In this document: in pieces, positions 1 through 64,000 of the stretch
Layout: every line of letters begins with the position of its first letter
How positions within the stretch are numbered: position 1 is the first letter of the stretch
Assembly (NCBI GenBank): GCA_001661515.1
Contig: LUVW01000023.1
Coordinates: 321,475 to 385,474 of the forward strand
Direction of reading: 5' to 3'
DNA length: 64,000 nucleotides
Source: Capniomyces stellatus
Lineage: Eukaryota > Kickxellomycota > Harpellomycetes > Harpellales > Legeriomycetaceae
Notes under the pieces: generated by a model
What the model saw: the letters and a program-made list of their open reading frames with translations, nothing else
What the model was told of the DNA's origin: nothing
Database searches by the model: none
Made by a program: the position numbers and the translations under genes

Positions 1-1143
1 GGGGGGGGGGGGGGGGGAGTTAAAAGAACACCTTTGTCCTATATTTATTATTAAGAGATTGTTGTTTGATAGCAAAAGATAAATAGTCAATGTTTACTTT
101 TTAACCCTGTTTTAAAACAACTACAACCTCTAAACACCTTCATTCGCTCTAGCCAATCGCTGAACACAAATCAAGTTTCAGCTGCCATTGAACTAATGTC
201 ATCTTGGACAAATTAGGGGTAAAACAAATAAGCGAAAACCTCGCACTTTTTGCAGTCTTTCAAATCGATAGCCAATTATATATAAGTTTACTCTGATCCA
301 AGTGCCAGATTTTGGTTTGTATAATCTCGTTTATTAATACCTCAACCATTTCCCAATCTTTTTTTTATTTCTATTTACCACTCCTTTATTATATATTTTC
401 AACCACTACACTATATCTTACCAAACCATCCCATCAATCTACACTTTATTTATTTTTATCTGTGCAATGAACCCACACAACCTTATCATTGATGTCAACA
501 ATATACCATTCAAACTGCTATAAGACTTGGGATTTACACACGCATGCCTGCAATTTTATGAAACCAGTGTTCACAACACCTTTACACCCAACCCTCTTTA
601 ACCACAAATGACTTTATTCTTATTGATACATAGTAAATTGATATATCATTTGGCCCCAGAGTGTGAGTTTGCCAAGAAGCTGCCAACATTGGCCAAACCT
701 ATTACACCTTGTGTAACTTGTAATGTTGATTTATGCTTCTTCATGTGGCACTGTAGACAAGTACCATATGGATCCTTATGATAGCAATCCACGCTATCAT
801 GACATTTGGTAACTCAAAGAAACGGTCAAAAAAAAATGCACTAGCTTGTTAGTTAACATCACAAGGAGTCAAAAACATCGTTGGTTAGTATCAAAAAAAA
901 GCACTTAACTGATCCGATGCCAACTTCTCTGCAATAACTTTAGTTAAGCCTCCGAACAAAGAAATTGTATATGTCACATCCAGAATAATTTGAATACAAG
1001 TGTATTTATAATCCTCTAAAAGTGAAAAATAACTGCCAGTAATTGAAAAACGCTGTTCTTGATCTTACTAAATTATAGGCAAAGATGTTCTAATAAATGG
1101 TAGCTTGGCCACGGCATTTAACAACAACCAACCCTATTGACTT
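1..1143. other. intergenic, AT-rich, starts in a G homopolymer
   Basis: The window opens with 17 consecutive G residues and continues as AT-rich DNA with no convincing coding region on either strand. The right part is the 3' flank of the minus-strand glutathione S-transferase gene. I see no tRNA, repeat array or splice-linked exon here. Confidence 0.6.
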
Positions 1144-1908
1144 TTAGTTGAACTGCACTTCAAATTCTTCGATATAATCGTCCTCAACTATGGCACAATC
1201 AACCCACTCTTGAACCAAGCTGTTGCCAACTATCAAATCCATATATTCGAGACTGAATTTGTCCTTAACCTCCAAAGAGTACTTTTTGATTCTGAATACA
1301 ATAGGCGCAAAGAAAGCGTCAACTATACCAAACTCGCCAAACAAATAGCCTTCGTCCTTGACTTCGCCTTGAGCTGATGGGCCATAGATTTCATTTTTGC
1401 GCGTGGCCTCAAATTGCTGGCGACATTCATTCCACAATTTGGTAATTCGCAAAACATCAGCGTCAACCTGTGCGTCTCTCCATTCCTCTTTGAATTCACG
1501 CTGCGTGAGAACATTGAATGGGAAAACGTTTCTCAATGCAACAAACCCTGAGTGCATTTCCGAAACAGCTGAACGGGCTATTGCGCGATCAAGCCAAAAA
1601 GTTGGCCACAGCTTGTTGGAATTCAAATTGTTTTTGTTCGAGTATTCATATGCCCATTCTGTAATCGACAACGAGTCCCAAATAATAACTGGCCTCTCAA
1701 TTCCCTCGACGGTGAGGTGGATTGTTGGTACCTTTTTTGAAGGAGAGGCCACCAGTATCTTGTCTTTAAAATCTGGCTTGTTGGATAAGAAATGATGCAA
1801 ATTGAATTCGATCCCTGCTATCTTCAATACCAACCAGCCTCTCATTGACCATGAGGAGTACTTGTAGTCGATAAAGTAAAAATCAATATTTTTCACTGAA
1901 GTGTTCAT
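1144..1908 (-). CDS. glutathione S-transferase-like protein, 254 aa
   Basis: Single uninterrupted reading frame, 254 residues, about the usual cytosolic GST length. The N-terminal thioredoxin-fold half carries YSSWSMRGWLVLK (about residues 17-29), the Ser/Trp/Arg signature of the YfcF-like and zeta-like GSTs found in bacteria and fungi. It continues with a KVPTI segment holding the cis-proline and an IIWDSLSITEWAYE stretch that matches the glutathione gamma-glutamyl contact (E/D-S-x-x-I). The C-terminal half is helical with EMHSGFVALR, a motif typical of this subgroup. From family knowledge the protein should conjugate or reduce glutathione adducts in the cytosol; the substrate cannot be read from sequence. 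The ATG at 1906-1908 is the natural start because stops follow upstream in frame. No obvious intron. It stands alone; the nearest gene, epsin, is 2.4 kb away on the other strand. Confidence 0.88.
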   Translation of the reverse strand: MNTSVKNIDFYFIDYKYSSWSMRGWLVLKIAGIEFNLHHFLSNKPDFKDKILVASPSKKVPTIHLTVEGIERPVIIWDSLSITEWAYEYSNKNNLNSNKLWPTFWLDRAIARSAVSEMHSGFVALRNVFPFNVLTQREFKEEWRDAQVDADVLRITKLWNECRQQFEATRKNEIYGPSAQGEVKDEGYLFGEFGIVDAFFAPIVFRIKKYSLEVKDKFSLEYMDLIVGNSLVQEWVDCAIVEDDYIEEFEVQFN

Positions 1909-4266
1909 TTCTGCTGTAATTCTGTTGTTACTTTAAAAAAGACAAAAATAAAGGAATGAAGCAGAGGAAACAGAGTTTGATAAATCCAAAATTGACAAAG
2001 CGTTGGTGTTTTCTTTTATACACACCGTTTCATTTTTGATCGATTTTTTTACTTGAATTTAACTCCATGTATCTAACATGAAAAAAAAGGGTAAGACTTC
2101 ATCAAAAATTAAACGGTAATGGTAATTTCAATAATAATAAATTGTTGTAAACAAAAGACTTATTAATCAAAAGCTGAGTCATTAAAAACAAAACTGCTCG
2201 ATAATACACAACATTGCTTTTATGGACTCGCAACTACTATTTTAATTCAAAATGGATTTTACCGAGTTTTTGACTTTTTTTTTAAAAAAAAAATTTTTGA
2301 CTGGTTGGTTCGTTCTACTAACTGAAAAATGGTCGGTGTGCAGACAACCGATTTTCATAGTTCACGGGGATACCTTACCCCTACAGTAGTGTAAAAATTA
2401 CGTAGTTGACGCTTGAACGAGGCTAGAACGGCTTCTAGAACATTCTGTTGAAAAATTGCGTGCACAAGTTTTCCAAGGAGCTTGATTTACTAGATACTTG
2501 CCAAACCTGAAACAAGCTTTGACAAACAATTGTGTTTTTTCCTCTTATGCTTGACTTGGGATCGATAAGAACTGTCGCAGTTACACTATTAATTGAGGAA
2601 AAAGGAAAGAAAGGAAAAAAATATGTTCGATTGTTCAGTAATTTCACAGATTTATACTAGCTGTGTATTGTTTTAGCCAATTTACTTTTAGCAGCTATGT
2701 ATTTTTTTTTATTCAACTATATGCGTTCATCTGATAGAGTATAACAACATGACTATAGAGTGTATACACAACCAAGTGGATATAATCGGTTAGAAAAAAT
2801 TATGTTGCGTCAGCTAAAAAATGGTTTAGCAACACGTATTAAATAAAAGGATGCTTCGAATAAAATTAAAGACCTTTTGACCATTATACTGCATTGATTA
2901 AAGAAGCTTGCAAAAACAGAATGATTGGAGAAAGAGATACAAAAAGTGGTCGACAAAGACGCATCTCTCGGTGGTTTTATGTAAATATGGATGGCGTAGT
3001 TGCCGCTATTTATTCCGCTAACGCAGTAGATATACAGAAAGTAACGCTCGCTTTATGTTTTGAGTGTTAAAACAGGGCCGATTTAAAACATTGAAAATGA
3101 ACTTCAATAAAAAAATAAAAAAAAACATTGAAAATGGGGTCTAGCATGAAATTAAGACAGCACAAAAAGTGCCAAGCGTAAAACGGAAAGCACCAAACGT
3201 AAAAATAAAATACCAAGCAAGCCAAGACAAAACAAAACAGCTTTAGGTCCGAGCATAAATTCACTTTAAAAACAGCGTGATTTGACTTGAGGCAGATTTA
3301 AACGTTAACCTACGCTGAATCAGATGACTATAGCGATAAATAAATTAGTTTGGTTTTTTAAAGAATAGTTAGTGTATTACTTTATTGAATAATTAGATTT
3401 TTTTAACAAATATTTTTAGTTTAGTTTTTTTTTTTTAATGAGTTACTAGTTTATTTTTTTTAACTTTACCGTACATTACGACGAGTTTTTAAACAAAATG
3501 AATTTGGGAGTATTCATTTAGTGAAACCAATGTGATTTAAGGTAAAAATTGGTAGAACAAAAAATATATATTAAGTCGGATTTGTCGAGCAAACAGCCAA
3601 TGGATAAGCAGTTTTTATTGGCATGTTCAATTGGCGCTATTGCTAAAGAGTTGAGAGGAGCGAATAGGTTACTAATTAAATTAACTATGATTTGTTTGAG
3701 AAAATACGAAAAAGAAATAAAGAATAAAGGAACAGACAAGAGAAAAAAATATCGACCAATAAATTTAGATGAATTCTGTGATCAAGATGGATGTGTTTCA
3801 AGTAAATGAATTTAAGAGAATTAAAAACTGGCAAAGTAAATTAAACCAAATAAAAACGCTAAAAACTAGTTATTTAAGTTACAAATAGCAAAAAAACAAA
3901 ACCATAAAAAGAGCAACCAAGTATATCAGGAAAGAAGCCTTTATAAGAAAAACTAATCGCAATTTAAAACTGGGGTGCGAATTGTACAGTAAAATATAGA
4001 GAAAATCAACAGGCTAAAGTAGACCCGAATAGATTTAAAGTAGCGATTAGCTCGACCTTATACGAATCGGACCATTACTTGAACAGGACAAACATAAGTT
4101 TCTGCCACTGCTAGAGGCTATCAAAAAACAGAAGCAAGCCAACAAGGACTGTGTTCAGAAACATACCGGGTATAATAGACCTTTACGACTCGGAAAGCAA
4201 ATAAGATATAAACACAAACACATAAATCGCAACAAAAAGTAATCGAACAGAATCAACACTTACAGA
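1909..4266. other. intergenic, no supported gene
   Basis: About 2.4 kb of AT-rich DNA between the divergently oriented GST (minus) and epsin (plus) genes, so it holds both promoters. Short open frames occur, for example an 86-codon plus frame ending at 3809 that lacks an ATG start and a roughly 46-codon frame starting at 2921, but none has a recognisable domain or convincing flanking splice sites. Confidence 0.5.
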
Positions 4267-7033
4267 ATGAGTTCAGTTTCAAAGACTATGCTACGTTCTG
4301 TGTAAGTATTAAAAAAAAACACAGAAGAGTACATGCAATATGCATATTGTGTGTGTACGTGTGTAGTGTGTGTGTTTGCGCGATTGAATTTACGTGAATT
4401 AGTTATTTTTGCCATGAAACGGGGTTTATAAAGCAGTACTTTTATTTGAAAAAAATAAATCAAACTTTGGGTATGAAATGTGTATTTTTCTTAGCAAGAA
4501 CAAGACAAAGGGGTATTCGAGTATCCAGGTAAAGGTTCGGGATGCAACCTCTTCAAAGGAATACGGACCTGACGTTTTTGTGGCAAGCGAAATAGCGCAC
4601 GCTACATTCAATAGGTAAGACCCAGTCTTTTAATGAAAGCGAATGTCTTTTCAGGTATATTCGCTAACAAGTCACCTTTGTAATAAAAAGTGAGGCTTAA
4701 ACGGGTGGCATTTTGCTTAAAAAAGAAAGCAGGCAGAATGCAACAATATATGTATATATGTATAACAGAGAAGGTATTCAGGGTGCCATCGTTATATTGA
4801 ATGAATTAAATACAAAACGCAAAATACAAAACGCAAAATAATATATTTTTATAGAAATGAACTGCTGGAGATTTTGGAAATCATAGACAAGCGACTGAAT
4901 GATAAAGGAAAGCTATGGAGACATGTCCACAAGGTTGGTATTTGTATTTGTAGTTGACGGGATTGATGTGTATAAGTGTATTTCGCTGATATTGTGGTTG
5001 TGAATAAATAAAACTAACGGTTGGTTTTTGTATAAAACACAAATAGTCGCTGTTGATTGTAGAGTATTGTTTGATTATGGGGTCTAGCCAGGTTGTAGAG
5101 TATTTTAAGGGAAACATGTACGTTGTAAGGACCTTGAGCGATTTCCAGTATATCGATGATGCAGGAAATGATAGAGGAGCGGCGAGTAAGTACACGGTTT
5201 ATATGTCTCTTGTGTAATGTACATATATGGCTTGTTTTATATACAAAAGAAAAAAAAATGTTTGAGGACTGAATGGGGGAAGGTAGTGGGAGCAGTTTAA
5301 TGGAGTATGAGTAAATATGATGTTTGAACTTTATAGTTAGAACCAAGGCTAGAGAGCTGACTGCACTATTACACGACAACGGTAGATTAGAAAAACTACG
5401 TAGAGAAAAAAAGATGCCAAAGGGATCAGGTGCAGACGATGGGGGAGGGATATTTGGCCAGCCAACAATGAAGTATACTAGTAAGGCATCTAACGGAGGG
5501 ATGAGTACCAATTCTAGCTCAGTCCACACAAACTCGCTAGCGCAGTCGCAAGAAGACGAGCAGCTGAGATTGGCAATTGAAGCCAGCAAAAACGAGTTTA
5601 TCAGTTCCAAGACACAAAGCGTAAATGGCTAGTAAGTAGTTGTACTGGTTTATATTTATTTGGCTATTGTTTGTATAACACGGTCTTGTTGACAGAGTGT
5701 AGTATAAACTGTTGTTAATACAAATGATGATTACTTTCTTAGCGACGAGGAGTTGGCATTGAAGATGGCTCTGGAAGAAAGCATGCAGTTGTCGAATTCT
5801 TCAAATGCAAACAACATCAACAATGGGAAGGGGGTCGAGGGTGGCCAGTTTCCAATGCAGCCAGTGGGCGGTTTCATGCAGTTAAACAATAATAACAATG
5901 TATATCAGCCAGATATGCTTAACAACAACATGTCTATGATGGGAGGACAGCAGAACTTTATGCTTCAAAACAACAGTATGGGTTTTGGAGCAGGGTATCC
6001 GCAGCCAGGAGCCAGTAACGGGCCAATGGAATTTGATTCGCTTTACTCGGCAAACAATGCGAATATTGGGTTTAACGTTGGAGGCAATGAGCAGCAGTTT
6101 GGAGGCAATGGACAGCAGTTTGGAGGCAATGCGGGGGTTTTGCAGTTTGGGTCGGTTAGTTCAACACCAGCACCACCAAACAATAATGACATTTTCGGGA
6201 TGAATGGCAACAGTGAAACCCTTAACTCACAAACGGCCAAGCAGGAACTGGAGGCGTTAAACCCATTTGCCAACCCTGCGCTTTTCAGCAAAAATGGTGG
6301 CTCGATGAGCACCGATAACTCGCCAAGTATTTTTGAAGCAAACGCAAAGTTTGGAAATGTGTTTGATAGTGGCGAGTCGGCGAAACCGCTGCCGTTTGGT
6401 GTCAACAATTCGGGTCCTAACGCCCTGATAGCAGAAATCGCAAGAAACTCGACTAAAATCGATCCTTTCGCCAACCTGGCAAACTCCTCGATGGTTGGAG
6501 CCCCTTCAGCTGGAAACTCTGGTCAGATCAGTTCCAACAGCAACACATACAATGCTACCAACATCTTTGGCAACAGTAACACCAACGAAAACGTGTTTAC
6601 ATCCATCAGCCAACAACCAACTCCTGTTTCAGACCCCCTAAACAGCAACCCCTTTGCAGCCAGTCACACACACAGCCACAGTAACAGCCACACCAACATC
6701 AACACTAACACTAACAATTTTGCTGTTTCTCCATTCAGCTCAAACCAACCCAGCAACACGTTGGGTAGCTTCGGTACAGTCTCTCCAAATTACAACATTA
6801 CGTTTACCCCAACAACAAACCTACAGGCAACACTAACTCCTGTCCAACCGCAATTGCAATTCCAGCTTCAGCCGCAGTTACAATCCCCAATCACTTACTC
6901 TCCCGACACAACTTCCACCCTAAGCCCAAACCACAACTCTTTTTCAAACACTCAGTTCCAGGACTTTAGCTTTGGAAAACCCACCAGTGGCCTAAACAAC
7001 CAAAACCAAAATCCGTTCTCTATCAACAACTAA
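4267..7033 (+). CDS. ent1: epsin (ENTH-domain clathrin adaptor), six exons
   Basis: I reconstruct exons 4267-4301, 4495-4614, 4855-4933, 5047-5185, 5337-5631 and 5743-7033, all with GT-AG introns that agree in phase, giving about 652 residues. The N-terminal ENTH domain (about residues 1-150) reads MSSVSKTMLRSVKNKTKGYS, then QVKVRDATSS, EIAHATFNR, LWRHVHKSLLIVEYC and RTLSDFQYIDDAGND, the classical epsin order. It binds PtdIns(4,5)P2 at the plasma membrane. Two ubiquitin-interacting motifs follow: EDEQLRLAIEASKNEF near the end of exon 5 and YDEELALKMALEES across the exon 5/6 junction. The remaining Asn/Gln/Ser-rich tail holds three NPF tripeptides (LNPFAN, SNPFAA, QNPFSI) for EH-domain partners and one DPF for AP-2-type appendages. 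Role: cargo adaptor and membrane-bending factor in clathrin endocytosis. Low-complexity repeats such as FGGN(E/G)QQ occur in the tail. Exon 1 is only 35 nt, so an automated annotation could miss the start. Confidence 0.93.
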
Positions 7034-10000
7034 GTTACCTTTAACAACTATCCTACTTTTTCTTCAGTGTTCACCGTCTATATAATAATGATGTTGCCAT
7101 TTTGTTTTATCCTTTGACTTCGGTCCATTATCTACTTTTTATTATTAGTGTTTTCTTTTTCTAGTTCCACCCACTTTGTTCCATTGTCCTTTACTATTTC
7201 CCTTTTTTGATTTATCTTTTCCTTTTTTTGATTTATCTTTTCTCTTTAACTCTTAATTTCTTTGGCTTTACAGTTGGTGATTCTCTTTATGAAAAAGCCA
7301 AGAATGAAATCATAGTTTCACAATCTTAAGGTTTCCCCCTTGTAAATCTTATTGCCTTTTCCCAATCAAGAGCAAAAAAATAGTGTGTAGTTTATTATTC
7401 ACATTATTGATCTTCTATAAGCGACTTTGTCGCCAAAGTTGACTGTCCAAAGCCCACTACCACTTCTTATTATCTACTCTTATCTTTTTCGTAAATTATT
7501 ATTCAACTACGCGTAAATAAAACTACTCCAAGTCCTCAAAGCATTCACTATCTAGTATTCAACACCCACCACGTAAGCATCGAGTATTATCGTCACTATT
7601 ATTAAATTTTATTTTTTGCCAGTATTTTAATATAAATCGTTTTAAATGTATTGGAATTTGACAATTAAGCGTAGATGGTAATATTGAACCTAATGTTTGT
7701 TTATTTGTAACACAAGTACATCAGTTTCACTCTCTGATTATTGCCTTCTTTTCCACTATTTTTAGTGCTGATACTAAATAAATTTTCATTGATTACTTCA
7801 AAACTGAAAGAAAAATAAAATGTACACTTCCTTTTTTTTATTACCGCTGATTAGTATGAGAAAAATCCACAGTTGTAAATTGGTTTGTAATTCTAAATGT
7901 AATTTCTTCGGTTCTTTCATCTGGCGACCTGAAAGCCGGTGAGTTTTTCTTCTTCCTAAGCTCAGCACCTCAGCTTCAACCACCGTCATCCAAGTTTGTT
8001 TGCACGCAATGCACCTTCCATAAACATCTTATCCAAAACCGTTATTCACTAGGTTTCATGGTGCCAAATTTTCACAAAGACTTGTGTATAGAAGTTGTGG
8101 TTGCATCGCTTTTCAATTACGTCTGTAAATATAGTAGACTTGTTTATACAAGCACCACAGTCAACGTATGAGCAGATCTAAAAACAAATTGATTTTGTCT
8201 ATTTGTCCATTTGCCTGCATTAACAACTTGGAAACGACGTTCTGATTTTAATATACCTTAGTTTAGAATTTCGCAAAACTGAATGACAAAGGGGTTAAAC
8301 AATCAGTGGTTTGACTATTTTTTTTTTTTGGAAGCTTTTCAAACTTGTCGCAGTCAACAACATCCTTCTTACTTTTCTATTTGATTCCATTTTGGAAAAA
8401 AAACAATAAATAAAATGTAGATGGATTTGCCATAAACGGAATGGAGGCTTTGGCATATACCACTAGGCTATAGGCCACCTTATAACACAAAAGATCTTGT
8501 AATAGGCAAAAATACTAATAGACCGCCTCTTACAGATAAGAACACAGCCCAGAATGGCATGGCAAAATCTAGAAACATAGCTCAACATCCAACACACTTT
8601 GGTTTGTAACCAACTGCGCTGATAGTAGCCATTTATCAAACCCTTTGCCTACACCAAGTACCAATAGTCAAAAAAAAGAAGTTTTTTTTTTATTATTTAA
8701 CATTCTTTTTTTTTCCCTTATTTTTCGGGCTAATATTCGTAATATCTTAAAGAACAGTTTATCAGCCCCATCGGTTCTAACCCCTTACCAACATTCAGGT
8801 ATATTTCAACCTGGCAAAATTTTGAGATCTTTCGGCATCTTGAAAATGATCTAGCCGGTCATTTAGCCAACAATACAATCGGTAATTTATAGCAAATAAT
8901 AGATATTGCTATTTAATCGATGGATTGTTGCAATACATAATCCTTGTTTAGAATCAATTACTAAGCTTCGGTGTACAATGTGTTGTCTTTGTTTTTGTGT
9001 CGACTTGTCGCTATCAATTCCCATCTTTGCCAATTTGGCGTAAATAAGACTCTTGTTAAATATTCAAAAGCCAATAGCCAGCCCTTTTTTTTTGTAATAC
9101 TTTCGCCGTCAAGATTATTAGGAATTTATATTTCTTATTAGTAATGCTTTAATTTAAATCGAAAGCGATAGTTGTACTACGTTGTTATAAATTGAGATGC
9201 TTATTTTTTTTTTGATTTCTCTTTTTCCTTTTTAAAAAAAGGAAATGTAAAAAGCTGAGCAACAGCAAAAACTGGAAAAGCTAACTGGGACACTCATAAC
9301 TGTGGATACCCCAACCAAACTAATAAAATAACCTAATATGATATTTTCTCAATACAGTATCAAATCGTACAAGTCGCTTTGTTGATTTTTGAAAATCCCG
9401 TTTAGCTGGGTATTTTGAAAATATTTGATTAAACGACCTTTGTCTTTTTTTCCTATCTATATTTATTATTTAATGCTTTTAGAGACTATTTGTCATACTT
9501 TTTCCTATCGTACCATGTCTTTTAGACTCAAATCACAAGATACCAAGGATATAATCACAGTTACCAAATTACCCCAGTTTAAAGCAATAATAGAACTTTA
9601 CGCAATATTCACAAAGCAGGCTGAAATCATGAATGGAACAGGTTTACTAGCTAATTGACAAATAGATCGCAAGATAAGCGGCATCTAGGCAAAATGGCTA
9701 GTAAACCTGTTTCCTAAATTGACTAAATGCTCAATGGCGTCTTTGATTTTCACATGAATGGGTAAAGTAGGATACAACAGGTTTCTAAGGTAGCCTACTG
9801 TACCCATTTACATGAAAGTTTTGTATATTAACATATAGAGACCACCAACTAACTGTATGATGTGTATGGGGGGGGGGGGGGGGGTGAATATGCACAAAGA
9901 TAAAAAACAAGGTGTATTTAGCACCGGTGTTTCCAAATTGTTTTTTTTTACGCGAACTTGAAACTCTTTTTAGTTTGTAAGCCATTTTTTTTCTGCAAAG

Positions 10001-11431
10001 CTAAATAGTTTAGTTTTGCAAGAAAAAAACAAACGAAAAGATTAATATCATGAGACTAATAAAGAAATAAATAATGTTAAAGAAACGATTTAAATAAAGT
10101 CAAATGTGAATTTATTTTTTTTGGGTTAATAAAGACTTGACGCTAGGCAAATCATCCGTTATTTTATTTTTCTAGATGTGGTTTATAGACTTTTTAATCA
10201 ATAATAGTTTAATTGGCAAATCTGAAGGATTTTTTTTTGTCGCTTGCCATCCTTTAAAAATTCAAGTGTGATAGAGAGCAAAAAAGTAGATTAATCACAA
10301 AGCTTAAAACAAAGAAATAACAAGGATATGAAGGAGCGAAGATTAACCCTGACTAAGCAAAAGGATTCAATTTTTTTTTAGTACAGCAAAGTTGCAGTTT
10401 GAAAAGCAAAAAAAAGAGAAAAAAAAAGACTTTTCAAATTTAGCCAGATTAATGATGAAATTCAACGCAAAAAGTCCAAGGATTTATTTTAGATGAGACT
10501 TAATTTCTGAGCAAAGAATTACAGGTGAATTATTTAATTAACCTTGCATTCACTTTTTTAATACCAAATTAGTGGTTTGAAAACGTAGGCCAACATTGCA
10601 CCTTTATTTTTATTGGTCATATTAAAGCGAAGAATCTCTTGACTTAGTCATTGGAAATTTAATTATTACTAAAAACGCAGTGTTCGTGTAATTGCACCTT
10701 CAATATTATAGTTCAAGAGTCAAATTGTAGATCTTTGTAAGAACAAAAAACCGTTTTACTCATCCACTAAATCTAATTCGCAGGAAATCGCAAAGGAAAA
10801 GAATAAATAATGTCACCACCAAGCTGATTAAAGTTGAATTGTCCAAGCAGTAAAGAAAAATTTGTCATTCTTATCAATTTTAATCGACAATGCATTTTTT
10901 TTTCTATTAAACAAACAGGAAATTATAGCTGCAATACATTAACGTCTAAAGTTAGAGTTGAAAGGAGTTTCTAACGCTTATTTAAGGTTGTTGGGTTGTT
11001 GTTGAATAATACGCAGTGGAACATGCTTTTCTAATTTATTTTGCTTTGTTTTGTTTTGAGACTAGTATAAAAGCGGCATAACATACCCTGCCAAACCCAG
11101 AAAACCAAAACAAAAGAAAGACCAAGCGGTACATATCTTTATAGATACATACTAGTTTTTTTATCAAGTAGGCCTGGATATCCCCACATATCAACAAATT
11201 TGGCAAACTGGTCCTCTTTATATATTTAATACACTCCAAATACATCAAGCTGTCAAGCTACGTGACCCAGCCTAGTTAAACTTCTATTGGTAATATACGA
11301 GTGTAATAGCTCTACTATGGATATATTTATAAAAGGCACTGAGTAGGTTCGATTCGTAAGAGAAAAAAAGAAATACCAAACCGAGTGCATATCTTCCCCC
11401 CCACCCTACAGCCAAATATATATCAACAACA
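7034..11431. other. long intergenic region, no supported gene
   Basis: Nearly 4.4 kb without a coding region I can defend. It has the 3' flank of epsin, many A/T homopolymers, a 17-base G run at 9868-9884 and several 60-77-codon chance frames on both strands. I looked for split exons, tRNA B-boxes and snRNA cores and found none. The last few hundred bases form the promoter and leader of the CBM21 gene. Confidence 0.5.
9868..9884. repeat. G homopolymer, 17 bases
   Basis: A run of 17 G in otherwise AT-rich sequence. It is visible directly and could be a real poly-G/poly-C tract or a sequencing artefact. Similar runs stand at 1-17, 32031-32040 and, as C, at 39523-39533. Confidence 0.95.
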
Positions 11432-13249
11432 ATGCATATACAAAGTTCGCCGAATGGACACATGAGCATTTTTAGCAGTATAGATAGCAGGAATGCAATG
11501 TCTGGCGGCTATAATAGATACCATTTCCCGTATAGCTCTATATCCGCACCAACAACAACAGTACACACCGCCACAACAACCAGAGCAACAACACCAGACT
11601 TCACTGTCAGCCAATTTCCAAAGTTCAACTCGGCATCGGTTTCAAAACCTGATTCAAATCTTGTGCCTATCCCAACAAAAAAGCAACACAGAAACAGCTT
11701 CAGCTACAGGAGTGATCAGCAGAACAATGCCAAAAGCCTTATTGTCAAGTACAATCAGGCCATAGCGCAATTTGGGCAAAAGTCGCTTGCTTTGAAACCA
11801 AAAGCAGCTGAGGATTCACACCGGAAAGCCACAAACAGCACAAATTTAAAGCCAAAGTCGATTCTACGACTGCAAAAAAGTGCAAGTGTATTTTTTACGC
11901 CAAAGAGAAATGTGTGGTTTCCCGCAGAGATAGAAAACGTGTGTTATTTCTGCAAACACGAAAAGCCGTTGGCAATCAAAAAGGCGATGGGACTGGAGAC
12001 GGAAGCAGGATTAGGATTGGACAGTAATTTCAGCAGCGAGAGTAGCAGTAGTAACAGTAGTACCAATAATAGTGATTACGAAAACGAGGTTACGCCAAGT
12101 CTAGTGGTAATACGAGGACCAAGTGATTCGAGTGCGCAGCTTAATAATGAGGTGGTTTGGTTGAGTTCGACATATTTAGATCCGGAATTCAAGTGCGTGT
12201 TTGGAACAATTAGGGTGCAAAGTTTGGCTTATGAGAAGGAGGTCATTGTTAAATATACAACAGATTCGTGGAGAACGTTTTATGAGGCAAATGCAGATTT
12301 TTCGAGAATAGAAAGCATTGCGATCAACGGTAATAATCAGGTAGATCTGTTCTCTTTTGCAGTGCAGTTGGGCGAAGGAAAAGAGGGTAGCGATAGGACG
12401 ATAGAGTACTGTATAAGATACAAGGTAGGCGGGGAGGAGTATTGGGATAATAATAGCAACTCGAACTACTTGATAAAAATATGTTATCCAAGGATGATAA
12501 AGAGGAGCACAGGATTTGCAAGCAGGTCTCAGAAACTGAGATATTTGGGATCAGCCGATGATGAGGACGAAGAGGAGGAAGAGGAAGAGGGGCAAATACC
12601 GATTAACTTCAAGGACAACTACATGAGCACCAAGCCATGGTCCAACACTAGACCCAAAGAAATGTCGTTTTCGATACCAAGTTCGATATTCACAAGTTCA
12701 AAAACCCGATACCCATACCATGTTAGAAATACATTTGAAACAAAAAACATCATTGCCAATGTCAACGCCACTATCAATATTAACGCCAATACTAACGCCA
12801 ATATCAATGCAGACACAAGTGTCCGTGCCAACAGCAGTGTCAGTTCTATTTCGAGCTCAAGCGTCAATACACTTGTTAATGCGTTTACACTCAGCACCAG
12901 CGGGTTTGACAATAGATCCGACAGTCCAGTTAAGAGAATGGATTTCTCGACCAGCTCATTTTCGGAAATGGCAAAATTCGATGTTCAGAGCAGCAATAGC
13001 AATATCAACAGTTACAGCAATAGTTACAGCTACAGCAATGGTTACAGCAACAATAGCCACAGTAACGGTAACAGTAACAGTAACGTAAATGCATTGCGAA
13101 AGAAGTCGTCGTTTACTAGTGATATCTACAGCTACAGTCATTTGCACCATGACTCATTTTCTTCGAGTTTCAGACTGCCTTCGTTCTACCCAACTACATT
13201 GTCGTCTTCACCGAGCATGTCTGATTTGTCATATCTGTCGATAAAGTAG
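11432..13249 (+). CDS. CBM21 glycogen-targeting regulatory subunit of protein phosphatase 1
   Basis: Single-exon frame of 605 residues. Residues 149-153 read RNVWF, which fits the RVxF docking motif by which regulatory subunits grip PP1. Residues about 232-340 form a CBM21 starch/glycogen-binding domain: CVFGTIRVQSLAYEKEVIVK, YTTDSWRTFY, VDLFSFAVQL, IEYCIRYK and EYWDNNSNSNY carry the conserved aromatic and Asn residues that contact glucan. The motif-then-CBM21 order matches animal PPP1R3 proteins and yeast Gac1/Pig1. By homology it should bring PP1 to glycogen and promote dephosphorylation of glycogen synthase. The N-terminus and the C-terminal about 250 residues are disordered, with a Glu/Asp run (DDEDEEEEEEEG) and long Asn/Ser/Tyr repeats. 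The ATG at 11432 is the first in frame and lies in an A-rich context. An intron cannot be excluded but is not needed. Confidence 0.88.
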   Translation: MHIQSSPNGHMSIFSSIDSRNAMSGGYNRYHFPYSSISAPTTTVHTATTTRATTPDFTVSQFPKFNSASVSKPDSNLVPIPTKKQHRNSFSYRSDQQNNAKSLIVKYNQAIAQFGQKSLALKPKAAEDSHRKATNSTNLKPKSILRLQKSASVFFTPKRNVWFPAEIENVCYFCKHEKPLAIKKAMGLETEAGLGLDSNFSSESSSSNSSTNNSDYENEVTPSLVVIRGPSDSSAQLNNEVVWLSSTYLDPEFKCVFGTIRVQSLAYEKEVIVKYTTDSWRTFYEANADFSRIESIAINGNNQVDLFSFAVQLGEGKEGSDRTIEYCIRYKVGGEEYWDNNSNSNYLIKICYPRMIKRSTGFASRSQKLRYLGSADDEDEEEEEEEGQIPINFKDNYMSTKPWSNTRPKEMSFSIPSSIFTSSKTRYPYHVRNTFETKNIIANVNATININANTNANINADTSVRANSSVSSISSSSVNTLVNAFTLSTSGFDNRSDSPVKRMDFSTSSFSEMAKFDVQSSNSNINSYSNSYSYSNGYSNNSHSNGNSNSNVNALRKKSSFTSDIYSYSHLHHDSFSSSFRLPSFYPTTLSSSPSMSDLSYLSIK

Positions 13250-14028
13250 ATTGGTATCTGTGTTCAAGAGGCAAGATGGTTAACTATGCTTTGTAAAAAG
13301 AGTTTTTTGGGTGCTACTAATTCTAGACACCAGAAGTTTCGCTTGACTGAATGGCGTGTGGTTGCGCTTTAAAGATATATTAAACATGCCATTGTTATGG
13401 CCCTTTATCATTATAAATAGCCCTAGTTATATTTTGTAAATAAATTAATTTATAGTTTCAAGCCTAGCTGTAAAGTGTTAATATTGTTTTTAATGTATAT
13501 GATTTTATATTCACTTTATTTTACTTTTATATTTAATACTTTATATTTACCAAACCACTAATACTTTAAATGTTTTTTCTAATCCTTGAAATAAAAGAGC
13601 ATATGGACCTTTCCTGGTCAACCAAACACTCAAAGTATAAAATAAAAGTGTACAAAGCAATGGTGGTGAACGATAAAACAAAAACAATTCGGCGGTATTG
13701 AGTTTATTGTGGATAGTGTTCCTTTAGTGTTTATTATGAATAGCAAATATTAAAAAAAAAATGTTCAAAGATGGGGTTTTTTTTTGATTAACATAGTATA
13801 GTTGGTATTTACAAAACAAAAATTATTTATGCCTAATAAAAGTAAAATATTAAATGGAGTTTATAATTGTAGTTATAAACGAGCTATTTTTATAAGCATT
13901 GCTTTTCTTTCTTTCAATCCACACAACTCAAGCCTTGTACATAAAAAAAAGGGGAGATAGTATGATGTGGAGGAAAAGAAGGAAGAAAGAAGGCGTGGGA
14001 GATGTAACATGGATCTGGTAATAAAGGT
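13250..14028. other. convergent intergenic region
   Basis: The 3' ends of the plus-strand CBM21 gene and the minus-strand Gds1-like gene face each other here. The sequence is AT-rich with several AATAAA-like hexamers on both strands, as expected for polyadenylation regions. No gene is visible. Confidence 0.6.
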
Positions 14029-17000
14029 CTAGAGAAGAATAAGGTTGGACATGGAATAGTCTAATGAAGCAAATGAGTACGAGTGATGGGAACTGTTGTG
14101 TTTTAATAGCGTTTTAGGTTTTTTAGGAAATGTTGGGATTTTGGGGCTTTTGGAGCTTTTACCAACGCAGTCAAACAAGTGGTTCTTGTCGATGAACAGG
14201 TTTGATTGGCAAATAGGGGGTTTGGCTTTGCGTTCTGAAGCTGACCTGGGTAGCCGAGAAACGGCGTTGTTTCCGAGTCTGAGAATCTTTTTAGTGGAGT
14301 TTTCGTTCTGGGTACTTTTGGGGGTGTTTTTAGAGGGAGTTGGCAGGGTGAAATGGGGCAGTTTATTTGCAGAGCTGTTTCGCCTGGTGTTGTAGCGGAC
14401 TGGGCTAACAGCCTCGGACTTTACGGTGGTGGTGTTTATTTCCAAGTCAGAAAACTTTCGTTTTTTTGGGCTGGAAGAGTTGATTTGTTTGTTTGGATGA
14501 GTTGGGTTGCTGGGCAATGAGGTGTTGGAGTGGTGGTAGTAGCAGTTGAGACAGCAAAACGCGCAGCAGTGGTAGCAGTACGTTGTGTGATTTTGGCCAA
14601 GGACTGAGATTCTCTTGAAAAAAGTCTTCTTGGTGGGCTTTGGGCTGACCAAGCTGGAGTTTGGATTGGTGTCAGAGTTGCGGGCAATTGGGGGTTGTTT
14701 GGTATAGCTATAGCATCCCAAAATCGCCAAAAGCTTGAGGTACAGAGTCTTTCTGCTTAGATGCTGGTCACAACAATACAAGCCGGCGACAAGCTTGCTC
14801 AGCTGAGTTGCCAAGTAGTTTGCAGAAACAGGTACGTTGTGGTAGGTTGCCTGATCAATATGCGACTTGCGCTTCAACAGGCGAACTATTAAAGTTTTAA
14901 ACTTGGCTTTTTGTGGAGTTGAAAGAAAGCCGATAGTGTGTTTTGTAGACCTGGAATTGTTGGGTTCAGGCAGCGATTCTAGGGCTTTGGCTATAATAGA
15001 ATCGATATCCAGTGGTCTTTTGTACGTGGTTCCACTGGAGCCAAGGGGATCTGGGTTGGTGCTAGTCAGGTCGGCTATATTGGAGATTTCAGGTTTACTG
15101 GAACGACGGCTATCAGAGATGATTTTGGCATCGCTGTTCACGCGACCAGTGTCTGAATGTCTGGCAATTGATTTGGTTAATGACTGTATCCACATTCGCT
15201 TTCTCAAGCATTTTTGTGATTCAGTTTTTGGTCTTTCAATGGTAGCAGCATTAGAAGCAGAGTTGGGTTTGGGTTCGTTGATGTTGGAGCCAGTAGTGTT
15301 GGTTAGGATGAGATTTTGGGTGTTCACGCGTAACGGAATGTGAGTTTCGGCGTTTACCATTGGTTCGTCTTTGGCGGATGGAGAATTTTCAGAGATCTTG
15401 GTGTTGTTCTGAGCTAGTGGTGTGTATTCGATCCTGGGTGGGTGGGAGTTGGCGGTGGAAGAGATATCAGCGAATGGAACGGGCGCGTCCGAGTGGATGT
15501 TTTGATCGAAGCAGGCAGCGGTGGTATCGGTGTTGACAGTGTCGGGCAGGGTGGAGTTGTTATTGGAGGAGGTGTTTGGGAAGAGTGGGAGGAAGGAGGG
15601 AACCAAATATGGCATGATGACATGGCGAATGAAGCTGCTGGGTAGGGGCGAGGGAAAGTAGGACTCTAGGTTATCGTTTAAGAACAGGCCAAGGCGGTTG
15701 CTTAGCGAGCAAGTGGCAGCGAGTGCACGGGCTCTGGGCAAAGGAACCCAGGTCCCACACAGCTGGGAGTTTGGTCTTCGCCATTTAAACCGCCCAACCT
15801 CAAGCGACAAGACTATATTGCGTTCTTGTTCAGAACTTACGCCGCCAGCCTCCAACAGCGTTGATGCATTGACGTAACCGTTTTCGACAAGTCTTAATAG
15901 TCTAAACGACTGGCAAACTGTCGAGTTGTTTCCAAGTCTGGTTATCACGCTGTTTGGCGCTTTAGAGTCTGTTGGGCTAATTCCACTGTTGCCATTTGCC
16001 GCGTTCATGGTATGTTCTGACCTACCATGCAAACCGCCGTGGCCGGATGTGTCACTAACGCGATTCCCAGAGCTGGTGGTATCACGTTTGGGGTTGGTGG
16101 TGTTGAATGGATCGCCGTGTTTCTCCCGGTGAGTGTAGCTTGGGTCTGCTGGAATCAGCCTGTTTATAACAGTGATATACACAGGCACGGTTTCCACAAC
16201 GGTAAGAACTGTGCGCGGGGTAATCGGAATTTTAGTTGGGACTGTTGCGGCTGCCATAACTGGCAATGGATAAAAGTCCTTGAACAAATCATTGAATGTT
16301 GAGTCTTGGACTTGGACCTTGTTTTGAGTCTGATGTTGAGGCCGATGCTGGATACTTTGCGTACTTTTATTGCTGGGGTTATTGTTTTTGCCTTTGTTTG
16401 TGCTAGAGTCCATATCCATACTGTCCAAATGGCCAACGTCTTTGTTTTCAGTAGACTCTATTTCGGCCACTCTGCAACCCTCCTCTACCTTTTCATTTGG
16501 TTCCAAGTCCTCCGCTAAACCGTCGCTGTTCTCTTGTGTTGCGTGGTGTGGCTGCGTGGTTGGCTGCTGGTGTATCCCTACTTCCACAACAGGGTTTGTG
16601 TCTGCAGAGGACCGTGGCAACGCAACGCTTACACACCCATCTCTGCTTGGCCAATTGGATATCGAGTTGGTTGGGTCAGCAGTGTGTCTAGCCAAACTGT
16701 TTTCATCAATTACTGTGGTATTGGTATCGACGTCCAAATGTGTGCTGTTGTTGATGATTGGCACGTTCTTTGTGTGCAGTGTTGGTGGCATTAGTTGGTA
16801 TGGTGTTGTTGGTGGTGTTTTGTAGTTTACAGCCCTTGATCTCTCAGTTAGACTGTCGTCAGTGTCGGATGAGCCTTGAGTCATTGCAAAAACATCAGCT
16901 GTCATTACATCCAGCTTAGGAGTCCTGCTTTCGTTTGCATTGTCTCTTGTGCTTGGAACAGCACCAGCTGTGTGCACTGACCCAGACTCTGCGCCTTGGT

Positions 17001-20000
17001 GAACAGATGCGGAGTCAGATCTGGTTCTGGTTCTCGTTCTTATTCTTGGAGTTCCTTTTTCGTCGTCTGTCTCAGTCACATTGACATTGACATTGACATT
17101 CAGTGCGGCTTGCGCAGCAGCTTCGTTGGCTGCATTCAAAAACGCATACCCGTCCTTCAGTTTGCTTCCTCCATCGTTCAGCAGGTTTTCCAGCTCTGTT
17201 AGCGACATGATTTCCGAATCCTTCCAGCTACTACCAAGCGTCTCTTTGGCGTTGGCGGGTGAAATCTGCCTGTTCATTTCTGGAATCATGTCTAGTTCTA
17301 AATCCAAATCAAGATCCAAATCCATATTCATGTTTAGTTGCATGTCCATGTCTATCTCCATACCAATCCCCATGTTTGACTCTGCTTTTGTTGATGTTGC
17401 TGTTGCTGGTTGGGGGTTTGGCTTTGACAATCTTAGTGTCCGGCTTGAAGAATCCGAGTCAAAATCTGATTCCTCCATTTGCTTAGAACTGCTGTATTTT
17501 TCACCAGATCCCGCCCCACTTGGTCCTGCCTGGTCTTTGTTTTCTACCCACTTGTCCCGCAAATCCCCTAAACTGCTGCTGCTTGGGCCTGAACCAGCAC
17601 GTCCCAAGTCTGTTGCCCCAACAACTGCCCCATAATCCACCAACGACCCCTTTCTACTCCTGTCGCAAATCGGCTGCCCAAGCTCAAAGCCTCCAATCAC
17701 GTCCAAATTGTCCAATCCACTACCATCCTCAATTGCCTTGTCGCTGACCCTTGATTTATACTCACGGCAGTTGACCCTTGTATCCCCACCCGTCTCTTGC
17801 TCGCCACATTCCCCACTGTCATACTCTGAGTCCAAGTAACTCCTTCTCGTGTCCGAGATGTTCAGACCCGAGTATGACCTCACGTTTTCAGGTAATCTCG
17901 CTCTAGCTCTCCCACCGCCATCCAGCCCTGCCACAGGCTCCTCCATCTCGCCAATTAACACTTTTGGCCGTGGTACCCATTTCCCTCTGCCTAGCCGGAT
18001 GTTTGGTCCCTCAATAGCACTGGCGGATGACGAGCGGTGATCATCATTGGCTACGGTTTCACCATCCTGCAAATCGTCAGTTAAGTCCAACTGCTTGTGC
18101 CTGTTCTTGTACTTTATCGAGTTTTTAAGCTTGTCAAACTTCAAGTAGCTCGAGTCCAGGCTATACTCACGCATCCTATAGTTCTGCACACCAGCTTCCA
18201 ACTTGATCTTGGCTTCTGAATCCGCGCAATTGTAGTCCAGCTCATAAAACGTATCGTGTTTCGATTCGTCTGGCTTGTACTTCTTGTGCAGCTTCCTGCT
18301 GAAACTGTTGCCGTTGTACCTAGGATTCACTATCTTCAGTCGACTCCAGTCTTTCCCGCAGCTAACCCCACTCTTCCCGCCATTCTCCAGGCCCGAGTCA
18401 ATTTCCATCTCTCCGCAATCCTCGCTCTCTTCGCCCAAATCGCCACCGTCCCTATACCCAATATGCACGCCCTCACCATTGCTATTCCTACACTCTTGAT
18501 CCTGGCTTTCGTCATCCAAGTCCTCCATCTCAAACATCTTTTCAATGTTCTGTTTTGTTCTCGCCCCCGAATCACTCGTGCTTCGTTTTGTTACATTTAA
18601 AGCTCCAAATCCTCCATACATTTTGACCGCTCCCTTTGCTCCTCTCGCTACTTTTGAGCTGTCTGTTTCTACATTGCTTCCCAACACACTGTCATACTGT
18701 TCCATCCCCACTCGCCCTTGTCTGCATCTGTCTAGATTTTCGTTGTATATAATCGAGTAGCTGTCATCGTCCGACTTCACGCCTGTCTTTATTCTACTCA
18801 ACACATGTTCAACCCGGTCGCTCGCTTTCTCAATATCTCGCTTTGCATGACTCGCTATAATCGTCCCGCTTTTATACCCGTACTTTGTTGGCGAGTTTGG
18901 TGCCAGCTTTGCAATCTCATCATCTGCCTCACTTTTGCCAAATTCATTTGCTCTATACATACCATTCTCATAGTCATTCTCGTAGCCATTACTATAACTG
19001 TTACCATAACCATTACTATAATCGTTACTATGACCCATATACTGCCTGCTTTCAGATGACGATCTCAACACTTGTCTAGGATCTCCCTTGCTGCTACTGC
19101 TCAAACTTCCCAAGTACAAATTTCCGATTCCCAAAAAGTCCCCGTCTGTACTCTTGTACATTCTCTTTGACGCGATGTTTTCAACAATATCACCATCGCC
19201 CCGTTCTCCATCGCTAGGCTCTGATCCCGGCCCCGACTCTGATCCCACCTCCGATACATCGCTACTGCAATTTCTGCTCAGCATACTGCCACTCCCTAGT
19301 GATCCTATCTTTCCTCGAGTCATGTTATATCTGCCATTTCGAATGCCCATTTCGTTGTTATCGCTGCTGCTAACATCTGACAGCGGTGCTTGGCTATCCC
19401 TTCTCTTGATTTTTCCCTTGCCCCTTCCCTCTATATTGCTCTCCTCCGTGTTGCTATTTACAATCACTAGTCTCTTTTGTCTATCGCCTGTCCCCGATGC
19501 CCTATCGCTATTTACATACACCTTTTCTTCTATATACTCATCCCCATAATCAGGCCCACTCCCATCCTGTGATATCAAATAGTAAAGTATTTTCCTTGGG
19601 TTATCCGCATTCGCCACCCTCCCCAGCACTGACTTTCTTGTAGTAGGCGCACTCGCTACTCGCTTAAAGTGCTGCGAAATCCGTGACGACACTGTCGCAT
19701 AAGGCGTTGCTCCGCCAAGCACTGTCAGCCCGTTTTGCATAATCAGGTTTGCCAGCTCTTTAGGCGAACTTGGCTTATTCCCATTCAGCATCAATGCTCG
19801 TAAAATCGCTATAAACACTTTATCTCTCGAGTCGTCGTTGTACAGCTTTTTGAAATCGTAGTTCATCTTTGTTGTCAACTCGCCTGACTTTGTTCGGTTT
19901 GTAAGCTTGATAATCCTTTCTACCGTTTTGTTTTCTGTCTGCTTCATCACCGATTCAGCTCTAGTTTTTGTGCTGCCTTGCTGTGGCTTGTCTACACTCG

Positions 20001-20541
20001 CCTTTTTTGCACCTTGTTTCTTATCCTTACAAAGCGTATCCCCCCTATTCACCACTGCTCCCTTGTACATTATTTTTCTCTTAACTGTGCTGTCAAGTAT
20101 GTTAAAACTCGGCATCTTCTTCCCGTTGTTATTAACTGCTTTCTTTGCAACTTTTGGTGTCTCTAGTCCACTGAGGCTTGCTTTAACCTCCACCTCCGCT
20201 TCCACTGCGGTATTGTCTTCCTCTTTCGCCCTCTCTTTAGCTTTGGCGCCCGCTTTAACCTTCTCTGGCTCCTTTGCTTTACTATCAGCCTTAACCTTAA
20301 TTTTGTCTTTATCTTTTTCCTTGCTCTTTCCCGCTTCCTTGACTTTGTCTTTAGCTTTGAGCTTCGTCTTGTCCTCGTCCTTCTCCTTATCTTTATCATG
20401 CTCCTTGTTCTTTGATATTTGTCGCTTCACGCGCTCAATATCCTTTTTCACAACCTGCCGCATTTCTTCTATTGTATCGCTTTCTTCCCTCTTTGTTCCA
20501 ATGCTCCTCTTTTTGCCCACAGCCTTCAATTTAGAGCTCAT
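14029..20541 (-). CDS. giant Gds1-type winged-helix protein with APSES-like domain, 2170 aa
   Basis: Single uninterrupted frame of 2170 residues. Residues about 1-130 are a Lys/Glu/Asp-rich charged tract (KEKDKDK repeats). Residues about 228-325 match the fungal Gds1 winged-helix fold: RDKVFIAILRALMLNGN, PSSPKELANLIM, LGGATPYATVSSRISQHFKR and RKILYYL. A long disordered Ser/Asp/Gly-rich middle follows, including an unusual LDLDLDLDLELDM run near residue 1080. Residues about 1520-1620 read RLVENGYVNASTLLEAGG, ERNIVLSLEVGR and GTWVPLPRARALAATC, the pattern of KilA-N/APSES DNA-binding domains (Mbp1, StuA). Near residues 1920-2005 is a Cys/His-rich stretch (YCYHCCAFCCLNCYYHH) of unknown fold. Family knowledge and architecture point to a nuclear transcription regulator; its targets are unknown. 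The ATG at 20539-20541 has an ACGCGT box about 30 bases upstream. I am confident it is coding and Gds1-like, less so about the APSES assignment. Confidence 0.85.
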   Translation of the reverse strand: MSSKLKAVGKKRSIGTKREESDTIEEMRQVVKKDIERVKRQISKNKEHDKDKEKDEDKTKLKAKDKVKEAGKSKEKDKDKIKVKADSKAKEPEKVKAGAKAKERAKEEDNTAVEAEVEVKASLSGLETPKVAKKAVNNNGKKMPSFNILDSTVKRKIMYKGAVVNRGDTLCKDKKQGAKKASVDKPQQGSTKTRAESVMKQTENKTVERIIKLTNRTKSGELTTKMNYDFKKLYNDDSRDKVFIAILRALMLNGNKPSSPKELANLIMQNGLTVLGGATPYATVSSRISQHFKRVASAPTTRKSVLGRVANADNPRKILYYLISQDGSGPDYGDEYIEEKVYVNSDRASGTGDRQKRLVIVNSNTEESNIEGRGKGKIKRRDSQAPLSDVSSSDNNEMGIRNGRYNMTRGKIGSLGSGSMLSRNCSSDVSEVGSESGPGSEPSDGERGDGDIVENIASKRMYKSTDGDFLGIGNLYLGSLSSSSKGDPRQVLRSSSESRQYMGHSNDYSNGYGNSYSNGYENDYENGMYRANEFGKSEADDEIAKLAPNSPTKYGYKSGTIIASHAKRDIEKASDRVEHVLSRIKTGVKSDDDSYSIIYNENLDRCRQGRVGMEQYDSVLGSNVETDSSKVARGAKGAVKMYGGFGALNVTKRSTSDSGARTKQNIEKMFEMEDLDDESQDQECRNSNGEGVHIGYRDGGDLGEESEDCGEMEIDSGLENGGKSGVSCGKDWSRLKIVNPRYNGNSFSRKLHKKYKPDESKHDTFYELDYNCADSEAKIKLEAGVQNYRMREYSLDSSYLKFDKLKNSIKYKNRHKQLDLTDDLQDGETVANDDHRSSSASAIEGPNIRLGRGKWVPRPKVLIGEMEEPVAGLDGGGRARARLPENVRSYSGLNISDTRRSYLDSEYDSGECGEQETGGDTRVNCREYKSRVSDKAIEDGSGLDNLDVIGGFELGQPICDRSRKGSLVDYGAVVGATDLGRAGSGPSSSSLGDLRDKWVENKDQAGPSGAGSGEKYSSSKQMEESDFDSDSSSRTLRLSKPNPQPATATSTKAESNMGIGMEIDMDMQLNMNMDLDLDLDLELDMIPEMNRQISPANAKETLGSSWKDSEIMSLTELENLLNDGGSKLKDGYAFLNAANEAAAQAALNVNVNVNVTETDDEKGTPRIRTRTRTRSDSASVHQGAESGSVHTAGAVPSTRDNANESRTPKLDVMTADVFAMTQGSSDTDDSLTERSRAVNYKTPPTTPYQLMPPTLHTKNVPIINNSTHLDVDTNTTVIDENSLARHTADPTNSISNWPSRDGCVSVALPRSSADTNPVVEVGIHQQPTTQPHHATQENSDGLAEDLEPNEKVEEGCRVAEIESTENKDVGHLDSMDMDSSTNKGKNNNPSNKSTQSIQHRPQHQTQNKVQVQDSTFNDLFKDFYPLPVMAAATVPTKIPITPRTVLTVVETVPVYITVINRLIPADPSYTHREKHGDPFNTTNPKRDTTSSGNRVSDTSGHGGLHGRSEHTMNAANGNSGISPTDSKAPNSVITRLGNNSTVCQSFRLLRLVENGYVNASTLLEAGGVSSEQERNIVLSLEVGRFKWRRPNSQLCGTWVPLPRARALAATCSLSNRLGLFLNDNLESYFPSPLPSSFIRHVIMPYLVPSFLPLFPNTSSNNNSTLPDTVNTDTTAACFDQNIHSDAPVPFADISSTANSHPPRIEYTPLAQNNTKISENSPSAKDEPMVNAETHIPLRVNTQNLILTNTTGSNINEPKPNSASNAATIERPKTESQKCLRKRMWIQSLTKSIARHSDTGRVNSDAKIISDSRRSSKPEISNIADLTSTNPDPLGSSGTTYKRPLDIDSIIAKALESLPEPNNSRSTKHTIGFLSTPQKAKFKTLIVRLLKRKSHIDQATYHNVPVSANYLATQLSKLVAGLYCCDQHLSRKTLYLKLLAILGCYSYTKQPPIARNSDTNPNSSLVSPKPTKKTFFKRISVLGQNHTTYCYHCCAFCCLNCYYHHSNTSLPSNPTHPNKQINSSSPKKRKFSDLEINTTTVKSEAVSPVRYNTRRNSSANKLPHFTLPTPSKNTPKSTQNENSTKKILRLGNNAVSRLPRSASERKAKPPICQSNLFIDKNHLFDCVGKSSKSPKIPTFPKKPKTLLKHNSSHHSYSFASLDYSMSNLILL

Positions 20542-23500
20542 TTTCGTACCTTTTTTTACTTGCTCAGTGTACGCGTTTTTCCTGCTTTATGCCCCACCTT
20601 CGTACACTATTCTTTGTCGTATATCAACCGTGTCTATCTTTTCTCCGTATCTCAATATCGTTCGTTGTTGCTGTTTTCTATGTGAGAGCGCGTGTATAAG
20701 TTATTGCGCGTTTTAAGGCTGTTTTGTTTGCTTTATCTCCTATTTATATATAGGGCATCACTACTGCAACCTTTTCTTCAAATAATAAAGGTCGAAACTT
20801 TAAATACACATATACCGTATATATATATATATTTATTTATTTCTATGGCGTGTGTGAAGCTTTGTTAAAGCAGCAAGTTCAAATGCGTCCAATTGGCTGT
20901 ATGCTCAAGTTGCGATTTCAAGCTACCCCTATAGTCCAAACTCTTGTTCTGTACTTTGCTGAATTCCCTTAACGAGCGATCGTTTTTCAACTTGCCCTAC
21001 TTTCTTTCTAAACTGGGTCTAGTATTATTTCTCTTCTTTTTCTATTGACTAGGCCGGTGAGGTTGGAGTTAACTGTTTTTACCGGTTTTACTTTTCAAAA
21101 AAAAAAAAACGATATTTACTTTTGCCTCGCTTTTCCACAGGCTATTTATTAACGTGCCTTGATATGTTATTCCCTTATTCCTTTAGTTCCTACTTGCTTG
21201 TACCAGCTTACAAGGTTGTGTGTATCAAACAAAGCACGCCTTGCTGATATAATTATCTCAATGCAATAGTATTATACTTTTAAAGCTTAGTTAAATGCTG
21301 TTTAGTTCAGTTAGTAAGCAAAAAAAATAAAAAAGACAACTTGGTAATTTTGCAGAGTTAAAGAAAATTGGATTTAATTCATTTCAGTTCAAATGTAACT
21401 ATTGATTTTGTTTTTTTTTAATTATTCATCAATACTTTACTTGTGGATAAAATTAAATGTAGAAAATTAAATACTGTAAAAGCGGTTTAATTCAACTATT
21501 TTAAAGTCGTAAATTGGTTTATTATTTCTTTTATTAGCCAATCTATAATTGAAATAAGCCAGGTTCAAACCAAATCCTCCCATTAATCAATCTAAAAAAA
21601 ATTGTCTTATTTTCGAGAAATTTAGTTACTCAAACTCGCTAGGAAATAAACGAAATATTGTGAAAATCACGAACACCATTCTGTATAAATGGTTTATGGT
21701 CATCGAGTCAAAATAGTTACCTATTGGTGCGATTCGATTATTATCAATCATAACCACTGGACAACACCATTCAACTCTATTTCTTGCAAATCACTCCAAT
21801 ACAATTTCGACCTGATAACATTTGCTAGGTCGGTACACACCACTTTAGCACCGTCTCGCTAAATTTATTGCACTTCGCCAAGCTACTAATGGCAACGTTT
21901 AACAAGTGGGGAGGAAAAAAAAATTTTCTCTAGCCAAAACCTAGTACGATTATACTTTTGTCAACGCAAACTCTTTTCGGCATTTCATGTTCAACATACA
22001 AACAGGCTTGGTACAGCAATTGCGGCAAAAAAAAAAAAAGCAAACCCCTTTTGCGTATTTATAATTTTGCGTTTTTTTTATTTTAAAAGAGTAGTTTTTT
22101 TTTAATTTCGTTTTTTTTCCTTCTCCCGAAAATATTGCAACACTTTTTCTTGTTTTGGCTCTAATTGAGGTTGGAATATTGCTTTTACTCTTTTTTATTT
22201 TACTTCATTATTATTGTTATTTTTTTTGAGCAGCTCAAAGACTTCAAGGTGTTCTTTGTATTGTCTCCCAAACCTGCCCTGGTAAATTATTTTATTTCAT
22301 TCTTATTCATTGCTTAACATCGATCAACCAATGATTTAGTACCTCCTGCATTTTATTTGTAATATACTTCATGTTAACATTCAGGTATTAGTAATTTCGA
22401 TTTATTATCAAGCAATTGATTTTAACTTGACATTCCATTCCAGCAGTTTTTTTTTCTTAACTCGAGCTTCTAATTCGTGTACAATTTATTCGATATATTA
22501 ATTACAAGAACCTATTTTCTTATTATTAGCTTTATTGTCCCTATTCAAGTGCATGATTACATAATCACGGACAAATGTTTTTTCAACTAAATAAAACATT
22601 TCTCTCATTCGTAAATAAATACCACCATTCTACAAAGTTATTTAAATCCATAACATTTTGTGTTATAAATCAGGATGCATTTATGTAAAATAAAATAAAA
22701 TCAACTAAAAAATTTGAAGCCAGAGGCTAGCATAGTGGTGATATTAGGAATACTACCCTCACCAAGGCGTCGATTGGTGCAAACCCTGTGAAGTCCATCC
22801 ATCCATCGTACCATATTCAAGCAGCACTTCGTCAGAAGCAGGAATAATGAATGTGAGGTCTTGCTGGGTTGATCTTTTTCTTTCTCTTTTTCTTTTTGGG
22901 TTGGCATTTAAGCGCACTTGGAAGATAGAACAGATAAATGCTTAACAAATGGTTTGATTGTAAATCTAGCAACTGGCTCAGGTTCAGGTGTGCTCTTGTA
23001 ACAATAATGCTGCTCACTAGCCTGAATAAATCTTGGAATACACTATTATTGCCGATGAGTCATGGTCCCGATAGTATTGCATACAGTAACCACATACAAG
23101 TTACAAAGTATTTTGGTGAGGCTGGTATACACCCAGCATTAGAGCGCTGACTACAAATATTGCACATTACAGCAGCATATCATGATATAAATTGTTCTGG
23201 TTTTAGCTAGCTGTGCTAAAAAGCAAAAGTATGTTTGATGATTAATCAAATTGTTATAAACCAGATATAATAAGTCTGACAATACGTGTAAATAAAATGA
23301 AGAAAGGTAACGATAAAGCTGTTTGTAAAGGCAAGCGCAAGTGCTATTACTGGTGGATGTCCCGAGCTAGTAGCTTCAAGTATGTCTGTGGGACTTGTTC
23401 AAGTGCATTATTGTTTTCATTCGCTGTGGTTGAATGGTATTTTCAAAGATGTGCATAGTGGCAAATTAAATAGAGCTATTTGGGCATTGAAAGGCAAAAT

Positions 23501-24022
23501 AAATGACCAATAATAATAATCTAAACAGTGTAATTTTTGTTGCGGTATAAAGCAGAAATGAATGAAGAAAATTAAGGAGATTTATGTTTTTGGTATTTGC
23601 TTTTGAAAGCCAATAAGCTAGACGAATTCAAATAGACTGATTGTTTATTTATTTACATGTATTGACTAATTAGAGCGTAAACAAGATCGTTGAATATTAA
23701 AAACAAAACACGACAAAAGCCAGATATTATGCATTTAGTGGCTAAAAGCACCAAGCTAAAAAAAGAAAAGTAACAAGCTCTTACTCGGAATTTATAACCA
23801 TAAAAGTTAATAGCCAAACTTTCAAGAAAACTAAAATCAATACATCAGAGCCTGAATAAAGTCAGGAGGATTGATTGAGGAATTTACCTAGATTGTAAAA
23901 AAAACAAACATAAAATTTATACACAGTGCAAATTAGTATCCAGCGAGGCTCGAGAATAAAGAAAGAAGGAAAGAACAAAACAGAGAAAAGTAGAGGTAAA
24001 CTAAGCCAAGTCTAAAGCTAAA
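20542..24022. other. divergent intergenic region, no supported gene
   Basis: About 3.5 kb between the divergent Gds1-like (minus) and EXO84 (plus) genes. Composition is strongly AT-rich with a short (TA)n run near 20818-20832. Only chance frames of 60-70 codons occur, for example at 22701-23150 on both strands, and none resembles a known protein. Confidence 0.5.
20571..20576. promoter_or_regulatory. ACGCGT (MluI cell-cycle box) upstream of the Gds1/APSES-like gene
   Basis: The palindromic hexamer ACGCGT lies 30 bases upstream of the start codon of the minus-strand Gds1/APSES-like gene. In yeasts this hexamer is the MBF site read by APSES-domain proteins. A single hexamer can occur by chance, so function here is only suggested. 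Confidence 0.3.
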
Positions 24023-26415
24023 ATGGATACAAGAGACAATTTCGACAGCAATCGAGAAAATTTGGCGAGGCAACAGCAACAACAACCTGGGATTACCAAG
24101 GTGAGTATTGGGGCACCAAAGCTGATATCCACGAAGATAGCAGAGGATAAAAAGAATGATGGTGAGATTCCAACAGTGTTTTTGGCAAAGCTGATGAAGT
24201 CGGGTTTTGATACGAAGGAGTGTAAGTTTTTATTCCTTTTTTTGATGTTCCCAACTCTTTGTATATAGTGTGGTTTGCTGTTTCTTGTTCTCCGGAACAT
24301 TTAACAGCTGTGATTGCTAGTTTTGTTGAATCCACTACAATTCCACAACTTGAGCCAAAGAGAAGACATTGTTAAAAGTGAAATTTGTTCATATACATTT
24401 TTCTTTAAAAAAAACATGCGATAAATAGATCTGATGGGGACTTTAAAAAATGTTTCAGAAAAGAACATTCGGATTTTTAGAAAGTCGTTGGAGGATTCAA
24501 AGAAAGTGGCAGCAAGAAACCTACAGAAGAGTGTGTATACAAACTATAAAGAGTTTGTGATTATATCGAAGGAGATTTACAAGATGGAAAACGAATCAAG
24601 GTTGATTCAACAAATGCTCAGCAAGATAGATAGTGTAGGCGGGGGCATGTATAACGAGGATTTAGAGTCGACGGAAATGTCGGGTAAGAGAATGAAAAGT
24701 AAGTAGTCTTGACTGACAAAGTGCAAAAACTAACGCAGAGAGAGTGATAAAACTGATCGTTTTAGAGCCCGAAAAGCAGGCAGCAAGGGCGTTGAGAAGA
24801 AGAACGATTAGGATGACGGTACAAGACCAGCAAAGTATGTATGCAGGTCAAATGACAAAGTTGTGGAATACAGTTGAAGGTTCACAGGTAAGACGGGAGG
24901 AGGAAGGAAGCAAAAAAATAAATAAATAAACAGCTGAATATATAAACATTGAAGAAAATCGGTAAACAATACTTTGGAAGGGCATAGATAGATTTTTGTT
25001 AAGAAAAAAAGAATAAAATCAAGTGGGTAAAGCTGACAGAAATACAAAAAAACAAATTGAATTGATGTAGAGGATGCTTCCGTTTTCACCAAACAGACAT
25101 ATAGTTGGTACAGTAAAGAAAATCGAGGAGCTGAGTCCACTGTCGTACAAATTCAGACAAAATGTGCAAGCAGTGATTTTGAGTGATTCGTTGTTGTTTG
25201 CGACAATGAGAAAGCGGTCGAACTATGCACACGCGGTACTGGTAGCAGACAACTGCATGAGGTTGAATGAGATAACAGTGATTCAATTGGAGGATACAGC
25301 ACGTAATACGGGTTTAATAGTGGAGATTATAGCGATAAAAATAAAATTGAAGATAATAATGACAAGAATAAGATTGATTGGAGAAGAAAATAAAATAAAA
25401 TTAAAGTACTAATGGTGATGATTTGGGATATTGATGGATGTTGTAGAGCTGAATAATGCTATAAAGATTATAAACAAGGCAGAGACATATTTGTTTAGAT
25501 TCCCAACACCAACAGTGAAGAAGGACCTGCTGCTGCTGATAGAAAAGGCGATCTCGAGCAGTGGAGGGTTGCCGATGACAGCGTTCCAGGTTCCAGCGCT
25601 GCCAGAACCAGACAGAGGAGACGTGCATATCAACCCGCAGAAAAAGGAGTACACAGAGGTGTTTTCGTTGGTGGAAAAAACGTGTGTGAAGCTAGACGTG
25701 TACATAATAAGAAGGGAGTTGGAGGTGGGAGTGCATTTGTGTGAGGACTTGAAGAGGTTGATAATGAAGTTTCCATCCGAGGTACTGATGGAGCGTGACT
25801 CGGAGGCAAAGAGACTGTCTGACAAGGTGTATTCGAGGGAGGCAGAGCTAGCGAGACAGATAATAATGGATATATCGGTGGCCTGTGTGCCCAAGAAGGA
25901 GCTGAGCAAGAAAATCGACTTGTTGACGAGGATGGGGTGGGAGAAGGAAGCAAAGGAGGCGTTTTTAAGGGGAAGAAGTGCAACAATCAAACATAGAACG
26001 CGCCAGTTGAACATGGAGGGAAGCGTTAGAATCTATATTCGAGAGTTGGCTGTTGTATGTTTCAGATTGATTAGGAACACGTGTGACTGGTATTCCGAGT
26101 TTATAGAGGATCCAGGAATGACATCAGGTAATTATACTTTAATTAATTATAATAACAATAATAATAATAATATTCATACTAATGGTTTTATATTTATACT
26201 TTATTATATTTATATCTATAGGACTGATCGCTTGGGTTCAATTGGAAATGGCCAAATATGCATCGATTTTCCGCAGACAGGTATTTAATAGTTTGCAGGA
26301 ATTCCAGGTGATTTCCAACTGCATTCAGTATACATTGACAGAAGTAGAAATTGTAAGTGAACAATTACCCTGCTATTCTATATAATTGGCTGATTTCGAT
26401 TTCGATTTCGATTGA

Positions 26416-26459
<44 letters not shown>

Positions 26460-27553
26460 ATAAATTGATTAGCTTGGACATGCTGGGTTGGATTTGAAGT
26501 TTATGCTGGAGCAAGAGTTCTTTTCAGACTTGACGCAATGTATAAGACTGTATGAGAAGCGGACAATCAACATGCTGAACAAGGTGATTTCAGACGATGA
26601 CTTTGAGATTATGCAAAGAATTCCTACCGAGGTTAGTGGGACACTGAAGAAGCTTTTTGGTAACAATGTTCCGTTGATCAACAGTGTTGTTAAGCTGGAT
26701 GAGATGTTGACAGAATTTGCCAATGAGTTGAAGTTTATTGTCAAGGACTCGTTGTATGGACAGTCGGTGGCTTCAGTATCCTCGATTATTGAGAATATTC
26801 TGAAACAGTTTTTGATAATTCTGCGTAAAAGCAAGGCAACAACAAAACAAGTAAGCAAAGTTTATTTGTCACGTTAATAGAAAGTAATCAAAAATAAAAT
26901 AAAATATAATAAAATAAAATAAAAACGAATACTAATTGAATATTTGTTGATAGGAACTTGCGGTTTTGGTCAATACCCAGGCAGTTATTAGCTGGTCGAT
27001 TCCTAGATGCGCAAAGAATTTGGACAAGGTGTTTGGGAGAACAGTGACGGACATCCACAATTTAGAGTCGAGGCTTGAAGGGTTCCCAGCAACTCTACAG
27101 GAGGTATTTTGCCAAAGAACGTCGATGCCGTTGGTGAACAAGTACTTGGACTTTTCTACTGAGCAGTACGGGTCAAATGGGGTGGTGCCTGAGGTGATGG
27201 CGCCATCAAAGTCGATTAGGGACATGATAACCGAGCTGGTGAATTTGTCCAAGTCGATTGACGAGTACTTGTTGCCAAAACAGACAATTATTTCCGGTGT
27301 TATTGACCACATCTTCTACACGGTCATGGAGGACAAGAGCTGGGTTGTCAACAAGTCAACTATTCTGTTTGGGTACAAGGGTGTTCACCAGCTGGTTCTT
27401 GATACCCACTTCTTTCTTAAAGTCTGTGGCAGCTTGGTGTCCAAAAACGCAAACAAGCTTGCCAATAAGACCTGCGAGAAGGCCTTGCGCATTTACTTTG
27501 CCTCAAAAGGGTCTAGAGAAGATGAAATGAAGGTAATGACAACCCGCATATAA
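24023..27553 (+). CDS. EXO84: exocyst complex subunit Exo84, eight exons
   Basis: Phase-consistent GT-AG splicing joins 24023-24221, 24429-24698, 24766-24887, 25071-25302, 25447-26127, 26222-26352, 26473-26850 and 26954-27553 into about 870 residues. The N-terminal Vps51/Exo84 helical segment contains NVSEKNIRIFRKSLED and YTNYKEFVIISKEIYKME, a hallmark of Exo84. Exons 4-5 encode the PH domain (RHIVGTVKKIEEL, AVILSDSLLFATMRK). The cullin-like C-terminal helical repeats include RTRQLNMEGSVRIYIRELAV and LIRNTCDWYSEFIED, the most conserved Exo84 block. Role: tethering of post-Golgi vesicles to the plasma membrane before SNARE fusion, with Rho GTPase and phosphoinositide input through the PH domain. 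The exon 4 donor (GTAATA) is the weakest junction. At the 3' end a possible donor (GTAATG at 27532) could add a short last exon, so the stop at 27551-27553 is provisional. Introns hold an (AAT)n microsatellite. Confidence 0.92.
26418..26464. repeat. (AAT)n microsatellite in an EXO84 intron
   Basis: A tandem run of about a dozen AAT units inside the sixth intron of EXO84 (26353-26472), preceded by three copies of TTTCGA. It is a simple-sequence repeat in non-coding DNA and likely length-polymorphic. Confidence 0.9.
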
Positions 27554-28132
27554 ACACAAACTCTTGTAGCCAGTCCAAGTTTATCTATTTTAATAGTTTA
27601 CGGCATAGTCATACTCTTGCAATTGATTGGTTGGTTACTAACAGCGTTGATAATGTACAACTTTGTAGAGTCGGACTTGGTACGATCATTGTGTAAACGA
27701 GGCTGTTTCCCGCCTTGACCCCAGTAAGTCCCGCCACCACTATCATTAATTCCATCTCGATAGCATTACAAATGTGTATTTTTTTATATTTTTTTTTTAC
27801 AACTTGGCGTTTTAACTCTTTTGTTATTCTGTGTTGTGTGTATGTTTTATAGAGTTTGCAGACTTTGGCTTAACAATCAGGAAACAATAATTTTTTACTA
27901 TTGATTTCTACTATTGATTTCTACCTTTGATTTATACTATTGATTTCTACTATAATTATTATTTTTATTATTACTATTATTTACCTCGAGTATTATTGTT
28001 CGTTTTACGAGCCGAGTTTATTTATATATCGATTCGGAAATAAAATAAAATAAAATAAAACAAAACAACTATATATAAAGACTAAAAAAAAAGACGAAAT
28101 GGAATAAAGTGGCAGTTGATTATGCGGTAAAA
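27554..28132. other. convergent intergenic region
   Basis: The 3' regions of EXO84 (plus) and TRP3 (minus) meet here. There are near-tandem copies of a CTATTGATTTCTAC unit around 27897-27950 and an AAATA-rich run near 28040. A small last EXO84 exon around 27598-27720 is possible but not demonstrable. Confidence 0.5.
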
Positions 28133-29623
28133 CTATTGGAACAGGTTGGATAAAGAGTGGATAAATTCGGACTTGTTGGGGCACTTCATTAAGCCCTCGC
28201 CAACCAAAACAGCGCCCACGTTGGAACCCTTGTAGATAAGAGCGTCGTTGGGATTTATGATTCCGCTGAGAGCCATAAACAAGACTTTGGAGTTGGAAGG
28301 AACGAGTTTGGAGAGTTCAAGGGTAGTGTTCATTTCGACAATAAAGCTTCTCAGGTTTCTGTTGTTGACGCCAATAATCTTGGAGTTTGCTTGAAGCGCG
28401 GTTTTAAGTTCAAGTTCGTTGTTGACCTCAACCAGCGGTTCCATCCCAAGGTCGCGCGAGTAGTTGACCAGCTCAACCAGCTTCTCGAGCGGCAGCAGAG
28501 CCACAATCAGGAGCACCGAATCGGCTCCAGCCAATCGAGCCTCAGCGATTTGGTAAATGTCAAAAATAAAATCCTTTCGCAGAACAGCTGGTCGATTCTC
28601 CATCCCTTCGATTGCCTTGCGAGCCATTACCAAGTCATCCAAGTTTCCCTTAAACCACTTTGGCTCAGTCAACACGGATATCCCGCTTGCCCCTCCATTC
28701 GCATACTCCAGCGCTTGCTTGCATGCTACCACCTCAATGTTTATGTTTCCTTTGCTAGGCGATGCCCGTTTTATTTCTGCCACAACCGACAGTCCGTTTC
28801 CGTTTACTAGTCGCTCGTAAAAGTCTATTGGCTGTGGTGCCAAGCTTGGCTGCATTCTCAGCATCTCCTCCAGCTGGTCAAACGACTTTCCCGCAACCTT
28901 CTTGCTATTCTCAACATCCATTATACGCTGCCTGTAAATCTCCTCAAGAATATCCATCCCCAGCTTCTCCTTCTTCACCACCTTTTCATCCGCACCAGCA
29001 TCAACACCATCCTCTCCGCCTCTTTTTCTTATCTCTTCCTCCCAAGTCCCACAGCTCAGATCCAAAAAGTTCCTGAACATCAATATCCCATGTTCCGACA
29101 AAAAACTCTCTGGGTGGAACTGCACCCCTTCCACTGTATATCTCTTGTGTCTTGCTCCCATCACTATTCCGTTGCTTGTCTTGCTCGTTATCTCCATGCT
29201 TTCTGGCAATGTGCTTTCTTCACACGCCAACGAGTGGTATCTTGTAACCGTGTATCCAACCGGAATCCCCTTAAAGCACCACTTTTCGTCGTGGAATATC
29301 TGCCCCACTTTTCCGTGCACCACCTGCCCAGCAAACCCTACTGTACCTCCATAGTACTCAAACATACATTGCAACCCCATGCAAACTCCCATTATTGGCA
29401 CCTTTCCTGCAAAGTGCTTCAACACATCAAAACACACTCCTGTATCTTCTCGTGGATGTCCTGGCCCCGGCGACAACACTATGTGTGTTGGGTTCTTTGC
29501 CTCTATCTCTTCAACCGTAATCTTGTCATTGCGGTATACTTCTACTTGACCACCTGCCTTGCAGAGATATTCATACACGTTCCAAGTGAAGCTGTCGTAG
29601 TTGTCTATCAGTATTGTTGTCAT
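28133..29623 (-). CDS. TRP3: bifunctional anthranilate synthase component II / indole-3-glycerol phosphate synthase
   Basis: Single-exon frame of 496 residues. Residues 1-195 are a class I glutamine amidotransferase: ILIDNYDSFTWNVYEYL, LSPGPGHP, the nucleophile Cys81 in GVCMGLQC, and His171/Glu173 in VQFHPESF. This half supplies ammonia to anthranilate synthase component I (TrpE, not in this window). Residues about 255-496 are an indole-3-glycerol phosphate synthase barrel with VVAEIKRASPSKGNI, LRKDFIFDIYQIAEARLAGA, EPLVEVNNE and IGVNNRNLRSF, which carry the catalytic Lys and Glu residues. The chain stops right after the barrel, so the third domain common in filamentous fungi (phosphoribosylanthranilate isomerase) is absent, as in yeast Trp3. 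Role: two steps of tryptophan synthesis in the cytosol. The ATG at 29621-29623 directly precedes the conserved TILIDNYD. Confidence 0.95.
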   Translation of the reverse strand: MTTILIDNYDSFTWNVYEYLCKAGGQVEVYRNDKITVEEIEAKNPTHIVLSPGPGHPREDTGVCFDVLKHFAGKVPIMGVCMGLQCMFEYYGGTVGFAGQVVHGKVGQIFHDEKWCFKGIPVGYTVTRYHSLACEESTLPESMEITSKTSNGIVMGARHKRYTVEGVQFHPESFLSEHGILMFRNFLDLSCGTWEEEIRKRGGEDGVDAGADEKVVKKEKLGMDILEEIYRQRIMDVENSKKVAGKSFDQLEEMLRMQPSLAPQPIDFYERLVNGNGLSVVAEIKRASPSKGNINIEVVACKQALEYANGGASGISVLTEPKWFKGNLDDLVMARKAIEGMENRPAVLRKDFIFDIYQIAEARLAGADSVLLIVALLPLEKLVELVNYSRDLGMEPLVEVNNELELKTALQANSKIIGVNNRNLRSFIVEMNTTLELSKLVPSNSKVLFMALSGIINPNDALIYKGSNVGAVLVGEGLMKCPNKSEFIHSLSNLFQ

Positions 29624-30651
29624 TTTATTTTTATTTATCCTTGTTACTTCCTTTGTCTTTTTTTTACTTTTACAATTATTAATTTGTTTTTTTTCTGTTG
29701 ATTTCTTTTCCTTTTACTTTTTGTGGATTTAGATGGCGAGTCCAAATACGTAAAGGTATATGTCGTGTATATATCAGCTCCTAAAAAGTATTTATTTATG
29801 TTTTTGGTTTCCTTTTATAACAAGAGGGTTTAGTTTGTTAGCAAAGCTGTATTCTCTTTATTTCAGTTTTTTTCACTTCAAAAAAAAATATATATATTCA
29901 TGAAGAAAATGGTTATTGTTTGAATTTATTTACTTTACTGATTGTTGGTTCTGGAAATAATCAACAATAACCAAAAAGCTAAGCGTGGATTTATTCGATG
30001 CTTTTAGCAAATGAGTTTCTATATAGCCCAATCTCATTAAGGAATTTCACCACTAATGACATGGAATTAAATAGCAAGATTCTTCAAAGTGAGTGAGGAA
30101 TAAGGTAAAAAAAAAAGTCGAGTTTGGTTTTTAACATTATGATGCAATATAAAATCAGTCTAAAATTGATTCAACAACCAAGTATTTTCGATTTAACCAT
30201 TTCTATTTAATTCAAGAATAAAAAAAAAGAAAAAAAGAACAATTCGATTCTCAGTATTGCCCAATCTTTAATTCCAAAACGACTTCAACTTGGCTTTAAT
30301 TTAGTCATTAAGCACAAAAATTTCCTGTTTCCTGGCTTACCATTCACTAAATCGTTATATGATTCATTAAAAAAAAAATTATTTTATTAAATGTTAGTCA
30401 GTAAAGTTGGCAAAATGAAGTATAACTTGCTACTTTAATTTCTGGAATAAAATAAAAGTCTGATTTGATTAGATCCAATTGAACACAACAACGTTAACAC
30501 ATCTCGGTAAATAACAGTTAAAAAAAAGAGCATCAAAGTCAAAATCATTATCACAGTAACTTGAGGAAATCTCACTTGCACTGATTTGCAAAAGGAATGA
30601 AAAGTAGCTGTCAAGTTCAAATCTAAAAAAGCCAAGTAATAAAAAAAAAAT
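29624..30651. other. TRP3 promoter region and intergenic DNA
   Basis: About 1 kb between the TRP3 start and the tRNA-Val gene, AT-rich with T-runs just upstream of TRP3. I found no TGACTC-type Gcn4 element that I could place with confidence and no gene. Confidence 0.5.
30642..30650 (-). terminator. RNA polymerase III T-run terminator of tRNA-Val
   Basis: Nine A on the plus strand, read as nine T on the minus strand, begin two bases after the tRNA 3' end. A run of four or more T is the standard Pol III stop signal. Confidence 0.85.
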
Positions 30652-30725
30652 TGATTCCTGCCGGACTCGAACCGGCGACCGTCTGTGTGTTAGACAGACG
30701 TGATAACCATCTACACCAAGGAATC
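30652..30725 (-). tRNA. tRNA-Val (anticodon AAC)
   Basis: The 74-nt minus-strand sequence folds into a full cloverleaf. The acceptor GATTCCT pairs with AGGAATC and is followed by discriminator A. The D-arm is in TGGTGTAGATGGTTATCA. The anticodon stem TCTGT/ACAGA encloses the loop CTAACAC, giving anticodon AAC (valine, read as IAC after editing). The T-arm contains GGTTCGAGTCC, a perfect B-box. No intron is present. It is a nuclear Pol III gene with a T-run terminator immediately downstream. Confidence 0.97.
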
Positions 30726-31013
30726 AGATGAAAAATTTACAAGGTCGCTAGATCATATCAGCATTAAAAGAAAGACTTTAAATAATCCGAGAATATTTTG
30801 AGTCTGAGTTTGGTAAATATGGCGAAACTACATGGATGACTCGAATGCCGCGATAGTTGCAGCTTACACCCGATGATATGAATCGTCCAATATTTTTTGT
30901 ATTTGAAAATAAAAAAAACCAGAACGAGGCAATAACAATAAAAGGAGAATTAATAAATACCAAATAAATAAACAAAATAAATGTAAATAAACAAACAAGA
31001 AGGGCGTTTCTAG

Positions 31014-34000
31014 TTACTGGAGTCTCATGTACACCAGGTAATAGGCGTGGACAATTGGGACGTGAGGAATTTTTGCAAACTCGGTGTTTAAAACAAAATC
31101 AGGCCGAGCAGGTTTCCCAAATCCAACAGTACTGGTGTTGCTGATGGCTCTGGCGCTTTCGTAGCCACTGGGAACAGTTACAATGAGTTCTTTGAGACGC
31201 AGCACGTTTTCGCTGATGGCAAAGCCAATGTCCTCGGTGAGCAGCATTCCAAGCGGCCAAAGTCGGTTTTCAGAGTCACGGACATCTTGAACACCAACGA
31301 TAAGCAGTCCGCTTGGACTTAGCTTTGTGGCTGTTGAGACTACCAGTTCGGTGAGAAGCTTTCTGTACGTTCTAATGATTGCTTCAAACCTGTTCGAGTT
31401 CTGGTTAAGATTCGGAGGGTTTAGGCTCCATAGTTCGGCTGGGGTGATGTGTGGGATAACAAGCAGGGAAAGTGGCGGTGTTTTGATGTCTTTAGTGTGA
31501 ATTGGGAGCATTTCATTTGGATCTTCTGACCCCCCTGATTCGGGGGTTTGAGCCTTTGTGGTGTCAACTGCGATAGATTCCATACCTGTAGATTCAGATG
31601 TAGGGAAATTCTTGATAACCCGTTCAGGTGTTGATGACTTGACTGATCTAGAGTCCGGTTGAACAGGCTCATTACTAGATACACACGAATCCGAACCCGA
31701 GTCTGAATTAGAATCAGAATTAGGATCAGAATCGGAATCGGAATCAGAATCGGAATCAGAATCGGAGCTAGTTCTAGAGTTATAACCAGAGCTGGAATCC
31801 GAGTATGTGTTTGAGGAAGAAATTTTGGCTTTAAGTTTTGTTCTGTTGTGGTGTTTTTGTGTTCGAGTGTTGTTGGCGATTCCAAGATTTTTCAAATAAG
31901 CAACGTCGTTAGTTTCTTCGCCTAATTCCGAGATAAGACCCTATTTATATAACAAATACAAATAAACAATTTAGTACAGTTACTTGTAAAAAAGATAAAC
32001 ATTATGAAATAAAGAAAAGAGGAGGGAGGAGGGGGGGGGGATAAAGAGAAGAAAGAAAGGAACTAACCAGAGCCAACAATGCCTGCTTGTTGTTGCGGAT
32101 CGTTTCTAGGCGTTTTTGTTCGTATGATTTCTTTTGGTTGTTGTCAGCAGAGTGTGTGGGCTTTGGACTGGTCGAATTGGTTGGTCCGTTTGAATTGGTG
32201 TTGAGATGAGGGTTGGTAGGATCGTGCATGGTGGTGTTTGAATCAGAAGCAGGATTATCGGTGGATGGGGAGTTTACCGACAATTCCAAAAGCTCCCAGT
32301 TGGAGTAATCGCGGCCAAACCTTTGGACCATTCGCGAAACAATGAGATTTGCAAAGGTGAACAGGCGAGTGTTGTTTTTGGGATCAGATTTACCAACATG
32401 GAACGTCCAAACACTTCCCATAACCACGCTTTTCCTGTCTATTGGTGATGGTTGAATTGGCTGGTTGATTGTGCGGCAGCAAAAGCCGCTGGCAGCGCAA
32501 ATCTCAGCCAAGACGGCGGGCGAGTTTCCAACAACTTGGAAGCTGTAGTCTTCAAGTGCTGATAGCCTGTGAGATGGGAAGGAGCTGTTGGGCAGCGCTG
32601 GTGGGTTTGGGATTTTTCTTAATGTGGCAATGAACTCGTGGGTAAATACCAAAAAGTCAAACTGTACACACAAATGGGTACCCAACCCAAAAGCCTGGCA
32701 GTACCTCTGTCTCTTGATTATCTATGGACAAATAAACATGCGTATTAGCAAACAAAAGCAAATAAAAGAATGTATAAAACAAATTATATGAAAGAAATAA
32801 AGCAAAAAAAATAAAAAAAATAGTTACCAGCTCATCGATGTCAAAGCCATTGTCGACATAGTTTCTAATTAGCTGGAAGCCAACGGGGATATAAAAGCAT
32901 TGAGCCCTGTTGTCGCCAATTCCGAGCGTGCAGTAGTGGTGCATTTTCAGGAGTCTCCAGGTTTCGTTGATGACGTTGGCCATTTGGACTTGGAATTCTT
33001 GAGGGCCAGGAAACCTGCTCAGGTCGCCATTGATGTGGGAGGAATAAGCGACACAGTCCTTGTAAGGCGGATGAGTCAAAACATGGTCGAAAATAGCATC
33101 AGTTGTTGAGGAGGGTTGCGATGAGTTGTTAAAGAAGAACTGGGCGTGGTTCCCCATAATCAAATTCAGGTTGCGCGAATCGCCATTGAAAATCAGAGGT
33201 CTCAGCTTGGCGGGCAGCTTGTTTGCCAGAGATACGGGGACAGCAAACGAACAATTGCGTTGAGAGAGAGCTATTGCAACGGGGTTAATATCAATGCCAA
33301 CACACTTTCTTCCCAGCAGAAACGACTCAATGGCATCAGTTCCTCTGCCCAAAAAGTTGGAAAGTACAAGCCCTCCACTCCGGGTGTACCGAATCAGAGC
33401 TCTTCTGACAGTTTGGGGCAGCCAGGTGCCGTGGTAGTCGGTTCCTGAATGCGAAGCCCATCTCGGTGCTCTGCCAGGAATGTTGAAGTATGTTGAGTTG
33501 ACAGGCAGGGACCACATCATTGCTTTTGTCGGCCCATACGTGCTTAGTAGCCCAAGCGGCGCAGCTGAGCGCAGAAAGTTTGGACGAGGATTGAAGCTGT
33601 TTGACTCCAGTTCTGTGGTTACCGTCAAGTCAGACGCATTGCTTAGATTGACAGCTGACGGCGGCGGAATGCACGAGTCTCTTGTAAAGTAGGGGCTGTG
33701 CAGGTAGTCGTCAACAGCCCCCATATACTCGCCCGCACTGACACCCATTATTCTTGTAAACTCGTCCCCGCCCATCTTTAACTTTGCATTTGGCTCCGGA
33801 CCCAAACTCATCATCTGCGGGTTTGCTGTGCCAAACGGATTTAGGGCCTCCAGACTCATTCCACTCTCGTCGCCATTGTCAGAAACGTTGCTGGTATCAA
33901 GCGTATACTCGTTCTCAAACGTCACCAGTCTATCACGTAGTGAGTCCTTGATCTTGGACAGCTCCTGGCTGTTCTTGCTGTCCAAGATCTCGCCTTTCGG

Positions 34001-37000
34001 CATCCACGAACTTGCGCTGTTGTAGCAAGGCTCGCACATTATCACCTGTCCATACCCAGTCCGCCAGTTTGAACACTCGGTTGTCCAGCAATACGAACAG
34101 TACACGCCAGCCACCCGCTCAGCAGCCTCAGCCATCTGGTTTGGCACCTCTGACCGTCCAACCAGCTTAAACGCCCTGTCCTCCACCTCCTCATCAGCCT
34201 CCTCGCCCTCATTTCCACCACCCGTTTCGTTTGTCTGCTCATCCCCATCCCTGCCCTCGCTTCCTTCTATATCCACGCCATCCATGATGCTTTCGTCCCA
34301 ATCAAGTGCTTCTTTTGAGTACGATGGCCGGAAACACGATCTTCTGTGTGGATGCTGGTTAGGAAAGTCATACGCATAGCAGTCCAAACAGACATTGAAT
34401 CCCCCGCTATTAATCCCGTAGTTTGTAGTGATGTTCTGACACTCACTGCACGTCCACCACGACATCGAATTGCTTACATTTGCTCTACAAACTGCGCACT
34501 TGGTCTCCACCTGCAATTCCACCCCCACCAGCTGATCCCCATTCTCCTTGCCCCCATTTACTGCCAGCTGCCTGCTATAGTTGCTTTTGTGCTTTGTATA
34601 ATGGATCTGGCAATAGAAGATAAATCCCGCCTTGAACTTGTCCAACGGCATTCCGGAGCACATCACGTGGTAGCTTCTATGGCATTTAGCGTCAAAACAC
34701 CCTATTGTCGCCCCCTTCATCCTGCATCTTGCACATTTCTACAATTGGTTATTCATCCGTTTGTTAAATTCTACAATCTAATAATCAATCACACAGCTAT
34801 TTGGGCTATTTAAACTTACTATCAGCCGTCCACGAACAACCGCCTTTGACACATTGTACCAATCCCACTGGTCTGCTTTGTGTAGCTTTGTCAGCTGGTT
34901 TACACTGCTAATACCACTGCCAGTAATACGCTTATGTTTGTAGGATCCACGCGCTGGTGAGTCTACTACAACTTCTGGCGAGTACCTGGCACAGGAATCA
35001 TGGACCCAAAACCTTTTTTGCTGTGTCTGTTGGCTCCTCTTTTCATCAGCTTTGCTGCCCCCCACACTCGTCTCTTTATCGTCGCCTACATCGGGCTGCT
35101 TGTTTGGTGCTTGTGTTGCCTGAGGCTTCTTCTTGCTCTTTTGCTGAATCAAAAACGGAACACTGCTAATAAACGCTCCAATGCTGAACTGCTCATCGTA
35201 GCTATCATACCCTTTGGCTGTGGCGTCTACACCTGTTTTTTCAAACTGTTCAATACCCATTTCCATCATTTGGCTTGACTGCTCCTTTTCTCCACACAAC
35301 GCACATCTCTGTTGCGAGTGGTACATTGATCTTAAAAACTGGATATGCTCCTGGCTCTCCAGCAATCCAATCTTTGGTATCTTTTGATTCCTGTCCTTTG
35401 TCACATTCACCTTGCATACATCCCCACCACCAAACTCATCAAAGGCACGTTTATTAATATCCATCCCCATCTCCATTTCCACCTCTGCTCCCACTTTTAC
35501 CATTTCCATACTAGCACTTGGACTACCGTCACCAACTACAGTTTGGCTCTCCCCTTCTCTATCCTCACTCTCGAAACCTAGAAAACTGGTATCATACACA
35601 TCTTTGACATACTCTACAACCGAATTTGACAATATCAGTTGTGACACTTTTACCGATTGTTGCTCATTCTGCTTTAGCGAGTCCTGCTCACTTGCTTCTG
35701 GTGCTGCATTTTCAACCTCAGCCTTTGACTGCTCAACTATTTCCTGGATGCTCAATATTGGCGATCGAATAAATTTTGTTGGTGGATGCTGATGGTTAGT
35801 TGGGAATAAACCGGAATAACACCTATTGTTTTGTTATTTGTAAACTTTAGTTGATCTCTCTTATTTCAATAATAACAATAAATTATATATATATCTAGCT
35901 GTTTTACATGAAGCACAGATCAAAGCTGGAATAGTCATAGCCCTCTGACGGAACCTCACATTTGCTGCAGTAATATCGGAAACAACTGATAACTACACTA
36001 CACTCGTTGCAATAAACCATCCACGTCTTTGACTCTAATAAAGCATAATCAACATCAATACCAACATTATTACCATCATCACGACTACTTGGCGCCCAAC
36101 CCTGTATATCAATTTCATATAATTATTGTTTGCGTGTTTTTTTGTTTTGTTTTTTTTTTGTTTCATTTTTACCAGCTGTGTCGTCATTCAGATTTTTTTG
36201 TGAATCTATAAACACAAGGCTCTTTTCTAGCATGTCAATTGTTTGTTGCAGCGATTTGTTTCTCTCCGTTCGACTTTGTGATTTAGTTGAACCCGTTTTG
36301 CCCGTTTCGTGGGTAGCTGTCCCATTTTCGTTTTTCTCATTTGGCTTTAGAAACCTGTTCATATTTTGCTTTTTCAGCCTCTTTTTGGGCAAAATCCCGA
36401 GAAGCCTTCCATCCTTGTTGATGGTTTCCGTCAACACTTTGATTTGCTTTGAATTGAAATCAAACCATTCCCGACTATTCCCTTCCTTTGCCTTACCCAC
36501 AGCATTTCCAGCATTTCCAGTATCGACTTCAATGACTTTATCACCAGAACTGTCACCATTATCTTCACCAGTGTCTTTCTCGGCTCTAAATTCTACCAAA
36601 ACTCTCCCCTGTGCTATCGATACTATATATCCATCCTTCCATCCATTATTCTCAACGCTTTCCTCGTCTATTAAATAATACTTGCAACTCATCCGAGCTC
36701 TAACCTTATCCCCAATCTTGTAAAATATCTTGTAGTCCTGCATACTCATTTCTTTATGTGCCAGTTGAATTGTTCCAACATCCTCTGGATACAACACCTT
36801 TTGGTTCTGCTGGTCAAATGCATCCGATATTGCTTCTCTAACAGCAAGTCGAACCGATAAAGGCTGTTGTTTACTTTTCAAGGTCTTTTTTCTATCTTTA
36901 TGCCCATCTATTTGTCATTACCATATTATTGTTATTGTTATTGTTATTATCACTATTGTCACCATTATTATTGTTATATCATATCGTATCATACTATTAT

Positions 37001-40000
37001 CACTATTAACATTATCACTATTATTGTCATATAATATCGTATCATACTATTACACTTACTATATTCTATGCTGTCCTTGTTCAGAGCCATCAAAAGTGCC
37101 ATTTGGTTGACCATTCTGCTATTCACCATTAGTCTTGGCGAGTTCACATCCACCCATTCGTTATAGTGCTCAGGCCAGCCTTCGTATCGAATATAGAGTC
37201 TGTATTTAACCTTCTGTTCAACCAGTCCTGGCCACCACTCGTTTACTTGCCGACCTCGAACTGCAACCATCAAATCTTTGGAAAAATGAACCGCATAACT
37301 CGACAATTTGGCCTGTTGGGGCAGGGAATGAAACTCGCCGTCTAGCTGCTCTTGTGCAATTGGTTTGCATCCGCCTTCTGGGATAGGTTCTTGTGGATCT
37401 CGTCGTTTTCGGCCTGGTCTTGAAACCTCAACCACAACCTTTTTTTCCTTCAACTTTGTGCTGTTTCCGCTTTTTTCTTTTACTTTTTCTCTTTCTTTTT
37501 TTGCTCTAGTATCTCCAACACCCTTGATTTTGCTTTTCGCCAGTACCTTCTTTTTCTTTTGCTTCTTTTTGGGCTTTGTGTAGTTTTTGTAGTTTCTGTA
37601 CAACCCATCTCCACTGCTCCAACTACTACTGCTGCTACTGTCATCACTATTGTGTTCACTACCTTCAACTCCACTATCACTATCGACTACATCGCTACTA
37701 TCACCATATTCAACACCTGAATCCACCAGTATTTCGTCGCTTTTACCCACTTGATCTCCCAAACTCTTCACTCCCGCCTTTTGTCTACTCATAGCTTGAG
37801 TTTCTCTGTACTTTTGGCTAAACACACTTCGTTTCTCCTTTTCTGCCTCTCTCCTTTCCACCACCTCCTCCTCAACCCTTTCTAGATATTCATTGTGCCT
37901 TTTAAGCAAATCTATAACCACCATTGTCCGCTGCTTTTCGTCAAGCTCAACTACCTCACCGCCGCTATTGCCGAGCTCGCTGCCCGGACTATGCTGTCTG
38001 ATCCGCCTGCTCTGTATGTTTATCCACTCGTTGTACTCTACGCCCCAGTCCACATAACTAACCAGCAGCTTTCCCTTCCATATCGACAAAATCCTTCCCA
38101 AATAATACTTTCGATCTAGGTTCAATATCTCCACCAGCTGCCCAATCACAATCCCGCTTACACTACACACACTGCTCTCCCCACTAAACTCTTTTTGCCT
38201 GTCTGTTTTCAACATTGACCACACCAGCATTTCGGTCTCCGCCTTAGAATACTCCTTATTGTCGTATAAATGCTTGAATTCCACTTTCTGTTGCCCCACT
38301 GCCTTTTTCCCAGGCCTTGCTTTGGCTTTGACTTTGGCTTTGATATTAATCTTGGATATGACCTTGGACTTGGCTTTAGTCCCCGTTGCTTCTGCTTTCT
38401 CTCTTTCAGCCTTAAATTTAAGACGACCTATCAATACATTGCTTTTCTCAATGTTTTTTTTCATCTTTTTCAAATAGCTGCTGACTTTAGCCTTTTTCCC
38501 CACCTTTCCGCCAACTAATTTTGGTCCCAAGTAAGACTTGACACCTCCTTTACTTTTCTGAACCTTGACTTGTGCTTTTCCATCGTTCGGTAATCCACCA
38601 GCCCCACTTGAACTACCAATCCCACCTAATTCACCAATCCTACTTGAACCACCAACTTCATCCGAGCTATCAAACTCACCCGAGTCACTTCCACTCTCAC
38701 TACCACTCCCAGCCATATTACCATCTTCAAAATTCAGTTTTATTCGCTTCGACTCTGTATCTATCCATTCGTCATAGACATTGCCCCACCCTTTGTACCG
38801 AACCTTTATTTTCCCTTTTTCAAGCTTCATTGATTTTGCCTTGTACCACTTTCTGTCTGCTGCCAGAACTAACAGCCTACTCCCCTGTTTATACTTACTA
38901 TACGTCTCATTCGCTTCAATAAACCCTGCCTCGTTTGCCAAATAACTTGATATATTTCGCGTAAAAAACGCTCCTGTGGTTACCATCCCCCCATTACTCT
39001 TTTTCTTTCTTTCTTTATTACTCCTACCCGGCTTCGTCTGATCGTCCTGTTTGCTCCTGTTTGCTATCTGCTTCAATCCTCTTGCTGAATTATAAATATC
39101 CTGTTTGTTTTTCTCTCCATTTTCTACATTATTTGCCATTTTCCCGCCTTCAAGATTTGAACCACCATTTGGCTTGCTTTGACTCAGCCCTGTATCTTTT
39201 GTGCAAATATAGCTACTCGCTTCTACTTTTTGCTCTTTTCCATCACCTTTACTCCCATTCTTGGTATAACTCGGGCCTATGTCTCTATCCAACCTTGCAT
39301 TCACACTTACCACGCCGCCTCTATCCAACCCCAATGTAGTTTTGTCTATACCAGCATCTGCTTTATCATATCCATCCATTCCTGCAACCTGACCCATACC
39401 ACCACTGGTGCTTGATTTACTTTCTATAGCTATATTAACGGGTTATTTATTGGAATTTAATTTCTTACTAATTTAACATGTTTAGTTTGCCATAAGTTCC
39501 ATAGCCAATTACTAGTTCTTTGCCCCCCCCCCCTTCTCCCCCACTTCCTCTCTTTTTTTTTATTCGGTTTACATTTGCTTTTAAAAATATACTTACAACT
39601 CGACTGACCTTTGCCACGCTTCAAAGCTCTTTCGCTTAGCCTCTTTTCAAATTTACGTATTTTGAATCTTGGAATTACGTCAGAAAACACCATTATACAC
39701 CCTTCACATACCGATAACTCTTTATTCACCTCCAATAGCTCGTGAGGGTGCTTAATTACACTACAACTACCACAACTTGCGTTGCTTGATGCTGTTTGAT
39801 TCTCAACAATAGTCCCATTTACAGTCTGACACTCCAACTCTTTGTACCTACTTTCTGTTGAAAGCTCCACTTCTGTGTTTGTTTTTTCAGACAGCTCGAG
39901 CCCTATTTTCTCCGCAGTATCTTGACGTAAAGTCTCCTCCAGTGTCTCCACCTCGCTTGTTGGTACTTTTCTTGGTCTACCACGCTTCCGCTTTTCCTTT

Positions 40001-40284
40001 GGCTCTTGTCCGATATCCCCGATACATATCAACTTTCTAGGCCTCCCTCTTTTCCTACCACCCCCTATGTTGCTTTCAACATTACTCTCTACCCTACCCA
40101 GCTCAGTGCCCTCCATTGCTTCTTGGCCAGCCAATTCAAAGCTCTTTTGGTTACCACCATTATTTCCACCGCCCCCAAATCCTGCTTTAAAATCACCTAC
40201 GGCCACCGGTGCCTCAGCTGACTTTATGCTTGTCGGATCATCTTTATTTTCGAGCTTATAGTCACTCGAATCTACATTACTCAT
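31014..40284 (-). CDS. multidomain chromatin-reader DNA methylase, eight exons, about 2804 aa
   Basis: Exons on the minus strand: 40284-39597, 39429-37060, 36907-36173, 36034-35908, 35822-34820, 34738-32828, 32721-32068, 31940-31014; all junctions keep frame. Domains in order: AT-hooks KRGRPRK (about residues 77 and 100); Cys4 cluster (171-196); Tudor-knot/chromobarrel-like repeats near 411-461 (YKGWGNVYDEWID), 670-710, 965-1015 and 1080-1190; ZZ finger across exons 4-5 (YCNEC, YYCSKC, FDLCFMCY); extended PHD across exons 5-6 (CALC, WVHDSCA, CARC, GATIGC, SYHVMC); a second ZZ-like finger (about 1722-1770); GATA-like finger CSYC-x17-CEPC (1855-1880); Rossmann methylase with NFLGRGTDAIE, GIDINPVA and DHVLTHPPYKD (2040-2280); Asp/Ser tract; and a C-terminal block with GLLIVGVQDVR and WPLGMLLTEDI. 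Inferred role: SAM-dependent DNA methylation guided by histone and DNA readers in the nucleus. Target base (N6-adenine or N4-cytosine) is not readable. Exons 4-8 belong together beyond reasonable doubt; exons 1-3 rest on matched splice phases. Alternative: two adjacent genes. Confidence 0.78.
31681..31775 (-). repeat. coding (GA-T-TC)n microsatellite giving an Asp/Ser run
   Basis: Inside the last exon of the methylase gene, GAATCx/GATTCx-type hexamers repeat and encode alternating Ser and Asp. It forms a long acidic linker between the methylase module and the conserved C-terminal block. Confidence 0.85.
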
Positions 40285-43200
40285 CGTTTTATGTGTTATA
40301 CTTTGTTCACTTGTTTTTTTCGTATTGCTATTTCGTCTTTGGCTTGCTGACGCGGTAAACTTAAGCGTCTTATTTCGCTCTTTAAAATGAATTAGAATTA
40401 CACTCTAAAAAGAATTCAAAGTGCCTTTTTTTGGTTTTCTCAAAGCTTACTTTTATTTCCTGAATAAAAATAAGCTATCTACAGTTCACGTTAAGGTGCT
40501 ACTCTTTGGTAAATATCAAACAGTGTACTACGTTCGTTTTATTAAAGTTTGTCGCATCAGGCTATTTTTTTTTTGATCTTTTTGAGCCAAGTACCCCTCG
40601 TTAAAGTCTGAATATTTTATGTATTCTTGCTCGCATTTTGATCCAAAACCAAAACCTTTATCAAATCAAGTTGATCTGTTTCCATAACTTTGAGCCAAGC
40701 TTCATATTATTTCAAATCACTTATTAATAGAGTTTCGTGGTTTTAAATAAAAGTCTGGTTTGATTGTTCCTTGTTGCTTTTTTTTTTATTTTGCTGTATT
40801 TACTCGTACATAATTGGACATTTTTTATTTTCCTTCGTTTAAATATCGGAAAAGAGTAGCAAATCAATTTCTACAGGTTCCATCCTAAAGGGGTATTTAC
40901 TTTTTTAATTTAATTACTTTTGTTTTTTTCCTTTTTTATCTTTTTTAAAAAAAATAAAAGCGGGCAACATCCGTAATTGGGAAACAAAAAATTAGAATTA
41001 AAGTAAAACTAATAGCAAAAACTTTTCAGCTTGACAATAAAATAAAAGCCTCAGCATGGATCGCTTGATTTAATTTCTAAGTTTGTGCTGTAGTTTACTT
41101 TTTATTATTGAAACTTACTAGTATGAACATCAATAAATGTGAAAATTTGTGACTGCTACTGTAGTAAGAATTTTTTTATTATGTAAACCTTGTCAGTCTT
41201 GGATTAGAAAAAAAAAACCCCATATAAAGTGTACAACCGAAGAAATAAAAGTAAGGCTTAACCAAGTAAACTGTAATTTATTAGCCAACTACAAAAAAAA
41301 AAAATACAAAAAAAAAAAAACACGAGTTACCGGCTCGACTCATTTACCTATTACACCTGCTTTTTTTTTTTTATCCACCGAATCGTACCCGACATTGTTT
41401 ACCAAATCTATTGCGATCCTGGCCCCGTATGCTACTCCGCATCACTTATTTCATTCCACCATACTTCATCTTACCCATCTCAAATACTCTTCTGTGATGG
41501 TTTACTTTATAAATGAATATCTAGGTTTATTGGCTTTCGGTGTTAAAATAAACCGTGGTCAATGTCAGCAACAATTATGTTTGAAAAATAAAGTATAAAT
41601 AGCATTATAGATGTTTTTCAAGCCCCAAACATATTATATTATATTAGATGGGTGTTTTAACATATTTTCACACAATTTACAATAGATGATTCATGCTTCT
41701 AGCGCCGTTAGGCACAACCAAGCTAACACTTTGACTGAATAGACTTGGTTTTAATGTTGAAAGATTGCAAAATACACTATTGAAACGTAGCATTGGCTAG
41801 CGTATATATTGTTGTCGAAATCTCCTACATTCTTCACTGCTCTTCCTGTTGCCTTAATTGATGTGGTTGTAAATAATATAAAAGTAAGACTATACGAGTA
41901 ACTTATTAGCAAAAGGTTGATACATGCACTGCAGCTACACCTGCCAAATAAATATTATACGGGAGAAGCACTTGAAGGGACTTTCCCTAGCGGGCTCTAA
42001 GTAGCATGTATTTATAAATTTATAATTATACAAGCCGCAACGTTAGAGCGTACAATTCCATCTTACAATACGCAATTGTTATTAAAGTGCTTCCAAATGT
42101 TGTTTGGTGAAAAAATTATGGTTGAAACTCAAAAACATGTTTGCAAAAACACAAACGTTTTATCACAAGTCTTTTTGTAATTGAAGGGTCTAGTCAGCTT
42201 TTATTTTATTTTATTGAAATGTCTAGTCAGCTTTCAATTTATTTATTTTAAATACAAACAACCTGCAACCCTATTGTTGCAAAAAAATCAAGATGGTTAA
42301 TGTGGTTCTTAACTTGATAAAATGTACTTCAATTCTTATAAATTGTAGAGTATCAATGAATGCACCTTGGTTAAATCAATTGATTGTGCCTCGGAGGTGT
42401 TGGTTTTCGCTACCAACACAAACATTTTTTTTTGTTCAATCTCCAGTAATGTCTAGTTAAATCAACTATCGATTGGATTCTCTGATTGTTGAGGTCATGG
42501 TGCAGCATTTAAGTTAATACGACTGCTGATTGTAAAAGCAGTCCGTTGCATTTAGCCATGGGCATAAGAATGTGTTAGTTCATATTGGTATTTTTTTTTT
42601 TTTTTTGCAATTGGAGTCAAATTGGTTCGATTGATTTTTAAAGGCAACTAACTCGCCAAATACTTTTTTTTTTCCTGAGAAACAATGATAATACAATACT
42701 GCTGATTCTTATTAAACGCATTATTAAGACCATTCCTATGAATGCGCAAGTCGAATATGCCTCAAGTTGCCGCTTACAAGTAAGGGAATAAGCAAGATAA
42801 ACACAAACAGACGTTTTATTGTAGTTAAACGCTAGGAACAAGGTGCAGTAAAGGCATATCCTATCTTTAAAACAGAGGTGTGTAGTAAAGAATGTCAACA
42901 ATAAACTAGTAAGAGTATATAACGTTATTACTAAAATAGCAAAACATGATTTGATCAAGTGTAAATGCGCTGGAATATGGTCAGCAACTGAATGATAGTA
43001 CAGAAAATATATTTTATTAATCAAAACTCCTAGCATTTTTGCTAAGGGCATACTAATCATTGTTTTAGGCCTATAGACACAGTATTAGCCGTGATAGAAA
43101 CCCTTTGCCACAAATGCCAGATTACTTTTAAAAATAAATAATGATAAAATAATATATCTAGGCTGAAATTGGATATAAAAACGTGCCCATCCACCTCAAT

Positions 43201-43316
43201 ATTTAATATCATAAAACTCGTCATATTTTTTCTCTAATCAAGCAAAAATATCTTTACCCTTTACAAAACAGCTTTTCACAACATTTTTTTTTAAAAAAAA
43301 ACCTTGAAATTATAAA
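40285..43316. other. divergent intergenic region, no supported gene
   Basis: About 3 kb between the methylase gene start (minus) and the secreted-repeat gene (plus). It holds T-runs, short A-runs and two chance frames: a 140-codon hydrophobic minus frame at 42638-43060 and a 149-codon plus frame at 41149-41598 without an ATG. Neither has a recognisable domain, repeat or splice context. Confidence 0.5.
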
Positions 43317-44381
43317 ATGAAGTCCTCAATAAGTTATACTCTAACAATCGCTACCTTGTCAGCACTCTCAGCCAACTTGGTTCTTGGTGGAAACCACTCC
43401 GGATCAACCCCAGATGCCAAATACGAAGGTTCAGGATCCTGCAAAGTCAACCCAGGTGGTGACGGCGGCGCACCTGCTCCAAAGTACAGTGACAGTGGAG
43501 CACCAGGAAACAAATACTCAAAGAGAAGCGGACGTGGACGCAGACACGGACACGGACACAGACACAGACATAGACACGGATGGGGAAGATGGGGAAGATG
43601 GGGCCCATATGGTCCATATGGTCCATACGGATATGGTGGATATGGAATTGGATCAGTAGGATATGGAATTGGATCAGTAGGATATGGAATTGGATCAGTA
43701 GGATATGGTGTCGGATCAGTGGGATATGGTGTCGGCTCAGTAGGGTCAGTAGGATATGGTGTTGGATCAGTAGGATCAGTAGGATATGGTGTAGCTCAAG
43801 CTGGTGGACAGCAATATGCCGCCCCACAACAACAATATGCTGCCCCACAACAACAATATGCTGCCCCACAACAACAATATGCTGCCCCACAACAACAATA
43901 TGCTGCCCCACAACAACAATATGCCGCCCAAGAACAACCAATGGTCGGATCAGGTGGTCAAGATCAATCTTATGGCCAAGGCTCTGTTGCTGGCAGCGGA
44001 GCATCACCAAGTGGTGATGATGGACAAGCACCAGGATCATACAATGACGGTCCAGCAACATCAGGCCCATCAAGCGGAGACGCTGCACCTGATTCAGCTG
44101 GTGCCGCCCCAGAGGAGCCAAAATACGCAGGAGCCGACAATGATAAACCAAAATATGATGACAAAGACCCAAAGAGCGGAGGTAACAAGCCAAAGTACTC
44201 TGACAACGGAGCTGGGGAGGAGAAGCCAAAATATAATGACAAATACTCGAGCGGAGGTAACAAGCCAAAGTACTCTGACAACGGAGCTGGAGAGGAGAAG
44301 CCAAAATACCAAGTCAAGGACACTCCATACAAGGCTGTTGAACCAAAAAACGAGAAGCCAGCTTACTCTGTAAAGAATTGA
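43317..44381 (+). CDS. secreted Gly/Tyr/Lys-rich repeat protein, 354 aa
   Basis: Single-exon frame of 354 residues with an N-terminal signal peptide (MKSSISYTLTIATLSALSAN, cleavage likely after LVLG). Next comes a linker with KY motifs, a dibasic KR site before SGRGRRHG (about residues 64-75), an Arg/His-rich run, and WGRWGPYGPYGPYG. A seven-residue array GYGIGSV/GYGVGSV follows, then a different seven-residue array QQQYAAP (five to six copies). The tail carries repeated K-P-K-Y units in a 22-23-residue repeat (GGNKPKYSDNGAGEEKPKY). No membrane segment or GPI signal is evident after the signal peptide. It looks like a structural extracellular or cell-wall protein. Tyr/Lys-rich repeats recall biological adhesives, but that is analogy only. 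I recognise no family. Codon use in the arrays is nearly identical between copies, so the repeats are young or homogenised. Confidence 0.85.
   Translation: MKSSISYTLTIATLSALSANLVLGGNHSGSTPDAKYEGSGSCKVNPGGDGGAPAPKYSDSGAPGNKYSKRSGRGRRHGHGHRHRHRHGWGRWGRWGPYGPYGPYGYGGYGIGSVGYGIGSVGYGIGSVGYGVGSVGYGVGSVGSVGYGVGSVGSVGYGVAQAGGQQYAAPQQQYAAPQQQYAAPQQQYAAPQQQYAAPQQQYAAQEQPMVGSGGQDQSYGQGSVAGSGASPSGDDGQAPGSYNDGPATSGPSSGDAAPDSAGAAPEEPKYAGADNDKPKYDDKDPKSGGNKPKYSDNGAGEEKPKYNDKYSSGGNKPKYSDNGAGEEKPKYQVKDTPYKAVEPKNEKPAYSVKN
43638..43925 (+). repeat. two adjacent 21-bp tandem arrays in the secreted protein gene
   Basis: The first array repeats a 21-base unit (GGATATGGAATTGGATCAGTA and variants) encoding GYGIGSV. 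The second repeats a different 21-base unit encoding QQQYAAP with near-perfect copies. Both keep frame. Confidence 0.95.
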
Positions 44382-46580
44382 GCTCAGTTATCTAGCTCCT
44401 ACTGTTTTTTTCTATATACACATATTTTATTGAAATTCATGATATAGTCTGTTGATTTGGCTATACTTTTTGGTTTTAAATTCATTATTCGATTATGAAT
44501 AAAAGTATAAAGATTCAAGTATAAAGTGCTGCCATAGACGATAAGTTGTCAATGAGAATAAACATCAATTTTATGATAAGCAGGCTGCAAATTGCAATCA
44601 ACAAGGGCACTTGGCTTCTTTGACTGGTGGAACATTTTTGCCGATCTTGTTTTCGTCTGTGCGGTTATAAACCTCAACTCATTAAAACTCACAACTTGGT
44701 TGATGGTAGGTTAATAAGGTATCTATCCTTGCCTGACATATCTTGGTGGCTTAATTAGGACAAATACAGGCTTCTGAAAGCAGCAGCAGATACTGTAAAA
44801 TGTATTCAAAAATAATAAAACAGCGCTGGTGAGCAACTAGTTGGCAAAACTAAACTAAGTAGTACAAAGCATTCATCCAATTGGGTCGAGCAGGAAAACT
44901 TTAGCACAATTACTTTCTAAAACAATTGGCAGAAAGTGAGAAAAGAAGGAAGGAAGGAAAAAAAAAAAAAAAAAAAAAAAAANNNNAAAAAAAAAAAAAA
45001 AAAAAAAGAAGGGTGCAAATTGGAAGAAAAAATTGCTAATCGATATCCAATAGAAGATGAGAGATTCGATTTTTTCATCTTGCTCTTTTTTAGACTAATT
45101 TTTCAATTTGAAAAGTGAAACTAAGATTAGTCACAGTCTAAACCTGTTAATGTTGGGTTAAATCACATTCAAGTGATTGATCCCAATCACGGTTATTTAA
45201 GCATTTTCACCAAACTTGATAATTTTGGACTTGATAATTTTTTAAGCTTGATAATTTTTTGAGCTTGGTTCTAGAAATCTGAAAAAAACTGTCTGGTTCA
45301 GTCGCATTTGTAAGCTTTAGTATATAAACAGCCAGTAGCTTTTTCCTTTTTATTTATTGCCAGTTATAGTGGTAATTTTCTTTTCTTATTTTTAATAAAA
45401 AACGATAAAGATAAACGAAAAGTTATTACAAGTACTCTTAATGTATTTTATTGGCAGTGTACAAACATAGACATCTTTGAAATACATTTGTAAAATGTGC
45501 TAGAGTTGAGGGAGTGTGTTGACAACAAGAGATGAATGCTAGGTCAATATGCTTTGTAAAATCGGTACAGTCAATAGATATGGATAAGCCTAGTCGAGTG
45601 TAGCGAAAATAAAAGTTGTCATAATGGGTAGAGTAATGTAAAAAACATATGCACTTTTATGACCACCACCAACTCGAAGATACAAAAATAAATAAAAATA
45701 ATTCTAGGTTAATGCCAAGTAGGTCGCGTTTATTTTAAATTATAAAAAACGGGATGTAGAGCAAGTAAAATGAAAGGGTAAGGGAGGGGTGGAAGAGTAA
45801 GGAGGGGTGAGATCTGTTTGAATTAGTAAGATTTCAAATTAGAATTTGAGCCAACTAAAAGTGCAAAAAACAGAATAAAAATTATATGTACTATTCTCCT
45901 AAACATAAAAATTAAATAAAACTTGCTTAAGGATAAAGAACAAGGATTATTTTTAACAGTATTCAGCGAATGAAAGAATAATAACACTGAAACGCCTTAT
46001 ATGTCAAGAGTAATAACAGTGGAAACATAATTTTTTTATAATGGTCACGGTAACATGGCAAAAAAAAACTTGTTTTTAGTGAAAAGGTGAATTGAAAAAA
46101 AAAAAGTGGAAAACAGTTAAAACGACTTTAAAGATTAGGATTATGAAAAATTGGTTGCGAAAACAGAAGTTCATGCAATTTTTCATGAATTTGATTCGCC
46201 AAAATATGGGGTTTTCAGCACAGCTTTAGCTTTTTAATAAATTGATTAGATGGTGAATAAAAATGCACTCAATATTTTTCTCCAAGTATCAAAGAAAATT
46301 TTTTTTTTTTTGCTTTGGCAAAATGAAGATAGTGTTTATACCATTAGCTTAAAACCCAGGACAAAGTAAAAGCAAAATATAAAGCGATTGAGTTTCCAAG
46401 AATTTGACAAAGATAAAATATAAAGCCAAAAAGTTTTTCTTTGCTAAAACCAAAAACATCTCTTCTTTTCTTTTACAGAGTTCAGCGATTCTTTATAATC
46501 AGTTTGCTCTAATAAAAAAAAGAATACAAGTATAAGAAATATAACAGTAGACTATATACAAACACACACAACTATAAAAG
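44382..46580. other. intergenic region with an assembly gap
   Basis: About 2.2 kb between two plus-strand genes. It includes a poly-A run interrupted by four N at 44983-44986. The right end is the SAM synthetase promoter and leader. No gene or RNA is visible. Confidence 0.5.
44959..45007. repeat. poly-A tract containing a 4-N assembly gap
   Basis: Long A homopolymer with NNNN at 44983-44986 in its middle. The true length of the tract, and possibly other sequence, is unresolved here. Confidence 0.97.
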
Positions 46581-47732
46581 ATGGGAGAAACTTTTCTATT
46601 TACATCAGAGTCCGTAGGAGAAGGACATCCAGACAAGATCTGTGATCAAATCTCAGACGCAATTCTTGACGCATGTTTGCAACAGGACCCAATGTCCAAG
46701 GTAGCTTGCGAGACAGCAGCCAAAACCGGTATGATTATGGTGTTTGGAGAAATCACAACAAAGGCAGTGTTGGATTACCAAAAGATTATCAGAGGAGTGA
46801 TTAAGAGCATTGGATATGACGATTCAAGCAAAGGGTTTGATTACAAGACCTGCAATGTGTTGGTGGCGATTGAGCAGCAATCACCAGATATCTACCAAGG
46901 ATTGGTGCAAAACGGAATGGACATTGAGAACATTGGTGCTGGAGATCAGGGAATTATGTTTGGGTATGCTACGGACGAGACACCTGAGCTGATGCCATTG
47001 ACTATTGTTCTTGCACACAAACTCAACATGAAGATGGCAGAGTTGAGAAGAAGCGGTGAGCTTTCGTGGCTGCGACCAGACTCAAAGACACAGGTTACAG
47101 TGGAGTACAAGAACGTTGACGGGGCAATGGTGCCTTTGAAGGTAAACACAGTCGTCATCTCCACACAGCACTCACCCGACATCAGCACGCCCGAGCTGAG
47201 AAAGGAGCTGCAGGAGAAGGTTGTGGATGCCGTGATTCCAGCCAATTACCTGAGCGCAAACACCATTCTCCACATGCAGCCATCTGGCAAGTTTATCATT
47301 GGAGGACCTCAAGGAGACGCTGGACTTACTGGCCGTAAGATCATTGTAGATACATATGGTGGCTGGGGAGCCCACGGAGGTGGTGCCTTTTCAGGCAAGG
47401 ATTTCTCCAAAGTTGATCGATCTGCTGCCTACGCTGCCCGGTGGATTGCCAAGTCACTCGTTGCTGCTGGAATTGCCCGTCGTTGTCTGGTCCAGCTCTC
47501 CTACGCTATTGGTGTAGCCGAGCCCCTTTCCATCTACGTCGACACCTATGGCACCGAACAAAGACCAAAGGAGGAGATTCTCCAAATTATCAAAAACAAC
47601 TTTGACCTCCGTCCAGGTGTCATTGTAAAAGAGCTCGATCTCTTCAAGCCAATCTACCAAAGCACCGCCTGTTACGGCCACTTTGGTCGCGAAGAGTTTA
47701 ACTGGGAAAAACCAAAAACCCTAAAATTCTAA
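46581..47732 (+). CDS. sam1: S-adenosylmethionine synthetase
   Basis: Single-exon frame of 383 residues, the usual eukaryotic length. It makes S-adenosylmethionine from methionine and ATP in the cytosol. Signature blocks are all present: [20 protein letters not shown] at the N-terminus (methionine/ATP site), [18 protein letters not shown] (the ATP-binding hexapeptide region), [20 protein letters not shown] and [20 protein letters not shown] (the P-loop-like glycine-rich motif with the active-site Lys and Asp), and the C-terminal [12 protein letters not shown]. The ATG at 46581 is followed directly by the conserved [11 protein letters not shown]. Codon use shifts toward C-ending codons in the 3' half, as expected for a highly expressed gene. 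Its product is the cofactor for the methylase encoded to its left, but that proximity may be coincidental. Confidence 0.98.
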
Positions 47733-49695
47733 TCGATAAAAACAACCTTGTCTTTTTCTCTTCACCACTCCCACCACCCATTTCCTTTCTTCTTTTTCTA
47801 AATGAAAAAAGTGAAGCAAAACTGGATCTTACCAAGCCAAGTATAGACTTAATTACTACAAAATCCTCAACATGCATATATTATATATGTATTCGCCTTT
47901 TCTCATGTAAATCGAGATTTGGCATACGCAACCATAGCCTTTCTTTTTATTACATATTTTTCTCCTTTTTATTTTATTTTATTTTTTAAAAATAACAAAG
48001 CTTGTACATCACTTGAATATGTCTTTAAATTGCTTAATCCGACTTCACTCTTACATATCCACCACCACCACCTTAACTACTCTTAATCTTTTACTTTACT
48101 TTCTACAAGTAACTTTCAAACTACTAGTACAACAATGCCAAGCGCTAAAGGATGTAAGCGCTGTCCGTAAGTGACAGATTGAACATTTTGAATACCAAAA
48201 GTAATGTCATTTTTATGATTCATTGTCATGTGCTTGTGCACTATCCTAAGCTATTGGAAGACGATGTGGGAAGGTTTTCTTTTCGCTCGTTTATTATTAT
48301 TTTTTTCACCCAACAACTTAAAACCGTCAAACTGCTTTATTTAGAATAACATGGTAAAAAGTCATGCTGAGAGAATTTGTATTCTTCTTTTTCAATTTGA
48401 ATTGATGTGAACTTTAATAGTTCCAAGAGTGTAAATAAGTAAATAAAATTGTCAACATCATGTTGATTAATTAATAACAAAGGCTATATTTTGATTTGTT
48501 GTAAATATATTAACAACACTGAATTTAGTTTCAAAATAAGCCAATAAATAATATGCACATGGTAAAATAAATCTCAATTTATTTCCATCAAGCTTTTTTT
48601 CTGCTTTTTTACTTTGCTCTATTAATACCATTGCCATAAAAACATATTCAAATCTTTAAATAATAAAGCCATTATTAGTAGGGAAGAATTAAACCAAAAG
48701 CAAAGAAATAAGGCTACTTTTTCCAACTATAGCCAAAGTAGCAGCAACTTTTCTTTCTTTTTATTTCTTTCTTTTTTTACCACTTGTCCCTCATTCATGT
48801 CTTTTCTTTATCCCTCTTTTTGCGCTTTAAAGAATCAATGTTTATTTTTAATTTCCACCTTATTTGGTTAATAAAATCAATGAACTTGCAAACCAAAATT
48901 GCCAATAGAAATTGGACAAAGTAATATTAAAACTAAACAAATCGCTCTGTAATTGTTTGTCTTTGTTCTTTTGCTCATGTAGTTTGTTCAAGATAATGGA
49001 CAGAATTGAAATTCCTTTTTTTTCTGTTTTTTATTTTTCTTGCTATTTCCAAATTTGATTAACACTAATTAGCTTCTGCTTGATAAAAAAAAAAAGTGAA
49101 GGTTTTTTTAGTTGCTAAAAAGTCTGAGTTGTTGTTATTTAAAAAGCGCTCTTGCAAACATATTCCTTTTACTAATCTTCAAACACTCTGGTTAAAATTA
49201 GCCATCGCAGGTAAATTTCAAACATATTTTGTTTTATTGTTTTCAACACACAAACTAGCACTGGTACTGGTGCTGGTGTTTCTGTTCAGCTAACCACATA
49301 ATCTACTGCTTATTTTTCAACATTTCATTTAGCTAAAGCTGTAAGCTATAGCTTTAGCAAGTAAAGTAAAGCAAAGCAAAGCACTCAACAACTAACCACT
49401 TTTTATTCTTTATTCTATTTATTTGCTTGCCACAATCCAACTCACTCCATAGATTAGACCTTTGAATATTTATATACAAGATATATAAATTGAAATTCTT
49501 GAGGGAAATAAATACAGAAGCTTGAAAACTAAAAAAGAAAATCTTGCCACGAAATGTTTATTATAAATTGGTTTTGGGATGTCCTTGAGAGTTTCGGTAA
49601 ATAAAACAATATATAATCATCATACTCATACCCGTGTACTTGTTTACGCGCTAAATATACCAACCATCATGGCAGCAATGATTAAAATATAAAAC
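47733..49695. other. intergenic region, no supported gene
   Basis: About 2 kb between SAM synthetase and SAR1, both on the plus strand, with T-rich 3' flank and many short A/T runs. A 65-codon frame at 49096-49293 lacks an ATG start and has no recognisable features. The first SAR1 exon may begin in the last 150 bases. Confidence 0.5.
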
Positions 49696-50885
49696 ATGAC
49701 CTGGTTCCTGGATTGGTTCACAATAAAAACAAACAAACAAACACACAACCAACCAACACAACCACAATTTGTATACCAATAGGACTTGTGAATAAAAACG
49801 CCAAGATTCTATTCCTGGGACTTGATAACGCAGGCAAAACCACCTTACTACATATGCTTAAAAATGACCGTTTGGCCACATTACAGCCAACACTGCATCC
49901 AAGTAAGTATCATGCCCCCCACACTCACACTTTACTCTTTCCTTTTTCTTCTTACTCTTTTTATAACAAGAAAAATATGTTCATCTTTTACCGCACATCA
50001 TCTCTGCCCAATCCGACCACTAACAATACATCTTCATATACTGTTTTGTCCAACCCTAGCATCCGAGGAGCTGTCTATTGGTAATGTCCACTTTACCACA
50101 CACGATTTAGGAGGCCATCAACAGGCTCGTCGTTTATGGAGAGACTACTTTCCAGAAGTTTCTGGTATCGTTTTTTTGGTAGATGCTGCCGATCGTGAAC
50201 GATTCAACGAATCTAAGGCCGAATTAGATGTAATAACAACAACGCACACTATACTTTATTTTCACTATTTGCCATTATGGCTAGTCTATCAGCTCTGTCA
50301 ATCCACATAATCCTAACTTTTATACTCAATTGGACAATATAGGCCCTTCTTGCTATTGAAGAACTCCAAAACGTCCCATTTTTAATTTTGGGAAACAAAA
50401 TCGATGCCAGAGGAGCTGTTTCAGAAGAGGAACTGCGTGCACAATTGGGTCTATACCAAACCACTGGAAAGGTACTTTTTAGTTTTTATTTATTCAACCT
50501 AATCTATTCTCTCTATATCCACTCCCACCTCCTCAGTATTGCACCTTCATTTACTGCTATTGATATAGTATTGTCAACATGCTATTTGCATATCCATTTT
50601 GGCGCATCTTGCTAACTTAAAACCGTCTGCAATCTATTCAATAGGGTAAAGTAAGCCTTAAAGAAATCCGACCAATCGAGGTTTTCATGTGTTCAGTTGT
50701 CATGCGTCAAGGCTATGGAGATGGTAAATAAACCTTTCAGCTTTCTATATTATTGTTTCCCTTTGTAATTAATTCATTATTTAAAACCAAAATCATCTAT
50801 TCTATTCTATTTACCCTATACATCGAATACTTATATTTCTGAATAATTTAATGTAGGTTTCCGCTGGGTTTCTCAATACGTTTAA
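49696..50885 (+). CDS. SAR1: Sar1, COPII small GTPase (first exon uncertain)
   Basis: Exons 49783-49902, 50060-50229, 50343-50471, 50645-50723 and 50857-50885 splice in phase. They encode the core [19 protein letters not shown] (P-loop), [14 protein letters not shown] (switch I), [19 protein letters not shown] (switch II), [10 protein letters not shown] (guanine-specificity NKID) and the C-terminal [13 protein letters not shown], all diagnostic for Sar1. Role: recruits the COPII coat at ER exit sites. The start is unresolved. The ATG at 49696 gives MTWFLDWF, which resembles the hydrophobic amphipathic Sar1 N-terminus, but no GT donor in the right phase joins it to the acceptor at 49782. Possible reasons are a non-canonical donor, a micro-exon, another start upstream or a base error. 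Introns are short (about 110-175 nt). Confidence 0.93.
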
Positions 50886-53012
50886 ATTCCACCTTTTTTT
50901 TGCTTTATTATTTCCAACTTTTCCTTTTTAATTATTGCTCTTTTTTTTCTTTTTTTTCCTTATTCATTTGGTTTTGATCATTTTTATAAAAAGAACCAAA
51001 TAAATCCACGGACTCTATTGTATTTGTTTTTTGTCCTTTAACTTTACTTTTGGTGTCTCGTGTCGATCATCCAAGTTTACCACGAGCACCACCCCCCCTC
51101 TCTCTCTCTCTCTCCTCCTCACTTGTATTTCTATAGACATGGTGTGTGGTCTTAGCCAAGTGTTTTAAACTTCGGATCAAACAAGGTATGTATGGCATCA
51201 TCAAACAGCTAAAGCAATGTTACCAGCTTGAATAGGTCGAGTCAGGTAATTATCACACCCTTTCAGACTTAACTTTGATCTACGTTTGTCTTAGTTTTGC
51301 ATGTGTTTCTCTTGGTTTGATTTTTATTTGTCTTGGCAAATCCAAACCGACAGCAAATTAACCACAAACGAGCGATGTCTAAATATTTGGTAAGTTTACT
51401 TGGCCAACAAAGTTGATAACATTCTCTACTGTTCACAGCACGGAATTCGCGATATCTAAAAACTCATTATGGTCCAAACCTTCTGTTTGTACATTGGCAA
51501 AACAGAGCTTTGTAAACCTTAAATCTTGAAATAAGAGGCAAAGAAAAAAAAGACGATAGTACAAGGATTATTGCCTTTATACGCTTTTCTTTTACTTTAT
51601 GGGTTGGGTAAAAAGCTCATTTGCTGGTTATAAAATCCCATATTGGTCGGCGGAAATTAATTACAAAAACCCTATTCACATTACGTTTGGTTTAAGCGAC
51701 CACGGGCAAATGAATTTCAAGCCGACTGGAATTTCTAAAACATTGTTTAGGATTATTGGAAAGGTAGGATTTTTTTTATGTTTATAATGCCAGCCAATGG
51801 GGGTACAGTTCTTGCATTTATTATACCTGGTTTGTAATTGTTTATGGTGCTTTGATTGTTTAAAATGCCATTGTATTACGGCACTAGCTTTCCAACTACG
51901 TAAATTAAAGCTGAAATCCACCAGTAAGAGCACCAGTGTTCAAGGAAGATGTTGAAAATTAAATAACTAAGCTCTTTAGATTGAGATAAAGGAAAGAAAA
52001 AAAAAGTATTAAAGTAAAAAAAAATTCGAATAGCGTGGTTTTCAACTGTCATTAATGCGTTGAATAAATAAATTGAGAAAAATAAAGTCAAAGATCTCGT
52101 GAATAATTTGTAACGTGTAAGCTAGAGCCTGAGCAAAAGGAATAAAATAGAGAAAAAAGAGTAGTATGTGAAAAAAGAAGGAAAAAAACCAAGCCTTTTT
52201 GCTTGGTACTGAACTAAAATAAACTTGGCTTGTAAGAGTTTGTTTGCTAATGAACGCCGGGAAGAAATAAAAAAAAAACATGAAAAGAAGGGAAAAAAAA
52301 AAGACATAATTAGCTCTTATTTTGACAAACAAAAATTGGTAAAAGAGAACGGTCATTCTTGGTTAGAGGGGCTGGTTGGTAGTTGAGTTGAGGTTGGATT
52401 GGACTGTTTTGCTGGTTAAAAGTTACCAATAGACTGTTTGTATAATTAGCAAAGCCCGTAGTTTGACATTAGGTAACTGAGAATAAACCAAGTCACCAAG
52501 CATTGCTGAACTGAACCAAGATTTGGCGCTTTTCTCTTTATACAAGTTCATTATGAGTTACTATATTTAAATAATGCAATTTGGTTTTAAGTTTTCCAAC
52601 TAAACAAATAATAATATGTTTTTTGCTTTGAATAGCTAAAATTGCTGAAGATATTAATAATTCAATAGCAATCAGTATCAGTTTCTTTTAACTATCTTTG
52701 TAAAAAAATTTAGGGAAATTTAGTAACTAGGCATATAAAACAAGTTATATTCCGCAAAGCGATATTTTATCCATTTTATATCATATCATATTTCTTTCAT
52801 TGAGCATAGATATAAAGTAAGTGAGTGACAATAGTCTTGCCAAGCATAAAGTGGGACAACGAACAGGATAATAATACGCAAAAACATCAAAGTTTATACG
52901 CATTTACTTTTTTTTTTCTTTACCTTTTCGCGAACGTATTAGCACAAGTATATTCTTTCTTTTTATCTTTCAATTTAGTTTGACAAATCTTCTCTAGCAT
53001 AAAAAACAAAAT
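50886..53012. other. intergenic region, no supported gene
   Basis: About 2.1 kb between SAR1 and the syntaxin gene, both plus strand. It contains a (CT)n microsatellite near 51099-51114 and T- or A-runs. Frames of 60-104 codons on the minus strand at 51676-52356 are hydrophobic, Phe/Ser-rich translations of A-rich DNA and look like chance. Confidence 0.5.
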
Positions 53013-54668
53013 ATGAGTCGTGATAGATACAAAGAGCTCCAGGTAAAAACAACACACGCTACGTTATATATATATATATATATATATTCATGATACAATA
53101 CATGTATCGCATTGTGTGTTTTAATTATCAAATGACAAAAGTAATAAAGAAAAAAAAACAAGGAATTCGTTTCATGGGTTCATTTAAATCAAATCCTCCA
53201 TGCCTTTTAAGTTTTGACTATAAAGTATACATATGGCAATGTTTAAAGGGAAAATTATTTTTTTCTTCCTTTTTTCGTTCTGGTGTTTTTATGGGATTTG
53301 GAAATGAACAAGTTGGTGGGACTAAGGATGTATATATAGGCTGAAAGAAACAATAGTAAATAATACTTTAAAAAAGAGTCTGATGAAATTTAAATAGAAA
53401 CGTACTGGAATCAATGAAGAGTTTCAAAGCAACAATGAAATGACCAGAATTCCAGTAAGAGCGGACTCTGAAGGCACCTCTGATGTGGAGTTTTTTAATA
53501 TGGTAAGAGCTGGTATGCTTTATTATTATCACCGATACTATAATTACTGCTATAATTATTTCTGATATTGTTATCACTGCTGCTGCTACAGCAGATTCAA
53601 AAGAGTCAATGAGCTAATGCGATAGAGTGTGGATAATTCTAGAACGACAAAATCAAGGCCGGATTTTCACAGGCTGAGTCGATGATATCGGATGTCACGA
53701 GACTGCATGACAGGGCGTTGGCTTCAATAAACGACAGTGCATACAAGGAAGTGATAAACGATAGAGATTCTTTAGACAGAAAACTCAACAAACTGATAAA
53801 GGCGATCAAGAACGACTTGGACAGTAAGTAAACCCAAAATCAAAACCAAAGCAATGATGTTGTATATGATCATAAAGTAGATATATGGTTATATAATGGT
53901 ATAATGATATAATAATAAGTTGTTGGTTGACTTACTTTTTCCAAAGAAATGCAAAGTGCAGCCTCCGAACACTGGCTACCACGATCACAAAGCGTTTCAA
54001 GACTTGGCAGACACCAAGCATTGGCCAAAAACTTTGCGGAAATAATCCAGTTCTACCAGCAATCAAAGCACGAGATGAGCCAGCGTAACCGTCAGCGCTT
54101 GAAGAGACAGTACCTGATTGCTCGACCAAATGCGTCAGAGGCAGAGGTCGAGGATGCAATTGATAATGATCGTGCCAACAATGTGTTTGCACAGGCTGTT
54201 ATGAACTCCAGCAGAGTTGCAGATGCTTCAAAGGTTCTGAGAGAAGTCGAGGAGCGCCAAAAGGACATTGCCAAGCTTGAACAAACCATTATTGAGCTAG
54301 CGGCTCTATTTGAGGAAATCAGCGCAATGGTCAACCAACAGCAAGGAATGATAGACGAGATTGAACATGCTGTCGAAGACACCAATGAGCAAACTGTTGC
54401 TGCTGCAATCGAGGTCGAGAAGGCCATTGTCTACAGAAAAAAATCAAGAAAGGTAAATTTACATAATCCCATTTCTCAATTATTCAAGCTCGTTTCTACT
54501 TTTATACTCTTTCTTATCTGAACTGCGCACTTATATTTAACCATTAATTTTTGTTTGTTTTGCCTAACTCCTTCTTTGAAACAGAGAACATGGTGCATTT
54601 TGGCATTCCTGCTTATTCTACTGATTGTTATCGGTGTTGTTGTTTACTTTACTTTGCCTAAAAAGTGA
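53013..54668 (+). CDS. SSO1: plasma-membrane-type syntaxin (Qa-SNARE), five exons
   Basis: Exons 53013-53042, 53398-53502, 53643-53823, 53947-54452 and 54585-54668 splice in phase to about 301 residues, the normal syntaxin length. The start peptide MSRDRYKELQ resembles syntaxin-1-type N-peptides, which bind Sec1/Munc18 proteins. The Habc bundle spans roughly residues 45-190 (AGFSQAESMISDVTRLHDRA, LKRQYLIARPNASEAEVED). The SNARE helix reads LEQTIIELAALFEEISAMV followed by NQQQGMIDEIEHAVED, with the central zero-layer Gln in place. Exon 5 encodes a C-terminal anchor (CILAFLLILLIVIGVVVYF) ending in LPKK. Role: target-membrane SNARE in exocytosis, downstream of the exocyst subunit also found in this window. 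The 30-nt first exon is followed by an intron carrying a (TA)n microsatellite. Assignment to Sso1/Psy1 rather than an endosomal syntaxin rests on the N-peptide and general pattern. Confidence 0.9.
53065..53087. repeat. (TA)n microsatellite in syntaxin intron 1
   Basis: Alternating T and A for about 22 bases inside the first intron of the syntaxin gene (53043-53397). Confidence 0.9.
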
Positions 54669-55236
54669 TCAATATGTTTCCCTGACCCTATTTACCTCGA
54701 CTATTTTTCATATTTTTTATTATTTTATTATTTTTGTGTTTTATTGGCAACAAAATAAAAACAACATACAACAATACTATAAAACACTGCTATTTTCATA
54801 TGATAAACGACTATATTAGCCAGTACTCCCTTCGATCAATCAGATCGTCCGTACCCGATGGGCATTGGTTCAGGGAGATTGGTGCTACCTTATTTAGTCA
54901 AAAAAATCTGCCTAATTTCAAAAGTTTCCACAAAAATTGAGCGTTTATATTTTTATTATGTATGGGTATATTATAGCCATAAGAATTTTATAAATAGAAA
55001 CAAAAATCGAAGTTTCAAAATCGGAATAATACAAAAGAAATAAAGTAAAAAAAGAATATGTAAATGCCAATGCAGAAAAAGAAAGGGTATTTTTTTTTTC
55101 TCCCTCTTTTTCTTTAAACACTAGTCAGGCTGTTGATGATAAAATGAACGCAGGAAACAAATCAAATGTATATGTGTGCTTGTGTGTGATTGTGATTGTT
55201 TAGGATATTATCAGGGGGTAGTGGGGTAGTGTGAAT
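54669..55236. other. convergent intergenic region
   Basis: 3' flanks of the plus-strand syntaxin and minus-strand RNR2 genes. AT-rich, with polyadenylation-like AATAAA hexamers on both strands. No gene seen. Confidence 0.6.
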
Positions 55237-56334
55237 CTAGAAGTCGTCGCACAGTTCAAATACATCGTCTCTAGAGTTTGCAGAACCTGAATTGCCACTA
55301 CCCATCATGACACCAGCCTTCTGGTAGTCGGAAACACGTTTTTCGAAAAAGTTGGTCTTGCCTTGCATTGAAATCATGTCCATAAAGTCAAATGGATTCT
55401 GCGAGTTGTAGTGTTTGGAGAATCCCAGAGCTATGAGCAGTCTATCGGCAACAAACTCAATGTATTGGCACATCAGTGCACTGTTCATTCCGATCAGCGA
55501 TACTGGCAACGACTCTGTCAAGAACTTTTGTTCAATGACAACAGCCTCAAGCACAATGCCCCTGACCTTGGCCTCAGAAGGCTTGTTGCTGAGATGGCTG
55601 AATAGCAGACAGGCAAAGTCTGTGTGTAACCCTTCATCGCGGCAAATAAGCTCATTGGAGAATGTAAGTCCTGGCATCAGCCCTCTCTTTTTGAGCCAGA
55701 AAATTGCTGCAAACGATCCTGAAAAGAAAATACCCTCAACTACTGCAAACGCCGCCAAACGCTCACCAAATGGTGCCTCATCGTCATCAATCCACTTCAG
55801 GGCCCACTTTGCCTTTTCTCCAATGCACGGAATGTTGTCAATTGCGTTAAACAGGTGGTTCTTCTCTGCCTCATCTTGAATGTATGTGTCCAGCAGCAGT
55901 GAGTACATTTCGCTGTGAATGTTCTCAATCATGATTTGGAACCCATAGAAACATCTTGCCTCTGGAATCTGTACCTCATTGCTAAAGTTGCTCACCAGGT
56001 TTTCATTGACAATTCCATCCGAGGCAGCAAAGAATGCTAGGATGTTCTTGATAAAGTAACGCTCGTGTTCTGAAAGCTTTTCCCAGTGTATTTTGTCATG
56101 TGAGAGATCCACCTCCTCAGCGTTCCAGAAAGACGCTTCCGCCTTTTTGTACATATTCCACACCTCATGGTACTTGATTGGGAACAGCACAAATCTGCTT
56201 GGGTTTGGCCTCAAGATGTCTTCCTGCTGGTCCAGCAGCTTTACTGCGCTGACTTTTGGCTGTGCCCTGGCAAGCTCTTTCAGGTTTGGCTCAACCATAT
56301 CAAAGTCATCCATTACCATTGCGTTGATATTCAT
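55237..56334 (-). CDS. RNR2: ribonucleotide reductase small subunit (R2)
   Basis: Single-exon frame of 365 residues. R2 holds the diiron-tyrosyl radical that drives reduction of ribonucleoside diphosphates with the large subunit (not in this window). Visible are [20 protein letters not shown], the iron-ligand Asp in AEEVDLSHD, the ligand Glu and radical Tyr region in [22 protein letters not shown] with further ligands, and [19 protein letters not shown] and [11 protein letters not shown] with the remaining Glu and His. The C-terminal peptide, which docks on the large subunit, ends FELCDDF; most eukaryotic R2 proteins end in an Asp-Phe of this kind, though the Cys is unusual. All canonical iron ligands seem present, so it is a Y-type (Rnr2) and not a yeast Rnr4-like subunit. 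Located head-to-head with the BRCT gene. Confidence 0.97.
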
Positions 56335-57126
56335 TTCTTTTTTTCTGTTGTTGTTTAGTCTAGAGTCTAACGTTAATAAAATGTTGGTCCTACTTTTTTT
56401 TTTAAAGAAAAATAAGGAGTGGTGTTCAGCTTTTTTACAAGTTCCAGTGTTGTTCGACCCAAGGTTATGAGACTTTCTGATATTTATTTTGTTTTTGAAA
56501 ACTGCCGATAAAAGTTATTTCTAATTACTTTCTGTTCATGTCTGCCTTGCTTTGCCCTATTTATACCAATTTGTTTTTGTTTTTAGAAAATAAAAAGTAA
56601 ATACAGAATTCTAAATAACTACAACAATAAGCACGAAACTGGGAAGAAAACGCTGTACAAAGTTTTATTAAAAAAATTCTTTAAATTGATATATTTTTTC
56701 CTTGTAGTAAAAAAAAATGAAAAAGAAAAAGAAAAAAAATTAACGCTCATAAAGCACCATTAAATATTTTCAGCAGTATATAGGCATTTTGGACTAGATT
56801 AGTGGTTCAAGAAATATTACCTGATAAGAATTCCTGAATTGGATCGAGTCGATTGGCTAATTCAGTATTAACGCAGCATCTTTAAATTCAGCTTTTTTCT
56901 TATTTTTTGCCAAAATGCTTCCTTAATTTAAATGTCGAGACCAATGGTGCCCTCTCTCTCCCCCCCTCCCTTGCTTAATTAGTAATAGTTCGAATTTAGC
57001 TCTTCAGCCATTGGACATACCAACATTTTTTGCTTTTAACAAAAACAATCACTTGCTCAAGAATTCAGGAATAGTTTAGAAATCACACACACGTACTTTA
57101 ACATTTGGCTTATCTTTCCCTTGAAA

Positions 57127-57132
57127 ACGCGT
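57127..57132. promoter_or_regulatory. ACGCGT (MluI cell-cycle box)
   Basis: Hexamer ACGCGT in AAAACGCGTTTT context, about 0.8 kb upstream of RNR2 and 1.9 kb upstream of the BRCT gene. In yeasts RNR genes are S-phase induced through this site by MBF. Function here is inferred. Confidence 0.35.
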
Positions 57133-57720
57133 TTTTAATCATTTTATTTATTATAAGGTTACTCAAAAATGTGGTTTATTTATTTACTTTGAAATTCCGT
57201 GTGATTTATTTATAATTTTGACTCAATCTAGCAAACCATTTTGGCATATATATCTGCCCTATTCGCCCAATGTTGTTTACATCTATTTACCAATCCACAC
57301 ACTGTTCAAATTTCGCCGAGTGCGCGTAAAACTAAAAATAAAATAAATTGTTTGATTAGTAATCTGCACAATTAAACAAAACAAAACAAACCTAATATAG
57401 CCAAACTAGTTTCTTGAATCATCTGTCTATCTTTTTGTTTATCTTTTTGTTTACTATTTGATTAGTCAGCTTTTCACCAGTTTTATAGCGCAGCGAATAG
57501 ACTATCCAGTTTCGCCTCCACAATTTGAATAAACTTAAATACGCCATAAACTTGGCCTTTTCTTTACGTGTCTTACTTTAAACAACATTTATTAACTTGC
57601 CAATTATAGGTCACTGCCAACTGCATCTATATTTACATTTACAATCGTGTTTTATTTACATTTAAGTTAATGTTTATGTTTGTGTCTGGCAACGCCTGTT
57701 CCCCCTTATGTTTCCAAAAC

Positions 57721-57726
57721 ACGCGT
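57721..57726. promoter_or_regulatory. ACGCGT (MluI cell-cycle box) with nearby TTTTCGCGGAAA
   Basis: A second ACGCGT hexamer, with a TTTTCGCGGAAA element about 30 bases to the right (57757-57768). The pair lies in the divergent promoter region of two DNA-synthesis/repair genes. Function is inferred from known MBF/E2F site sequences. Confidence 0.4.
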
Positions 57727-59023
57727 TGCTGCCTGCTCAATCTCCATACATTTTGCTTTTCGCGGAAAGTACACGCCAACACCAAATCAGCAATCAGCTG
57801 AACCTCAGAACTTTTGAGCCAGTCAGGTGCGAAATAGTCTGGAAATAAAATCTCTCCACTTTAATTCAACTCGCCTCCTTTTTCTCCTGCCTTTTCTTTC
57901 TACTGGTTATCCTTGTTGATATTTTAATTCGAAATCGCGTTGATGTTTAAATTGGCTGCGTTGAGATACCTTATTCGCCTATAATTTAGTTTTTTGGCGT
58001 TTTAGGTTATGTAAAAAGAACAAAGTACAAACACCAAAAAACAAACACCAAAGAACGAAGAACAAAGAACAATGACAAAGAATAAACATCAAATGACAAA
58101 AAGAAGAACCGAGTCCAGTTTAAAAACATTTCTGTGAATATTTAAAGTTAGGAACGAAAATGGTTGGCTACCTGTGGGAAGCTAGAAGCTGTAATCTGAT
58201 AACGATGATACAAAACAATTAAGATTCTGTAAATGCTTCATCAGTTCTTTTAAGTCAAAATTTTAACTGATAGCAGGTATGCTTCATGCTGGTTTCGTCT
58301 TTGGAAACAAGTAATGCTTTAATCATGAGTCTTACTCGAGCAAACGATATATAATTGAATTTGAGAAACATTGAGTTTAGTTTAGCGTTGTATGCTACAA
58401 ATTATGGAAATCACTGTAATTCAGACATCCAGACCTGTCTTTGCTATTCAGCTTGGGCTTCCGCTACTGCTCCATTTCAATTATTTTTCAAATATGTGAT
58501 ACTAGTTTGATGTTCTTAAACTCCAAGCTGGTGAGGAAAAGGCTAGTGAGGTGGCTATACCGAGTAAGGTTATAGAAATCAAAGTTCTGCCATTCCAAAT
58601 AAACGTTCAAATTATAATGAAATGGCAATAACATTCAAAGAAAGTTGAAAAGTTGATGATATTATTCGCCAATAATGTTGATTTTACAAAAAAAATAAAA
58701 AAAAGCCAATACTAAGGCCGCTAATTTTTCTTGGGTAAAGTATTTAACGCCAAACCAGGAGGAAATCTTTGCTTTTTTACTAGTCTGATTCCATTAACAT
58801 ATCTTGATTTAAATAGTTTTATTTTCCAAATAGAAAATTTATTTAATCGAGCTGATTGAAATTGATCAACAACAAGGATTGTTACAAATTTGAAAGCTAG
58901 AAAAACAGGAGAATCGAGTATACATACATATATAAATAAAACTGACGACAACAAGGGATACTACAAAGCCTCACTATACAGTTATTGTTGGAGTATTGGA
59001 ATTCAAAATTCTTATAGATTAGG

Positions 59024-62000
59024 ATGGCGTTGAGCAGGAAAAGTAGTAAGAGCATTGATAGAAAGAGTATACTTAATGGGGTGGTATTTTGGGTAAATCC
59101 GACTTATGGAGGACCAGAACGAGCTCGGATTACACGGCAGCTGCTGAGACTAGGTGCTATTGAAGCGAGCACGACTTGTGATGATTGTACGGATTTTGAA
59201 AGCAGAGTCAGAGAAGATAGCAAAAAAGAAATTAAGAACGAGCTAGGCAAGCTAGTGGAAAGCGAAGAGGAGAGCGGAATTGAAGCCAATATCAGGCTAG
59301 AGTATACAAAGTTAAGAGGATTGGCATTGGGTGTGCCCTTTGGCTTAGAAGATAAAATATACAGATTCTCCTTTAAAAAAATAGTGGTTGGGGATGAAGA
59401 GGACGGTCAGGGAGACCCAAACAGCAAAGTTTTTGACAAAAAGCATGCAACACATGTCATAAGCAAGGATATATATTTCCCAGAGTATTATGCGGCTAAA
59501 GAGAGCGGGGTTAAGATAGTTGGCACTTCGTGGGTAGAGGCAGTTTCTAGGTTTGGTGTTCGCCAGAAGGAGGAGAGTCACAGTAGCGATATTGACAGGC
59601 AGATATTTAGTGGTGTTGTTGTAACAGCATCGCAATTACCAACAAGCGATAGAGAGGCGCTGTATGGTGGGGTTAAGGCGCTGGGTGGGCAGTTCCGACC
59701 GCATTTAGTTACGGAGATAACACATCTAGTGCTCCTAACAGGGACGGGGATAAAGTATGAGCAAGTCAGGGCGAACAAGCAGCTAAAGATTAAAGTAATA
59801 CTGCCACATTGGTTTGAGCAAAGCATAAATCTGGGAGTGAAGGTTGATGAAAGGCCGTATTTGTTTCCAGACCCACCGATTTTCGAAATGCTGTGTGGTT
59901 TGAACAGAGGAAACAATTTGATTGATAGTATAAGCATGGATGTGGTGGAGCTAGATGGTCAGGTAGGCAGTAAAGACAAAGAAAGTATGGAGAGCAATGT
60001 GCGTGGAGTTGGGGATGGGGGTGATGAAGTATCAGGGAAAGCGGAGGCTACAGTAAATCACAATGACCTAGACCAAGACGACAGTGGATATGACGGAAAT
60101 CTGGCCTGCGAAGAAGATGAGGATGAGGAGGTAGATGGCGGGTTTGAGGAAGTGGTGCATGATTTGGCAGAGGTGGCAGAAAGCGATGTGCAGTTTTTGT
60201 TAGGGTACAGAGTGGGGCTAAGTTTACACCAATACAGAGTTTTGGGAGGCGAGACGATAACAGAGATCAAGAGGAGGGTGGAGAAGGCAGGGGGGGAGTT
60301 TATTGAGCCAGCGACCTACACGGTTGGCGACGAAAGCGGCGATAGAGCAACAAAGTACGGGTGGGAGGCATGCGTGTTTGGGAGAATAGATATCCTGGTA
60401 TGTCAGTACAGGTATGGGGGCGATTACGAGGCGGCAACGAGGGCAGGAAAGCTGGTGGGATCGCTAATATGGTTTATAAAGGTTTTCCAGACAAACAAAG
60501 TCACACAGCCAGAGAAACAGATTTTTGACTACCCGCAGCCATCTGAGGGTGTTCTGGGCAGCGATAGATGTGTAGTTGCGATCTCGGGGTATTCGTATAA
60601 GTCGAGGATGTTTTTGCAAAGGCTGGTTACCGCAATGGGGGGCAGGTACACACCAAAGCTTAAAAGCGATGTGCATACGCACTTGATTGCCAGCGACCCA
60701 ACTAAGCTGAAGTTCAACAAGTCGCGGGAGTATAACTGCCATGTGGTCAATCACCTATGGCTGCAGCGGTCGTTTCTGGAGCTAAAGGAGCTTTCGGTGT
60801 CTCATCCCAACTTTACATTTTGGCCGCCGATGAGCCAATTGGCACTAGAGCAGTTGGTGAACAGAAATTGTGGGATTAGGCACGAGTCGATAGCAAAGAG
60901 TGTTGAGAGAATTGAGCTTTGCGTTGCCGAGGAAGTTTTGGGTTTGGGGAAGTTTGAGAAAGATCTGGGTGATATAGGCCCGAGTGGCTACAGCGTAGCC
61001 GTGGCTCGAGTTATTCTTTTGGAAAGTGGAGAGTACCTGCTCAATAACGCGGATGGAGATGGAGACTCGAGAGTTGGTTTGGTTGGCGAGGGAGGCAGCA
61101 GCGAGTGTCAAGCCTACATGATGCTGTACATGGCGCAGATGTTTGGACTCCTGTTAGAAAGCGAGCCTGGTTTAGGGGCAAAGATAGAACAGTTGGTGAA
61201 AAAGACTCGGAGCTTAGAGATTTCGAGTTTGAGCGAGTTGGATAAAGTAGCTGGGCTGGAAAGCGTGCTTGACTGTGCTGGAAACAGCAACGAGACTGTG
61301 TCGGACACAAGCGACGACGAAGTAGGAGACAAGCAGCTGGAGAACATGAGGCTGTCGCCAGGCTTGCCAAACAAGTCAGTCAGCTGCCGAAAAGGTCCAA
61401 GCTCAAATGGCAAGGCTGGGCCAAAGATAAACGCAGCAGAGTTTGTAAAAAGAAAGGCAGCATTATCTGCGAACCAAATGCTAAGTGAACAAATGGTTGC
61501 AGCCCATGTGTATGAAACAGAAATGAAGAAGAGTGTTTCCAAGATTCGGCTAATATCCCAAAAGTCCAGACTCAATCCCTTACCAAATCAACAAGACGAT
61601 GAGCACCAGGCCAAAGATAAGAGTACCGGCTGTGAAGTTAAAGTCAAAGCAGAGCCCAGCCAAGACGAGCACGAGTGGAGTACGACAAAGTCCAAAAGAA
61701 GCATATCACTGGTTGTTCAGCCGCAAAGTTCAACAACGCCAAGCAAAAAGGGCAAAAAGACAGTTGTCAAGCAGGAAACGCCGACAGCACCACCACCACC
61801 AGCACCAAACAATGAACCGACTGAAGAAGTAAAGTCAGCTTCCAAACCCAAAAAGCAGCCAGCCACTACGGGCCAGGAGCCACGAATCACCGTCAAGCTT
61901 CTATTCACACAGGGAAGGCCTTCTGATACTGAGGAGCGCCAAATAAGAAAGCTGGGAGGCCACTTTGCCTCATCGATAAAAACAGCAACGCATTTGATCA

Positions 62001-62734
62001 CTACCGGCGTAAAGAGAACCGCCAAGTTTCTGGAGGCGCTGAATTGCGGCAAGGTATTTATAGTCAGTCCAATGTGGTTGAAACACTCCTTAGACTGTGG
62101 AAGTTGGATAGATTTGGACTTGGAATGTCCGAGCAAGGCCCTGGTTCAGCATCTTCAATCAATAAACATCAAAATCCCTCCCAAACTTACCAGCACCAAC
62201 AACAGCTCAAAGCTAAACGACTGGTGGTGGAATCTGGGCTACGGTATTTCAGACTTGGAAAGTGAGTCCAAGTACGCCTTTAGTCTGAAACAGTCTTTCT
62301 ACAAGGCCAAGCAACATCCAATATTCTCAAACTACACCATATACATCACCCCAAACGTTCAGCCAAACATTGAAACCCTCAAACAGATTGTCGAAGCTGG
62401 CGGCGGCTCAATAGCTCTAAACTACTCCAACCGCAAAATCAAACAGCTGCTCCTCGACTCTGTTTCCCCAACCACCTCCCTCACCAGCAACCACCAACTC
62501 TCACTCTCACTCTCACTCTCAGATCCCAACAGCAGTCCCCTATTTCTTCTCATTATCTCTTGTGAACTTGATCGCCATCTTTGGATTCCCTTTTTGTCTT
62601 TCAACTCTCAGCTAAAAGGACAAAGCGGCGGTATCAGCCAACCCGAATTCCGCATCTACTCTTCTGAGATCATTCTGACAGGCGTTTTACGCCAGGAATT
62701 ACCCCTTGAAAACTCTGAATTTATCTTAGCCTAG
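59024..62734 (+). CDS. brc1: Brc1/Rtt107-like multi-BRCT genome-maintenance protein
   Basis: Single-exon frame of 1236 residues. I count six BRCT-like repeats from glycine and tryptophan anchors: about 10-187 (ends KIVGTSWVEAVSRFG), 190-295 (ALGGQFRPHLVTEITHLVL, VILPHWFEQSI), 395-490 (KAGGEFIEPAT, LIWFIKVF), 505-600 (AMGGRYTPKLKSDVHTHLIA, VVNHLWLQRSF), 955-1040 (KLGGHFASSIKTATHLITTG, FIVSPMWLKHSLDCG) and 1095-1236 (EAGGGSIALNYS). Four N-terminal plus two C-terminal BRCTs with a charged, Ser-rich linker is the Rtt107/Brc1 layout. In yeasts the protein is a scaffold at stalled replication forks and its last BRCT pair binds phosphorylated histone H2A. Acidic segments flank the N-terminal repeats. 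The single long first repeat suggests an insertion of about 60 residues. The ATG at 59024 is the first in frame. Confidence 0.86.
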   Translation: MALSRKSSKSIDRKSILNGVVFWVNPTYGGPERARITRQLLRLGAIEASTTCDDCTDFESRVREDSKKEIKNELGKLVESEEESGIEANIRLEYTKLRGLALGVPFGLEDKIYRFSFKKIVVGDEEDGQGDPNSKVFDKKHATHVISKDIYFPEYYAAKESGVKIVGTSWVEAVSRFGVRQKEESHSSDIDRQIFSGVVVTASQLPTSDREALYGGVKALGGQFRPHLVTEITHLVLLTGTGIKYEQVRANKQLKIKVILPHWFEQSINLGVKVDERPYLFPDPPIFEMLCGLNRGNNLIDSISMDVVELDGQVGSKDKESMESNVRGVGDGGDEVSGKAEATVNHNDLDQDDSGYDGNLACEEDEDEEVDGGFEEVVHDLAEVAESDVQFLLGYRVGLSLHQYRVLGGETITEIKRRVEKAGGEFIEPATYTVGDESGDRATKYGWEACVFGRIDILVCQYRYGGDYEAATRAGKLVGSLIWFIKVFQTNKVTQPEKQIFDYPQPSEGVLGSDRCVVAISGYSYKSRMFLQRLVTAMGGRYTPKLKSDVHTHLIASDPTKLKFNKSREYNCHVVNHLWLQRSFLELKELSVSHPNFTFWPPMSQLALEQLVNRNCGIRHESIAKSVERIELCVAEEVLGLGKFEKDLGDIGPSGYSVAVARVILLESGEYLLNNADGDGDSRVGLVGEGGSSECQAYMMLYMAQMFGLLLESEPGLGAKIEQLVKKTRSLEISSLSELDKVAGLESVLDCAGNSNETVSDTSDDEVGDKQLENMRLSPGLPNKSVSCRKGPSSNGKAGPKINAAEFVKRKAALSANQMLSEQMVAAHVYETEMKKSVSKIRLISQKSRLNPLPNQQDDEHQAKDKSTGCEVKVKAEPSQDEHEWSTTKSKRSISLVVQPQSSTTPSKKGKKTVVKQETPTAPPPPAPNNEPTEEVKSASKPKKQPATTGQEPRITVKLLFTQGRPSDTEERQIRKLGGHFASSIKTATHLITTGVKRTAKFLEALNCGKVFIVSPMWLKHSLDCGSWIDLDLECPSKALVQHLQSINIKIPPKLTSTNNSSKLNDWWWNLGYGISDLESESKYAFSLKQSFYKAKQHPIFSNYTIYITPNVQPNIETLKQIVEAGGGSIALNYSNRKIKQLLLDSVSPTTSLTSNHQLSLSLSLSDPNSSPLFLLIISCELDRHLWIPFLSFNSQLKGQSGGISQPEFRIYSSEIILTGVLRQELPLENSEFILA

Positions 62735-63698
62735 CCTAGTCCCCCCCTCCCTTCAACACTTGTAATTATTTTTAGCTTCTACACCATCTCCATCAAAACT
62801 CGTTTTCCATTTTCGTTTTTGTTGCTTTCGTAAAGTTTTTTTTTACTATGTCATTTATTATCCTAACACATTTTGGTTGCTATTTTTTTATTAGTATAAC
62901 ACAAATCACTGATTTAACACATTTTTTAACCAAATTTGTCACGAAAAAGACAAGAGAACACAGCATTTCTGAAGGGAAAAGTCAAAAAACAGAATAAACT
63001 AAATGGTACACTATTATCTCAACACAAAAACATAACCGACAAAGGCATCAACTTAATATCAGCGACACTAACGCAACACAAGTATGCAAAATGCCAATTC
63101 CGAAATTGCAAGCTGTGCATTTACGCTTTTGCCCACAAGCCAGGCGACTAACGACTAACGACTAACGACACTCGACCGCGTTGTTTGCGCTTTATTGCTG
63201 GTCCAAGTCTCTAGCTGACCTCGAGTGTTTAGAGCGCATTACCTGTTCACATTAGACCAATGGAGCATACAGCACTGTGAAACCATCTTCATTTCTGAAA
63301 TCTAGATAATCGCATTCATTTTGTGTCCATTCACCCGACTTGGGCCCGTTCTGTAGCATCGTTTCTTGATTGATATAAATTACTCGTGTGTTTTTTTTCA
63401 AGGGGAATGTGATAAACAACTTCCTTGACCAATTATTTTTAAAAGATAACTTTGTGCAGAGTGTGCACAATTGTGTTTGTTTGAAATCGTATTAAAGATA
63501 CTATAACTCATGCTACGATTGCCTTATTTTTGTACGATTGCCTTATTTTTGTGTGTGTGTTGTTTTAGTAAAAAAAATAGCTAAAACGCGTCATGGTAAT
63601 AGATGCTATAGCGAAAAAGAGTTTTGAAAATAATAATTAAAATTTTTTTAGTGTTAATAAAATCATCTGGCCCATTTTTTCCAAGGTGATCAACACTG
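62735..63698. other. convergent intergenic region
   Basis: About 1 kb between the BRCT gene (plus) and the right-edge gene (minus). It holds a triplicated CTAACGA near 63148-63170 and a 19-base direct repeat at 63514-63551. No gene is supported. Confidence 0.5.
63514..63551. repeat. 19-bp tandem duplication
   Basis: Two adjacent identical copies of TACGATTGCCTTATTTTTG. Non-coding, directly visible. Confidence 0.95.
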
Positions 63699-64000
63699 TC
63701 ATGCTTTTTTTGCTTTTTTTGCTATTTTTGGGTCCGTCTTGCCTTTACTCTCCAGCATATTGACGTTTTTGTTGATTTTCCACTTGACTGGATTTCTGTT
63801 ATTTGCTTTAACGCCCTTCTTACCAGAGACCTCTGCATTTGCGACGCTCTTTTTATTGCTGTTGCTGCTTTTTTCCTCCGTTATCAAAGATCCTTCCTGC
63901 CCACTCAGTTTCTTAAATACCCCCTTTATGCACTTTTTATTGTAGTTACCCTTGCACATTTTCAATATGTACCTCTTCACCTTTGCGTACACTAATTCAG
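63699..64000 (-). CDS. 3' part of an unrecognised lysine-rich protein (partial)
   Basis: The frame ends at 63699 and is still open at the window edge, so only the C-terminal about 100 residues are visible. They read YAKVKRYILKMCKGNYNKK, CIKGVFKKLSG, then a Ser/Lys-rich linker and a basic tail (KIAKKAKKA). The first 30 residues look like a compact, conserved helical segment; the rest is disordered and could be a nuclear localisation region. There is no ATG near the edge, so the start lies outside the window or the segment is a last exon. I do not recognise the family. A small nuclear or chromatin-associated protein would fit, but that is only an impression from the basic composition. Confidence 0.55.
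   Translation of the reverse strand, partial: ELVYAKVKRYILKMCKGNYNKKCIKGVFKKLSGQEGSLITEEKSSNSNKKSVANAEVSGKKGVKANNRNPVKWKINKNVNMLESKGKTDPKIAKKAKKA

Follow-up and report, generated by a model that had tools for sequence, protein, structure and literature searches.

Does a run of open reading frames on the minus strand of Capniomyces stellatus DNA encode one protein that joins chromatin readers to a DNA methylase, and what would such a protein do? Early-diverging fungi are known for high levels of 6mA, and the search for the enzymes that write it proceeds one gene at a time. The stretch analysed here (the window) comprises 64,000 nucleotides of contig LUVW01000023.1. From its sequence, the best reading is that the protein is an active chromatin-directed DNA amino-methyltransferase, to which we assign a probability of roughly 0.55. 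All features described below lie on the minus strand, and positions refer to the window.

A predicted eight-exon gene with chromatin-reader domains

Joining eight exons (40284-31014) yielded a predicted coding frame of 8415 nt, encoding 2804 amino acids without an internal stop. Exon 1 (39597..40284) starts with ATG at 40284, encodes aa 1-229 and the first base of codon 230, and ends at the donor GTAAGT. It is followed by exon 2 (37060..39429; aa 230-1019), exon 3 (36173..36907; aa 1020-1264), exons 4 (35908..36034) and 5 (34820..35822), exon 6 (32828..34738; aa 1642-2278), exon 7 (32068..32721; aa 2279-2496) and exon 8 (31014..31940; aa 2497-2804 and the stop). The seven GT-AG introns (167, 152, 138, 85, 81, 106 and 127 nt) are phase-matched and all have the acceptor TAG. 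With an alternative exon 4 acceptor, ahead of 36101, the reading frame was lost; the acceptor before 36034 preserves it. The open spliced frame and the phase-matched introns confirm the gene model of about 2804 residues that an earlier note on this DNA had proposed. A genome search revealed no second copy; one further stretch matched, with an E-value of only 0.235.

Protein database searches (best 120 of 157 and best 120 of 154 matches) identified orthologues in many early-diverging fungi, as single long proteins. Conservation was counted over 127 fetched orthologues of at least 900 aa each, all public gene predictions. At least four of six probed segments (ePHD, GATA-like finger, methylase, two post-methylase blocks and C-terminal block) were present in 125 of them, always in the order of the window, which agrees with the shared domain order that the earlier note had suggested looking for and rules out a chance open frame. 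An initial order test that included ZZ probes scored 46 of 121 proteins as different; the ZZ probes were left out because in these 46 rows the ZZ2 probe fell at the place of ZZ1 or the reverse. Orthologues are encoded by Mucor lusitanicus, Phycomyces, Rhizopus microsporus and a chytrid that can be transformed, Spizellomyces punctatus (SPPG_04959); Dikarya were absent from the named matches listed in the two protein searches (116 and 115 named rows). Judged by these predicted proteins, the fusion defines a protein family conserved among early-diverging fungi.

The junctions were assessed in an alignment with 19 orthologues of our choice. Junctions 4/5 (in the ZZ finger), 5/6 (ePHD), 6/7 (methylase) and 7/8 lie within conserved stretches and were crossed by about 16, 18, 19 and 19 of the 19 rows, respectively, so that the proposed completion of the first three domains by splicing holds. 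Junctions 2/3 and 3/4 have one variable side, and both sides occurred in a single protein in 8/19 and about 16/19 rows. Junction 1/2 is the weakest. It is very improbable that the model joins adjacent genes, at least two in number (say, one for a Tudor/ZZ protein and another for a PHD-methylase protein), that merely mimic one: exon 1 resembles the orthologues little (its probe matched 1/127), and both our model, predicted from DNA alone, and the database orthologues are gene predictions, but conserved stretches surround four of the seven junctions, several orthologues bridge two others, segment order is identical in all testable proteins, and in P0050, from Mycoemilia, the features of exon 1 recur N-terminal to the Tudor-like repeats. 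One spliced gene in which readers are fused to a methylase of bacterial DNA type is thus the supported prediction.

All domains named in the earlier note were recovered, from the AT-hooks to the C-terminal block. Two AT-hooks (RKRGRPRK, RKRGRPRK; 39967..40056), seen in the sequence and below the cut-off of Pfam AT_hook, precede a Cys4 cluster (C171, C174, C193, C196; 39697..39774); P0050 has the same pair of hooks and the same cluster, N-terminal to its first Tudor-like repeat. Cys4-like patterns also occur in P0118, P0095, P0126 and P0140, which with P0050 makes five of the 12 proteins inspected. Exon 2 encodes three Tudor/MBT-like repeats, and exon 3 a fourth that is weaker: repeat 1 (about aa 409-460; 38738..38893), a Pfam SAWADEE stretch; repeat 2 (about aa 655-708; 37994..38155); repeat 3 (about aa 946-997; 37127..37282), the best Pfam MBT stretch; and the diverged, Tudor-like repeat 4 (about aa 1082-1178; 36432..36722), without a Pfam repeat match. 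Their probes matched 117, 114, 91 and 27 of the 127 orthologues, respectively, where a probe of one repeat can match another.

A first ZZ-like finger (C1273, C1276, C1287, C1290, C1305, C1308, H1317, H1319; 35783..36011) spans exons 4/5, and a ZZ match lies N-terminal to the ePHD in 116/125 orthologues. The extended PHD (zf-HC5HC2H; 34601..35305) spans exons 5/6 and was found in 125/127; split by the intron, it is below the Pfam cut-off in exon 6 alone and above it in spliced orthologues. It is followed by a second ZZ-like finger (34346..34498) and a GATA-like Cys4 finger (34025..34099; 115/127). The Cys/His columns of the former and the Cys columns of the latter are almost invariant in alignment A1, and ZZ matches flank the ePHD on both sides in 57/125 orthologues. 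Pfam matches above cut-off in the window protein were MBT, SAWADEE and N6_N4_Mtase.

The methylase domain and the C-terminal region

The amino-methyltransferase domain (about aa 2050-2316; 32608..33514) extends across exons 6/7 and was matched in 127/127 orthologues. It aligned with the PADLOC type II MTase profile PDLC03376 over profile positions 20-248 of 249 (E 2.4e-38, 130.4 bits). With E allowed up to 1, Pfam gave the spliced domain a single match, PF01555 (N6_N4_Mtase), with 36.1 bits against a curated cut-off of 26.7; the exon 6 frame scored 30.4, and the six-frame genome search, at 25.7, remained slightly under the cut-off. The predicted AdoMet-binding motif I (NFLGRGTD, aa 2102-2109; 33335..33358; F.GRGTD in 122/127) precedes the predicted catalytic motif IV (THPPY, aa 2196-2200; 33062..33076), and the signature HPPY....YS....DLS is present. 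These results support kinship with type II DNA amino-methyltransferases, in an HPPY subgroup, as far as sequence comparison can tell. Since motif IV is HPPY, not DPPY/NPPY (6mA) or SPPY (4mC), the methylated base is not readable from it.

The closest comparisons were with the HPPY methylases L031, L005 and P0036, which likewise carry THPPY. They are 31-34% identical to the window domain, near end to end, with the same motif order and signature; unlike the window protein, they are free-standing (244, 245 and 309 aa, respectively) and lack reader domains. The in-house MTase profiles include the window sequence itself; the eukaryote methylase profile scored 187-210 bits against these three (best-domain 209.8, 208.2 and 185.6). 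Dam-type and DpnII genes adjoin the relative in three of six loci (L031, L005, L040); at L041 only the Dam-type gene was matched, not DpnII, and at L042 and L043 neither was. For the prokaryotic kin, the RNA-methylase-type model UPF0020 likewise exceeds its cut-off (32.1 and 31.6 bits; cut-off 22.3), with PF01555 scoring higher (93.9 and 84.4). In the tree, 41 rows (the window, 29 named fungi and 11 others) split from four bacterial-type rows with support 99/99. The direction of transfer between bacteria and eukaryotes would be inferred from this midpoint-rooted tree, in which two of the four bacterial-type rows (L031, L032) come from named bacteria and one has a branch of 9.16. Two scans of genome contigs found no relative. 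Among phage records there was one weak match to the window domain and two to P0036, and none to L005 at 1e-30.

Behind the methylase lies a conserved block (about aa 2369-2425; 32281..32451; matched in 122/127) that begins PIDRKSVVMGSVW. It had no detectable similarity to the methylase (hhalign P 0.84). Reading aa 2345-2360 as a degenerate motif I found no support, as the stretch is gapped in most orthologues and the block after the methylase does not match that domain. The end of the protein (about aa 2650-2804; 31014..31481), without HPPY, matched the wide methylase profile, i.e., the narrow one plus divergent and prokaryotic rows, with hhalign P of 2e-6 to 7e-6 and probabilities of 85-90%, versus only 30%, 11% and 3% (P 5e-4, 0.003, 0.017) for the narrow profile. 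Shuffled controls (56 per query) gave lowest P values of 0.033 and 0.036, with three and two below 0.05, and reversed sequences gave 0.51 and 0.58. In the predicted structure of P0125 the strand/helix order of this second half matches that of a methylase. By profile and model, then, the C-terminal block is a previously unrecognised second, degenerate methylase half without the catalytic motif. This half, the conserved fungal family and the kin in DpnII-type restriction-modification loci go beyond the earlier note.

Is the first half still active? Motif I reads LDQF.GGGTT in L031 and L005 versus LSNFLGRGTD in the window; AdoMet binding remains putative because LDQF has become LSNF, and GTT has become GTD, in the fungi. 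These changes, and the other half's loss of the catalytic motif, would suit a catalytically retired reader or scaffold that retains the methylase fold in order to bind DNA or AdoMet. We consider such a protein unlikely, as SHPPY occurs in 127/127 long orthologues (the window itself has THPPY) and IGDNR in 126/127, and the methylase is the best conserved of the probed segments (median identity 62.6% over the 127 long orthologues).

Comparison with known methylase families

An RNA methyltransferase, brought by its readers to active genes and acting on nascent RNA as METTL3-type enzymes do, is an unlikely alternative. The predicted methylase structure is as close to RNA methylases, so that fold alone does not discriminate, and no row labelled DNA methylase was among the 50 matches listed. 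To our knowledge, the solved DNA methylases of the window's kind are permuted. When solved structures were searched by sequence, the methylases of ribosomal protein L11 and of tRNA (E 0.005-0.006) scored better than CcrM (0.083). Trm11/TrmN, the family that the earlier note had singled out as the test of its proposal, have a class I fold to which the predicted structure is similar; they have DPPYG where the window has HPPY, a Trm11 exon from this same genome scored -1.6 with the eukaryote methylase profile, and THUMP was not matched among the Pfam hits of the window exons. The sequence profiles thus come out against Trm11, and the reading as a DNA amino-methyltransferase is preferred.

Other families of DNA methylases were also compared. 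MT-A70 enzymes (METTL3, METTL4, AMT1) were rejected: the domain has THPPY, not DPPW, and did not match PF05063 with E allowed up to 1, whereas MT-A70 matches are present elsewhere in the same genome. Together with the PADLOC and PF01555 matches, this bears out the bacterial DNA type claimed earlier. The Mta1/Mta9 (AMT1) complex, an active and an inactive methylase paired for DNA 6mA (PMC11258239), resembles the arrangement proposed for the window protein, with its putatively active methylase and inactive partner, and differs in belonging to the PF05063/DPPW family, with partners in trans. MetB of Mucor lusitanicus is, like the window's, a bacterial-type methylase kept in early-diverging fungi, but has PF02384 and a PF20466 target-recognition domain (PMC11258239); the window domain had no PF02384 match in a search up to E 1. 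The bdelloid rotifer N4CMT likewise is an amino-methylase of bacterial origin that a eukaryote took up and joined to a chromatin reader, but it has a permuted order, SPPY and a C-terminal chromodomain (PMC8885841). In the window motif I precedes THPPY, so that it is not permuted and not of this type. The bdelloid N6_N4 methylase is said to lack eukaryotic homologues and to align only with permuted bacterial enzymes (PMC8885841).

Proposed role and significance

As an active DNA amino-methyltransferase, the protein may work as follows. Judging from their kind, the AT-hooks, Tudor/MBT-like repeats, ZZ fingers, ePHD and GATA-like finger would hold it on DNA and marked nucleosomes, and the methylase would then modify the exocyclic amino group of nearby DNA. 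Adenine N6 seems a likelier target than cytosine N4, because the kin adjoin Dam-type genes and a DpnII endonuclease. The second half would most likely be a built-in structural or DNA-holding partner, by analogy with MTA9 and METTL14, which act in trans. 6mA is reported to occur with H3K4me3 nucleosomes (PMC12695648).

Full-text literature searches, and the methylation papers as far as available, yielded no description of a reader-methylase fusion. Motif searches gave unrelated uses among the matches listed, and domain combinations gave nothing, or unrelated or known papers. Work on 6mA covers Mucor lusitanicus, Phycomyces and Rhizopus microsporus. The candidate-deletion study in Mucor lists metA, metB, metC, mta1, p1 and dmt1, and PF01555 is absent from its main text. 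In Mucor, 6mA has been traced to MetB and Mta1 (PMC11258239), which leaves no mark assigned to a window-type enzyme.

We tentatively suggest, at rather less than even odds, an unrecognised writer of DNA marks that predates the split of chytrids from terrestrial early-diverging fungi and was apparently lost in Dikarya, with readers, an active restriction-modification-type methylase and an inactive partner in one polypeptide. Its mark, for example 4mC or 6mA at histone-chosen sites, might have been missed by 6mA surveys or credited to other enzymes. With a predicted histone-reading protein whose catalytic motif is so invariant, a single gene deletion would directly test whether histone marks are coupled to DNA N-methylation. 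If true, this would be the second bacterial modification methylase turned chromatin enzyme, after the bdelloid one and with a far wider distribution, and an overlooked writer of DNA marks in early-branching fungi.

Gene structure and conservation in fungi

What look like separate frames had been read in the earlier note as one spliced gene, and this was borne out: eight minus-strand exons, from 40284 to 31014, join into 8415 nt (2804 codons) without a stop, in a genome of 24.5 Mb on 59 contigs. All seven introns are GT-AG, each with a TAG acceptor. The only doubtful join is that of exons 3 and 4, which requires the acceptor before 36034; an acceptor before 36101 was dropped. The protein was aligned with 19 selected orthologues. 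Junctions 4/5, 5/6 and 6/7, where splicing was said to complete modules, indeed fell inside conserved stretches, as did junction 7/8. One side is variable at junctions 2/3 and 3/4, and of the 19 orthologues 8 and about 16, respectively, contained both sides in a single protein. Exon 1 has little overall similarity (a match in 1 of 127 long orthologues), and its layout recurs in the Mycoemilia protein P0050, with two AT-hooks and then a Cys4 cluster upstream of the Tudor-like repeats.

Searches of 5.8 billion proteins gave 157 and 154 matches, of which the best 120 each were taken. Among these, 116 and 115 rows named an organism, all presumably early-diverging fungi, judging by genus. They included Coemansia, Smittium, Mycoemilia, Basidiobolus, Massospora, Dimargaris, Syncephalis, Mortierella kin, Mucor, Rhizopus, Phycomyces, Rhizophagus, Gigaspora, Paraglomus, Spizellomyces, Gorgonomyces and Entophlyctis, among others. 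Six segments were probed in 127 proteins of 900 aa or more; 125 had four or more of them and 105 had the full set. Orthologues with the same order had been proposed as a check, and all 125 kept the window's order; a Tudor-like segment lay upstream of the ePHD in 117 of them. The methylase segment occurred in all 127 proteins (median identity 62.6%), the ePHD in 125, the C-terminal block, previously termed only 'conserved', in 124, the blocks after the methylase in 122 and 119, the probes for ZZ1 and ZZ2 matched in 119 and 85, the GATA-like finger in 115, and the Tudor-like probes in 117, 114, 91 and 27. Cross-matches are possible between probes of related repeats.

In a tree with few bacteria and one branch 9.16 long, the window, 29 named fungi and 11 further rows split from four bacterial-type rows (support 99/99). 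Smittium megazygosporum was the window's sister (100/98), and Kickxellomycotina, Mucoromycotina and Spizellomycetales-type chytrids were recovered. Syncephalis grouped with Glomeromycotina, Neoconidiobolus/Massospora lay near Mortierellomycotina, and several deep forks were weak or open. This topology fits a single old acquisition followed by mostly vertical descent. Seven metagenome sequences (P0004, P0009, P0013, P0018, P0021, P0024, P0027) fell outside every named fungal group; P0021 and P0027 are short proteins combining a PHD-type domain with the methylase.

Methylase domain and prokaryotic kin

The assignment to the bacterial N4/N6 type held: at E ≤1 the spliced domain matched a single Pfam family, N6_N4_Mtase (36.1 bits, cut-off 26.7), and a PADLOC type II methyltransferase profile matched over positions 20 to 248 of 249 (E 2.4e-38). 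Catalytic SHPPY occurs in 127/127 long orthologues (THPPY in the window), F.GRGTD in 122/127 and IGDNR in 126/127.

Three prokaryotic-type relatives share 31-34% identity with the window: L031 (Fusobacterium vincentii), L005 (an IMG/VR contig) and metagenome protein P0036. At L031 a Dam-type D12 methylase, a DpnII endonuclease and an Mrr-type gene precede the relative; at L005 a Dam-type gene, DpnII and the relative are consecutive. Dam-type and DpnII matches occurred together in three of six loci examined (L005, L031, L040) and Dam-type only in L041; neither was matched in the upstream sequence of L042 (2.1 kb, containing another gene) or L043 (0.65 kb). Such loci point to DNA as the ancestral substrate. 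We put an active DNA methylase at roughly 55%. That the enzyme is instead an RNA methyltransferase, to which weak structure-database and UPF0020 results lend some weight, seems unlikely.

A diverged HPPY protein, annotated as an adenine methylase, lies on a conjugative plasmid of Vibrio penaeicida (L032, 5001-5885), the one record examined out of 823 plasmid records matched by the same search. Its match extends 162 bases upstream of the start given in the annotation, which may therefore truncate the gene.

C-terminal block

C-terminal profiles of residues 2317-2804 and 2470-2804 matched the methylase profile over its second half (P 2.0e-6 and 6.8e-6, respectively; probability 85-90%). The lowest P in 56 column shuffles per query was 0.036 and 0.033, and reversed controls gave 0.58 and 0.51, respectively. 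With a narrower methylase profile the probability was 30% or less, and for the first half profile comparison detected no match.

The Phycomyces orthologue P0125 was modelled with AlphaFold2 (49 sequences, mean pLDDT 74.6). pLDDT was 77-98 for C-terminal residues 821-930 and mostly 72-96 in the methylase blocks (loops 49-59). The predicted methylase elements are strand 522-527, helix 551-568, strand 569-577, helix 593-601, strand 604-612 and strand 639-645; those of the C-terminal block are strand 836-841, helix 848-868, strand 874-879, helix 893-904, strand 910-920 and strand 952-959. Given the profile match and this same predicted order, the block is, by sequence and model, a second methylase half without HPPY. 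By analogy we take it as a putative inactive partner in cis. METTL14, an inactive methylase partner, offers one parallel; Mta9, termed non-active in PMC11258239, offers another.

Genomic context and proposed function

At E ≤0.001, PF01555 matched only the fusion gene in this genome. MT-A70 matches lie on contigs C25 and C34, the C25 gene looking Mta1-like, and a DNMT-type match on C1. The two PF02384 matches are by motif a PrmC-like gene and the Trm11 gene; hence no MetB was seen at E ≤0.001.

By eye, the single-exon frame 46578-47732 (plus strand) reads as S-adenosylmethionine synthetase; its distance of some 6 kb to the methylase gene is probably coincidence. Frame 28133-29713 (minus) looks like anthranilate synthase glutaminase together with indoleglycerol-phosphate synthase, with no third (PRAI) domain noticed by eye; many fungi have a trifunctional gene including PRAI. 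Frame 59018-62734 (plus, 1238 codons) has several BRCT-like stretches by eye, and 14029-20586 (minus) stays open for 2185 codons, with many charged and low-complexity stretches.

The Mucor candidates are metA (PF05175), metB (PF02384), metC (PF05063), Mta1 and p1, and the study's main text contains neither PF01555 nor PHD (PMC11258239). The accessible part of PMC12695648 treats AMT1 and associates 6mA with H3K4me3; no reader-methylase fusion family was found there. A table of a 2026 review names MTA1c and MetB as 6mA writers (PMC13297926), PMC7862722 reviews 5mC, and PMC8885841 treats N4CMT of bdelloids. Titles and abstract openings, thin for subscription journals, yielded no description of such a fusion. 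Mondo et al. 2017 or the Iyer and Aravind surveys may mention it.

Enzymes that make 6mA or 4mC usually carry motifs other than HPPY. We lean towards adenine as the target base, since kin occur beside Dam-type genes. The reader domains would place the enzyme on marked nucleosomes, the AT-hooks and GATA-like finger would grip DNA, and the methylase domain would methylate an exocyclic amino group.
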